A DNA stretch of 64,000 bases from Sphaerolaimus hirsutus (taxonomy: Eukaryota; Nematoda; Chromadorea; Monhysterida; Sphaerolaimidae), in contig OZ038451.1 of the NCBI GenBank assembly GCA_964036195.1, positions 8,312,529 to 8,376,528 of the forward strand. Direction: 5' to 3'. The notes beneath the pieces were generated by a model. It saw only the letters and a list, made by a program, of their open reading frames with translations. It did no database searches and was not told where the DNA came from. A program made the position numbers and the translations under genes. The stretch's first letter is position 1. Every line of letters starts with the position of its first letter. Positions 1 through 64,000 of this stretch are shown here, in pieces.

Positions 1-282
1 TGTAGTTTTTTGTCTGGTGCTGGTGCTTGTTTTGGTGGATGGTCTTCGTGGAGCGAGAAGCGGTCGATAAGTTCATTGACCCAGATTATTTCAGTGACCT
101 TGCACGCGTGATTCACGCTGGCAGCCTGCCAATGATATTTATGCAGACAATTATCATAAAAATATTAAAAAGTTCATTGCTGTTCTAACGTTTCACGTTA
201 ATCTAATCACAACAATAAATGTTTTTATATTTTTACGAAAATCGCATGCCAATTAATATTATCATTGGCACGCATCCAAATT
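1..282. other. Left host flank of the retrotransposon
   Basis: This is the host DNA directly upstream of the left LTR. It ends in AAATT at 278-282, which matches the 5 bases after the right LTR and is therefore the target-site duplication. A short plus-strand reading frame from an ATG at 39 to a possible GT donor at 108 was considered as an upstream exon of the CRAL-TRIO gene, but its phase does not fit the next exon. I make no gene call here. Confidence 0.6.
278..282. repeat. Target-site duplication, left copy (AAATT)
   Basis: AAATT directly precedes the TGTAAGGG start of the left LTR. The same 5 bases follow the end of the right LTR at 27437-27441. A 5-bp duplication fits insertion by a Gypsy/retrovirus-type integrase. 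A 4-bp reading (AATT) is also possible because the LTR end is A-rich. Confidence 0.8.
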
Positions 283-307
283 TGTAAGGGTGCCACGCAG
301 GGCATGC

Positions 308-792
308 CATGGCGCCGGCGCCATGAACGTTTTTTTGACGCCAGATTATCATCACCAAGACACTGGTGATGATAATCTGCGTTAACGATCGCGCCGCGGG
401 CGGACCGCCGCGGCCACCGAAAATCGCATGCGCAGATTGCGCATGCGATAAAGTTCATGAACGCGGCCGCGCGCAAACGGCCGCGACGGACGGCCCGCCG
501 CGTAGTAAAATGCGCCGCGCCATAGTACGCCGTGCGTGGCGGCGCAGGAATGCGCGCACGGACCCGTTGTCCGCGCAGTAAGACGGGGGCCGGCGGGCGT
601 GCACGCACGTAAATATGTGGCGCCGCCCGCGTTTTAGTGTAATGGGGGCCACATATTTACGTTATTAACTGCCCAAATCGCATTTCGCGAGCAAACTTGG
701 GCAGTTAATGACTTGTTTTCCACATGCATTTGAGGGGGGAAAACAAGTCGTTAAGATACATATTTTACAGCCATTTATAGTAGGCATGTATC
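308..792 (+). repeat. Array of perfect stem-loops in the LTR
   Basis: Consecutive perfect hairpins or palindromes are readable: an 18-bp palindrome at 308-325; a 16-bp stem 342-357/364-379 with a 6-nt loop; a 10-bp stem 425-434/438-447; a 15-bp stem 607-621/648-662; a 13-bp stem 664-676/697-709; a 12-bp stem 710-721/738-749; and a 7-bp stem 755-761/786-792. The same array recurs in the right LTR. It could fold as a structured leader or tail RNA; that role is inference. Confidence 0.85.
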
Positions 793-1196
793 ATTTATAA
801 GTGAATACCCCCCCCCATTGTAAAGTTGTGCATAAAAGGGGAAATCCACACCAAAATAGGCATCAGTTGTGGAATGGGCCTTAGAATTTCATCAACCAAT
901 ATGTGCACATTTAAGACCCAAATAGGTAGCTGCAGCCCCATTTCACACTGTTCAGGGCCTGTCATTTCTTTATTGTTTTGGCAGAACCCGAGCCCCATTC
1001 ACCCACTTATTTTGGTGTGGAATTTCATCTGTTTTTTTGTATTTTCGCCTAGTTGATTTTCGTATTTTCGCCCAATGTTTCTTTGCATTTTCGCCTAGTT
1101 CATTTTCCGTATTTTGCCTAATCGATTGTTGTATTTTCGCCCAACGCTAATTAATCGTTAATTAATTTATGTATTTTATTCACAAGTTTCTTTCTC

Positions 1197-1202
1197 AATA
1201 AA
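1197..1202 (+). promoter_or_regulatory. Poly(A) signal in 5' LTR
   Basis: An AATAAA hexamer lies about 150 bases before the LTR end, in an AT-rich stretch after the hairpin region. The identical copy in the 3' LTR (27279-27284) would be the one used to end the genomic RNA. Confidence 0.55.
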
Positions 1203-1356
1203 CCCCCATAAAACGAATTTGGTACACAGATTATTTGCTTAATTAACCCCTAAAACACAGAGTAAGACGCTAACCATTTTCTAATTAAATAATCAACCTC
1301 CCTACCACCCAGCCAGCTGGCGCCATAAACGCCAGCTGCGCTGGGCCCCTTTTAAT

Positions 1357-1432
1357 TGGCTCCCAATGTGGGGCTCGAACCCACGACCCTTGGATTAAGA
1401 GTCCAATGCTCTACCGACTGAGCGAACCGGAA
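1357..1432 (-). tRNA. Antisense full-length tRNA-Lys(CTT) copy at the primer-binding site
   Basis: Read on the minus strand, these 76 bases form a complete cloverleaf: a 7-bp acceptor stem (three G-U pairs), a GCTC/GAGC D stem, a TTGGA/TCCAA anticodon stem with loop CTCTTAA (anticodon CTT), a GTGGG/CCCAC T stem with loop TTCGAGC, discriminator G, and CCA. Eukaryotic nuclear tRNA genes do not encode CCA, so this looks like a reverse-transcribed mature tRNA. It starts with TGG two bases after the LTR, exactly where a primer-binding site belongs. Normal primer sites copy only about 18 nt, up to a modified base in the T loop. The B box is intact but no T-run terminator follows, so expression as a tRNA gene is doubtful. 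Confidence 0.9.
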
Positions 1433-1856
1433 AACCTATTTTTCCGCTAGAAAGTCCTATTTCCTACCCCATTTTTCCCCTAAAAAACCCCCCACAAGCA
1501 GCTTGCTGAGGACGTGACCGCTAGGGCGTCTCGACGAGCTCCAACGCAACGGCTGGAGGCTTCACCAGCAGCTGGAAAAAAACGCAGGAAAGTTTACCGA
1601 AAGTGTGCGGCGGCACAATAAAATGCGCGTCGCCGTGTACGGTTTCATATGGGTAAAGTTTCGATGACGTTCGAATGGAGGGAGTGGTAAAATTGTAGGT
1701 TCTAAAGGAACCGTTTTTGCCTTCAAAAAAAACTACTCAATGAAGCGAGAAAGTACGCTGAGTATTTTCAACGGACGTGACACTCTGCACTGCACTCATT
1801 TCCGTCTGGGATGACATTTGATGCACTTTACAAGAGTGCGAGTTGACCAGAAAAGG

Positions 1857-2068
1857 GTCTACACACGCTAGTTGACATCGCGAATTCGTGTCAACTCAAT
1901 TGTCAACTAAGTATTACAAATAGGTTGCTCAAATACTCACGCTTAACAAAAACGATGAACATTTGAGCGTCCTAAAATCTGCTCGACGAGATATTTTGGA
2001 AAGTGGAATTGACATAGTTGCTAAATTTTAGTTGACACGAAGTCGGTGGACTTCCAGCATGTGTAGAG
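1857..2068. repeat. Degenerate GTTGACAT foldback (family A)
   Basis: The left end reads ACACACGCTAGTTGACAT. The right end carries GTTGACAC and a degraded GCATGTGTAGAG. Better-preserved copies lie in the host DNA at 27628-27790 and 38698-38862. The copy sits inside the retrotransposon leader. Confidence 0.6.
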
Positions 2069-2109
2069 CCTCATGCCCTCGTTCCAATCAAACCCCCCCC
2101 CAAACACTC

Positions 2110-2345
2110 AGCAACGTCGCTGGACGTGTCGGCCGCCGCTACGCGAAGGGCGACAACGGCCCCGGCAAGGGCGAGGCCGCGCGCCGGCGACAACGAGCGC
2201 GCCCACGCCGTTCCGGCCCCAACGTCGGGTCGGCAACATCGGTGGGCGCCCGCTGCCGCATGGCCCTCAACTCCAAACGTGCCGCGGCGGCGGCGAGTCG
2301 GCCGCCAGCGCGGCGCCAACGTCACCTGCATCACAGGGGGTTGAC
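2110..2345 (+). other. GC-rich exon-like island in the leader
   Basis: This GC-rich block stands out from its AT-rich surroundings. It follows a C-rich tract ending in a CAG and stays open in more than one frame, giving Ala/Pro/Arg/Gly-rich translations without a recognisable domain. It may be a captured host exon or a GC-rich repeat. No function is assigned. Confidence 0.3.
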
Positions 2346-3689
2346 GCTTTTGTAGATTGTTTGATTTTTTCGGGGCGCGGTTTTGTTGGCACGGCGCGAG
2401 CACGTACTGGTCGTGCTGCGCCCAAAAGTGTGGAAAGTGCCCCAATGGTACCCTTTTCAAAAAGTATACGTCATGTAAAATATTTTCCAAATGTCAAATA
2501 TTTCAACGTACTTCCCCTATGAAATAATCCGGGAGCCGAATTCCCTCTGAAAATGCTCCAAGTACGGTCACAGAAAATAAAATGTACTTTATTCTCAGAG
2601 TTACGGTAGACGCTTTATTAAGCGTCAACTGAATAATCAAATAGTGAGTTCCCTATTCCTAGTTCAGTTTTCTAAAGTTCTGAAAGAATAATTAGCCCTT
2701 TAGAATATTTGAAAAACAATTCCCAATTGATTCACGGCAAAACGTTTTTTCCCGTTACTCCATGTGAATAAATAAAATGTGTTTTTATTCAGGAATTTAC
2801 GGTGATATTTTAGGTAGAAGTACTGTGGTTTCCCGTACCCCCATTTACGAGAATTCTGGCGAAATAATACCCCCTTGAATAACTTCCCCCCTTGGAAAAC
2901 GATTTTCCCCTGAAACTTATTCCGGCCCGGGCGAAACGTATTTACGTGCCCGCCAAGTAAAAAGTAAATACTTTGGGCACCCAAAACAAAATCTGAATTG
3001 ACATGGAGACCAGTTGACACCCAGCGTGTGTGGCGCCGGGTCAACTCGGCGCCAAAACTTCGTTTACAGTTATTTAAGGTGAAAGGTCGATTTTCTAGAT
3101 TGAAATTTGACATGTGAAAATCATCGACATGTGCGCTGGCGAGATGTGACCCCCCAATCGAACCCCTTGTCCACGTCACTTCACTTGACACAACTCACCA
3201 AGTTGCAGATATCCACGGCGACCGAATCTCGGAGGCGCTGCTCTGCTCGAACCGCAGCGCCACTTGCCGTCGCCAGCGGAACGCGGCAGAATTTCACGGC
3301 GCCCGGACGATCAGGACGCCGCGACGATCGGCCGCGTCGCGCCCTGCGACGCAGAGAAGTTCTCTTTTAATATTTGTGAAGTTGGGTAGTTGTGAGTGGA
3401 AGGGATTAAGCGCCGCGGCGCGCTCAATTGGCAAGAGGGGGCGCACGGCCCAGTGCGCAGAGTTGTCAAAAGTACCAAACTTTTCAAGTATACGTATTTT
3501 AGGCATAAAGTTTGCACCATTTCCGGTTCACAACTTTACTAAGTTACCCCCCCCCTTTTTAACATTCATAACTTTTGACATAAATATGGTAAAATGTTCA
3601 AGTATTTACCTACTCCCCTCGAATAATATTGACCTATTTTAGCTATTTTTGGAGCTATCACCTCGGAAATGACATTTTATATTTATTTG

Positions 3690-4028
3690 TCATTTGGGGA
3701 CTTCCGCTCCAAAAGTTATCGCTCGCGAAGAGCTGGCCAGATTTCCCACACAAAAAAAAAATGAAGTTTCATTTCCAAATTTAGTTTGCTCTATAAATCG
3801 AGTACGGGTACGAATATAGATCCGAAAATTTCGGTTTGTGTACTTCTCGAAAAGGGCTTCTCAGTGGTGTGACTGGTTTTGCCCTGCGATGCACCGTTAG
3901 GAAGTTATTTACATTTCAATTTTAAATTTTCAAATTTACTCCTTATTTTGGGTGGTTTACCAAATACGACATAACTCCCAAAATATTTACCAGCCGACAA
4001 AACTTAGGAATGAAAGTCCCCGTTTCAT
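3690..4028. repeat. Foldback with GGGGACTTCC ends (family D), short copy
   Basis: It starts with GGGGACTTCCGCTCCAAAAG and ends in GGAATGAAAGTCCCC. The interior is closely similar to part of the longer copy at 31117-31912 in the CRAL-TRIO gene intron. The same repeat inside and outside the retrotransposon suggests later host insertion or capture. Confidence 0.7.
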
Positions 4029-4491
4029 TGCACATTTCTGGTGCCCGTCGACCTTTATTCTCGACGGTACACATCTAATTAGTATACAAACATAGTTGAA
4101 ATTTCCTATGTTTTTCTAAATTAGCCCTATTTTGAGACTTGAGCGTAAATGCTCGTCCGCGGTAGATTTCGGAACCGCCCAAATAATTAGAAGCCCTTTA
4201 GGCTGAGTTGACATCAAGTCAACTATATATTTGTGAGTTCACGCTTTCGAGTGAAAGTAAATACTTTTACAGCTCTGTAAACTGACCCGGCGCCAGAACT
4301 ATGGGCTAAACTAAAAAGTTCAAAATGAGTATTTTTGCTGAACTTTTACGCGCTGGAATGAGAAAGTGAAAAGGTGCCAAAATGGGTATTTTGTGACATT
4401 TTATTCAGAGGGGTTATGGTCGGTTTCCATACTAAGTGTGATGTCCGCCAAGTACAGCGTCCAAACCCGCTGACGCTGAATGTAAAAATGG

Positions 4492-4705
4492 GCCCATACA
4501 CGCTAGTTTACATCACAGATTTGTGTCAACTCGGTGTCAACTAAATAACACAAAATTTGTAAAATGCTTCACACTTTTCGTGAATTGAAAGTGAAGCGTC
4601 AGAGGGTACAATAGTTACCGTACTTTCAAAATTTAGTTAAAATCTTTTGATTGACTAAAATTTAGTTGGCACAAATTCAGTTGACAGTCAGCGTGTGTGG
4701 CACCA
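4492..4705. repeat. Degenerate GTTGACAT foldback (family A)
   Basis: The left end is GGGCCCATACACGCTAG and the right end carries GTTGACAGTCAGCGTGTGTG. The interior resembles the copy at 1857-2068 more than the host copies at 27.6 and 38.7 kb, so it probably belongs to a subfamily. Confidence 0.6.
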
Positions 4706-5739
4706 AGTGAGAAATTCCGCCCTGGAAGTTCATGCCTCCAAAGCGGAAATGTATTATTAGAAATGTACGTCCGGGACCGATTTTCGATGTTGTTTTCACA
4801 CTCAACTCAATCTTAGGATTTTGGGAGTCCTCAACTTTGAGAAATGGACCCCTGGAGTGTCATTCAGAAATACATTGAGAGTAATGCACTCGCTTGAATA
4901 ACTCCCCCCTCCCCTTTAAAATACGGTCCGTCCGAGACACTTTATTTAGGAAATATCTCCCAGATTTAAGTCTCTGTATTTCCAGTGAATAAAGTGACAT
5001 GGAAACTTCAAGTGTCAAGTTCACTCCTAGAGAAAAATGTGAAGCTAGAGTTGTTAAAGTACTGAACTTTCTCAAAATAAATACATGTAAATGTATTTAC
5101 CCAGTACTTAAGTTTTGAACTTTTCAAGTAGAAGTTAAGTCTTGTGAAATTCAAATTTCCTTTATTCAATGATTTAATTACCCAATTGACGTGAGATGTA
5201 CGTCACCCTTTTCCATTCCAAGGGAATTGTTTAGGACCCCGTTTTTCAACAAAAATACCTTTCCAAGGTCCACTCGGAATTGACGTCAGGTGCAGGAAAT
5301 TTTGATGTACCTAGTCTTTTCAGCTGAATTATGGCTAAAATTGAGTTTTCTAGCAAAATTCTGAATTTTCACTGGAGGTATGAACTTCCAGAGTGGAGGT
5401 TCAACTGCTCACCCAAGTGTGCTTGGCAACAATGCACTAGGCACATGTACTCACGTACCGTACTCACCTATAACCCTGCCCAAAATCTCTCAGCTTTCGT
5501 GTTGGCAAGGCGCCAACTTTTGGCACCTGCCACTGCTCTTCGTTATCGCTTCTGCAGCATCACCGGAAGGCAGCTGCAAGGAAAGGAAGGAATTGAGGAA
5601 GGATAGGAAAGGGATCCAGAAAAACCGGTGGGCTATTCTAGGTTACCTTAAGGAGTTCTTTCATGTAGGGTTGGGATGATTCAGGAAATTTTAATTTAGG
5701 TTATAACTTGATATTTTTGTTAAAATTAGGAACCATACT

Positions 5740-6060
5740 GTTTTCTCTCGTGGTCCGAACCAAACACAGAACAATTTACAAAAGTAGTGACACAGAAAAC
5801 AGTATAAATTAATATTGTTGGGTAAAGTTCTGTTAGGTTAAAATTTCTGATAAAACAGGACACGTTCTCGTTGTCCGAGCTGAACAGGACATCAGGACAA
5901 TAAAATGATAAAATTCTGTAATGCCTCTCGTTGTCCGAGCTGAACAGGAGGTGTTCCAAAAGTAATAGGACAATGGGACAGTAAAGAAATGATAAAATAC
6001 TTGAAACAGGAACCTGCCGTAGTCCGGGCTGAACACAGGAGGTGTTCAAAAAGTGGTGGG
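5740..6060. repeat. Imperfect tandem repeat, about four units
   Basis: Units carry TCTCGTTGTCCGAGCTGAAC or a near variant (about 5744, 5866, 5926 and 6018), followed by GACA/ACAGT-rich spacers. The minus strand gives several weak overlapping ORFs that come from the repeat and are not believed to be genes. Confidence 0.6.
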
Positions 6061-7642
6061 ACAGCAGTTTTTGCTAAAAAAACAGTACAAAACAAATTTG
6101 TATAGGAATAAATCTTAGGAATAAATTTGGGGGTTGGTTCCATAAATAGTGGGACACCCCTCGGAAACTTTGGCAAATGCCACTCCAGAAACTTCACTTC
6201 AAGATGTTAAGTAGTTTCTTTTCACACAGTTTCCCAAAAGCTCACATACAGATAACTGACCTCAACTGCAGCTGTAGACCACTTCAGCATGCCTGATCAC
6301 CATGCAGACCTGGATACAGGGAGAACAGTGGGCCAGGGGTATTTTCATCTGTTTTGGGTTCTGTGTTTCTTTCTTTCATATTGTTTTGCAATCTTGAAAC
6401 TATCCTGCTGTCTTTGGTATCCAATTCTTGCTATTTGTATCCATTTATTGTGTTTGACCATTTTGATCATATTATTGCATCATACTTATTTCTATTCACA
6501 TTTACAACCTTTGCACTCTGTAAACTGTTTTTTTAGAGCCTTGTTGTATGCAATTATACCTGCCACTGTACTATTACTGCTGCTTAAGCACCTAGTGGGA
6601 CAACTTTAGCTGCAACAAGGATTCAGACAAGTTCCCCATAGCCCTACTTAACAGTTGTGTTGGTGCAGTTTGAACCATGACCTTGAAACTTTCTTAACTG
6701 ACTTTTAACTGTGTTGTTGCTTGATATTTGAAGGGTTTACACATGTTGTACACTGTACAAGCACTGTGCCTCCATTCTATTATTGCAGTTAGCCCAGTTA
6801 ATTAGTCCAGCTTCCCCAGATGGCAGTTTTCCTAATGGGACATTCACAAACACAAAAATTGACTATCTGAGTCAAAGAAAAGAATTCTGGTTTTGACTTC
6901 TATGCTCCCCTTCTACCCATAGGCCTGGAAAACAAAAAGCCTCTTGGGAAGCTAAAACAATCCAGAAATGTTCTCTTTTGTGCTGATGTTAGCTTCTGGC
7001 AGTTCCAGAAGCGGCGGGGAAACAAAAGCGGCTTTGTATCACGTGTGAGAGACGTGTACCCGCGATTGGAACATCACGCTAGCACCCCGCTAATGCTGCT
7101 ACATACCTTGGTGGGAGGAGTGTGCTTATGTAGCTGAGTTCTAGCACCAGTAGCCTATGAATCCCCTAGGTACTGATAACCCACCCACATATATTTGGTT
7201 AGCCTGTGATTGACGCACCGAACAAATGGGCAAGCCCGCTTTTCCCCTTGTAGCTGGCAAGGTGAGGACCTCTCAGTTATGTCATAGCACAGGTGCGTCC
7301 GCTGCTGAGAGAAGCAAAAAACGCTAGGTTACCTGCTACACTTAATATGTGTGTTAGCCCCACTGAATTTGAGTAAGTGCCTGAAGCCTTGCAGTGGCTT
7401 TAGAAGGGCTGGGAAAGTTACAGCCACTCTCCCTACTACTGCTGTGTTATTGTTACCCTTTTGCACTGGGGATTTGCAAACAAGGGATCCAACCAAACAA
7501 AACCCATTGTTGACTAGTGTATTCAAGAATATTTAATTCATATTGAATTGTTGTTGAATTTTGGTATTTGAATTTTGATTTTTTTTTATGAACTTTGCTT
7601 ATAGCTTATGTTTGCTGCTTCAAATTGCTTTGGTGTATTATT

Positions 7643-7860
7643 CATATGATCTGGTGACAGTTAGGATAGGGTGTCTCTGTCAGTTATCTGGCAGGACAAC
7701 CCGAACCCCAATTCACACACACAATCAAATGTCCTTACATGTTGTTGGTTTCTTCAGTTTATATGGTTTGGTGACAGTTAGGATAGGGTGTCTCTGTCAG
7801 TTATCTGGCAGGACAACCCGAACCCCAATTCACACACACACAAATGTCCTTACATGTTGT
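7643..7860. repeat. Tandem duplication, period 117 bp
   Basis: Two nearly identical copies contain GGTGACAGTTAGGATAGGGT at 7653 and 7770 and share a long common stretch ending in CTTACATGTTGT. The period is 117 bases. Open frames here are by-products of the duplication. Confidence 0.85.
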
Positions 7861-7881
7861 CCACTGGCCAATTGATATTTC

Positions 7882-7999
7882 AGATCTACACCATATAGCC
7901 ATCACAACTGCTGGAAAGCTGTACCTGACTGGAGCTCTATTCATGCTGTCAACCTTCAACAACAGGCTGATGGACAATATCACTCCAGAAACCAGATTG
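7882..7999 (+). other. Exon-like segment in the leader
   Basis: TTGATATTTCAG immediately precedes an open stretch with coding-like codon use that ends AGATTG followed by GTAATT. It would encode roughly 39 residues with no recognised domain. It could be a small spliced exon of the retrotransposon or of captured host sequence. The call rests only on splice-like borders and an open frame. Confidence 0.25.
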
Positions 8000-9708
8000 G
8001 TAATTTTGAACAAAAAAAAGAACTGAAGGTAACAGTGTCTGATGTCCTTTTTCCATGACTCAATTTGATATCAAACATATTACATCACATGTCTCACTTC
8101 ATCTATTTGCATTTAGAAAATACAAACCAAGTATTATTACCACCCTACTTATTGATGAAGCATATTAGGAGCCCCATTGGAATATTGCAACAAGTGTTTT
8201 CACCTAGCTACTAGAAACATGCCAAAAATATCATTGACGTTATTTATTAATTATTATTTAGTATTTTAACAATTATTTGATATTTTAAATGATGATCGTA
8301 TCTGGCACAGTGTTCAAAACATTTGAAAGTGTGGTACATTGAACTTGATCTAGGAGCTTTGCCCCAGCCATGAAACACCTTTGAGTTTTAAAATTTGCAT
8401 TATAGATATGTTTTATATATCTATACTTATGCAATTGCTTGCTCAAGCTATTCCCATTGATGATGTCTTAGCATTGGAAAACTATTTCCTGTAAGACTAC
8501 AATCAAGACAAAAAGACTTTACGTTTCCATTGAAAACAAAAGACTCTAAAAATTATTTCAATTTCAATAAAATTAAAAAAAAAACTTTGCAAATAACCAT
8601 GAGCTACCAATACTTAATACGTATATATATGTGTCAAGAATATCCCTTAAAATTTGGTTTCAAATAATATTTTGACAAATTTCGATTTTGATAAAAAACT
8701 TGAATTATTTTATGTCAAATTATGCCAAGAAATAGAATGCCAGACATGAAAACAACATCTAAATCCTACTTTCAAACTCAAATCTGTCATACATGAAGTT
8801 ATATCCCCAGATACAACTGCTCAAAACTTATGAAATTTCACTTGAAGTTTCACTGAACTTTGAAAATTTGTGGAAATACCCAAATGCCACCCATATAAGT
8901 AACAAAGTTTTGTTTTCCAATCTTAAATTGACCATTCAATGTTAAGCTCTCCAATCGACATTAAAGAAATTCAGTATCCACCCTGTGCCAAAATGTAAGA
9001 TCTATCTAGGATATGAGCACGAGATCAAGCGCAATGAACCACATTCGAATTGTAAAAAAAAAAATGTGCCATTTACAGACTCCCTTTTTGACATCAAATG
9101 TTTCATTCCATAAATCAACGTCGAATAAGCTTACTCTAAACTTCCAAACAAGACCAATTTTCAAGTTGTTCTACATTGATCTCAATCCATGTAATTGGCA
9201 AGTCAAGGCAAGCCAAAAATAGAATTATGTTATTAATCATGAAAAGCTATTCTATTACCAAATATTTCATGCCATTCCAAAATACCCTTAATTGTATATT
9301 AATTGAGAACACCCACAAACTGGTAAAAAAACCACTTGCAGGTCACTGCGCCAACGTGTGCTGCAAGCCAACCCACCAAGGGGTAAGAAACTGCAACCAC
9401 AAAATTCTGGACCATGAAACCATGCTTTGTTGTGCGCCTGTATAGCGCGATAACTTGTATAGCACGATAACACTCACTTGTAATAAGCTACAGAATTCAG
9501 TATCATCAAGCTAAGCAATATTTTTTTTGGCTAAATGTGTCGTGTTCAAAAGAACCACTCCAAAATTGGCACTTTAAAAACTCAGCAACAAACCCCCTTG
9601 TGTTTTCAAAATCTAGGAGAATTTGCCTAAATTACAGACAGTGTTATTGTGCTAACTGGCTACAAACAAAACCCCAGTCTACGGAGTGCGCCAGGGTACG
9701 CAAGCATG

Positions 9709-10129
9709 TAGGGTTCAAACGGTATATCATATCAAATATCAATATTGAAATTTAAAAAATATCGAATATCGAATATCGATTTCAAAAATTTTTTAAAAGA
9801 TATCCAATATCGATATCAAATATCGTTATCAAATATCTACCATTTGTCCGATATATCAAACCTGTATTGTGCCCTCAAATTTAATTTTCATTTTCAATTT
9901 TGAAATATTTATGATCGATCGGATGTGCCTATAGCATTGAGATGTAGAGCTTGCTAAAGCCACTTGCACCATTCAAAATTCAGTAAAGAAATGATTGAAA
10001 CATGTGTGCAAATACATAAAAAGACAATATGCCACTTGAAATATGCATGACTTTTCGATATTGATAGTCGATAATTTTTATTAAATTTGTTGATATCTAT
10101 ATATGATATACAATATCGTTTGAAACCTA
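9709..10129. mobile_element. MITE-like element with TAGGGTTCAAACG ends and a GATATC-rich core
   Basis: It starts TAGGGTTCAAACGGTATAT and ends ATATCGTTTGAAACCTA. Both flanks of the core consist of short ATATC/GATAT words. It is the same family as the MITE at 19448-20477. No matching 8-bp flanking duplication was found, so this copy is older or rearranged. Confidence 0.7.
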
Positions 10130-11769
10130 CTCGCGCTTACATACCAAAAACTTACGTTTTCCATCCTTGTACCATAGATATTACTTACCCAAAATACCCA
10201 ATCCCTGTGAATACAATGAGACTAGACCAGCACACTTATTATCACAATTGTGCACAGTTTTAGCATTGAAAGGGGATAATTTTGGGAAATATGTGTATCA
10301 CCAAAAATCATAAAAATCTTGTAGAATCCTCTGACCAAAATTTCAAAACAAATAAGTTCTTTTTGATCAAATAATATAGTTTTTTGAAAGGATAAAACAT
10401 AAAAATGGAAATGAATGGTAATATAAAACTTATACATATTCCAGTTTGGTACAAAAAGCATTTCTTATTATTTATACCCATGAATAGCTTGCATGATCCC
10501 GGTTTTATTATTTTCTTTACGAAAAAAAAAAAAAAAAAACTCGTGATGCATTTTCTTCCCAACCAGTTACATCCATACTACAAGGTTTCCATTTTTTAAT
10601 GTAAGCAACTCAAACCACAATATAAAAAATATAAAAAAAACTGACCACTCTGAAAATAAAACAAGAAATGTCCATGTACACCCTATTTTTCCTAAAATTT
10701 ACCTTTCAATGCTATCTATGCTACAACACCCCAAAAAACCTTACCAAAACAGTTTCCACTAAAAAATTTTTTTTTTTTTAAAATTATCTGACAACCTACA
10801 GTTTACCCAAGTTTCCACCTCTACTCCTCTTTAAACCCTGGGGTCAGGGTCATTACTGTTGAGGGGGGGGGGACGCGTGGGAGTACGAGCCCGCTGGGTA
10901 CCCGCTGGGTAGCGCGCTTGGGCGCAGTGCTTTCTTGAAGGTTATAAGGCGCGAGGGAAACCAGGGTAGTGCGCAGCGCTTTTGTGGGTAGATTAAGTTT
11001 TCTTGCATAAGTTAGGTAAGGCCGAAAGGCCAGCGCCCGAATCTCCACCCAGGTCAAGTGGAGCCTTCCGGCCTTCAGCTGGATTGGTTAATGAAAGACC
11101 GATAAGGGGTAGGAATGCTTGGGAGGGGTGCGCGCACGGGTTCACGCTTTTCATGCGTGAACCCCGTTACCATTTGCTTAAAATGTTATCTACTTCAAAA
11201 ACTTATTTTATAAACAACTTGATACGACAAGCCACGCTACCATAATTTGCGCATTTTACATGATACTTCGCAATCAAATGCTCTTCAAATCTGCAGCAAT
11301 TCATAATTCTAAGATAACTTTTCATTCTAGTGATTGTATTTTTCACCCTGTACTGCCATTAATAGTTCCGCCTCTGCTGCCAATCCTTTTTGTTTGATTC
11401 TGACCAAAACCTTTCACACTTAAACACAAAATCTATCAACATGAACCCCACTCATAGATCGAGCACAATTCTAAACTAAAATTTATCAACCAAATTTTGC
11501 AAATTCCAATTATTTAACCCGCCAAAAACTACCTCGCTTCCGACCCGCCGGCTGGACGCGATTACGCCAAAATGTCAACCGATGAAAGTATGTCAAGACA
11601 AGCTAGGTGTTTAACATGGTACACATTGTGTAGAGATCTTGCATGTTTTGTATGTATATTCCTTATCGCTGTACCTATCACGTATGTGTTGTGGAAAACT
11701 CATCTGTTGCTCAACAAACTGCCGCATTTTTGAACTTATCATTTCATAGGCAGCAACCAAGCGGCGGTG

Positions 11770-13416
11770 ATGGCTCACTCGCCTCGAGAACCAGCAGACC
11801 AAGCTGTGACCTCGAATGACAACGCGATGACTGAAGCCATTCAACTGGTCGTTTTGGCACAACAAGATCCGAAAACCCATCTCCGACCCCTACAAATCGC
11901 TTACAACACGCTGGTACATCTGCTGAGCAATCTAGTCCTGGATGAAGAGTCACGGTACCGGCTTACCGAGTGCTTCAGGGATATCAAAGTTGATACGCTC
12001 CTAAAAACGGTCGAGCTGCACGGCCAGGTGGCTACCGCAGCTGCGACGCGCATGGCTGAAGACATGTTGCGAGGCCATGTGTGCCCAACTCAACCAGCAA
12101 ATCCCAGCCATCAGGGTCCCAGTGCCCCAGAACGTGAACTGATCTTGGCACCAGTGTCGTTGGCACAACAGGTGCCCAGCCAAAACTCGTTTCCACTGGC
12201 AGGAGCAATTGAAACGCTAGCGGATGAAATACATCCACGTGCCCAAAGAGCCCCGAAAAATGCGATGGCTGCGCCACAGCCACGGCATGTCAATCCAATG
12301 CCGGTGTCACGCCCTAATCCACGAACAAATGCCATTAGCTCCATGTGCTGGAAGCTCCGCCTGGGTGCGCTACAAAAACAGGTACACGTCTTCACGGGCG
12401 AACCTGAACAATCATGGGCTATGTTCATTGAAAACTTTATCACCATGGCAAAGTCCCTACACCTTAGCGAGACTGAGATGTGTGATTGGTTGCCATCTTT
12501 CCTGACAGGCTTGGCTCTGCAGTGCTATGAAACGCTTTCGAATTTGCAAAGAACTGACTGGCCTGAACTTCAACGCGCGCTCGCTAGGCGATTCAACACC
12601 CCATTCAAGCGGAGCATGATGCAATTCGAACTTGACAGTGCACGGCAAGGCAATCTGCCAATTACCCGCTATGCCAGCCACATTCACCGCATGGTGCGCG
12701 CGCTGAACCCCACCGATACTGCGGTGCAAATTGCTCGCCGCACGGGCGAAAAGGTGTTCTGTTCAATGTCAAGCGAACTGATAGCCTTGGTGCACATGCA
12801 GTCTTTGACCCCTCCCGATGATATCCAGCTTCTCACGTCGGTCCTTGAACGACTCGAGGAATCAGCTTCACACATGAAGCATGCGGGCATGGGCTGGGCC
12901 ATTGGTGCCAACCAGGTCAATGCGTTGGCTCCAGCCATACCCACGACACAAGCCAAGTTGGATGAAGTTCCAGCTCATCAATGGAAGCTCCCATTGACGA
13001 CCAGTGTGCGACAGGTGAATTATGTATCGCAGCCAGCGACTGAAGCTCAGAAACAGCCTAATCTGCAATTTAATCGCTCCCGCGACCGCCGCATTCGCCG
13101 CAACCCCGACACCGCGTCGAAACCAAAAGAGCGGACGCCGTATCGCGAGCCGGACATTGACGACAAGCCTAAGAACCCCGCGGGTCGCAGTGGGCCACCA
13201 TCTGTGCATGCCGCTGCTAAAACGCGCGTTATACGCATGGTACAATACCAAGGCGACAAAGACGCCGAGGCCAATTCCGGTTCTGACACTGAAGGGGAAC
13301 AATACAACATCACCGCGTCAAAAAGCGACATGCCAACCATCCTGGCAATGTTGAAAGAATCCAACCCGGAGCTATTGATCGAAGAGGCATCCGATGCCTG
13401 CCCCGAGGACGCCTAA
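11770..13416 (+). CDS. gag: Gag-like structural protein
   Basis: An ORF of 548 codons starts at an ATG directly after a GTG codon at 11767. Residues about 190-360 have the look of a retrotransposon Gag capsid region. They include a FTGEPEQSW segment, then a WLPSFLTGLALQCYE segment, then a WPELQRALARRF helix, as in Gypsy Gag proteins. The C-terminal part is rich in Arg, Lys, Pro and acidic residues. No CCHC zinc knuckle was found, so RNA binding may depend on the basic stretch around residues 430-470. It is the first long ORF after the leader, followed after 157 bases by the helicase ORF in another frame. It would assemble the particle that packages the element RNA. The family call rests on pattern and position, not on a search. 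Confidence 0.85.
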   Translation: MAHSPREPADQAVTSNDNAMTEAIQLVVLAQQDPKTHLRPLQIAYNTLVHLLSNLVLDEESRYRLTECFRDIKVDTLLKTVELHGQVATAAATRMAEDMLRGHVCPTQPANPSHQGPSAPERELILAPVSLAQQVPSQNSFPLAGAIETLADEIHPRAQRAPKNAMAAPQPRHVNPMPVSRPNPRTNAISSMCWKLRLGALQKQVHVFTGEPEQSWAMFIENFITMAKSLHLSETEMCDWLPSFLTGLALQCYETLSNLQRTDWPELQRALARRFNTPFKRSMMQFELDSARQGNLPITRYASHIHRMVRALNPTDTAVQIARRTGEKVFCSMSSELIALVHMQSLTPPDDIQLLTSVLERLEESASHMKHAGMGWAIGANQVNALAPAIPTTQAKLDEVPAHQWKLPLTTSVRQVNYVSQPATEAQKQPNLQFNRSRDRRIRRNPDTASKPKERTPYREPDIDDKPKNPAGRSGPPSVHAAAKTRVIRMVQYQGDKDAEANSGSDTEGEQYNITASKSDMPTILAMLKESNPELLIEEASDACPEDA

Positions 13417-13573
13417 TTTGACACCCGGAATTTTGGTGATGGGATTTGGTGATGGCACTTATCAACTTTGGTGATGGTTTCCCACAACTCATGCATTTAT
13501 AAAATGACACACAATTACTGTCTGCGCACATAAATCCATAGAAGAGTCTTCGCAATGTGTACCTTACCCATCC

Positions 13574-16500
13574 ATGCACTATACACTTGCCATTCGCACG
13601 ACCAAAAACTCTTTACGCCTCACAGACAAAGGTCCAGACCCCAAACGCCGGCGGCTAGATGAAGTAATAGCTGCCATAAAAGCACAAGGGCTCCCACGGC
13701 TTGGGGAGTCACCAGAACCACAGCTAGAATTGGACTATGACGAGTCAGACTCAGAAGAACCAGATACATCAGAGGAACCAGAAGTACCCCAAGAAGATGA
13801 TCAGAATCTGGACAAGGCACTGGAATCAGAAACTGAACCAAACATGGACACAGAATTGCTTCCTCAAACATCGAAACAGAAGCCAGAGATCGAGCTAACC
13901 ACGCCTGGAATGTGGATCCGCGGGCAACTCGTTTTGGCGGGTTATGAGACCGACATCAAGCGTCGGGCGCTTCATACAAACCCGCCGAAGCTCGATAAAA
14001 GACAGATGGCACTGGTGCCCACCCGAAACCCAACACGGGACGGCGTCCTGTATGCAGGCGAACGCATGCAGGATGGCAAGATCGCGAAAGACATGACACT
14101 ACTCCACTTAGAAATAGACCCAGACAAACTCAGAATGCTGCTGCTCAGTGTCCCATGGGAAACACTGGTAAACACCGAAGCCAGCATCATCCTCAACGAA
14201 AAAGGACAATGGACACACGTGCACATCCACGCAACCCTGGCGCAGCTGCAGCACAGGGCAGAGATGGTGCCAGATTACTATTTGGCCATAGCACAATATG
14301 GAACAGCCACTGGGTGGACAGGCTGCGAAGTCACCATCCTGACCACAATCACTGGCAAAAAGCAGGGAAAGAAAAGCCACCTTGTGTCAGAAGTGAATGC
14401 CCTAGCTGAAATTCAGATACTGGGCCAGAAACACTTCAACAAAGAAAACCAAGCGGCCAGATGCATGACGCAAGAATTCTGGATCAGTGACAAAGCAATC
14501 CCACGAGTAGTTGTCAAGAGCCTGCAGGAGAATCAGCCTCTCTTCTGGATCCCATGTGTACGTGGTGGTGGGAGACACATCAGACCCATCATCAACGGCA
14601 TAGTCAGCCTCAGAAGGATGGCAGATCTGGCCCCACACCAGCCCGGCCAGACTGCTGCCACGGCGGAAGAAATCCGAGCGATATTCCCGCGTTTTGACAT
14701 ACCGAAAGTCGTGAAGAGAGAGGGACTCACTGAACACCAGCTGACCACATTAGATGGCTTCACTGATCTAACACGTCTGGCTTTCAATCCGCACGCGCCA
14801 GCCAATGCGCCCGCGCATTCGTCCATTGAAAAAAGAGAGATACACCTAGAGTACAAATTCTGGCAAGCTTACCACTGGATTGACACCATCCTGACCACAA
14901 AGACAGAGGAAGAACAATCCGCTATCTTTGAAGCAATAATGGCTCTGTCCCACGAGACAGCCATAGCGAAACTCACACTAGCTCTGACGCGCACCAAGAA
15001 GCAGAGAACAAAATGGTCAGCCCAGGTCAGATTTATCATAGCGGATGACTACAGCTACTTGACCGGACATGTCACGGTCCAGCGCGATCCAAAGACATCA
15101 TGGTCAACCCGCACGCCAGCTAAGCTGACATTTGACAACCCCAAGCTGGAGCTGGCAGGAACCGTGACATCCATCACACCACGCAACAATGGGAAATGCC
15201 AGGAGATTGGGGTCACTATGCTGTCCAAAGCAACGGAAAGGTACTTGAGGAGCCACGACATGATGCGCACCAGCCAGGTCCGTGTTCTGGCCAGCGATCA
15301 GTCGTGGGAGGATCATGACAAGGAAATGTGGGCTATGCTGTCCTTCGCCATTCTCAACCCAAGGAAATGCAGAGCGGATATAGAAATTATGCGGGTCCTA
15401 CTGCCAAACCAACTGCGTTTGGTGAACCAGATAGAGGCGGCCGTTCAAGATCCGTATGTGTACACATACCCCACCGAGTTTCCCGAGGGAGTGAACGACC
15501 GACAACGTGCAGTGATCAAAGCCCTGCGAACAACTGAAAAGTGCATCGCCATCCGCGCCCCTGCCGGTGCGGGGAAAACTGTAACATCCCAATCAGGCTC
15601 TGAGGAGCACCTCAAATCAGGGGCATTGCGGCACCAGACAGAACCGTTGGCCACTAAGGTGCTTTTGGTCGCCTCCGACAATGGGGCGGTTGACCGAAAT
15701 GAGAATGACATCGTGCGCAAGATATGCCCAAAGGGGTGGCAACACCTGAGACTTCAAGCCACCTCACGCACCATCGAGCAGGCTGAGCGCTCCAAAGACT
15801 CCCGTCGCGCCGGAGACCGTTTTCTATCGCGTGACGAGCAAGTGCCCCCGCGCTGGTTTGAAGAGATCAAAAAGAGCAGGGAACAAAAAGAGGCTGAAAC
15901 TGCTCAGATAGATAGTGCCATCAGTAACAGATATCAGATCGTCACTGCCACCATATCCACAGCGCTCAGCAGAATCAGAGACAGCCGTTTCTCTATGCTA
16001 ATTGTAGAGGAAGCCTCGAAGGTGACAAAGCTGGAACTCTGCCAGTTGTTGTGCCTGCTCAATGCGGAGGACCAGATACAGAGGCGCTTCATTGTGGTGC
16101 TTCTCGGAGATGATCGCCAACTTTCTAGGCCGACATTATCGCACGTGCCAGCCAAGCGAATCCTGGAGACCGTTTTCAACGAGAGCGCATTGGAGCGCAT
16201 GAACGCCATATTGCGCCCAGAGGACAGACATGGACTGCGCCAGGTTTACCGGGCCTCCGCGGAACATGCCAATTTGGTGAAAAACATGATCTACTTGGGC
16301 CAACTCGAAGCGCCAGCATTGCCAGCCACCAAGGAGAGTTACATGGCGGTAAAACCACCCGGTTTTCCACTGCCATATCGAATCAGCCAGGGCAAGAAAA
16401 TCTACGTACCGGCCATCTATTGGGTGGACGTGGAGACCCAGAAAGCGGTCACAGATTCAGAGAGGGAACAAACAGTGCGTCATTGCCCAGAGACGAGGAA

Positions 16501-17041
16501 AGAGTTCAAGACCTTTATGGAAAAATGGCATCACGCGGCAGGAGATGCGGCGTTTGACGAATTAAGGGTTCTGGCCTACTACAAAGACTTTGAGAGAGAT
16601 TTTGAGAATGATGTGACAGAGCTCAAACGAAGGGGCATCACAAACCTCAGGGGCAGAGTGACCACGTGCGACATAGCCCAAGGGTCTCAGATGCCGGACA
16701 TAATGCTGGTGCCCGGTTGGAGTGCCAACACCAGATACAAACAATCGACGCAATTGACCAACATGATGCGTCTCTGCGTCGCCCTGACGCGCCAACAGAG
16801 ATCGCTGACCATTCTCGCGGACTTCGAGCCAATGTTCAAATTGTCAGAGACCACAGAGAAATGGCGCCAACTGTTCTCAATGATCCACCAGACTGGGGCA
16901 TTCATCATGCAGCCCCACCGCTACCAGAGAGCATGCACCCTGCTGAGAATTGACTATGATAAGCGCCCGCCATGCATTGTGGCACATACAGCGGCAGAAT
17001 TCTTCCGGATGAGGGACAAAGAAGTAGAGTTGAGGACTTGA
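13574..17041 (+). CDS. UPF1-like superfamily 1 helicase ORF
   Basis: This ORF of 1155 codons is intact. The C-terminal half carries the ordered SF1 helicase motifs: Walker A APAGAGKT (662-669), Walker B LIVEEAS (809-815), motif III GDDRQL (845-850), YR of motif IV (892-893), motif V around TTCDIAQG (1030-1037), and motif VI VALTRQQR (1069-1076). Spacing and wording match the UPF1/SMUBP2 branch (SF1B), which moves on RNA or DNA using ATP. The usual DE of Walker B is EE here. Residues about 480-560 may form a UPF1-like beta-barrel insert. Residues 1-120 are very acidic after a PKRRR segment that could be a nuclear signal. The middle, about 120-480, is unrecognised. Such a helicase is not a normal part of LTR retrotransposons. 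It was probably captured and may help reverse transcription of a 27 kb RNA or counter RNA decay; the role is inference. Confidence 0.9.
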   Translation: MHYTLAIRTTKNSLRLTDKGPDPKRRRLDEVIAAIKAQGLPRLGESPEPQLELDYDESDSEEPDTSEEPEVPQEDDQNLDKALESETEPNMDTELLPQTSKQKPEIELTTPGMWIRGQLVLAGYETDIKRRALHTNPPKLDKRQMALVPTRNPTRDGVLYAGERMQDGKIAKDMTLLHLEIDPDKLRMLLLSVPWETLVNTEASIILNEKGQWTHVHIHATLAQLQHRAEMVPDYYLAIAQYGTATGWTGCEVTILTTITGKKQGKKSHLVSEVNALAEIQILGQKHFNKENQAARCMTQEFWISDKAIPRVVVKSLQENQPLFWIPCVRGGGRHIRPIINGIVSLRRMADLAPHQPGQTAATAEEIRAIFPRFDIPKVVKREGLTEHQLTTLDGFTDLTRLAFNPHAPANAPAHSSIEKREIHLEYKFWQAYHWIDTILTTKTEEEQSAIFEAIMALSHETAIAKLTLALTRTKKQRTKWSAQVRFIIADDYSYLTGHVTVQRDPKTSWSTRTPAKLTFDNPKLELAGTVTSITPRNNGKCQEIGVTMLSKATERYLRSHDMMRTSQVRVLASDQSWEDHDKEMWAMLSFAILNPRKCRADIEIMRVLLPNQLRLVNQIEAAVQDPYVYTYPTEFPEGVNDRQRAVIKALRTTEKCIAIRAPAGAGKTVTSQSGSEEHLKSGALRHQTEPLATKVLLVASDNGAVDRNENDIVRKICPKGWQHLRLQATSRTIEQAERSKDSRRAGDRFLSRDEQVPPRWFEEIKKSREQKEAETAQIDSAISNRYQIVTATISTALSRIRDSRFSMLIVEEASKVTKLELCQLLCLLNAEDQIQRRFIVVLLGDDRQLSRPTLSHVPAKRILETVFNESALERMNAILRPEDRHGLRQVYRASAEHANLVKNMIYLGQLEAPALPATKESYMAVKPPGFPLPYRISQGKKIYVPAIYWVDVETQKAVTDSEREQTVRHCPETRKEFKTFMEKWHHAAGDAAFDELRVLAYYKDFERDFENDVTELKRRGITNLRGRVTTCDIAQGSQMPDIMLVPGWSANTRYKQSTQLTNMMRLCVALTRQQRSLTILADFEPMFKLSETTEKWRQLFSMIHQTGAFIMQPHRYQRACTLLRIDYDKRPPCIVAHTAAEFFRMRDKEVELRT

Positions 17042-18000
17042 GTAGGGGAACGTGCGTTTGGATTTGGATGTGAGTTGCATTCTTTCTTTTTTTTCTGATG
17101 ACCAATTAATTAATTATGCAAAATATATCATAAAAATTGTATCAAGACATGGTCCAATTTTCACCTTTCTTTGAACTTCTCGAGGTTTTAAGTCAAACAA
17201 AATGGACAATTTCAGTTTCTATAACGTGTCTTCAAGGCACTGGGAGACGTTTTCCAGAGAACCCACTTTCCATATAGGACAAGTTTACCCGAAATGCCCA
17301 GGAAATATTGTACCGTTCATATTTCGTGAATTAGCATTGAAAATGACCAAGGAAGATAAAGTCTCAGTTACTATGGAGAACAGAAATAAGCCGATTCAGA
17401 AATAGAAATAAAAATATGAGTCTTGAGACCCAACATGACATTTTCATTGGCTTCAAACAGCTTTAGCATCCCTCTTGCATAGTCTAAATCCCTTGGTAGA
17501 GTTTTCAATGCTAATGTGATATTTTCGCAAACACAAACTTCATTTCTTTTCACAGTTTGCAACGACTGTACTACAACGACGTTTTTTTGACCAAAAACAG
17601 GATTTCATCGATGTACCCCGCATTTTCAGCATTATCACGTGACCTTTGATCTATACTTAGCTAATGTGTAATTTCGCTTCACATTTACCTCGGCTAAAAA
17701 ATATCTATTGAAACGTATCAGTAACTAAAATTGTTTAAAACTTGTAAACTTTCTATTTTACTGTTCCGTAGTTCAAAATCTGTGAATTTACCAAGTCGCT
17801 AAATGAACAATGTGTAATATGTTACAAATAGTTTATGTACACCGAATTTGGGTGGAAAATCACCCCGGCCAACCATTGGCCTTACCTAAAACCCAAGTTA
17901 CCATTGTTTATTCACCAATTTAACCAATACATTACACGCATGAAAAGGGACCAGAGCTACCAATTATTCAGTCTCCAGTATTCTTGAATTTTGAACCAAA
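17042..18000. other. Spacer between helicase and envelope-like ORFs
   Basis: About 960 bases of AT-rich sequence without a supported gene. It ends directly before the ATG of the envelope-like ORF. A splice acceptor for a subgenomic envelope message would be expected here, but none stands out clearly. Confidence 0.6.
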
Positions 18001-19447
18001 ATGTTAGCTATCGTTCCTTTCCATGTGCGAGTTACTCAGGCACTTGTATCCTGTACTTTAGCTTTCTATTGTGTTCACATCGACGCACTGGATCCAATGA
18101 TCTGCCCGACCGATCGCCCGCCGACTGCAAACTACGATCTTCCCGCTAACACGGACTGTGACTATTCCACTACGGCCGAATTTGCCGCGCCTGGCAAATT
18201 GACGCTGCAGCTATATCGACGGAACTCCCACCAGCACGTGACAAGTGCCCATGTGTGCACCAAATGGCAGGAGGTGCATTCCCGCTATACTAATTTCGTC
18301 TACACCAGCTATGACCGCACCACATACGAGCCGATCGCTGTGACGACCGACGAATGTCGGCGTATGGTCGATTACCACCAGTGCATCACAACAAAGGACT
18401 TGCAACCATCTGGTCTGGGGCAGTGGCGCACACAACATGCATCGCCAAGACTGCCAACCCGCGGTGCCTTCCGGTGCTGCAGGACAATAACCAGAAATGT
18501 GACCCAATGCGCGGTACAACAGACTACTATCTACCGACAGCAACAACAAGGCCCTCTGCAATCCACACTGGGAATCGACATTTCCAAATGTCGCTATCGC
18601 GACAACAATTGTGTGCTACCTGATCAGCAGCTGCTGCTCTGGCAAGCCAATGCCACCACAGAATGCCGATTTGAACTGTGGAAAGAAATGGCTGGCATTA
18701 GCCTACAACGTCAGTGGATTTCCTCTGACAATCAACTAGCACTGACCTTCATGAGCCCACGTGAAATCACAGACTGTGGCGAACAGCTCTATGTCAGTGA
18801 CCAGGGATTTGCAGTCCAGACAGTTGAAATGAGTGACCATTCCATTAAGCCACTCACAAACATCACCATCATTCCTGAAGAAAGGCACACCTCAGAAGAG
18901 ATTGCCGCTCAAGCAACACTACGGCAGTTGCATGCTGACCAGACTCAGAGATTCTACTTCAGATTCCTGATGGTCAAACACTGCCAAATGCTGCGAACAC
19001 TGCACGCACTGACCATTTCGCAGTTACGTGCTGACCCAACCGAAACAGCGCGCATGCTACTACAGCACCCATACCTAGTAGCTGAGACAGTGAACAGCAT
19101 AGTGCACGTCTGGTTCTGCCAACCACTAGCAAACGGCACGTACAAGCTGCTGCCTATGGATGTAGCCTCCGGTCACTGTACAAATCACATACCGATTGAA
19201 TTCGCATCCATCGAACAAGGGCCATTCTATCTGGACACAGCCACTCTGACTGTGACCAAACAGGCCTATGACATACCATGCACGCAAGCAGATGGTCAAA
19301 TTGTCAAGGTCCACAATGCCACATGGCGCTACAATGCGGCCACCGGAGACTTGCACCCTCTGCCTGGACTGCCACACATACCCCTGCTCCATCAGAACCA
19401 GGGACAGAGAGAACCGCACCCAGGGGTCAATAGACCAATGCGGCTAC
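18001..19447 (+). CDS. Envelope-like secreted glycoprotein, interrupted by a MITE
   Basis: The ORF opens with an ATG and a hydrophobic N-terminus typical of a signal peptide (about residues 1-28). The following ectodomain has about 16 cysteines after the signal and five N-X-S/T sites (NVT, NAT, NIT, NGT, NAT). Native sequence ends at residue 482, where a MITE enters. The frame then runs through MITE sequence to a stop at 19611. The segment after the MITE, in the same frame, supplies a possible helical stretch and a membrane anchor, as in a type I viral fusion glycoprotein. The family was not identified; chuvirus-like, herpes gB-like and phlebovirus-like sources all remain open. It lies before pol, whereas retroviral env normally follows pol. 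Envelope function is inferred from topology and context. Confidence 0.65.
19440..19447. repeat. 8-bp target duplication, left copy (GCGGCTAC)
   Basis: GCGGCTAC lies directly before the MITE that starts at 19448 and is repeated exactly at 20478-20485. Eight bases is the hallmark of hAT-type transposases. Confidence 0.95.
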
Positions 19448-20477
19448 TAGGGTTCAAACGATATCACTTTTCGATATCGATATTCGATATTCGATATTTT
19501 TTCAAAATTTTCGATATCGATATTCGATATTCGATATTTTTTCAAAATTTTCGATATCGATATTCGATACGATATGGACCCTCGATATCGATATTCGATA
19601 TTCGATACTAAAAAATGGTCGATATTCGATATCGATATTTCGATATTTTCGATATTCGATATTTAGCTTTTGGTATACCTATCAAGGCATATTTCAAGCA
19701 GCATATTGTAATTTCATATGGTTGCAAACATGGTTGATTATCTCTTTACTGAAAAGTACAATTGATTTTAACAAGGTTTACAATGGTCAGAATGAGAAAA
19801 TCGAAGAAAAAACATGACGAATCAAATTGTATCAGACAAACAAAAATAGGTAGATATTACAATTCATACTTATAACCCAATTGATTAAGGGCATGTTGCA
19901 AAAAAGCAGCATATCAGCATTTTCTGGCTTCAAATTTGAGGTAGGTAGTAGGGTTCAAACGGGATCCCGATCCCGATCCCGATCCCGAAATCTCAAAAAA
20001 CCAATCCCGATCCCGATCCCGAAACCCCAATCCCGATCCCGATCCCGATCCCGAAATCTCAAAAAGTGAATCCCGATCCCGATCCCGAAAAGTCAATCCC
20101 GTTTGAACCCTAGTAGGTAGTTCAGTAGGTATGTGGCCAAGCCAAATACAAGAAATGTGGAGTAAGGACTCCAAAAAAGATGACATTAAATACTTTACTT
20201 TTACTCATCAACTTAGATACTATAAGCAAATCAAATTAATCACAAATATCTCAAAACAAAAATAATAACTTAATTAAGGACATTATACAGGTTCGATATA
20301 TCGAAAATATGGTCGATATTCGATATCGATATTCGATATTTTTTCAAAATTTTCGATATCGATATTCGATATTCGATATTTTTTCAAAATTTTCGATATC
20401 GATATTCGATATTCGATATTAAAAAATGGTCGATATCCGATATTCGATATTCGATACGATATATCGTTTGAACCCTA
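19448..20477. mobile_element. hAT-type MITE inserted in the envelope/pol frame
   Basis: The element is 1030 bp, starting TAGGGTTCAAACGATAT and ending ATATCGTTTGAACCCTA, with an exact 8-bp duplication on both sides. Both arms are built from GATATTCGATATC-type words. The middle is unique and resembles host sequence near 29180-29300. It carries no transposase. Element plus one duplication is 1038 bases, a multiple of three, so the frames on either side agree. Stops within it end the upstream ORF. A second MITE is nested at 19949-20112. Confidence 0.95.
19949..20112. mobile_element. Nested 164-bp MITE with a GATCCC-word core
   Basis: It starts TAGGGTTCAAACGGGATCCC and ends GTTTGAACCCTA. The exact 8-bp duplication GTAGGTAG lies at 19941-19948 and 20113-20120. 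It shares the 13-base end with the element it sits in, but its core is made of CCCGATCCCGA words instead of GATATC words. It must have arrived after the outer element. Confidence 0.95.
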
Positions 20478-20485
20478 GCGGCTAC

Positions 20486-23400
20486 ACCCCTTTGAAAGTT
20501 CACCAGATTGGAATGCACGTGAACAACTGATCAATGTGCTCCAGAAACATCAAGAGGTCATGGAGACTTTGGGCTTGAGGACAGGACAAACAGCAGAAGA
20601 AAATACCAGAGAAATAGCCCAAAATGTTGCGGTCACAGGCATGACTCAAGCTGGAAAGCACACATGGCTTAAATGGGCCATTGGGCTGGCAATTATCCCG
20701 TTGGCAGCAATATGGTGCTTTATCGTGGCCAAATGCTGCCTGCCCTTAGCCATACGGGCTAAGCTGACACACAATGTGCTGGATGTTGCCATCAATATCA
20801 CCAAATGGCTGTGGCAACAAGCCACCACACTAAGCAGATGCTTCAGCGCAGTCCACCGATTCCGGGAACGTCACGAAAGAACACGAAATCCCGTGACTGA
20901 AGCTGCGGTGCCTCTCACAGTCTCGGTGATGGAAGAACCACTCAGACCAAGCCGACACCAGGGGCACTTGGCAGCATTGACCCAAGGTCGAAGTGTCACC
21001 ATAAATGGCGAAACTATTGAACTCCGACCTGTCAGCATTGTCAATATGGTAAAAAGCCTGGAACCAGAAGACACTGATGAAGTGCCAATGACATCAATCA
21101 CCATCAACGGGGAATATGTCATGGCTGCCATTGATACGGGGGCTCAGTGCAGCATAATCGGAAAAATGTTAGCTGACACCCTCAGTCTGCCATATGAGCC
21201 ACAAGCAGACCAGAGACAAAGTCTGACATCCGCTACCGGACACGAAATGCCCATCACAGGGATAATCCAAGCAGAAATTGGAATGGGAGAACAATCGTGG
21301 ACCCATCGAATGCATGTTTCAGCCGAATTGGGAGACCAAGTGATACTGGGAAATGATGCGCTGCGGGCAGTTGGACAGTTGACGATCCAATACAACAACG
21401 AAGGCACCCACATCGCCACCGTGCCAGAAATGACTCAGGTCAATGCAATCAAAGCAGTAAAAATGGTGAACCAACAGGACCTGCTGTATGTAGCAGTCAA
21501 TATCGCCAACACGACTCTAGCTGCCTTGTTAGATTCAGGCGCACAGTGCTGTCTAATTGACGAGAAAATCGTGCATGATCTGGGTTTGGGCCCAATCCAA
21601 CCCCTGACAGACAATCATCGCTTGGTGTCCATCACGGGCCATGCGTTGACAATTCCCGGGCAAGTAGACATCAGGATCACGATGGCCGGAATGACCTTAC
21701 AGCAGAAATTCTTTGTGGCAAAAGAACTCAATAATGAGGTCCTTATCGGCGGAGATCTACTTCGCCGATTCCGCAGTCTGACCATCTGCTACCAAACTAG
21801 CAGAGTATGGATCGGCACAAAGCAGATTGGACTGGGTCCAACGGGTGACTCAACACCCACCGAAGGACCACCCACAACGCAGTGGCCAGTGAAGCTTGTG
21901 GAAAGGGAACTGATTCGCAGCAACACGCAAAAACGAATCCCTGTTGCTGTGGTTGGTCTCCCAAATTGCGACCCCCAGATGAACCTTGTATTCATCCCGA
22001 AATCACCACGAGAAATAAGGGGGCTACGCCTGCCATACTTCCGCGTCCCAGGCGGACATGAACTGCTCAAAATCGACATCTACAACATGTCAGCACAGCA
22101 CCGATGTCTACCAAAAGGTGAAATAATCGGACACATGGAAATTGCGGGGACGGCAATCCCACTTGCCCGGCAGACAACAGCACAGGCTGCACATGCCGTA
22201 AACCAGTTAACAAACCAAGGAACACCGAACATTGAACCAGATAAAGTAGATCTGTTGGCATTATCCGGAAAAGCCCTTGAGGGGAGACTCGAAAAACTTG
22301 AAGCTGCCTGGAAATTCGGAGACAAACTGGAACCAGAACAGAAGGAACAGATGACAGAGTTGCTACGGAAATATCACGACTGCTTCGCACTAGATTATAG
22401 CGAACTGACCACAATCACTGGTGGTATCTTCCACCGTATCCGGACACATGGCAAGCCACCAATACAGCTGCCACCACGGCGCACACCGCCACACTTGCGA
22501 GATGTGGTTGACGACGAGCTAAAATCAATGCTCAGGTCAGGTGTGATTGTCAAGTCGAATAGCCCTTGGCGCGCTGCTATTGTCATGGTCAAGAAAAAGG
22601 ACAACACACACCGCCTCTGCCAAGACTTCAGGCAACTAAATCTGATCACCGAAAGTGATGCTTTCCCAGCACCAGACCAAGCAGAGATATTTGACCGAAT
22701 AGCCGAATTGAATCCAAAATACTTTAGCAGTTTGGATTGCCTGGGAGCTTATTGGCAGCTGCCAATGCATCCAGATGACGCTGAAAAGACAGCATTTGGT
22801 GTGGCAAATGGCCAACTATATCACTTCACCAGAATGCCATTTGGCCTCAGCACAGCACCAGCATCATATGCCAGGGCAATTACGACCATATTCGAGCCAA
22901 TCATCAACAAAAGTGTCCTCGCTTACATGGATGATCTGTTGACCGCTTCTCCGACATTTGAGAAGCATCTGGCTGACCTGACTACACTACTGGATAGGGC
23001 CAGAATGTTCAGACTAAAATTTAAAGCGAAGAAATGCTCATTCGGCGTGAGCGAGTGTATCTTCCTCGGCTTTAAATTATCCGGAAAAGGATTAGAACAA
23101 GACATCCAGAAAACAAAAACAATCGAGGCTTTCCCACTGCCGCAGAACAGAACTGGCGTGAAGTCATTCCTTGGAATGTGTGGATTCTATCGCCGTTTCA
23201 TTCGGAATTATTCAATCATTGCCAAACCACTGGTTGAACTCACGAAGGACACCACAGAGTTTGAATGGACGGAAGAAAGATTGAATGCCTTTGACTCACT
23301 CAAAAAGGCAATGGTCACGGCCCCGGTGCTGGCATTCTATCGCCCAGAGCTGGACCTGATCATATCGGTTGACGCGGCCTGCCCACCAGTACATGGCTAT

Positions 23401-26088
23401 GGAGCAGTGCTAGAACAATGCCAGCCTGAAACGGGCGAAATACGGCCAATTGCATTTGCATCAACAAAGGTGTCAGATAATCGAAACGACTTCCACGCAA
23501 TGATTCGCGAAGCAGAAGCACTGGCGTGGATCCTGGAAAAATTCAAACACTTGTGCATGGGCAGACAAGTCACCGTGTACACAGATAGCCGTGCGCTGGC
23601 GTATCTCATGCACGCGCAAGGGCACTCACAGTACATCACGCGGATCTGCCTGACATTGGCGGGTTATGACTTGGATGTCAAACATCGTCCAGGGAAAGCA
23701 AACGTGGTCGCAGACGCTCTTTCCCGAGCACCCACGGGAGAGGACCAGGAACTCTTGACAAGAATCGACAATCCGCCGATGGAGATAGAACTAAACGACA
23801 ACAAAATCCACAAGGCGCGTCCTTGGTGGAGAGAACTGCCGCCATACGTGCCAGACGAACCAATTCCGGACCCATACAAAGGACCAAAGAAACCCTCAAT
23901 AGTGGAAAAAGATGGAACCGAACAACCAGCACCTACACGCATTATGACATTATTGCGATCACCACGAGATGTGGGTGAACCAGACCCCGCCCAGTTAAAC
24001 AACTGGAGGGAAAGGCTGGCAACTGCTCAAACAGAAGACCGAGAAACACAACGGCTAATTGAACAGATGGAGCAGGGTAACCAACCGTGTTTTGGGGCCC
24101 ACTTCGCATATCCAAATCTGTTGGCTTATGTGCGCAACCCAACACACCCGATAGAGAAAACAAAACGCATGCGCGTCTTTGTGCCAAAATCCCTGAGAAC
24201 GCAAATGTTGGCAGAACACCATGACACGACAATTGGTGGATATCTCAATGCCCGGAAAGTCTTTTCCGCAATGGCACAGCACCTCTATTGGCCCGAAATG
24301 AGGCAAGACATATACAATTATGTGAAAACATGCGCACACTGCCAAGCGCGAAATGCGCCAGTGCCAAAAACCAGACTGCCTATGCCGGACACACAACCCT
24401 GTCTGCAACCTTTCGAGTGGATCCACATTGACCATTTGGAGCTACCAGCCAGCTACTCAGGGCACAGCTACGTGTTCCTGGTTGTCGACAAATGTTCTCG
24501 ATGGGCCGATGGTTGGCCGGTGGAGCGAACTGATGCAAAGACAGCTGCCCAGTTGTTGGTGGAGAACTGGATATGCAAATATGGTGCACCAGCATATCTA
24601 ACATCTGATTGCCATGCATCATTCACCGGCGAAATATTCACCGAAGTAACCAAGCTATTCAAAATCAGGAAGATCAGCACGGCGCCATTCCACCCGCAGA
24701 GCAATGGGATAGTGGAACGCGCCAATCGAAGCTTACTGGGGCTGCTGGCCGCTTGCATGCGAGATCTGGACCACCATGACTGGCCAGTATGGCTGCCATT
24801 CGCTCTGATGGCAAATCGTATGGCAGTGCACTCAGCAACTGGAATCTCGCCATACACTTGTGTTTTCGGTCAGATGCCAAGAACCACATTGGCTGCGGAC
24901 TTGAAACCAAAAAGATTTGAGACAGCAATGGAATATCCCAGCTACATAAGCACGCTGATGGCGACACTCAGGCGAATTTGGGCTTTTGCCAACAAGTCCA
25001 ATCAAGAACAGAACAGACAGAATAAGGCCGTCCATGACCGAAAATGCACAAAGCCCCAAGGATTGCATTTGGGCTGTTTGGTGCTAAAGAAAGCATTCAC
25101 AATCCCAAAAGATCAGACAGGAAAGACCAAAGATATATGGATTGGACCATACATGGTTACAAAACTCATCGGAAATCCACCAAAAACGGTGCATCTGCAA
25201 AAATGGAACGAGCCGGATGGCCCTGAAACTCGGTTCCCAGCGATGCTGGTCAAGACATGGTACCCTCGGGAAGACACCTATCCGACATTTGGCCACGGAG
25301 AACCAGCGGCCCAAGAGACAGAAGGCAGCCCAGACGGAAATCCCGCTGATACAGCCACAGCCGGTGCTTCAAGTGCTGACCCACCAGCCAACACTCACGT
25401 GCCTGCACCGCCAGCAGTGCCAGTGATGAGTCAATCACCAACCACAATAGACCAGACAGCGGTTCCTAGGGCTGCCACTCGGTACAATCTGCGCTTGAAC
25501 CCCAAGAAGAAGGTTATTGGAATGATCCGCTGGAACAGAAAACCAACATCAGACGAGACCAGTGAGCTGGGCCGCCATCTATTTGACGAACCAGAACTGA
25601 CAGAAGACGAGCAAGAGTGGCAAACGACCCCACTACCAAATGGGGGTGACATGCATTACGAGGCGAATTACGTCAGCCGCCCAGTGGCGCCCACTCCAGA
25701 AGAAACCAGCCAGCCACACCCGTGCGACCTGGTACCGCCAATATGCCGATACCTCAAGGCCGATGCCACCAAATCCCACGAATACACCATCTCATATGGT
25801 GCCGAAGGAAATACCGTGCATATCAAACCACGGCGACTCAAAATCTTTGTGCCGCCACACAGCTGCCTCCACACTGGAATACAAATCACCGTGCCCACTG
25901 GCTACGCAGCGCAGCTGTACCACCCAGAGGATGCCGGATTTCGCTACAAATTATCAGAACAAACCTATCCCATGGGAATGCATTGTATCTCGCTTTGGTT
26001 TATTGTAAATACCACTGTTACATTCACCACGGATGATACACTCGCTTGCATACACATGTATAAGGTAGTCGATACAAAACACATCTGA
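20486..26088 (+). CDS. pol: Pol polyprotein: TM, two proteases, RT, RNase H, integrase, dUTPase-like
   Basis: The frame is open from the MITE edge to a stop at 26086-26088. Residues are numbered from the GTG codon at 20536; the first ATG is residue 9. Domains: membrane segment 46-68; retropepsin 1 with DTGAQC (D200) and ILG 270-272; retropepsin 2 with DSGAQC (D333) and LIG 403-405; a beta-rich linker about 455-555; RT with D734 and YMDD 797-800; RNase H with D946, E994, D1017 and D1060; integrase zinc region with H1228/H1229, Y1236, C1266 and C1269; catalytic D1299, D1358 and E1394 (D,D35E); GPY at 1537-1539; and a dUTPase-like fold 1736-1848. These would process the polyprotein, copy the RNA and insert the DNA. 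The frame equals that of the envelope-like ORF upstream, so both probably formed one precursor before the MITE. How this copy would start pol translation is unclear. Confidence 0.95.
25741..26085 (+). other. dUTPase-like C-terminal domain of Pol
   Basis: After the integrase and a proline-rich linker, the last 113 residues follow the trimeric dUTPase pattern: a TGI-x-I-x-VP-x-GYAA stretch, a PMG turn, an N-x-T strand and DDTLACI near the end. The canonical SxxGLA and IDxxYxG catalytic motifs are not readable. The fold call is moderate and activity is doubtful. It may be structural. Confidence 0.6.
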
Positions 26089-26365
26089 ATTAGGACAAAC
26101 GACACATGGTTGGACAATTGATTGTGTGAAGTGATTATTTTTAACGTATGATCAGAAGAATACATTTTTGGTGAAGGTATATACAGACATTTGTTTGTTT
26201 GTTTTTTGACATAAAAACCATCAATTGAACTAAATTTTGTCTATACTTTTACGAAAATATTAAGTCAAACAACCGCTAAGATGACGGCTTTTATGTCTTA
26301 CTCGAACGTCTATATTCGCTAATTTTACCTGTATGAGGCCATTACAGTTGACAAAAGGGGCCGAA
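26089..26365 (+). other. 3' untranslated segment with polypurine tract
   Basis: A short AT-rich stretch follows the pol stop. AAAAGGGG at 26353-26360, followed by CCGAA and then the LTR, is the likely polypurine tract that primes plus-strand DNA. The CC interruption makes it imperfect. No other gene is seen. Confidence 0.6.
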
Positions 26366-27436
26366 TGTAAGGGTGCCACGCAGGGCATGCCATGGCGCCG
26401 GCGCCATGAACGTTTTTTTGACGCCAGATTATCATCACCAAGACACTGGTGATGATAATCTGCGTTAACGATCTCGCCGCGGGCGGACCGCCGCGGCCAC
26501 CGAAAATCGCATGCGCAGATTGCGCATGCGATAAAGTTCATGAACGCGGCCGCGCGCAAACGGCCGCGACGGACGGCCCGCCGCGTAGTAAAATGCGCCG
26601 CGCCATAGTACGCCGTGCGTGGCGGCGCAGGAATGCGCGCACGGACCCGTTGTCCGCGCAGTAAGACGGGGGCCGGCGGGCGTGCACGCACGTAAATATG
26701 TGGCGCCGCCCGCGTTTTAGTGTAATGGGGGCCACATATTTACGTTATTAACTGCCCAAATCGCATTTCGCGAGCAAACTTGGGCAGTTAATGACTTGTT
26801 TTCCACATGCATTTGAGGGGGGAAAACAAGTCGTTAAGATACATATTTTACAGCCATTTATAGTAGGCATGTATCATTTATAAGTGAATACCCCCCCCAT
26901 TGTAAAGTTGTGCATAAAAGGGGAAATCCACACCAAAATAGGCATCAGTTGTGGAATGGGCCTTAGAATTTCATCAACCAATATGTGCACATTTAAGACC
27001 CAAATAGGTAGCTGCAGCCCCATTTCACACTGTTCAGGGCCTGTCATTTCTTTATTGTTTTGGCAGAACCCGAGCCCCATTCACCCACTTATTTTGGTGT
27101 GGAATTTCATCTGTTTTTTTGTATTTTCGCCTAGTTGATTTTCGTATTTTCGCCCAATGTTTCTTTGCATTTTCGCCTAGTTCATTTTCCGTATTTTGCC
27201 TAAGCAATTGTTGTATTTTCGCCCAACGCTAATTAATCGTTAATTAATTTATGTATTTTATTCACAAGTTTCTTTCTCAATAAACCCCCATAAAACGAAT
27301 TTGGTACACAGATTATTTGCTTAATTAACCCCTAAAACACAGAGTAAGACGCTAACCATTTTCTAATTAAATAATCAACCTCCCTACCACCCAGCCAGCT
27401 GGCGCCATAAACGCCAGCTGCGCTGGGCCCCTTTTA
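26366..27436 (+). repeat. 3' LTR
   Basis: It is about 1071 bp, nearly identical to 283-1354. The differences seen are G to T in the GATCGCGCC/GATCTCGCC stretch, two changes near 27203-27205, and one fewer C in a C-tract. AATAAA lies at 27279-27284. The outer end is followed by the AAATT duplication. Confidence 0.95.
27279..27284 (+). terminator. Poly(A) signal of the retrotransposon
   Basis: AATAAA in the 3' LTR, the expected cleavage/polyadenylation signal for the genomic transcript. Since the element lies in the same direction as the following exons, it could also end host transcripts early. Confidence 0.55.
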
Positions 27437-27441
27437 AAATT
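27437..27441. repeat. Target-site duplication, right copy (AAATT)
   Basis: Matches 278-282 and confirms that both LTRs belong to one insertion. Confidence 0.8.
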
Positions 27442-27627
27442 GAGACACAAATAACTGCGCGTGCAGAGTGTTATGCCACCGGAGTTGACCTACATCTCAC
27501 TGACTCAACGTATGTATACCCTGCGGACTTTATACTCTGCACTCGCACTTGTTGAGAATAAAAATGGGGAAAACGTATAAAAATCTTCGATTTTAAATGT
27601 AATTTGTGGCAAAATCACTGACCATAA

Positions 27628-27790
27628 TGGCCCCACACACGCTAGTTGACATCGACACCAAATGTCAACTGGTTCCGTTCCCAATTCAAAGCTTGCATTT
27701 GAACGTCGTTCGTCGACTCGTCAGCCAGCTTTGAATCGGGATCGGCACCAGTTGACGTTTGGTGTCGATGTCAACTAGCGTGTGGGCCCA
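27628..27790. mobile_element. GTTGACAT foldback, well-preserved copy (family A)
   Basis: A 163-bp near-perfect inverted repeat, TGGCCCCACACACGCTAG at one end and CTAGCGTGTGGGCCCA at the other. Inner words GACACCAAATGTCAACTGG are mirrored. No ORF. It ends 32 bases before the exon at 27823, inside the region where the branch point should lie. Confidence 0.9.
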
Positions 27791-27822
27791 ACGACCCCCT
27801 CCCCACCCCACTTTCTGTGCAG

Positions 27823-27899
27823 CCAGTCGAACGACTGCGACAAGGCGCTCGCATCCCTCAAAGACACGTGCGCGTGGCGGATGGAATTCGGCGCTAATG
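27823..27899 (+). CDS. CRAL-TRIO protein (MOSPD2-like), N-terminal exon
   Basis: This exon begins after a pyrimidine-rich tract ending CTGTGCAG and ends before the donor GTGCGC. It gives DCDKALASLKDTCAWRMEFG, the typical CRAL-TRIO N-terminal helix (D-x-ALxxLKxxxxWRxEF). It starts with one base that completes a codon and ends with one base, and the next exon starts with two. The preceding exon, which should hold the helix before this one, was not found with confidence and probably lies upstream of the retrotransposon. Confidence 0.8.
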
Positions 27900-28175
27900 G
27901 TGCGCTCAAATTTTCCCCAAAATTTGGGGTGGCGAGGAATTTACCTTCGCAGTTTTTGAAATTTATTTCCGCTCGGCCAAAGTTATTGCTAGTTGAATGT
28001 GGTGCGGTTTTATGGTCTGTTTTTGGAAGAAAATTCAAATCGCTGAAAAAAATCTGGTGCGCAACGCGACTCGGCTTTTTTCTATAAAAAATATGTTTTT
28101 GTGAAAGTGCTGGCGCGTTGTTGCGTACAACATAAGCATGTACGGATGTAAACCGTGCAATCTGCGGAGTAAACT

Positions 28176-28610
28176 CAGGGACGTATCCAGGATTTTTGAG
28201 CGGGGGGGGATGCTTGTTTACGGAGGCCGGCAAGGGGGGGGGGGCTCAGCCCCCCCCCTAAAATTTTAGCTACATGGTGGCGGAATGGCGCCATGGCGCT
28301 GGCGCCATTAGTAGGCGCCACACCATGGCGCCATTGGCGTTGGCGCCGACGCCATGGAAAGCTGTATATGTATGTAAATATACATACAAAACAGCAAAAA
28401 GCACAACATTGAGTATTTTCATAACGATTTGCGGCCACATGGAGCAAATCTGACGATAATACCTTATGTCTGGTGAAGAATGCGCGCTTGCGCGCAAAAA
28501 TTTTTACGCTGACGTTGAAAAAGTCCCATTTTCCGGTCACTTTCTGGTCTCGCTCCGGGAAAGGGGGGGGGCTGCAACCCCCCCGCCCCCCCCCCCTGGA
28601 TACGGCCCTG
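28176..28610. mobile_element. hAT-type MITE, CAGGGACGTATCCAGG ends
   Basis: A 435-bp element starting CAGGGACGTATCCAGGA and ending CCTGGATACGGCCCTG, with the exact 8-bp duplication AGTAAACT at 28168-28175 and 28611-28618. The core has G-runs, C-runs and GGCGCC palindromes. It lies 26 bases past its duplication from the next exon, in the intron of the CRAL-TRIO gene. The CAGGG start and 8-bp duplication fit hAT. Confidence 0.92.
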
Positions 28611-28644
28611 AGTAAACTGTCCCATTGCCCTTCCACATTCCTAG

Positions 28645-28752
28645 TCAGTGCGTCCATCCTGCGCGCAGATTTGACCACTGACAACATGAGCGAGATTCTC
28701 ACCAAGGCGGGCATGTACATCCACGGCGCCGACGTACACGGCACGCCGCTCT
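28645..28752 (+). CDS. CRAL-TRIO protein (MOSPD2-like), second exon
   Basis: Acceptor CACATTCCTAG, donor GTGCGT. Its two leading bases complete the codon left by the first exon. The product TTDNMSEILTKAGMYIHGAD, then a HGTPL segment, matches the CRAL-TRIO stretch that leads into the lipid-binding core (...G-x-x-YIHG-x-D-x-x-G-x-P-L). It ends with one base. Reading past the donor meets a stop within a few codons, which supports the splice site. Confidence 0.85.
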
Positions 28753-29029
28753 GTGCGTTTCTGACCGATTAGAATATTTTGTGGGCGGAGTTTACTCGCT
28801 GATGCGACCAGTGACGGCGCCGTTCTATTTTTTTCGTCAACTTTTACCTGCCGTTCTATTGGAGGTGCCGTTCTATTTTTTCATCAAACTTTTTCACACA
28901 ATTTTCATTTGGACATAGTATTTTTCATGAGACATGAGCGACATGTTTATATCAGAGCATCAATTCTAACAAAACCAAATATGAAAACAACCACAAAATC
29001 ATAGTTCTGAATACCCTGGCTGTTCTCAC

Positions 29030-29330
29030 TAGGGTTGGGACGATATGACTTTTCGATATCGATATTCGATATTTTTTTCTGAAACTCGATATTCGATATC
29101 GATACGATATTGACCCTCGATATTCGATATGAAAATATGCTCGATATTTGATATCGATATTTTCGATATTTTCATGCAAGGGGGCATATTGTATTTCCAT
29201 TTGGTCACAAACATGGCTGATCATCTTTTTAAATGAGTCTCACAAAAGTCAAAATGAAAGGATGAAATAAGAACAGGGTGAATCCAATTATGGACACCCA
29301 ATTTTTCACATAAGGGTTGAGAGAAGGGGC
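29030..29330. repeat. Partial TAGGGTTGGGACGATAT element with GATATC words
   Basis: The left end and word-repeat arm (29030-29181) are followed by sequence resembling the unique middle of the MITE at 19448-20477 (an ACAAACATGGCTGAT-type segment). No right end was found. It is a broken relative in the CRAL-TRIO gene intron. Confidence 0.65.
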
Positions 29331-29540
29331 TGAAAATTTGACACTTTATTGTTAACATATGGAACTTTATGAAAAGCGTGAGAGAGCCAAATTGGACATG
29401 CACCACGGGCCTGGAATTGGATCGGAAACTTAAAATGCGATTTACTCAAAATCACATTTTGTGGACTTGTCGGCTTTTAGAATTAGACGCCTCAATTGCA
29501 ACTTATCGTCAACTCATTCAGTTCAGCCCCGTCATTTCAG

Positions 29541-29692
29541 TGTGGCTCATAGTTCGTTTGAAAGAGAAAAACCAAGACCCGCGCGAAGCTCGCACCCTGC
29601 TGATCTACTGGCTGGACAGGTACTACTTTCAAACGCGCGGCAACAAGTTGGTCATTGTCTTCGATTTGTATCAGACCGGATTGGCGCATTTG
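29541..29692 (+). CDS. CRAL-TRIO protein (MOSPD2-like), third exon
   Basis: Acceptor GTCATTTCAG, donor GTCAGT. Two leading bases complete the previous codon, followed by exactly 50 codons. The product holds the CRAL-TRIO core strands: a WLIVRL strand, the LLIYWLDRYYFQ helix, then the GNKLVIVFDLYQTGL strand (compare VTVMFDLSETG in vertebrate MOSPD2, from memory). It ends on a codon boundary, matching the next exon. Confidence 0.9.
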
Positions 29693-29740
29693 GTCAGTTT
29701 AGCGGTTCTGTTGAGAAATGGAATGTTGGGCACGAGCGCA

Positions 29741-29925
29741 GTAGTTGATATCGCAAATTCTTGTCAATAGAAAAACAACACATTTTTTAAACATCACATA
29801 GGAACGATGAAGATAAGGTGTCATGATATAAAATAACCTATGCTCTATGACATAGGAAAGTTGAAGTGACATAATCAACCAAAATTGAGTTGACACTAAT
29901 TTTGATGTCAACTAGTATGCGTGGG
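29741..29925. repeat. Diverged GTTGACAT foldback (family A)
   Basis: The left arm has GTAGTTGATATCGCAAATTC and the right arm GATGTCAACTAGTATGCGTG GGCCC. It fills most of the short intron between exons three and four of the CRAL-TRIO gene. Confidence 0.6.
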
Positions 29926-29971
29926 CCCAATACCAAAATCGTAACAGTCAACTAAACATTCCCCCACCAAG

Positions 29972-30196
29972 GACCTGGACTTCGTGCGCTTCCTCCTGGA
30001 CCAGCTCAAGCTGCACTACCCCATGCTGCTCGACTACCTGCTCGTGTACGACATCCCCTGGGTGCTGAACGCCGCTTGGAGGGTCATTCGATCGTGGCTC
30101 GACCCTGCGGCCCAGAAAAAGATCGTTTTTGTCAACTCGAAAAGTGTCGGGGAGCATGTGGATGCGGGGAATTTGCCCAAGCATATGGGTGGACTG
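29972..30196 (+). CDS. CRAL-TRIO protein (MOSPD2-like), fourth exon
   Basis: Acceptor CCCCCACCAAG, donor GTGGGT; exactly 75 codons in phase 0. It contains the best-conserved CRAL-TRIO signature: DLDFVRFLLDQLKLHYP, then YLLVYDIPWVLNAAWRVI, a WLDP turn, a KKIVFVNSK strand and LPKHMGGL. The wording (DFVRF, IPWVLNAAW, LPxHMGG) is closer to MOSPD2 than to other Sec14-like proteins as I recall them. MOSPD2 is an ER membrane protein with CRAL-TRIO and MSP domains that tethers organelles through FFAT partners. The lipid bound here cannot be predicted. Confidence 0.92.
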
Positions 30197-30223
30197 GTGG
30201 GTTTTTGCTTCCCTGTTACGGCA

Positions 30224-30400
30224 CTACACAACTGGTTTACAACGCCACCAAATGTCAACTGGTTCCGATCTCAATCAAAGCTTGCTGGCGAGTAACACTA
30301 CACATTATTGTAAATATACACGTATCATCAGCAAGCTTTGAATTGGGATCGGAAACAGTTGACATTTGGTGTCTTTGTCAACTAGTGTGTGTAGGGCCTA
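30224..30400. repeat. GTTGACAT foldback next to an exon (family A)
   Basis: The two arms share CACCAAATGTCAACTGGTTCC and AAAGCTTGC words. The right end is AACTAGTGTGTGTAGGGCC. The left end is diverged. It begins 28 bases after the donor of the fourth exon. Confidence 0.7.
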
Positions 30401-31116
30401 TATTTAATTTGTTTACCAAACATTTTACGATGAAATCTACCACATCGTATCTGAAAAATACAGTATTTTCTAATCAACATACGTTTTGCTCACTGTGGGT
30501 TTAAAAAATGGGGGTCGTTAAAAAACGTTTTTATAGTATTAAAGTAGTATAAAATGGATGCAAGTAGTAAAAAATATGTGGAATTGATCAACTTGTACCC
30601 CTGGCTGATTGGTGGACACTACAGTCCATTCGTTGCACATTACAACAAAATTTACCATATACTATCTGAATAAAAAATTAATAAAACGATTTGTCATCAA
30701 GTTTACTAGGTAGATATCATTCACCGCATCTTCAATTTTCCATTTTTTTAATTTTAATCTCATTTTTTCTCTGAGATTTTGCCAACCCTGATTCACCGTC
30801 AGTGAATACGCCGCATGTTTCGTTACGCAACTTTATTCATCAAAACACGGTAAGATTGTCTCTTATGTCTACAGTGCTATCACAATACCTAAATAGCTGC
30901 ATTCAGTCAAATGTTTGCCTACACAAAGATCTGTAACATGTGTAAATTGCGTCTATCCAGGACTCAGGACAGTTTGCGCACGAAGCTAATAGTCAATTTA
31001 GACTGTATGCACATGGACCCACGTAAATGCAATACTTTATGGCCCCCAGGTGCCCCTCGATTTGTTTACAATTAGTCACAGGACAACTCGGCACGGGGCA
31101 ATTTGACACGTGGGGA

Positions 31117-31912
31117 CTTCCGTTCCAAAAGTTCACAAGCGCCAAATCCAGAAAAATCGAGTTAGCTGTGGATTCGACATCCACGTATAATTCTGCCCAT
31201 TTTGGTAAAAAGATCAGTGTTATAGTCCACGTCGTTCCCGAGATACAGTGGTACCGTTTTTCAGAAAAATCACAATTTTCATATCGAAAGTGCACATATC
31301 CATCTCAGATCCCCTATGAAAAACAGAACTTTCATTTCGTAAGTGCACATATCCATGTCGGACCACCGGAGTTTCATTTCATAAGTGCACATATCCAAAA
31401 AAAATAGTTTCATTTCCAAAAGTGCACGCGTGCTCCGGATCGCTTGCGAAGAGCCGGCCGGATTTCCCATACAAAATAAAGTTTCATTTCCAAATGTGCA
31501 TACGTGAATTTCCAAATTTATTTTGCTCTATAAATCGAGTACGGGTATAAATTCAGATCTGAAAATTTAGGTTTGTGTACTTCTCAAAAACGACTTCTCA
31601 GTCGTGTAATTGGTTTTGCCCTGCGATGCACCGTTAGGTAGTTATTTACATTTCAAGTTCAAATTTTCAAATTTACTCCTTATTTTGGGTGGTTTACAAA
31701 ATATGACATAACTCCCAAAATATTTACCAGCCGACAAAATTTAGGGACACAAAAATTGTAGACAAATGTCCGACATATCTGAAAAGTGCAGGGCAAGCTT
31801 TGTCGCCCAAACATGGCACTGCCGGGCCAGCGCCAAACTTTAAAATGCGATTTTGAAAAATCAAAAAATCTGGATATGTCAACTTTTGGAATGAAAGTCC
31901 CCACGTGTCTAA
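31117..31912. mobile_element. GGGGACTTCC foldback (family D), long copy
   Basis: It starts ACGTGGGGACTTCCGTTCCA and ends GGAATGAAAGTCCCCACGTG. Its interior holds a closely similar copy of 3720-4020 from the retrotransposon leader, plus short repeats around GTGCACATATCCA. No ORF. Class unknown; flanks show no clear duplication. Confidence 0.7.
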
Positions 31913-33542
31913 AACCATATCAATATGTGACATAAAATTCGACAAGCTTGTATCACACAAGCTGCCAATAGAAATTGATAGAAGTTTACACGTACCGTAT
32001 TTTGTCAAACCCCCCCCCCCTTGAAATACGTCGAGTCTAATACATGGTGGTTTTTGTTGCATAATACCTTGCATCTGCCTTACATAATAATATGACAATT
32101 TAGTACTGATATTCCAAGTAATTTCTGGGGAAATAATACCCCCCCCCCTTCAAAAGTTCGACTCGGAAAAAATACCCCCTTCCCCCCCCCCCGAATTAAT
32201 TCAAGGAAATATGGTAGATGTGAATTTGCTCAAAATTAAAATCATAATTATCATTTTAATTCCATTTGTGACAATCTGGCCATACATGTTACAATTTGCT
32301 TCATTTGATCCTTTGACATGTTTGGTCGTGTGACGACTTGGTCGTGGCATAATCGTCCGTGTCAAAATGCCTCGTGACGAATTGACACATTACCCTTCTG
32401 TGCCTTCCCTCTGATAAAGTATATCCAATGTACATACGCGTACACATTTTGCGCTGTACTCAATTGAATTTGCGGGCGAAATCGTTGTGGCACCTGGCTC
32501 GCCGGTTGCCAGTTAACTCGATTGCTTTACTGCGGTTGTCGTTTTATGCATTTACATAAACATTCCTGTTTGAGTCAGGTTGAGCTGACTGGTCCCGCGG
32601 GATTTTATGGAGCTTTTTTAACTTTTTTTAAAATCAAATCGTTTTTGCGATGGCTATGAAAAGCTTTCAGCCAAGCAATTTATAGGGTGTTTTTATTGAT
32701 GTTGTTTTTATTGATGTTTTTTTTGCTCTCACAGCTATTCCATTTTAGCAAACTATGTAATAAATCTGATAAGCCATAATAAATAAGTCATTAATCAACA
32801 CCACACCTAAAAATGGACATGGATTAACACTTTATCATATGAAAACATTCTGACAATTATTCAAGTGGATGTTGGGAAAAATGTCAGAGAAACAGACATT
32901 TGTCCCTGAATATGATGCAAAAAAAATACGAAATGAAATTGCGGTGGCTAAACTGTACGGCTTGTCTGTAAATGGTATGGTGCGGTAAATTTGCAATTTT
33001 AGCGGTAAATAATAAAATATTTATGTAGGTAAATTTGCAAATAACTGTGAGTATTTAAATGCTGGTAAACGGTACTGTACGGTGATTATGTATTCATAAA
33101 TTAGTTTCACTTAACTCTAGAAACTCTAAACTATTCAAGTAGCCATTTATTTTATGGTAGATTTTATGGAGCTTTTTTGGTGTGTGAATACATCACGGTA
33201 TATTATTTCACCCTATAAATAACGAAAATTTGTCCCAAATTGGCACGCGCTCAATTTGCATCGCACTGCATTGGCATCAATAAATGTTGCGGCGACTGTG
33301 GTGCACTGCGCTGCGCTAATGTTGTGCCGCGTACTCGTTGTCGCTGTGTGCCACTATTAGTGCAACAGTGGTTTTTCATGTGACACTGACACTCACAGAC
33401 TGTGTCAAATGTGTTATGTCCAGAAAATAGGATAAAATAATGTTTGACATGACTTAACACTTTACATGACTTTTAACATTTTACATGACATTTTACATGC
33501 CATTTTACAGGGTCTAGGGGTGCCACCCCAGACCCTGTAAAG

Positions 33543-33966
33543 CAGGGGTCTCCTGGGGGGTACCCCCCCCCCCAAAACTACCCAGCTATCTATCTATCCC
33601 GGAGGCAAAATGTTTGGCTACTATCCCCTAACCCCCCCCCCCCAAATCGCCCAGCTATCTCCTATCCGGAGCGATATTTTGCCGAATTTTTTTTTCAAAA
33701 TTGCTACTTTTCATGCCTTTTTATAGATTTTCACCTCCAAAATCTTTAGTATATGTTCATTTTTGCCTGTTTTCAGCTATTTTGGCTATATATGTGCTTA
33801 TATACCTATTTTTAGCCATTTTCATTTACTTTTAGCGAGTTTTCACCCTTTTCTTCCTTCTACACCCCGAAAAAGCCTATATATTGTACCCCCGCGAACC
33901 CCCCCCCAGAAAATTTTTCAGCTATCTATCCAACCCCCTGGAGGGCTGAAATCTGGGAGACCCCTG
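33543..33966. mobile_element. hAT-type MITE, CAGGGGTCTCC ends
   Basis: It starts CAGGGGTCTCCTGG and ends CTGGGAGACCCCTG. The flanking octamers CTGTAAAG (33535-33542) and CCGTAAAG (33967-33974) differ at one base and fit an aged 8-bp duplication. It has inserted within a longer repeat made of CATTTTACATGAC words. Confidence 0.8.
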
Positions 33967-34492
33967 CCGTAAAGTGCTCTGTAAAATGTGAGATGTCATG
34001 CAAAGTGTCAAAAGTCGTGTGAAATGTTAAATTTTATTTTATTTTTTACCGGCTATTAAGACATTTTACATGCTTTTTACTGTAACTTGGTGTTCCCCCT
34101 GGGCAACAAAAATATCAAAAACATTTCTATCATACTTAAATGTGTAAATATTTTCGTATCGCCTAAAATCGTGCTGCCCCGGTAGTTTGCAAATAGCCAA
34201 ATGTCTACAACTGCATCTGTAACAAGTTTCCAAAATTCTCGAGTGCCCCACTGGCTGACGAAATTCTGTTTCAGCCAGTCTCTCAATTTCAAACTGTCTA
34301 GAGACGGAAACTTTGAGCCGCAGTTCCCTCGGGTTTGAATATCATCTTACCTAGTCATTCTATTAGTTTGTTTGTGGACCTTTTAGCGGCTATTTTGTTT
34401 GCTTCCTGCGTTATTTCCGTTGTTCTGTTGTTCTGATTGAATGACAGCCCTAGTTTTTTTGTTCCTTTTGAACAGTTTATTCAATAATGTGC

Positions 34493-34690
34493 CTGCGCAC
34501 ACTAGTTTTCAAGCGAGATTTTGGAAACTCGTAAATCAGATTTGAAAGAAGTGAGTTTTGTAGAATGTGGTGTCCGTCAACTAACAGTTGACGGAGAGTA
34601 AAAATTACCCATTCTAGGGAACTCATATACGTTCAATTCTGATTTATGTGTTTTCGAAATTTCGGTTGAAAACTAGTGTGTATGAGCACA
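34493..34690. mobile_element. CACACTAGTTTTC foldback (family B)
   Basis: The left end is GCGCACACTAGTTTTC and the right end GAAAACTAGTGTGTATGAGC, with a GTCAACTAACAGTTGACGG palindrome in the centre. About 200 bp without an ORF. Confidence 0.8.
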
Positions 34691-34694
34691 TAGT

Positions 34695-35668
34695 CCCTGC
34701 GCACACTAGTTTTCACACGAAATTTCGAAGACTCACAAATCAGCTAATACCAAATACCCCCCGGGGGGTGATTGTTTCATAGTGCTCCCGAGAGGGGGGG
34801 TATTTCGAGGGGGCTAGGGCCCATTCCGCATCAAAGCCCATTCCGCATGTAGACCCATTAAAGACACATTATGCCTGCAGGGGTAAGAAAGGGGGTGGGT
34901 AACACCACCCCAAACCGCCCAGATATCTATGCTTCCCTGGCGCAAATTTTTTTGGCTACATTCCCCTGAACACCCCCCCCCCCCACCTGGAGCGCTTTTG
35001 AGCAATTTTACCCTAATTTTCACCGAAATTCCCTAATTTTCATACTTCTTATAGAGTTTCACCTTCAAGATAACTAGGTCATGTGTTTTATTACCTATTT
35101 TCAACATGCCAGGTATAATTAAATGTGTTCCGGGCCAACATGCGGGATGGGTTTCCATGCGGAATAGGGCACTGCCTTTCTAGGGGGGTTATTATTTCAC
35201 AAGAACTTTTTTGAAATCCTAGTACAAAATCGTTGTTTGTGATGTGCGCTGGGGTAGAAAAATGCATCAATAAGTGACATGTAAAGACTCCTGTAGACTA
35301 ATATTAATACGAAGATGGTAATTATAAACACTGTTCTAACGTGATTCCGACATTGTTTTAACGTGTGTTCTGCACTACGCAGAACACAAACTGCAGTATT
35401 TGCCATGTACGTTCTCTTTACACTCAATCTGGGGGGGGTATTTCGAGGGGGGGTGATTGTTTCATAGTGGTCTCGAGAGGGGGGGTGGGGTCAAACGAGG
35501 GGGGTATTTCGAAGAAATACGGTAGAACGCATTTGAGTTTTCTACAACGAGGTGGCCGTCAACTACAGTTTACGGAGATTAAAAATGACGCATTGTGGAA
35601 AACTCAAACACGTTCAAAGCTCATTTCTGAGTTTTCGAAATTTCGTGTGAAAACTAGTGTGCGCAGGG
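34695..35668. mobile_element. Second family B foldback, split by an insertion
   Basis: The left piece (34695-34748) and right piece (35524-35668) match the two arms of the element at 34493-34690. Between them lies about 775 bp ending in GAAGAAATACGG, the right end of a CCGTATT-group element, with G-runs and C-runs. The inserted element lacks a typical left end. Confidence 0.7.
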
Positions 35669-36938
35669 TCAATATGCCCCCTTGTTAATTTATGCGCAAA
35701 TGTTCCGTTCTATGAAGGCTTTCAGTAAATATATTTGTAGCATTTTAAGTGAGTTGCGTAAGCAGCTGTCAGGAGATGACGCATAAAAATGAGATGTTTC
35801 GTGTTTTAGAATGCTTTGTTTTTAAATCTGTTTAGTGAAGTGTTCTCACTCATTTGCGTAAAATTTCCCGTAGTCACTAGTACAAAAAGTCTAGAAAAAA
35901 TTGAGTCTAAAAGTATTTAAAAAATTGCGTCTTAAGCATGGAAGATCTATTGGCACTGCGCTGGCGCAATCTATGGGTTACATATTTACATTTTTTTCTT
36001 TTTTCTTTTTTTTTGTAAAAAGGGGGGTTCACCACACTGGATTCCGATCGCGAGTCCGGCAAATTGTGGGGGATTTTCCTAGAACTTAGTCACATTTGAA
36101 TCCTACTTGCGAACTAGATTGACGTGTTTGTGTCTGTAAATATTTTACAAGAAGTGTTCCATTCCTATGCACCGCCCACTCCCTTCGGGGTAAATTTTTT
36201 TTAGTGAATAATTCTCCAGTCCAGGGTACAAATTCAATAAGAAAGTATATAGGACGGGCAGAACGCTTTTCAATGAATGATACCGTATTTTAATGAATAA
36301 GGTGACGTGGAAATTGTGCACCGAATAATCCGAAAGTGGAAGCAATGTGATGTGATGAGACAAAATTGCAAAATGACAAAATTTAATTCAGATGGAATAT
36401 GGTAGATTTCGTTGTAAGTTGTTCGGTGGGGGGTTCACTAAACTTTGTGTCCCCCCATTCTGATGTAGGTACTTTGCTTCAATTATTTATATGCCACTCC
36501 AGTTTAGCTTTGACTATTTTGACCGATTTTTTTCTGTTTGTTCCAGTTCTGAGATATTTATTTATAGGGCGCTTGTAAAAACACGCTCGTTTTCTAAAAC
36601 AAATAAAGTTTAACATATTTAAAAGTCTAGCGCCAGTCCCGTGCCCTGTAATGTGTAAAATGTTGTCCTGTGCCATGTAAAATTTATGTTGCATTTACGC
36701 ACGAAAACAATACTTAGCGCTTCACATTGGCAGTCAGCCAACAATGACTAGCACTTGTAACTATTGTAAAACAAGAATAAATTTGGTTACCTTTCAAACG
36801 TTCTATCTTTACGTCCTCACAACACTCGTTCGCAGTGCTGGCACACTTCCAACGTGAGACATGAATCAGAGCGCGTGTAAACTGTTCGGTCCGTTTCGTA
36901 CACTATCAATCTTGTTCAACTCCCCCCCCCCCCCGCAG

Positions 36939-37074
36939 GACCACTACTCATTCACCCTGGAGCAGCTAGCCCAGGAGGGAGGGGGTGCCCAAATGGCCAT
37001 GCCGCTGACGCCACCCCCGGACGATTTCGACGCGGACACCCCCTATGCCACTATTGATCGAGCGCTCGCCAATG
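36939..37074 (+). CDS. CRAL-TRIO protein (MOSPD2-like), fifth exon
   Basis: The acceptor is a long C-tract ending CCCGCAG; donor GTGCGT. 45 codons plus one base. It starts DHYSFTLEQL, aligning with the aromatic segment after the MGG turn in MOSPD2, and continues into a PLTPPPDDFDADTP stretch that looks like a disordered linker. It is preceded by a 6.7 kb intron. Confidence 0.8.
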
Positions 37075-37139
37075 GTGCGTTAGTGGTTATGTTTACTAGG
37101 CTGACCGTTGAGTATGCGTTTGAGGTTACTTATGTCAGT

Positions 37140-38035
37140 GGATAATGTGTGAGCGGGATACTTATGCGTGCACTTTCAGAAAAAAATATTTAAAAAACGC
37201 GAAGGCGGAGTCGTGTAGAAATGACGGAAGTTCTTTCCTTTAATATTTTTCTATTTCTGGAACTATTGATTTTATTAACTATGACTAGGGTTGGCCGATG
37301 TTTTTTTTTTAAACGTTTTTTTTTTTTTTAACGTTGTTTTTTTTTAAAAAACATGACGTCCGAAATGTTTTTTTTTTTTTAAAAACATCGGCCGAAATTT
37401 TTAGTACTAAGCACTAGGTATTTTGCAAAATTTTTGCGCGCAAGCGCGCAATTTCACACACAAATTGACATTGGTGGTTGTTTTCATTGGTTTTGTTGCA
37501 TTTTTAGTATCAAAACATCCATTTCTATGTGCTACCATGGGTGAATAAGCCGACATATGTTGCTGTAATATATAATATTGAGGTAATGTGCTTCCATGTA
37601 CCTCCACAGTGTGTAACTTCACTCCCAAAGTAACAACCTCCTTTTATAACCTTGTTTGATCACCATTCCGTGCCAAACTTTACCTGAAGTCACGAACATT
37701 TGACTATAAGGCGATATACGAACGATATGTCGACGAAAAATGGATATTTTTGACACAAATCACCACTTATAATGCTATCCCATGGCTCCACAGCCATTAT
37801 ATGGTCATATTTAACATCACAGAGTATTGCCAGTGTCTGATATACCTATATATGTTGACACTAGGTCATATCTGGGAGCTTTTAAAAAAAACGTTTTTTT
37901 TATAAAAAAAACGTTGTTTTTTTTAAAAAACATCGAGTTAAAAAAAAAATTTTTTTTTTCAACCCTAACTATGACGTCATGATGGAGTGTTTCCTTCAGA
38001 AAAATGCATAGAGTGCAGTCCGCAGAGTATACTGT
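37140..38035. repeat. CCGCCGAGTATA-type element carrying an inserted MITE (family C)
   Basis: The sequence on both sides of the MITE at 37286-37967 matches the uninterrupted element at 56570-56828 (GGCGGAGTC ... GACGTCATGATGGAGTG ... AAAATGCATAG). The right end, CAGTCCGCAGAGTATAC, is slightly diverged. The left end is poorly defined. Confidence 0.7.
37286..37967. mobile_element. hAT-type MITE with poly-T/poly-A arms
   Basis: It starts TAGGGTTGGCCGATG and ends TTCAACCCTA, 682 bp, with the exact 8-bp duplication ACTATGAC at 37278-37285 and 37968-37975. Its arms are long T and A runs with AACGTT and AAAACATCG words. The empty version of the site can be seen in the related element at about 56765. 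Confidence 0.93.
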
Positions 38036-38166
38036 TATTAGGGTCTGTACTTGCAGATTGTCATTCTGGGAGGGTGAGACTTACTAGGATGCTCAAACAT
38101 TTGGGTTATTACCCTCCCCCCCTAAACTAGACCCCCTGATATACTTGATTTTATTTGTCTTTCCAG

Positions 38167-38219
38167 GATCGCTGGGCAGCGGGGCTGACCAGACGGACAC
38201 CAGCCGCGGCAGAAACAGG
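38167..38219 (+). CDS. CRAL-TRIO protein (MOSPD2-like), sixth exon
   Basis: Acceptor TTGTCTTTCCAG, donor GTGGGT. Two leading bases complete the codon of the fifth exon and 17 codons follow, ending in phase 0. The product, GSLGSGADQTDTSRGRNR, is linker-like. No MSP domain, coiled coil or tail anchor exon was found further on, so the gene either continues past large introns or lacks them. Confidence 0.7.
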
Positions 38220-38353
38220 GTGGGTCATTAGAAAACTTTTGTTTAACACTTTTTGGGGCTAGTGCATTCGAACGACTAGGGCTCAATTTCACACCTTGGT
38301 AAGTCGCCAGAAAAGTTATACATTCTTTCTTTGTGACATTCTTTCAGTAATTA

Positions 38354-38657
38354 CCGTATTTCCTCGAAATACCCCCCCCCCTTGAAATACCCCCCCCCCC
38401 CCTCGTTTGACCCCCCCCCTCGAGACCACTATGAAACAATCACCCCCCCTCGAAATACCCCCCCCCCAAATTGAGTGTAAAGAGAACGTACATGACAAAT
38501 ACGGCAGTTTATGTTCTGCGTAGTGCAGAACACGAACTGCAGCATTTGTCATGTACGTTCTCTTTACACTCAATCTGGGGGGGGGGTATTTCGGGGGGGG
38601 GGGCTGATTGTTTCATAGTGTTCTCGAAGGGGGGGGGGGTATTTCGAGGAAATACGG
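38354..38657. mobile_element. CCGTATT-group element with C-rich words
   Basis: TA, then CCGTATTTCCTCGAAATACC at the left and GGTATTTCGAGGAAATACGG, then TA, at the right. The core repeats CCCCCC and TCGAAATAC words. It contains a palindrome around GTACATGAC/GTCATGTAC. Confidence 0.85.
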
Positions 38658-39004
38658 TATACTCGGCGGACCGCAAAGAATCCTACCACAATGTAATGGG
38701 CCCACACACGCTAGTTGACATTCGACACCAAATGTCAACTGGTGCCGATCCCGATTCAAAGCTTGCTGGCGAGCCGACGAATAACTTTCAAACACAAGCT
38801 TTTAATTGGGAGCGGAACCAGTTGACATTTGGTGCCGATGTCAACTAGCGTGTGGGGGGCCAATGAATTAAATCCTGTTATATATTTCGTAATTAATTAT
38901 TCCATAGTAAAAACGAAATATTATGATGAAAAACTGTAAGTGTTTTTGGTTCATTCAGATGGGTTATGGTAGGTTTCCATACAAAGTGTGATGTCCGCCG
39001 AGTA
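38657..39004. mobile_element. TATACTCGGCGGAC element with a nested foldback
   Basis: The left end is TATACTCGGCGGACCGC and the right end GTCCGCCGAGTATA. A family A foldback (38698-38862; TGGGCCCACACACGCTAG ... CTAGCGTGTGGG) lies within it. Confidence 0.75.
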
Positions 39005-39014
39005 TACCTACCTA

Positions 39015-39424
39015 CCGTATATCCTTGAATAAGACCCCCCCCCCCTTGAATAATACCCCCCCTTGAATAACACCCCCCTGTTGGCCAGGTGAGGAAAAAA
39101 TAACGCCCCCCCTTGAATAACTCCCCCCTCTTGAATAAGTCCCCCCTCTGGGTAAAACGACAATGTGTATTTGAATGATTCAGATGCCGATGAACTCGAA
39201 TTTTAGGATGGATACGTTGTTTTTTTCTTGTTGAACTGGTCATTTTCTGCATTAGATGTGTTGACGGAATGCATACAAACAATGAATAACATGAAAGTTT
39301 TCCTGGAAGTTCTGAGGAAAAAATAACTCCCCCCCTTGAATAGTACCCCCCCTTGAATAACTCCCCCCTCCAAAACCTCTGACGAAATAATAACGCCCCT
39401 GGGGTCTTATTCAAGGATATACGG
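39015..39424. mobile_element. CCGTATATCCTTGAATAA element
   Basis: TA-flanked inverted ends, CCGTATATCCTTGAATAAG and CTTATTCAAGGATATACGG. The core repeats CCCCCCTTGAATAA words. Same group as 38354-38657 but with a different repeated word. Confidence 0.85.
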
Positions 39425-40843
39425 TATATGAACATATCAGAGCAGGGGTATCCTGGATTTTGATCACCCGGGGGTTGGAGAGATAACAAATCGCTCCATA
39501 AAATTTATGGATCGAAAGAATTTGCACGAAAACGTTTTATTCACACATTTTATTTTGTCGATCATCTAGGGCGCATTACTCTAGACTTAAATCTGGCCCC
39601 TGGCAAAACATAAAATGCGTCAGAATTACAAGCTCACATTTCCTCTGATGTGGATCTAGATTGAGTTTCTTCCGATGAAATTTTCATGTGTTTTTGCATG
39701 TATTATACACATTTCGCACAGCGCAGTTTTACTTTGCAAGACTCGGAAATTTCACACTTTGACTATGTGAGTAAATAAGAAAAATGACGCTGCGCTCGCT
39801 CTCAATGGTGCAACTAATTATGAACGTATAATAACGTACATAATATGATATCTACAATTTTTGCAACTCTGTTTATGTTTATGTAGCGAGTCCTTTGAAT
39901 CCTAACTTTGTGTCTTCACGAATTATTTCACCCCATTCGTGGCATTGCATCCAGCTGCAATGCCAACCGGGGGGGGGGGGAATTCCCAAAGCCTGTAAAA
40001 TGTCAAATGTCATGCAAAGTGTCAAAAGTCATGTAAAATGCCTTTGAAAATGGCAAGCGTACATTTCCTATTTTACAGGGCATTTTACATGACTTTTGAC
40101 ACTTTTCATGACATTTTACATTTTACACTGTCTTGAACTGGCACCTGAGGCAAGTGGACAAGTGACAATAAGGTTGTCACTGATGAGTGAAGTGATAATA
40201 TGGTGTAATTTCAGTGACAATTAAAGATGTAAATTAATATACTTGTCCCATGCCACTCGGCTTGCCACCTGAAACTCTACTTGCCACACACCACTTTCCT
40301 TGTCACTTCTGCTTTTTGAATCCCTGCTAAAAGAAACTGTCGCTTGAATTGTTTCAAATTCAACTCATCTATTATGCGACAAACGAAGTTTCTGTTTACA
40401 CAGCAATTTTTCCAACATTTGACGTAAATTTAAAGATAAATATGTCTGAAATTTTTTACTTGTCATCCTAAAACCGGCACATTCGCGAAGGTCGGGTTTC
40501 AAGCTTTTGTGGCCTTCGTTTGAGATCAAATTTTGCTTGATGTATTCAAGCGCATTGAAAAGCATCACCCCATATCATATTCAGAATTTATGAGTAAAAC
40601 AACCGGTCAGTTGAACATGCTCCATAAAGTTGGCTAATTAAGCTAATGGATAAAAGTTTAACGTAGCCTTACATGTGTTGCTTGCGGGTGCCACGCAGCG
40701 GCGCCGATGCTTAATATTTTATCAGCACTGTTTTATGTGATTGAATTTTTGCTCGATAAATTAATGTCGCCGCAAATAGCGCACGCTGTCAAACGAGTTG
40801 TCACCTGCTCCCGTATTCAATTAGAACGTAAAGCGTTCGTAAG

Positions 40844-41570
40844 TAGGGTTGGGATGATCGTATTGTAAACAGCGGGCAAGCCAGGTCCGGCGCCCACTTT
40901 CTGAGTGTGGGTCGCCGACCTTCCCCAGCCCGTATTACCGTATTTCTTCTAATAGAAGAGCGCCCTTCCATTTTTTCCGTCAACTTTTTACGTGCCGTTC
41001 TATTGGAGGCTGCCGTTCTATTTTTTCACCAATATTTTTCAGACATTTTTCATTTGAACATAGTGTTTTTAATGAAAAATGAACAACATTTTACTATCCG
41101 AGCATCAATTCAAACAAGAACAACATTTTACTATCCGAGCAACAATTCAAACAAGAACAAATGTGAAAATAAACCTAAATCAGAGTTCTGAACACCTTGG
41201 ATGTTAACACCACCCATTTTTCTAATACTTGTGTTCTGGCACTCTTATTTCAACCTGAAGTTCTATTGGAGGTGCCGTTCCATTGGAGGTATGCCGTTCT
41301 GTTAGAAGAAATACGGTAGTAGTGGGAGGGGGGGTCGAGTATATATACGCCCTCAAAATTTCGAATAAATAACCCCACTACAGCTGGAGATGTGGCGTCC
41401 GGCGCCGACTCAGAAAGTAGATGCCGGAACTGGCTTGTCCGCTGTTTGCATTGTATCGAATATCGACTATTTTTTCGTATCGACTATCGCATGTCGACCA
41501 TTTTTTCATTGAATATCAATATCGAGGCCCGAGGGTCAATATCGATATTCAATATATGATTCCAACCCTA
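40844..41570. mobile_element. TAGGGTTGGGATGATCG element with an inserted CCGTATT-group element
   Basis: The ends are TAGGGTTGGGATGATCG and ATGATTCCAACCCTA. Inside is a TA-flanked element (40938-41316; CCGTATTTCTTCTAATAGAA ... GTTAGAAGAAATACGG) with GCCGTTCTATTGGAGG words. No matching 8-bp flanking duplication is seen for the outer element. Confidence 0.7.
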
Positions 41571-43896
41571 CTGGCGAGGCTCCCGACACTAGAATAAAAT
41601 GTTTTATTTACTGGCCACCTGCTTTTTTGGTAGTATTTGAAAATTTATTTGAATATCAATACAAATGTGATATTAAATACCCTGATTATCAAGGCCGACC
41701 CTAATGCCTATCAAAAACCGGGTCGGACAAATTGTGAATGTTCTGCACATTACATATATGTAAACCAGTGTTCTAATTGAATTTGACCCCTGGGTCGCAA
41801 TTACATGTCCTTTTTCGTCCACCTATCTATCTACCCCGAAGCAAAATTGTTGGCTGCTATCCCCTGACCCCCCCCCCCCCACCCCTCCCCCTCGAATCGC
41901 TCAACTATCTATCCATGTTCAGCAAAGTTTGAGCGATTTAGCAACAATTTTCGCTCAAAATCGCTCAATTTTGCAGATTTTTTTACCCTTTTTTTAGAAC
42001 CCCAACCCCCCCCCCAAAAAAAAAAAAGCAAACAACAACAACAATTTTCAGCTAACTGATCCCCCAGAGGAGCAATTTGCTATGTATCGAATACCCGCGA
42101 GGGTAAAAATCCTGGTAAAACCTCACCTATTTTACACGTTTGTCTTTGTTTGTTGTTTTGATGCAATGTGGGTTTGTGGGTGCCTTCGATGCAGTACAAT
42201 TAGTACGCTTCATTAATTTTCGCGCCTATATCATTTTTTTGTACACTATAATTATCTATATTAGTTTGTTGCTCGCTGTGATACGTATTTATTTAGTTGA
42301 TGAATGTAACCAAAACCAGCATAGAAATTATTGTTCTAACTCAATTTATGTCCGTGGTTCAATCGCATGAAAAATACTATTCTCTGGCGAAACAATTGTG
42401 ATTTATTAACAACATTACCTTTTTCATTTAATTACAGTGGCTCATTTCTGATTTTACTCCACGTTTTTGAAATCCTACTGAAGAATAAACGTATTTTTAC
42501 CTGAAAACGTTTACACTAAAACTCCCAGGAATCACACAGTAAAATTAATGACGTTTCTATAATATTTTCTGGAATGGAAGTGAATGCTTTTTGATGCTCC
42601 TGCAAAAAAAATTTCAATTCCAAAAAAAAAAACAGATGAAAATTGTATGAACATTTTTTGCACATATCATGTTCATGCAACACATTTCACTAAACCAGAA
42701 CGTTTCAGTCGGATTAAACGGTTTTCCACTGGATGGCCTACATAAATACGGCACAATTTTTCACATTTAATTGTTTCCCACTCTCACTCACAACACAACT
42801 CGTTATCTGCATTGCAAAATAGTCTTCGCTATTGGTGCTCTAGCTTGGTTAGGGATGGCAATAAAGTTTTTTCAATTGATTAAAATCTATTTTTAAAATC
42901 ATACTGGTTATCATACTTCATGGATTATGACCTATACATTTTTTATGGATGAAACACTTCATCATGACATTATCATTGACAAATCAATATCATTCTAAAA
43001 AAAAGTTACATGCCTAAAATGGCTGTTTGTCCATTATTATTTGTCTGTGCATGTATTGGCGCATTGCCACAAAAGACATAAATATGTGTGCATGTTCACT
43101 GTGCTGTCCAAAGAATATAATGTAGTATAAAAAGTACAAGCCAATGTGCTTGCCACATGCTTCTGAGTTGTGAAACATCACACATTGCATATTCATGTTC
43201 TCTTTTCTGTTTTTTTAAACACTGTCCAAGGTCCAATTTCCTTCTTTTCATGAAGTACATATTTACCTAAAACTTCTTTTTGTGTTGTCCAGGTTAGAAA
43301 TTCTACTGAAGTAACTCTGTTAGTAAATTTGAAAAACTTTTAAAATACTTTTAGCAACTCTGCTTGAAAACTGGGTTAAATCATGTGTGCTTATCTACCA
43401 AACAAAGTGTGCCAGGCACTTTCTTTGAACGGCAATATGCTATTCATCCACTTTTCGGATGCACATAACATTTCTAAGCTAAATAAAGTTTCGATCTCAA
43501 GAGAACACAGTTGAGACACATCCACTTCTGAAAAAACTCGGAAACTCCAGAATTTTGAAAATTGAACTAATAACGGGAAAGGGCATCTAGAATGAGTCAT
43601 GCACATTTTTCATTAATTTCCAAAAAAAATTTAACGTCACATGTCTGATGTCCTTTTTTAAGTCTCTTTTTTAACCTTTTTGGAACAAACACGAACAAAC
43701 TTTAAAAAAAAATAGAAAACGAATTACACCTAAACTGTGGTTTTCTCGAAATCAATTTTTGGAGTTATATACTTTTAGAAGTAGATGCGTCAGGTCACTT
43801 TTGGAATCCCCTTGGATTATAAATATGTTTCTTTTCTGCAAGTTATTCACTTGTCCCAGTGCGTGTGTGTTTGTGTGTCTTTATGAGAGTGCTACA

Positions 43897-44600
43897 CGAA
43901 ACGTGCAAGCGCATGAAACATTTTGTATCATTACACACGCCCATGCGCCCATGAAACACGCCGGTTTGCCCATGAAACACGTGCGCGCGGTGTCATAGCA
44001 ATGTATGCGCGCGCGTCGCATTTACTTATTTATTTTGTAAGTAAAGTCAACCGTTTTCAATGCTGTATATTACCTATTTACATGCGTGCCAAATTGCGTT
44101 TGATGCCTTTGATAATTAAACATGCAAAGTAAACATTGTTAGATGTGTTAATTGTGTCAAAATAAGCTATTAATTCATTGGAGCGACTCAATCAACTGTA
44201 GCACAGCAAATATCCGACCAATAATGTTAACAATAGATAATCTGTATAAAAAATGTTTAGACATTGTTTCTTCCAATTAGTAATATTAGTAATGACGTGT
44301 GAACAGATTTAGACACTGCGCTCACAATAATCAATATTGAGCACATTCAAATTATCCATGCTGCCAGCCGCGCATTCACGCCTTGCCAATCACAGTAATT
44401 ATCGACACTCTACTTAACAAATTATCAGTACACAGATTGCGCACTCACGCATTGCTATGACACCGCGCGTGCGTGTTTCATGGGCAAACTGGCGTGTTTC
44501 ATGGGCGCATGGGCGTGTGTAATGATACAAAGTGTTTCATGGGCGCGTGTGCGTGTGTAATGATACAAAATGTTTCGTGCGCTTACATGTTTCATTGGAT
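43897..44600. repeat. Large inverted repeat with CCCATGAAACACG words
   Basis: The arm at about 43897-44010 (CATTTTGTATCATTACACACGC, GCCCATGAAACACG) is mirrored at about 44455-44595 (CGTGTTTCATGGGC, GTGTAATGATACAAAATG). The middle 450 bases are AT-rich. Confidence 0.75.
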
Positions 44601-44617
44601 CCTCCCGTCTTTATGTG

Positions 44618-44832
44618 CCCACACACACTAGTTGACATTGCAAATTCGTGTCCACTGAATGTCAACTGAATAACAACAAATAAATTAAGCACCACACTTA
44701 ACAGAAACAATAGAATTAAGTGTCACAATAAAAAGGTTGACGATGCTCTATCACATGGGAAAGTTGTAATCAAATTATTGACCAAAATTTAGTTTACACG
44801 AAATTTGTCACCAGTGTGTGTGTGAGCCCGGA
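44618..44832. repeat. Diverged GTTGACAT foldback (family A)
   Basis: The left end is TGTGCCCACACACACTAG and the right end CACCAGTGTGTGTGTGAG. Interior words match the leader copies at 1857 and 4492. Confidence 0.6.
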
Positions 44833-44863
44833 GTGGCCCTACAACTATTTTGCGACAGAAATG

Positions 44864-45268
44864 TACATATATGCGTTAAAGATATTTGAGTTGACCAAAA
44901 TGTATGATTTTCCATCTATAACAGCTGTTGACGAACTGATTATTCCTGTAAACTCAATAGCTGGTACAGTTTTCGAAATTTCTACCGTAACCAGTGCGTG
45001 TGGCCAATGTATTTGGATATCTGAAACAAAACATGCAGTGACCACTTTTCGCAATAACCTCAAAAATATGAAATGCCTGTTTCTAAGCACCGGGTCCCGA
45101 ATTCAATCTGATCGTAGGGTGCCCGAAAATTTTGTTAAATCTTCTGAATGTCCGGCGCCTAAGGTTCTAATTAAAGTTCGCCACGCCTATCATCGGACCA
45201 GAGCCGATATGTACCTGGCTGCTCAAATAAGATCCCGACAAAATTCACAGCCACCCCCGTGTCCATAA
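44864..45268 (+). CDS. Unrecognised ORF, possible gene fragment
   Basis: The ORF is open from within the repeat at about 44816; the first clear ATG after the repeat is near 44861-44866. About 134 residues with balanced composition, six cysteines, a basic C-terminal half and a PPPCP end. I recognise no domain. Codon use looks less random than the repeat-derived frames nearby, but no splice signals or homology support it. It could be a transposon gene fragment. Confidence 0.25.
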   Translation, partial: YIYALKIFELTKMYDFPSITAVDELIIPVNSIAGTVFEISTVTSACGQCIWISETKHAVTTFRNNLKNMKCLFLSTGSRIQSDRRVPENFVKSSECPAPKVLIKVRHAYHRTRADMYLAAQIRSRQNSQPPPCP

Positions 45269-46056
45269 ACTGGCTGTAATATTTATTCAAAAGCAGTGGC
45301 GTAGTTAGTATTTTTCAACGTATTATACGGACCCCGGCGAACTTTGGTCTCTATGATAACGGAATGGAGTTATGGTGCTGGCGCCATTTGTAGCCGCCGC
45401 GCCATGGCGTGATTGGCGCTAGCGTTGGCGCCAATGTCTACTAAATATATACCGTATTTCCTCGAAATACCTCAGGGGGTTTATTTTTCAGAGTGAGATT
45501 TTTGAGCGGGTTTAAACGAGAGGGGGTCAATTATTTCGCCAGAAGTTTTTGAAATCCCAGTACAAAATTGTTGTCTGTAACGTACACAGCCGTTGAAAAA
45601 TACAACATAAACCGCCATGTATAAGACTCTTTAGACTTAAATATGTAAGCAGATGGTATAAACCCTGTTCTAACATAACACAGTCATTGTTTTTAATGTG
45701 TGTTCTACCTTTCCCGGATCACAAACCGTAGCTTTTGTCATGTAAACAGGGTGCACGCCAGGTCCGCCACCCAAATTCTGAGTCGGTGCCGGACGCCATA
45801 TCTCCAGTTGTAGTGGGGGAATTTATTCGAAATTTTGAGGGCATATACTCGAAACCCACCCACTACTATACACGGGCTGGGGAAGGTCGGCGACCCACCT
45901 GAGTGTGGGTCGCCATATGAACGAAAAGTTTTTTTGAAAAAATCCTTGTCCACGCGAGGTCCGCCACCCGTTGTTTTTTTGATATAACGGGCTGCCAAAC
46001 TAAAACTGTTGGGGGGAATTGATCGAAATTTTTGAGGGGGTGTACACGACACCCCC

Positions 46057-46345
46057 CACTACTTTTCACGGAAGGTTGAGCCCCCTGGCGACCCCCCTGA
46101 GAGTGGACCACTGGCAAACAAAATGATATTTTTGAGAATACGCTGTCCAGGTTTAGCACTGGACAGCAAAAATAAAAATTACATTAGAATGTCCTCCAAG
46201 GGACATTCTAATGTAATTTTTATTTTTGCTGACCTGGACAGCGAATTCTCTAAAAATATCATTTTATTTTCCAGTGGTCCACTCTCAGGGGGGCTGCCAG
46301 GGGGCTCAACCTTCCGTGAAAAGTAGTGGGGGTGTCGTGTACACC
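46057..46345. repeat. Long inverted repeat beside the assembly gap
   Basis: The arms are about 140 bp each and largely complementary. The centre is a perfect 29-bp stem (46166-46194/46201-46229) with a 6-base loop. The right arm runs up to the gap, so the gap probably begins within the same repeat. Confidence 0.85.
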
Positions 46346-46361
46346 CCCTCAAAATTTCGAT

Positions 46362-46561
46362 NNNNNNNNNNNNNNNNNNNNNNNNNNNNNNNNNNNNNNN
46401 NNNNNNNNNNNNNNNNNNNNNNNNNNNNNNNNNNNNNNNNNNNNNNNNNNNNNNNNNNNNNNNNNNNNNNNNNNNNNNNNNNNNNNNNNNNNNNNNNNNN
46501 NNNNNNNNNNNNNNNNNNNNNNNNNNNNNNNNNNNNNNNNNNNNNNNNNNNNNNNNNNNNN
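46362..46561. other. Assembly gap of 200 N
   Basis: Exactly 200 N, the usual placeholder for a gap of unknown size. Frames crossing it are artefacts. Confidence 0.98.
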
Positions 46562-47054
46562 AAAATTGAAGTGTGAATAAAATGATAAACGTTAACGGTG
46601 CTGAGCCGAAATTTGGCATGTGTACTCAGTAAATGAAGGAGTACACACATGCCACATTTGAGACAAATCGAAAAAAACTATACACCCCCCAAAAAAATTT
46701 GCATCAGCGCATGTCACCGTCTCGCAAAAATTTTGTGCATGCTAATTTGGTGATAATTCACCTAATTAACATGCAAACAACCCATACACGCAAATTATTC
46801 ATTTTTGAAAAAAAATATTTTTTGCCCGGTCCCGGTCCCCGGCCATAGCCATGTACATTTGCATCCAGTTTGAATCGCTAGTGATGTGTATGTCTTGATA
46901 TTTGTACCCTATTTGGTCATATTGTTTACGGTTTTGTGTAGGCAAAATTTTTTTATTCTTTACGATGAATTTCACATAAACTTTTGAAAAAATAACACCC
47001 TCCTCGAAATACACCGCAAAAATTTTGCACTCTGAAAAATAACCCCCCCCCCCC

Positions 47055-47294
47055 TCAGGTGCCAGGTCCGCAAATTGAGAAGTGAAGTGGCAAATGCGAA
47101 GTGAATTGCGAAGGAAATTGGCAAAAGCGAAGTGAAACGGCAAGTAAATTGGCAAAAGAGAAGTAAAAAAAAAAAAAAAAAGTGATTTCCCTTCGCTTTT
47201 GCCAATTTCCTTCTCAATTCACTCCTCACTTCTCATTTCACGTCGCATTTGCCATTTCACTTCTCACTTCTCAATTCGCGGAACTGACCCCTGG
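47055..47294. mobile_element. GAAGTGAAATGGC-word foldback
   Basis: The ends are CAGGTGCCAGGTCCGCAAAT and CGCGGAACTGACCCCTG. Arms are built from GAGAAGTGAA / TTCACTTCTC words. It lies within a CCCC...GGGGCATTTCGAGGAAA repeat. A related element is at 52420-52835. Confidence 0.65.
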
Positions 47295-47408
47295 GGGCAT
47301 TTCGAGGAAATGTTTTCATGTTTTCGTGTTTTCAGGAAATAAAACATGTTTTCCATCGAATTTTTTGAAGAAAAATTTCTGATGTAAGTGGACAAGACGA
47401 TCCCTAAC

Positions 47409-47619
47409 AGGATGAGTCTACAAAACCTAAAATTCTTTGGGCTATCACCTTGTATTAAATACACATTTCCTCTGTAGTATGCAGCCACATTATCAACCAT
47501 AGTTTGATGATTCGTTGGTCTGATATTTGTGTGCTGAGGAGCACTCTGTGAATTTGTTCCAGGTTGCCACTCCTGCCATTTTACTGCAGTAGCTGTATAT
47601 GTGTCAAAAAGCCACACCT
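47409..47619 (-). CDS. C-type lectin gene, downstream exon (domain unassigned)
   Basis: On the minus strand an acceptor TTTATTGCAG is followed by an open frame. Its two leading bases complete the codon left by the sushi-like exon at 52954-53168. The product includes WQEWQPGTNS and a VYLIQGDSPKNFRFCRL segment with coding-like composition, but I cannot assign a domain. The donor is uncertain; a GTTAGG after CATCCT sets the lower end given here. It is separated from the previous exon by 5.3 kb of repeats. Confidence 0.5.
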
Positions 47620-47855
47620 CTGCAATAAAATATCATAATAAGGTATGCACACACAATATAAGTAGTCAATGCATTCATAGTATATATAGCAGAAGCATAT
47701 TTCTGCTCATCACATCATCTGGTTGCTGACACCTCTATTTGAAATAACTCAGATTTATTTCTTACTTGGTTTAAACTGGCATCTATTTATATTCAGGGCC
47801 AATTTCTCTTATGCTCATTTTCTTGAAGCACCAATGACAATGAGAATGAGCATAA

Positions 47856-49261
47856 CAGAGTTGGAAAAACGTATTTACGTTTACCCGAAATACCCGGTTA
47901 TTCAGGTATTTATATTTACGTTTACGTTTTCCAAAAATACCATTACGTTTTGTTACGTTTTCCTGACCAAAATACCCGGGTACTTTGGAAAACGTAAAAA
48001 TTCCGATATTTAGTAGTTTCTTAGTGGCCGTGCCCTCGGACGGAACTGCATATTTCCATGAATTCTCTACAGATAATGATGCGTGAGCACTTAAAATGAT
48101 CAGAATGATGTGGCGATCGCTTTAGTGTAGCGATTAGAATGATTACAAACAATACCTCAAATATTTAATACAGTCCAATACATAGCCACTTTTGTTTACT
48201 GACTGGAGTCAATGCCACACATAAAAATGTAACTGTATATATTTATGATTAAAAATTCAACACAATTTTAGGTATACTCGGCGGACATGATACTCTGCCC
48301 TCGCACTGATTTATGTCTCGTGTTGGAATCATGTGATTTCCATAAAAAATCATCGATGTGAATATGTTAGTGAATAACATTATAAAATACAATCAATTTT
48401 GTCATTTTTTATGAAACTCGCACGCGTTAACCATTGTTGGCATGCTTCCAGCGGGAACCACGCGTGCGAGGTGTAAAGTAACCGGAGTATATGGCATATG
48501 TCATAATGTTTTATGGGACATATTCCCAAAATAGGCTAAACAAACAGTTTTTAAAGTCGCAATGCACTGAAATGGGACCCCGGAAACCTTCCCTCCGTGG
48601 ACATCTTACCTTCTGAAGGTATGATGTCCAGGCGGACATCATATCTTCAGGCGGTCATCTTACCTTCTTGGGAGACGGTCATCATCATTTCGTTCTGTTC
48701 TGGTATGATGACCGCGGAGATATGTTGTCCCCGCGGACATCATATCTTCCAAAGGTAAGATGTCCATGGAGGGAAGAATACCTGGAATCACTGAAATGGT
48801 GCTGTAGAGCGTCCGTTTAGCCATGCTGGGCTTTTGAAATTTGGTAAAAGGATCCATTTGGGCTAGGGAAACGTTTGAGTGAGTTATATATCAGATTGAT
48901 TTACAAAAAGGTGTAACTTTTGCTCAACTTTGATGTTTATATCATCGTTGTTTGTGTTAGATTATCATTTGTTATAGTTGTCTGACTTAATGTAGTTCAT
49001 TATGGTGAGCATTTAGACCTAAAACATAAAAATATTGTATGGAAATCAGCGATTGACCCATATAAAGCTGAAAATAATGGTGTTTTTCAAAGCAAAGTGA
49101 CAAATACTACACATATAAAAATTTTACGTTTACGTTTTTATTTACATATTCCTTGGTATTTTAAAAATACCTTACGTTTTAGTATTTATACTTTTGATTT
49201 GGAAAAGGTATTTACGTTTACATTTACGTTTTCCAAAAATACCAGTATTTGTACAACTCTG
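47856..49261. mobile_element. hAT-type element with CAGAGTTG ends
   Basis: It starts CAGAGTTGGAAAAACG and ends GTACAACTCTG, 1406 bp, with the exact 8-bp duplication GAGCATAA at 47848-47855 and 49262-49269. Both ends carry TTTACGTTTACGTTTTCC words. No transposase ORF. It encloses a foldback at 48588-48776 with mirrored GGACATCTTACCTT words. Confidence 0.93.
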
Positions 49262-50079
49262 GAGCATAATGCACCTATTTATGGCACCACTATCTAAATT
49301 TATTCTACTAGTGATATATTTACAGATACTACAATTTATGCGCAAATATGATAAATACAAGCATGAAAAAAGCAGTGGAAAGGTAGGAAGGAACTCTGCA
49401 TCAGCATGTTGTAAATAATCGGGTGGGCGCGCCAGCGCCATCCCTCGCTGCCGAGGGAGGGCGCAAGCGACCCACCCATAATATGGTCAGACACACCAAA
49501 ATGCGGAAATCGCAAATTTAAAATCGCAATAACTTCGGAACGCAATGCGCTAGTTCAGAACCGACTGCACCATTAAAAAGCCCGTGTCGGAAAGTACCAC
49601 CATGCCAATTTTCAGATCCAACGGTTGAGTTCGAAGGAAGTTATTACGGATTTTATTTTTCAAGTAGTGTTCTTGTTGTTGTTGTTGTTCTTCTTGTTCT
49701 CCCGACAATCTTCAAACTGCAATAACTTCCTTGAAACACGACCGATTTTCATGGTTGATGGCTCATATGAAAGAGCATATGATGCCATTTCTTATTTTCG
49801 GTAAGTTTCTTCACAGGCTCCGCCCACTTTGGGATGGTATTTGTTTGAAATTTTCAAACCTCAATTAATTTAAAATTTGAATACAAATGCAGCAATAAAA
49901 AAAATTTGTTGATGTGCGCCATGACTAGAGCTTTCAAATGAGCCAATTTTTGGCGATTTTGGTTGAGATTTACAAAAGTTATTCAAGTTTGCTTGTTTTG
50001 TGTAAAATGCGCAAACATGCCTGAACTACTGCTTGATGTGATACTGAGCATGTGACCTTGCATGCAGATTACTATCAGG

Positions 50080-51540
50080 TCATAAATGTCTAGTGGTTAA
50101 TGTCAAGTCAAATGTCAAGTTATAAATGTCAAGTCAAATGTCAAGTGATAAAATATTAAGTGATAAAATATCATATCAAATATCAAGTGATAAATGTCAA
50201 GTGGTAGATTTCAAGTGAAATGTCACGTGAAAAATGTCAAGTGATAGATGTCAAGTGATAAATGTCAAGTGTTAAATTTCAAGTGAAATGTCAAGTTTAA
50301 TGTCAAGTGATGAATGTCAAGACAAATGTCAATTGATAAATGTCAATTGATAAATGTCAAGTGATAAATATCAAGTGATAAATGTCAAGTGATAGATGTC
50401 AAGTTATAAAATATCAAGTGATAAAATATCAAGTCAAATATCAAGTGATAACTTTCAAGTCAAATGTCAACTGATAAATTTCAACTGAAATGTCAAGTTT
50501 AATGTCAAGTGATAAATGTCATGTCAAATGTCAAGTGAAAAATTTCAAGTGAAATGTCAAGTAATAAATTTCAAGTGAAATGTCAAGTCAAATGTCAAGT
50601 TGAATGTTAAACTTAATGTCAAGTGATAAATGTCATGTCAAATGTCAAGTGATAAATTTCAAGTGAAATGTCAAGTTTAATGTCAAGTGATAAATGTCAT
50701 GTCAAATGTCAAGTCAAATGTCAAGTTTAGTGTCAAGTGATAAATGTCATGTCAAATGTCAAGTTTAATGTCAAGTGATAAATTTCAAGTGAAATGTCAA
50801 GTTGAATGTCAAGTGATAAATGTCATGTCAAATGTCCAGTCAAATGTCAAGTTTAGTGTCAACTGATAAATGTCATGTCTAATGTCAAGTGACAAGTTTC
50901 AAGTTAAGTCAAATAACAAGTCAAATGTCAAGTCAAATTTCAAGTGGTAAATGTCAAGTCAAATGTCAAGTTAAATGTCAAGTGATCAAATATCATGTCA
51001 AGTTATAAATGTCAAGTCAAATGTCAAGTTGTAAATGTCAAGTCTAAAGTCAAGTCAAGTCAAATGTCAAGTGATAAATGTCAAGGTGAATATAAAGTGA
51101 TAACTTTCAATTGAAATGTCAAATCAAATGCCAAGTGATAAATTTCAAGTGAAATGTCAAGTAATAAATTTCAAGTGAAATGTCAAGTCAAATGTCAATT
51201 TAAATGTCAAGCTTAATGTCAAGTGATAAATGTCATGTCAGCTGTCAAGTTTAACGTCAAGTGACAAATTTCAAGTGAAATGTCAACTTTAATGTCAAGT
51301 GATAAATGTCATGTCAAATGTCAAGTCAAATGTCAAGTTTAATGTCAACTGATAAATGTCATGTCAAATGTCAAGTGACAAATTTCAAGTTAAGTCAAAT
51401 AACAAGTCATATGTCAAGTCAAATTTCAAATGGTAAATGTCAAGTCAAATGTCAAGTTAAATGTCAAGTGATCAAATATCAAGTCAAATGCCAAGTTATA
51501 AATGTCAAGTCTAAAGTCAAGTCAAATGGCAAGTAAAAAG
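50080..51540. repeat. Minisatellite of ATGTCAAGTGATAA-type units
   Basis: About 1.46 kb of short variable units (TGTCAAGTGATAAA, TGTCATGTCAAA, TTTCAAGTGAAA). Some longer blocks repeat at higher order; for example, the stretch near 50560-50760 resembles 51150-51330. No spacers of CRISPR type and no gene. Confidence 0.95.
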
Positions 51541-51989
51541 AGAAGTGAGAAGTGAATTGCTAAGAAAATTGGCAGAAGTCAAATGAGAAGTGAAATGGCA
51601 AGTAAAAAATTGAATTGAAAAACTTTGATAAATGGATACTGAACTGTGATCCATATTTCTAGTTAATCATTTTTTGTGAACAATCACATCATGCTATTGT
51701 CACAAATATGAGTTGTACATAGAAGCATGAACCAATTTTGTTTAAGAGACTTTTCTCAATGAGTTTTGGATATGTCATTTAACACATAGCATATGCAAAT
51801 ATCATTGGCACACGTTGGCACCATGCCAGCCGATATTTGTAGGATGAAATTCACCCGGTCACATATAAACTTGGCCCACATCCAAGTTATGGGTTGCATA
51901 TTTTTGATCAAAATATAGTGCTGTTTGATGTGATACTGCCACTATATGGGTCTTCAAGGGTTATGATTTCAAATTGTGCAATTTTACGG

Positions 51990-52146
51990 AGTGGTGCCAT
52001 CTACTCCAAAACGATGCCATTTTCATGGAGTGGCGCCAACTACTCCAAAATGGCATCATTTACATGGAGTGGTGCCATCTACTCCAAAACAGCAGTACCA
52101 TCTACTCCAAAATGGTGCCATTTTTGTGGAGTGGCGCCATCTACTC
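51990..52146. repeat. Tandem repeat of GGAGTGGCGCCATCTACTCC units
   Basis: Four to five copies of a palindromic unit, GGAGTGG(C/T)GCCA(T/A)CTACTCC, spaced by AAAATGG(C/T)(A/G)CCATTT. Each unit can fold on itself. Confidence 0.85.
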
Positions 52147-52243
52147 GCCAGCAGCATATATATTGTTCAGCAAGACACCTACTGGGTGTCATTTGGGGAA
52201 GCCTGGGCCACTGGCCACACAAAAGAAGTATATCAGTAAAAAA

Positions 52244-52345
52244 AATGGCTAAAGCCAAACAAAAAGTGGACGCTGCCTCGACAGCAAATAGACATGAATA
52301 TTTGCTGTCGAGGCAGCGTCCACTTTTTGTTTGGCTTTAGCCATT
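52244..52345. repeat. Perfect 47-bp hairpin
   Basis: The arms 52244-52290 and 52299-52345 are exact reverse complements with an 8-base loop (GACATGAA). Flanking AGTAAAA/TTTTACT words extend the pairing imperfectly. It resembles a recent template-switch duplication or a small-RNA hairpin precursor. No ORF. Confidence 0.95.
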
Positions 52346-52419
52346 CTTTTACTGATAGCTTTTTGGTCAGCCAAACTGCCCCCTTGTACTTAAAAAGCTG
52401 TTTCATTACAGCAGGTGCC

Positions 52420-52835
52420 AGTTCCGCAAATGGAGAAGTGAAATGTGAAGTGAGAAGTGAAATGAGAAGTGAAATGGAAGTGAAATGGGAAGTAACAGGT
52501 TAAATGAGAAGTGAAAAGCGAAGTGGGATTTAGATGTGAAGTTTTTTCAACAGGGGTAAACTTTCAATAAAGTTCCGACGCAAGCGAAAAATCGGCACGT
52601 TTCCCACTAAATCACCATAACCGTTATCAGAAACAATGCTGTTTAAATCCGAATTCATCCTTTATGTTTTTTGCATTTTTTATTATTATTTTTTCACTTC
52701 GTTTTTCACTTCTCATTTCACTTCTCATTTCATATCGCTTTTCACTTCTTATTACACTTCGCTTTTCACTTCTCATTTCACTTCGCCTTTCACTTCTTAT
52801 TACACTTCGCATTTCACTTCTCCACTTGCGGAAAT
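52420..52835. mobile_element. GAAGTGAAA-word foldback, second copy
   Basis: The left end is CAGGTGCCAGTTCCGCAAAT followed by GAGAAGTGAAATG words. The right end is CACTTCTCCACTTGCGGAAA after TTTCACTTCGC words. The middle is AT-rich. Same family as 47055-47294. Confidence 0.65.
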
Positions 52836-52953
52836 GGCCCGAGGCCAGCAGACGTGCCAAAATTGAGCAGAAACAAGGGGCTGAGCACAACCTCAAAGAG
52901 AAATAACACTCAATCAGGGGTATGGCCATTTAAACATTGTATTTGTCATTTAC

Positions 52954-53168
52954 TTGTTAAAGTCCTGCAAATGTAAGTTGATGGATCCCAGAAGAGCCAC
53001 TGCCCATTCCTGTCACATGCAGTTTCCACTTGTTTCCTCTCATTATGTGGGAAGTAGGTCTGATTCAAACATGTTATTGTTGCTGTGGTAGTGCTGTCAT
53101 ATTTGGCAAAACTGGCATCCATTTTGCTGCTATATGCTACCATTGAATTTTCTCCAAAGCCAAGTGGA
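52954..53168 (-). CDS. C-type lectin gene, sushi-like exon
   Basis: Minus-strand acceptor AAGATTGCAG, donor GTAAAT. One leading base completes the previous codon, then 71 codons and one base. The product ends TATITCLNQTYFPHN, then TACDRNGQWLFWDPSTYIC, the second to fourth cysteine pattern of a CCP/sushi domain with the usual G-x-W. The first sushi cysteine is not seen, so a small exon may be missing or the domain is incomplete. Confidence 0.7.
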
Positions 53169-53785
53169 CTGCAATCTTTAGTGTTAGAGGTTCAAGTTGG
53201 AGAGTAAAATTGATGAGCAGCTCCAACTTGAGTAAAAAATCAAAATGTGCTTAAATTTTTCTCTATTTCAGAGCTGTGATATGCTGTATTTCACAGCTGC
53301 AGAATCCATTTTATGTACATATACCTAGATTTTTAGGTTGCCCTATTATTACAGGTAAAACAAGATGAAGATCTGAACTCACAATTGTCGTACAGTGTGT
53401 GTTTCTTAATGCAAAATATTACACCTGCCATGTATTGCACATTGACCAGTGATGAACTGCAAACAGAAGGTATTAAATTAGCATTCTATGTAGCATACCT
53501 TGATCCTAACTATATATGGCATTTATTGCTTTTGTTGTCTTCAATGGAATTTTTCATTATTGCCCTATTTGCATTGTGATAAATTGGTACAACAGACTGT
53601 TTGTAAACATTTTTGTTACCTCTAAATGTTTGAAATTCCAATTTTGTATTTTCAACTACTTACTTGTTCCATCTGTATTCATGTAAGTATTTTTCTAATT
53701 ATTCATGTGACACTGCAACTTACTAAACAGTGATCAGAATATCAACTGCCAACCCATAATATGTGTAACCAAAAATTCCTCTAAC

Positions 53786-53987
53786 CTATAGCCAAAATGC
53801 AGTGTGCAATTGAACAACGCATCACTCCTTTGAGCCCGAGTGTATGCGATGCACTGAACCTTGTGGCATTCCCTTTCACATACTATTTCATCTGACTGAT
53901 GAATTGACAAAACAATATCATGATCACTATTTATACTGCTGCCATGTCTGTTGTTGTGACAGGTGAAACGAGATACTGGCCATGAAG
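53786..53987 (-). CDS. C-type lectin gene, PAN-like cysteine-rich exon
   Basis: Minus-strand acceptor TTGTTTTCAG, donor GTTAGA. The phases fit both neighbours (1 in, 2 out). The product has VCERECHKVQCIAYTRAQ, then a FNCTLHFG end, like the C-x3-C...C-x-A-Y...C-x-L pattern of PAN/apple domains, which bind proteins or sugars outside the cell. One N-glycosylation site (NCT). Confidence 0.65.
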
Positions 53988-54112
53988 CTGAAAACAATAG
54001 TAAACCGATTTAGGTAAAAATATATACCTAGACCTGTTGATTCAATATTATTATATTTAAATTTTAGCATTTCTGCCTATGGTGACCATGTGCTATTGCA
54101 GAAAATACTCAC

Positions 54113-54257
54113 ATGGTTTTACCTGCCACAGTGCAGGTATGAATTCATGAATGTCAGCAGTCATTAGTTGGCCTGAATCCAAATCAAGTGCTGCACTAGA
54201 GTGGATCTCGTGAGGCAAGGTGGACCCTTCACCAGTCCATAAAACAAGACTGCTTAC
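54113..54257 (-). CDS. C-type lectin gene, third lectin exon
   Basis: Minus-strand acceptor AATATTTTCCAG, donor GTGAGT (the nearer GTAAAA would break the phase with the next exon). The product SSLVLWTGEGSTLPHE fits the W-x-x-G segment of the C-type lectin fold, followed by a LWQVKP end. The canonical Ca-binding EPN or QPD triplet is not obvious, so sugar binding is uncertain. Confidence 0.75.
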
Positions 54258-54281
54258 CTGGAAAATATTATTTGCCAGTTA

Positions 54282-54709
54282 CCGTATTTGTTTGAATCCT
54301 CCGCCCTAGGGATTCAATTCTTTCATCAGACTTTTTGAGGGGGGGATTATTATTTAGTCAAAGTTTCCAAGCATGTTTCTATGTATTTATATTTATGTAG
54401 GTATTTATGTTGCGTCTCCGATCGTACGCACATTCCATTGTGTTGCTACACACCGGATGTATTTACTTCATTTCCATTCGATGAATCAAACCAGATGGAG
54501 CTATTTATGTTGCTTTCTCTGGCTTCATCACTCTGTTTTTCAAAGATGTGCAGTATGTCTTAGTCTATATGTGGGGGGGGATTATTCAGGGGGGAATAAT
54601 TGATCCTCACACATCTAACAGGGGGGATTATTCAAGGGGGGGGATTATTTTTCCTCACGCGTCTAACCGGGGCAGATTATTCGAGGGGGAATTATTCAAG
54701 CAAATACGG
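54282..54709. mobile_element. CCGTATTTGTTTGAATCC element
   Basis: TA-flanked ends, CCGTATTTGTTTGAATCC and TTATTCAAGCAAATACGG. The right half repeats GGGGGGATTATTC words. It lies in the intron between lectin exons two and three. Confidence 0.8.
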
Positions 54710-54765
54710 TAGTTTCAGTTCATGGATAATCACTTATTTTCATGTGTACTGTTCCTGCCACTAAC

Positions 54766-54870
54766 ATTTGCAGATATGTTCATAGCATTTTGCCCCAACC
54801 AAGTCCAATCTGATTCACTTTTCATTGTCAGGGCAACTCTCAACCGGATGCCATACTTATTTGGCAGCAT
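54766..54870 (-). CDS. C-type lectin gene, second lectin exon
   Basis: Minus-strand acceptor CAAATCACCCAG, donor GTTAGT; exactly 35 codons in phase 0. The product includes SDWTWLGQNAM, the W-x-W-x-G core strand of C-type lectin domains. One N-linked site (NIS). Confidence 0.75.
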
Positions 54871-54938
54871 CTGGGTGATTTGAGGAAACATCGTTATGCA
54901 TGTCAATGTGATGAACATAATGAAGGCTTTTTTTATAC

Positions 54939-55247
54939 CTGCTTCATTTTATGAGCTACCATCAACCTGAGGTGTGGGTCAGGAATGGCAGCCAGTGCAT
55001 AGTGCTGCATGCAGCCATCCAGTGAATCTGCCTCACCATAAATAGCTTGTGTCCAATTGACAAGTCCAGTTCCATCAGTGTGTGTCAGGTAACAGTTGCT
55101 TCCATGGTATAAAATAACTGTATTGCTGTTATTGTAGCATGGGCATTTTTGTATTTTTAATGATTGCACATGTGTGATGTGAGCAATGGTCATGATGAGT
55201 GCAAACATCCACATTTTTAGTTTAGATGCTGCATTAATTGTTACCAA
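54939..55247 (-). CDS. C-type lectin gene, first coding exon with signal peptide
   Basis: Minus strand, donor GTATAA, 103 codons from the first ATG. A second ATG 11 codons in (MWMFALIMTIAHITHVQS) gives a more usual signal peptide and may be the true start. The mature part, CPCYNNSNTVILYHGSNCYL, then TGLVNWTQA and CMQHYALAAIPDP, is a typical beginning of a C-type lectin domain (S/N-C-Y-x...W-x-x-A...C...LAxIxD). With the following exons it predicts a secreted or cell-surface protein of lectin, PAN and sushi modules, possibly an immune or adhesion receptor. No membrane span was seen in the window. Confidence 0.8.
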
Positions 55248-55956
55248 GGGTTATTAAATGTTTTAATGTTTGCTTTTATGCTTTAATGCCAAGTTCTTTA
55301 ATTGTTTTCATTATCTGTCTAATTGGATATTCCTGAAGCTTTTTGTTTATTGACTTTGCTTATTTGGGACTGGTGCCTTTGACAGTAAGGGCCTACAAAA
55401 AAAATACTTTTATGAGTTGTTTTGACTGGTCACAATTTCCAACAAGTATTGTGGAGTTGCTTAGCAACATTTTTAGGTGTCAGTTGTGTGCAGGGTTGGT
55501 ATAATCTCAGAAAAATAAAGAGATAAATTTAAGAATAAAGCAACAAAAAAAATGAAATTTGAAAATGAAGTATAAATATTCATATTCTTGTATTTTTGTA
55601 AAACAGCACATAAAACTAAGCTTAGTAGTGAAAAAAGTGTCTCTTACATTTCTACTTGTCAACTGGTCAGAAAATATAGTTGGATATGGGGTTTTGAGTG
55701 ATTATCCTTTACAAACATGCTGACTTGACTTGAGACTCGCACTCTTAGTGGTGTTGAAACAAATTTTAAAAAATTTGTTTCCATATTATTCAATACCATA
55801 TGATTTGGTTCAATTTCCATGTTTGCCTCATTTGAAAGCAAAGCAAAAGGAACTGCTCTTCTATTTTTTTCAAGAACTGTGGTGTGGTATCATTACCATT
55901 TCCAAGGATCAAGAATGAGCTTCATTCTACAATTGTGGTCCTGGTCGTTCATAATA

Positions 55957-56523
55957 CAGGGGTGGGCATTTTCAGTTACCGCTGGAAAAACGCGATAGCT
56001 TGAGCTACGGTTGAGCTATCACAGTGAAATTTTAACACAATAGAGTACACTCCATAGGACACCTATTCTGAAGTTTGCAGCCCAAACGGGCACATTTTGG
56101 GTGAGTTGTGGAACACACAGTTTTTAGTGTAATTTTGTGACTCGGCGTCACGATAGGATAAATCAAGGGTGGCATTTGAGGGGGGGGGGTCACTGGCTTT
56201 GGCGTCGTCCCAATCTGTCGTACATTGGCCGATTTTGATGCCCTTTGAGTAAATATGTTGGGGTTTGGGGTCGGGGCTACGACCAAATTCTTTTTTTTTC
56301 TCGAACAGTACCCCAGTCCCGAGATAAAGGGGGTTAAGACACAAAATTACACAAAAAAACTGTGTGTTCCATAACCCACACAAAATGTGGCCGTTTTGGT
56401 TGCAAACTTCAGAATAGGTGTCCTATGGAGTCTACTCGATTGTGTTAAAATTTCACTGTGATAGCTCAACCATAGCTCAAGCTATCGCGTTTTTCCAGCG
56501 GTAACTGAAAATGCCCACCCCTG
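55957..56523. mobile_element. 567-bp foldback, CAGGGGTGGGCAT ends, copy 1
   Basis: The terminal inverted repeats are about 190 bp (CAGGGGTGGGCATTTTCAG ... CTGAAAATGCCCACCCCTG), flanked by TA on both sides. It includes mirrored CGCGATAGCTTGAGCTA words. No ORF with support. Confidence 0.88.
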
Positions 56524-56569
56524 TACAAAGTTGTTCCTTAAATGACATTCACATGGATTCGATGTTATA

Positions 56570-56828
56570 CTCGGCGGACCGTAAAGTATGCGCCCGAAAT
56601 TATTTATGTCTTGGTCGATAACGCGCGAGCTGGATACTTATGTAGCACTTTCACAAAAAGAAAAATATTTTTTTTAAAGAAAAAGGCGGAGTCACATAGA
56701 AACGAGGAAGGTTTTTTCCCATAATGTTTTCTCTTTTTTACTGGAATTATTTTTATTTTATTAATGATGACGTCATGATGGAGTGTTTCCTTCAGAAAAA
56801 TGCATAGCATGCGGTCCGCCGAGTATAT
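56570..56828. mobile_element. TACTCGGCGGACCG element (family C), uninterrupted copy
   Basis: The ends are TATACTCGGCGGACCG and CGGTCCGCCGAGTATA. The interior matches the two halves around the MITE at 37286-37967, so it shows the empty target site. Confidence 0.85.
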
Positions 56829-58293
56829 CACAATTTTTAAGTTTCAAAAATTGTGAAATTGATAACAATAAGCATTTAAATGTTAACTATATAAATAATT
56901 AGGTATTTTTGTGCAAGTTGCAGCACTACACACACACACACACACCACTAGCCATAATTTACCCACAACAAATTACTATTTCTGCATAAATATGCACTCT
57001 TGTCATCAACAATAAAAACCGCTAGAGCCTTGCTAAATAGGCTTTTTGTTGTGGATGAGAAAAATGAGTGTAATTTCCATTTGTTAATACTGTGAATGAA
57101 TGACCAGTGGTGTGTAAAGCGCAAATTGCTCATTTTATTGTAAAATCAATAATTTTTCAACTTAAGCACGCCAATACCGTGTGAACACTGCTTCACTGAT
57201 GCATTTTGTTATTGTTTTCATTGTTTTTATAAGAAAATCTCAAAAGTTGTGTTCCACTTTTTTATAATTTATTTATGATTATAATTCTGTATCAGAAACG
57301 GTGACAGGAATTTAAAAATTTGAAAAAATCATAAATTGAAAATATTTCAAAACTTTTTCAAATGATCAAAATTCTGATTCCCATTGTGTTATGACTTATG
57401 AGTGTCACCTCTGGTTGTAAATGTTTCGCCATGCTCCCATGTGTTGCTAAGTTGCCTTTTAGTAGTGGGCTGCCTATCGTTTATGATTGATTTCTGTGTT
57501 AGATTGAGTTTGACCCTTTTATGTGACCTGTTTGATGAAGTAGTTGTACCCATTCATCATGATGTTCTATGTTTTTGTTCTGCTTCTTGTGTGCCTGTCT
57601 CAATTGAACAATTGCGCCCTATAAAAAAACTAGAAGGATTCTCCTCTGGACCTTTGGTCTGGTTTCACAGTAAAAATACATTACTGCAACCACCTGAGAT
57701 GGACCAACCGGCAAACCCTGATATTGGAGTTAGTGTTTTCAAATTTGTATACTAAATATTTATCATTTTCACTATAGTTGTTAACATCTACTCGAAAAAT
57801 ACTTACTGTGCAAGGAAAATACCCACTTACTTACTGAGTACCAAACTTACTCATTCAGTTTTACGCGTGAGTTCTAAATCCCGTGCCAATAGGTTTGTAT
57901 TACCATATGCTTTGAGGTGGAGTTTAGTTGGACCAGGGAGGTCATAGCAACACAATAAGCAGCTCATTCAAATGAATTTGTAATGCCACATCAAAGGTGC
58001 AACTTTAAGTATACTGAAAAGTACCTGAGTACAGAAATGGATTTAAATAATTTCAATATGGCACATAAAAAGTGACTACACCATTAGGTATGTACTATTT
58101 ATTATCATGTTCCAAAAAATTATCATATGACTCGAAATACCCCCACGAATAAAAGCCCCCCTTGAATTACCCCCTCGAAACACACCCAGGTTTTTTCGAG
58201 CCGATAAAAGAATATTCCCTCCTTGAAATACCCCCTCTGGAATGATGTAAATAATGTATCTATTGATGCCAGTTTGCATCGCAGACACACATA

Positions 58294-59140
58294 CCGTATT
58301 TACTCGAATGATTCCCCCGGGAATTATTTTTTCCTCAGACATTTTCGAGGGGGGAACTATTCAAGGGGGGGGGGAATTATTCAAGTGGGGGAATTATTAT
58401 TTCCTCAAAATTTTCAGGCATGTTTTCATCACACTACATACACAATTACCGTATTACCTCGAAATACCCCCATGGGGGTTTATTATTTCGCCAGCAAAAT
58501 TTGAGGGGGGGTTAATTCGAGGGGGGGGTTTATTCGAGGGGGGGGTTTTATTATTTCGCCAGAAAATTTCGTGGAATTCGTAGTAAAGAATACGCTATTT
58601 CTTACACAAAACGGTAATAAATGTGAGAATATAGGTTATATTGGGGCTATAGATGTACATATGTATACAAATGAGCGTAAAAGAGTAGCTGCGATGCAAA
58701 TAAGTAGTAATAAATACATCATGTACATTGCATACATGATGTACATCATTCCGGAGGGGGGGTATTTCGAGGGGGGGGTTTATTATTTCCCCAGCCCATT
58801 TTGAGGGGGGGGTTAATTCGAGGGGGGGGTTAATTCAAGGGGGGGGGATAATTCGAGGTAATACGGTACATCTAATTTCCATTGGTAATGCACATTCCAT
58901 TGCATCTTTGCACAGCGAATGTGTTGCATTTGTATGCGATGAATCAGTCCAGGCACAGCTTTTTTGCTTGGTTTCATTCCTTCGATTGTTTAAAAAAATA
59001 TATGTGCATTATCTATCCTCTCATTTGGGGGGGGGGGATTATTCAAGTGGGGGAATTATTTTTTCCTCACTCGTCTAGCATGGGGGAATTATTCGAGGGG
59101 GGAATTATTCAAGACGGGGGAATTATTTGAGTAAATACGG
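58294..59140. mobile_element. CCGTATTTACTCGAATGATT element with a nested relative
   Basis: The outer ends are CCGTATTTACTCGAATGATT and AATTATTTGAGTAAATACGG, TA-flanked. Inside, at a TA, sits 58449-58866 (CCGTATTACCTCGAAATACC ... TTCGAGGTAATACGG), a relative with a different word. Cores repeat GGGGGGAATTATTC and GGGGGGGTTTATT words. Confidence 0.85.
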
Positions 59141-59774
59141 TATGTCCCGTTTTATCCTATTTTCTCACATTTATTACCGGTTTTGGGTATGAAAAAGTGT
59201 ATTCTTTACTATGAATTTCATGAAAATTTCTGATGAAATAATAACCCCCACCCCCCCCTCCAATAAGCTCCCCTTCGAAATAGCTCCCCACTCAAAAGTT
59301 CCACTCTGAAAAAATACCCCCCCTGGGTTAATTTCAAGGAAATATGGAAATTGGGTACCTCTGATTGGAGCGTATGCTTTATTAAGGTAATACAATGTAT
59401 TTTCTGTGATTTTATTTAAGCAACTTCATTTACTGACAATAATCCACAGGAACATAAACATGGTGTAAAATGGCTAAAGGGTACCGCAAATCCTCGAATT
59501 AGACCCCCTCAAATAACTCCCACTTGAATAACTCCCCCTGTTGGCGAGGAAGGGAAAAAATAACTCCTCCCTCGAATATCTCTCCCCTTTGGATGACATA
59601 CAAAGATACAAACAACAAGATAATACAAACAACAAAAGACATACAAAGATACAAAATAACATACAAAAGCATATTAGCCTACAGCAGCGACAGCAGATAC
59701 ATGACGTGTATGCAGTGTATACACACGTTTTTGTTGTTGTTGGATAGTTTAATACATGAATTACTTGAGTTTAC

Positions 59775-60383
59775 CAGAGTTGTTAAAAGGTATGTACGTT
59801 AAAAATACGCGTACGCGAGTACGCGATAAATACATTTACATATACTTTTCAAAAAAATACCGTACGCACTTGTACGCGTACACTTTCAAAGCGTACGCGT
59901 ACGGAAAATGTATTTATGAAAATTCAATGTGGGACATATTTATAAAGTAACTACACTGCTATGTATTTACAGAAGTGGTTCCATTGAATATTTTAGATAT
60001 GTGGGGGTAGTGCCTTTAAAAATTTCAAATTTCGCAACCAAATCGAAATGGTTATGGAGGCAATGGATGTGGTAAACGAGTCGGGAGAATGATAATTTTT
60101 ATCTCCTAGAAAAAAGAGACCTTGAAAACTACTAAATATATAATCTGTCATTTGCTTATAGAAAAACATACGTTGTGCTGTACACGTATGAAGAAGTGCC
60201 CACTTTTATGCATTCTATGAAGAAAAGTAGTCATTTCAACACTCACAAAAAAGTACCCACATTTACGCGTACGTACGAGTAAAAAAAAAGTATTTTACGT
60301 TTTCTATACTTTGTGGTGAGTAAAAAAAAAAACTTTACGTTTACATATACTTTTTAAAAAGTTCAGTAATTCTAACAACTCTG
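59775..60383. mobile_element. hAT-type element with CAGAGTTG ends, copy 2
   Basis: It starts CAGAGTTGTTAAAAGG and ends TCTAACAACTCTG, with the exact 8-bp duplication GAGTTTAC at 59767-59774 and 60384-60391. The core has ACGCGTACG words. Related by its ends to 47856-49261. Confidence 0.92.
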
Positions 60384-61035
60384 GAGTTTACAGACTACAT
60401 CCATGCAATGAATTAAGTCATTAAGTTTTCTGAGGAAAAATACTCCCCCCCCCCCTTGAATAACTCCCTCCGCCTCCACCAAAACATCTGAGGAAAAAAT
60501 TACTCCCATGGCGGTCTTATTCGCGGATTTAGAGAAATTTATCATATTACCTCCAATATAAGGTACCCTCTAATATAAGGTATACCTTTTGCATTTTTTG
60601 AACGTGATAAAATAAATATAAGGCATATTTTACCTCCAATATAAGTATGCCTATAATATGAGACACAGCTGGCTGCATGCCAAAACGTGTAAAATCGTAA
60701 AAACTGTTGTCCAACATGGCGGACAACAATGAAAATGGTGCCGAAGGGGATCCAGACAACTCTGTGCAACTCGTATTAGGCCTGGTTCACCATTTTGTTT
60801 CATTACAGTTTGGTAAAATGAATTGCATTGTTGTTCACTGTTGGTAATATGTTTGCAAAATCTGGCGAAAACAATATAATGTATACCTCTAATATAAGGT
60901 ACATCAAAACGCTAAAAAGGCTGACGAAATCAATATAAGGTAGGTATACCTTATACTGGTGGTAATACGGTAACACATTTAACGTGGAGTAACTCGAAAT
61001 TAACATAAAATGACCGACAATCAAAATTCAACATA

Positions 61036-61602
61036 CAGGGGTGGGCATCTTCAGTTACCGCTGGAAAAACGCGATAGCTTGAGCTACGGTTGAGCTATCA
61101 CAGTGAAATTTTAACACAATAGAGTAGACTCCATAGGACACCTATTCTGAAGTTTGCAACCCAAACGGCCACATTTTGGGTGAGTAGTGGAACACACCGT
61201 TTTTAGTGTAATTTTGTGACTAGGCGTCACCCATAGGATAAATCGAGGGTGGCATTTGAGGGGGGGGGGGGGTCACCGGTCTTTGATGTTGTCCCATTCT
61301 GTCGTACATTGGCCGATTTGGATGCCCTTTGAGTATGTTGGGGTTTGGGGTCGGGGCTACAACCAAATTCTTTGTTTTTCTCGAATAGTCCCCCAGTCCT
61401 GAGATAACGGGGGTCAAGTCACAAAATTACACTAAAAACTGTGTGTTCCACAACTCACCCAAAATGTGGCCGTTTGGGTTGCAAACTTCAGAATAGGTGT
61501 CCTATGGAGTCTACTCTATTCTGCTAAAATTTCACTGCGATAGCTCAACCGTAGCTCAAGCTATCGCGTTTTTCCAGCGGTAACTGAAAATGCCCATCCC
61601 TG
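61036..61602. mobile_element. 567-bp foldback, CAGGGGTGGGCAT ends, copy 2
   Basis: Same family, length and TA flanks as 55957-56523, differing by scattered substitutions and small indels that balance out. Suggests a mobile family with a fixed size. Confidence 0.88.
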
Positions 61603-61647
61603 TACAATAACCAATAACTCGCATTCAACATAAAATCACGGCTTAAC

Positions 61648-61861
61648 ATGTAACTTATCCGTCCAGAAATTGTCGCCTTTTTTAATTGCAACAATGTTTG
61701 GCAAATAGCGCACCTCCACAATATTTAGATCACTATATGATGCATTTTTTGGTCCAACACCGTGTAAAACTTTAAAGCGAAAATTCACATTGTCAACCAA
61801 CTCTAGCAAACGTTTTGTATTTTTGTCACGGTACAATAACTCAGTATCCTCAATTATGTAC
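61648..61861 (-). CDS. Isolated exon-like ORF, function unknown
   Basis: On the minus strand an acceptor ATTTCTTTCCAG leads into an open frame ending at a possible GTTAAG donor. The product (IIEDTELLYRDKNTKRLLEL, then VNFRFKVLHGVGP, then VEVRYLPNIVAIKKGDNFW) has coding-like composition. I recognise no domain. It lies upstream of the lectin-like gene on the same strand and could be an exon of a neighbouring gene. Confidence 0.45.
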
Positions 61862-62336
61862 CTGGAAAGAAATGATGTCTCCTTGAACAAATAAATACAA
61901 GAAAAGAGTGATACCTTGAAAAACCTAAAACACCGTGTTACTGTGTAAAATGTACAAAACTTTTTTTTCTGTGTTTAAGTATGTACCTAAATGTAAAGCA
62001 CTTTGTGTCTTCAATTAAGTTCCCAGGAGAGTTGTTTTTCATCAGACTTTTTTCATTTGAAACGTAAGGGAGGGGTTATTTTTTCATGAGAGGGTTCAGT
62101 ATAATGCACGAATCTGTGTTGGCAAAATGTCAGTACAAAAATAAAATGGGAAATTTAAGGATAAAATAAAATAAAATGGAAAATATGAAAAATGTATAAA
62201 ATTTGTATTTTTGTAAAACTGTTTAAAAAAATCATATATTTTTTGTAAAATATTATTTACCCTGAATCCTCGATCAGTAACCGAGAAAAAAGTGCTATGT
62301 ATCTTTTCACTGCTTTGTCGCGCATATTGTTAAGAG

Positions 62337-62515
62337 TAGTGATGTAAAAAACGCCAGACTTTTGGCGCCAAGCGCCAAAAGCGCCATGGCGCTTTTGGCA
62401 TGCGAGCGCCAAGCGCCAATGGCGCCACAGCAAAATAGCGCCAAGCGCCAAAAGCGCCATGGCGCTTTTCCGGACCATGGCGCCAAGCGCCAATGGCGCC
62501 AGCGCCAAACATTTT
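62337..62515. repeat. GCGCCA palindromic array 1
   Basis: After AGTGATGTAAAAAACGCC comes a run of GGCGCCAAGCGCC, AAAGCGCCATGGCGCTTT and CAATGGCGCCA words. It gives false open frames on the minus strand. No clear right terminus. Confidence 0.8.
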
Positions 62516-62648
62516 TGCTGCTCATAAAGTGCAACCGTGCTAATGCAGTGCTGTTTACATATTTGTGTGAGACGCAAGATATAAATAAGTCAAATCGAGT
62601 CAAAACTTTTATTTTTCTGATGTTATTTTACAGCTGAGAGTTGGGTTA

Positions 62649-63019
62649 CCGTATTTCTTCTAATAGAATCACATACCTCCAATAGAACTACACCTACAAT
62701 AGAACGGCAGGTTTTAGCACGTCTGCGTGCCCATGAAAACAATAAAATGGCACCCCCCCCCCCCCAATATAATGGCAGGTAGAAATTACGTTGGAAGATT
62801 CATGGTTGTTTTCACATTTGGTTTTGTTTAAATTGATTCTGTGATATGGAAAGTTGTTTATGTTTCATAAAAACACTATGTTTAAATGAAGAATGTGTGG
62901 AAAATATTGGTGAAAAAATAGAACGGCAGCCTCCAATAAAAAGGCACCTCCAATAGAATGCCAGGTAAAAAAGTTGATGAAAAAAATAGAATGGTGCTTC
63001 TCTGTTCAAAGAAATACGG
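62649..63019. mobile_element. CCGTATTTCTTCTAATAGAA element
   Basis: TA-flanked ends, CCGTATTTCTTCTAATAGAA and GTTCAAAGAAATACGG. Words around CCTCCAATAGAA and AGAACGGCA repeat. Same subfamily as the element nested at 40938-41316. Confidence 0.8.
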
Positions 63020-63053
63020 TAACAATGGCAAGCCATCTAGAAAAAAGTGCTTA

Positions 63054-63477
63054 CCGTATTACCTCGAATTATCCCCCCCCCTTGAATTAACCCCCCCCCC
63101 TCGAAATACCCCCCCGAAATTTCGGCTGAGGAAATAATAAACCACCCCTCGAAATACCCCCCCTAAAATTGAGTGTAACGTGAACGTACATGACAAATAC
63201 CGCAATTTGTGATCTGTACTATGCAGAACACACGTTAACACTGATGATTAGGTGACGTTAGGGAAGGGTTCTTATGTATATACAGTAATATATGCCTATA
63301 AACACATAAATCTATGTGATCGTTCGATATTTTTACGTCTGCGTATGGGGAATTTCCGAAAATTTCTGGCGAAATAATAGACCCCCCCCCCTCGAATAAA
63401 CCCCCCCTCGAATTATCCCCCCTCAAATTTTGCTGGCGAAATAATAAACCCCCTGGGGGTACTTCGAGGTAATACGG
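63054..63477. mobile_element. CCGTATTACCTCGAATTAT element
   Basis: TA-flanked ends, CCGTATTACCTCGAATTATC and ACTTCGAGGTAATACGG. The core has CCCCCC tracts and GGCGAAATAATA words. Same subfamily as 58449-58866. Confidence 0.85.
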
Positions 63478-63679
63478 TAGATTTTTATAGATACGTCGAA
63501 CACGCATTTGAACGTCGTTCATCGGCTTGTGAGCAAACTTTGAATTGGGATGGGAATCCTTAGGCCCCTTATTCCGTTTCCTTAGATTTGTTCTTCCTGG
63601 AATATGCTTAAACACATTCAATTATGTCAATTATGCACACAAGGTCTTTTTACAAAAAATAATGATTTATTTTTGAACC

Positions 63680-63893
63680 ACTTGGCGCTTTTTTGGCGCT
63701 TTTGAAAACGCTAGCGCCAAGCGCCAATGGCGCCACGGCATCATAGCGCCAATCGCCAAAAGCGCCATGGCGCTTTTCCGTAGCACAGCGCCAAGCGCCA
63801 ATGGCGCCACAGCAAAAAGGCGCCAAGCGCCAATGGCGCCACAGCAAAAAGGCGCCAAGCGCCGAAAGCGCCATGGCGCTTTTACATCACTAG
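63680..63893. repeat. GCGCCA palindromic array 2
   Basis: The same words as 62337-62515, here ending GGCGCTTTTACATCACTAG, the mirror of the left end of array 1. The two arrays may each have one original terminus. Confidence 0.8.
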
Positions 63894-64000
63894 TTAAGAA
63901 TTTAATCACTTCACGGGTATTTACTAGGGTGTCAAATTTCCGTTTTCCGTTTTCCGTTTCCGTTTTCCACAGGCAAATTTTTTCCGTTTTCCGTTCCGTT
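63894..64000. other. Window end with TTTTCCG words
   Basis: Short repeats of CCGTTTTCCGTTT begin near 63950 after CTAGGGTGTCAAATTTCCG. The start resembles the left end of another word-core element cut by the window edge. Confidence 0.4.

Follow-up and report, generated by a model that had tools for sequence, protein, structure and literature searches.

In the window analysed here, a whole stretch of 64,000 nucleotides, a complete tRNA-Lys(CTT) with its CCA lies antisense at the primer site of a young LTR retrotransposon that has long open frames. The sequence, its position and orientation, the CCA and the junction with the LTR can all be read from the DNA. The full primer complement at the primer site is a real if uncommon form of a known process, for which we infer the mechanism from one copy: judged by its sequence, the 76-nt stretch was probably copied into DNA from the mature tRNA that primes this element, fixed by read-through and then inherited.

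The tRNA complement at the primer site

In the replication of LTR elements, the 3′ CCA of a tRNA primes minus-strand DNA, and the plus strand later copies approximately 18 nt of the attached tRNA before a modified base, usually m1A58, halts it. The usual primer-binding site of retroviruses is 18 nt long (PMC1785368, in part). The sequence that follows the 5′ LTR in the window comprises the following features.

1355 to 1356, + strand: 2-nt spacer AT between the LTR and the primer site (sequence)
1357 to 1432, − strand: complete tRNA-Lys(CTT) including CCA (ARAGORN, Rfam); the + strand of the element is its full-length complement
1357 to 1374, + strand: conventional 18-nt primer-binding site within the tRNA complement (position relative to the LTR)
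1375 to 1432, + strand: extra 58 nt, the complement of the remaining tRNA up to its mature 5′ end (ARAGORN, Rfam, slot check)

ARAGORN, run on the whole 64-kb window, detected this tRNA on the minus strand and no other. The Rfam tRNA model RF00005 matched 1360-1432 from its first to its last position, with a score of 58.4 bits against a cut-off of 29 (E 4.7e-10) and with no non-standard pairs marked. When the cloverleaf slots were checked, all 21 stem pairs were found to form, 18 as Watson-Crick pairs and 3 as G-U pairs, without a mismatch; the acceptor stem has 7 pairs (4 Watson-Crick and the 3 G-U pairs U2-G71, G5-U68 and G6-U67), the D stem 4, the anticodon stem 5 and the T stem 5. At the 3′ end, the discriminator G73 is followed by CCA at 1359-1357, and the tRNA 3′ end that corresponds to the primer site is CCCACATTGGGAG. 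The first-pass annotation had reported a complete tRNA-Lys(CTT) with CCA in antisense orientation, and these results confirm it with exact coordinates. Its placement of the tRNA at a primer site is borne out as well: TGG, the complement of CCA, starts at 1357, the 5′ LTR ends at 1354 (or 1355), and the LTR has a partner, a target-site duplication and pol genes to go with it.

Two simpler readings of the sequence were rejected. A chance tRNA-like sequence is ruled out by the Rfam E value at the exact primer position, and an ordinary tRNA gene beside the element is ruled out by a location between the LTRs, an encoded CCA and the lack of a terminator close by.

The same annotation had stated that the tRNA folds perfectly, which is correct for the covariance model and less so for the energy fold. 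In the minimum-energy fold of the unmodified tRNA strand, the D, anticodon and T arms are kept while the acceptor end re-pairs (GGUUC with GAGCC), and the fold has an ordinary stability given the base composition (z -1.46, with 14 of 200 shuffles equally stable or more so). Compared with a metazoan tRNA-Lys(CTT), the sequence differs at 10 positions (1, 2, 7, 9, 28, 29, 41, 42, 66 and 72), and pairing is kept despite these differences at 1-72, 2-71, 7-66, 28-42 and 29-41; U1-A72 and C9 depart from the metazoan tRNA. Substitutions with preserved pairing give the sequence what looks like the character of a real tRNA from another lineage, which would fit a host tRNA and an element-borne one alike.

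Predicted hairpins flank the tRNA complement at 1308-1345 and at 1428-1446, the latter overlapping the first bases of the tRNA, and the 148-nt region folds at z -7.03.

The element that carries the site

With the LTR read as TG...TA, the element spans 283-27436, that is, 27,154 bp. Its main features are as follows.

278 to 282, no strand assigned: target-site duplication AAATT, 5′ side (partner 27437-27441)
283 to 1354, + strand: 5′ LTR, TG...TA, 1072 bp (repeat alignment, running to 1355)
1197, + strand: AATAAA in the 5′ LTR (sequence search)
1344 to 1353, + strand: U5 end GGCCCCTTTT, a 10-nt complement of the polypurine tract (reached by 2 of 5000 shuffles)
11734 to 13416, + strand: gag frame, stop to stop, with Retrotrans_gag (Pfam PF03732, E 5.9e-07, scanned from 11767)
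13574 to 17041, + strand: superfamily 1-type helicase ORF, 1155 aa (Pfam AAA_30, AAA_11, AAA_12 and AAA_19)
18001 to 19611, + strand: unclassified ORF with 18 Cys and 5 NxS/T sites, its tail encoded by TCGATATT repeats
20536 to 26088, + strand: pol frame with two aspartic protease domains, RT, RNase H and integrase (Pfam; DTGA, DSGA, YMDD)
26353 to 26362, + strand: polypurine tract AAAAGGGGCC, 3 nt upstream of the 3′ LTR (sequence)
26366 to 27436, + strand: 3′ LTR (repeat alignment)
27437 to 27441, no strand assigned: target-site duplication AAATT, 3′ side (partner 278-282)

The direct repeats 283-1355 and 26366-27437 are identical at 1069 of 1073 positions, with 3 mismatches and 1 gap. The divergence between the LTRs is 0.28%, and the insertion is young, given this near-identity. 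The target-site duplication can be read equally well as 4-bp AATT with an LTR that is one base longer.

Two LTRs and a target-site duplication are present, the primer site adjoins the 5′ LTR and the polypurine tract adjoins the 3′ LTR, and the Pfam matches follow the order protease-RT-RNase H-integrase. The RT-RNase H part is 28-41% identical to the matches listed (120 of 6143), several of which are named as retrotransposon or Ty3-gypsy proteins. By its domain order and RT-RNase H similarity, the element is a Ty3/Gypsy-type LTR retrotransposon.

The U5 end and the polypurine tract were compared with internal 25-nt windows as a control; 5 of 4982 windows matched U5 equally well and 0 of 4982 matched the tract. 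It is possible from the two sequences that pairing of GGCCCCTTTT with AAAAGGGGCC could circularise the 27-kb genomic RNA.

The four long open frames are gag, the helicase ORF, the unclassified ORF and pol. Our protein searches were limited to the candidates with the most words in common with the query, so that relatives can be missed, and at E <= 0.001 they gave no relative of gag among 7996 candidates scored and none of the helicase ORF among 7992; the helicase ORF also had no PDB match at E <= 0.001. Its motifs are a Walker A-like APAGAGKT, recognised by eye and without a match to a stricter pattern, together with EEAS and GDDRQ. In this Gypsy-type element, the helicase ORF, of SF1 type, stands between gag and pol. 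The unclassified ORF at 18001-19611 has no Pfam family above the cut-off and no strongly hydrophobic 19-aa stretch, and its single match in PDB, at E 0.22, was taken as chance. Within 18001-20535, this Cys-rich ORF terminates inside the TCGATATT array, and the pol frame starts just past the array.

The Pfam matches in pol cover residues 187-277 (protease), 685-848 (RT), 911-1044 (RNase H) and 1216-1387 (integrase). The aspartic proteases are arranged in tandem, at residues 187-277 and 313-414 of the scanned ORF, with DTGA and DSGA, and residues ~63-94 of the stop-to-stop pol frame are strongly hydrophobic. The leader between the primer site and gag, 1433-11733, is ~10.3 kb long and contains dispersed repeats in common with the flank; one of these, at 3718-4008, is 85% identical to 31439-31745 in the flank.

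Origin and maintenance of the full-length site

If plus-strand synthesis copied the mature primer, this one event would predict each of four features, namely an antisense orientation, a CCA, an exact junction and a match of full extent. The orientation would be due to the tRNA having served as the template of the plus strand. Nuclear tRNA genes usually lack CCA, and its presence therefore points to a mature tRNA as this template. The spacer of only 2 nt between the CCA and the LTR is what covalent continuity of the primer with minus-strand DNA predicts, and the match extends to the first nucleotide of the tRNA, its mature 5′ end. Copying of the whole primer had been proposed in the first-pass annotation, with maintained full-length pairing as the alternative, and it is the best account of orientation, CCA, junction and full length, with the mechanism drawn from a single copy. 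We infer that a read-through event was followed by inheritance and, perhaps, by self-perpetuation of the site: in some ancestor, plus-strand synthesis would have passed the usual stop and reached the 5′ end of the tRNA, the over-extended plus strand would have become joined to the leader, and genomic RNA would thereafter have carried and passed on the whole tRNA complement.

Studies of HIV bear on how such a product could arise and become fixed. On unmodified tRNA-Lys produced in vitro, HIV RT proceeds to the 5′ end of the template, whereas native tRNA stops the enzyme mainly at m1A58 (PMC13191261, in part). According to the same part of that source, the only functional products in HIV are those ending at m1A58, U54 or psi55; the fixing step of read-through is therefore not a simple one. 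With an A58U primer, HIV is described as replicating like wild type and its proviruses as being without extra tRNA sequence, on data not shown there (PMC1785368, in part), so that loss of m1A58 alone need not yield captured read-through. The 76-nt copy bears no misreading scar at A58 or A37, two known stop positions, and either an under-modified tRNA or an accurate bypass must therefore be assumed. The departures U1-A72 and C9 and the re-paired acceptor end of the energy fold also count against the read-through account.

Once captured, a full-length site could perpetuate itself, since products of any length would be transferable. If genomic RNA carries the full complement, the minus-strand DNA made from it would end in the entire tRNA sequence, and plus strands of 18 nt, of 76 nt or of any length between would all match the minus strand and transfer. 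Over-extension would no longer do harm, and synthesis that reached nucleotide 1 would rewrite the whole 76-nt site from the host tRNA. We regard it as possible, with some doubt, that the full site is renewed from the host tRNA in each cycle. We are equally tentative about the broader proposal of a giant Gypsy lineage that keeps a whole-tRNA primer site, uses read-through as its productive route of transfer, needs no stop at m1A58 and has its site rewritten in each cycle from host tRNA-Lys. In Ty1 and Ty3, the PBS is stated never to be renewed from the tRNA (PMC5371799, in part), which weighs against renewal in an element of Ty3/Gypsy type. The intact 76 nt gives no evidence of constraint, because the insertion is too young: with LTRs 0.28% apart, 0.081 changes are expected in the distal 58 nt since insertion.

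The distal 58 nt might instead be confined to this copy, or to a small recent lineage, as a functionless product of aberrant plus-strand synthesis that repair had built into the leader. Over-extension does occur with an under-modified primer (PMC13191261, in part), PBS sequence after an unprocessed U5 end in HIV 2-LTR junctions is reported as the mark of an aberrant product (PMC5618025, in part), and an insertion too young to show constraint, with the 0.081 changes expected in 58 nt, would suit such an accident. We nevertheless consider it unlikely, as the rest of the element looks functional, with open gag, helicase and pol frames, near-identical LTRs and a polypurine tract, and the event and the single sampled copy would need to coincide. 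An explanation that we judge improbable is that the minus-strand tRNA is an element-borne primer gene, transcribed by Pol III through its internal promoter, which would make each copy of the element independent of the host tRNA pool. Primer and site would then be the two strands of one stretch and their match automatic; the B box GGTTCGAGCCC is intact, the cloverleaf is complete, and pairs 1-72, 7-66, 28-42 and 29-41 are compensated relative to the metazoan tRNA-Lys. Looked at as a nuclear tRNA gene, however, the sequence has its B box together with an A box that departs at C9 and no nearby Pol III terminator, the first TTTT on the transcribed strand lying 102 nt past the tRNA; the acceptor end is re-paired in the minimum-energy fold, and a correct 3′ end is unlikely because tRNase Z is normally prevented from trimming the 3′ end of transcripts in which CCA is encoded. 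Least credible of all, to the point of being barely worth entertaining, is the capture of a chromosomal tRNA gene or tRNA-derived SINE next to the LTR by recombination, without reverse transcription. Sequences derived from tRNA-Lys are common mobile material, but such a capture explains neither the encoded CCA nor a junction 2 nt from the LTR, and the orientation is the right one for a primer complement, with no adjacent Pol III terminator.

If the site did arise by read-through of the primer, it would bear on a general rule of plus-strand transfer. Halting of the plus strand within the primer tRNA is considered important for this transfer, and long over-extension unproductive (PMC13191261 and PMC1785368, both in part). 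An element that combines long open frames with a full-length complement would be a natural exception to this rule, and it would allow a direct genomic test of whether Gypsy elements, unlike Ty1 and Ty3, can renew the primer site from the tRNA. The 76 nt would then be a DNA record of the host tRNA at the time of capture; if rewriting in each cycle is true, the primer site would track the evolution of the host tRNA.

Further copies, precedents and related systems

No second copy of the primer site was found in the 64-kb window, in which 1341-1450 otherwise matches only 15 nt of the 3′ LTR end, and the repeats common to the leader and the downstream flank exclude the primer site. Searches for Pol relatives in viral_contigs gave 9 and 127 pattern matches, of which 0 were confirmed, and exact patterns of the tRNA 3′ end had 0 matches in viral_contigs and 0 in genome_contigs. 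By Pol alignment, prokaryote assemblies in genome_contigs yielded 26 Gypsy-like loci; we take most of these, or all of them, for eukaryotic contamination. One of them (L026), a match of <100 residues in a long bacterial contig, was left out of the locus scans. At the other 25, ARAGORN found 0 tRNAs and the LTR script no usable junction of a 5′ LTR with a primer site; the script's two repeats (L007 and L008) each lay at a contig end and had no primer site after them, and the 25 loci give no base rate for full-length primer sites. Among the titles and abstract starts listed in a literature search, with subscription journals mostly outside its coverage, none describes a primer site made of a complete tRNA or read-through into the primer. 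Three strings from the window did not occur in a literature text search, in which a metazoan tRNA-Lys site string does occur, in 6 papers.

A primer over-extension sequence was reportedly described by Muthuswami et al. in 2002. Such a sequence follows the PBS in many HIV strains, other lentiviruses and spumaviruses, and lets slightly over-extended products transfer (PMC13191261, in part). In the present element, the primer-complementary sequence directly downstream of the PBS amounts to 58 nt (1375-1432), with the primer identified from the site itself. The over-extension sequence of lentiviruses and spumaviruses is described as serving products that end at psi55, a few nt past m1A58, whereas the complement found here covers all 76 nt. 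By functional analogy, the site would be the over-extension principle taken to the full length of the tRNA.

The element resembles Ty3/Gypsy elements primed by tRNA-Lys in its RT-RNase H-integrase order, its gag, polypurine tract, LTRs and 4-5 bp duplication, and in having a tRNA-Lys primer site that adjoins the LTR. It differs from them in the 76-nt primer site, which is usually ~12-18 nt there, in its 27-kb size and in the helicase ORF. The planarian Burro giants are comparable in scale, with an internal region of up to 25 kb, a total of >30 kb, a Gypsy-type pol and other extra domains (PMC6431247, in part). Compared by description only, these extras are MATH, BIR, ankyrin, BCL2-like and midasin-like domains and an env-like region, with no SF1 helicase ORF in the part of the source available (PMC6431247); the terms 'tRNA' and 'primer binding' are absent from the main text of that paper (PMC6431247). 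The bipartite or extended contacts of Ty1 and Ty3 likewise involve pairing between primer and genome beyond the acceptor end. Their contacts are short separate boxes, ~4800 nt apart in Ty3 (PMC5371799, in part), whereas the element in the window has one continuous full-length complement.
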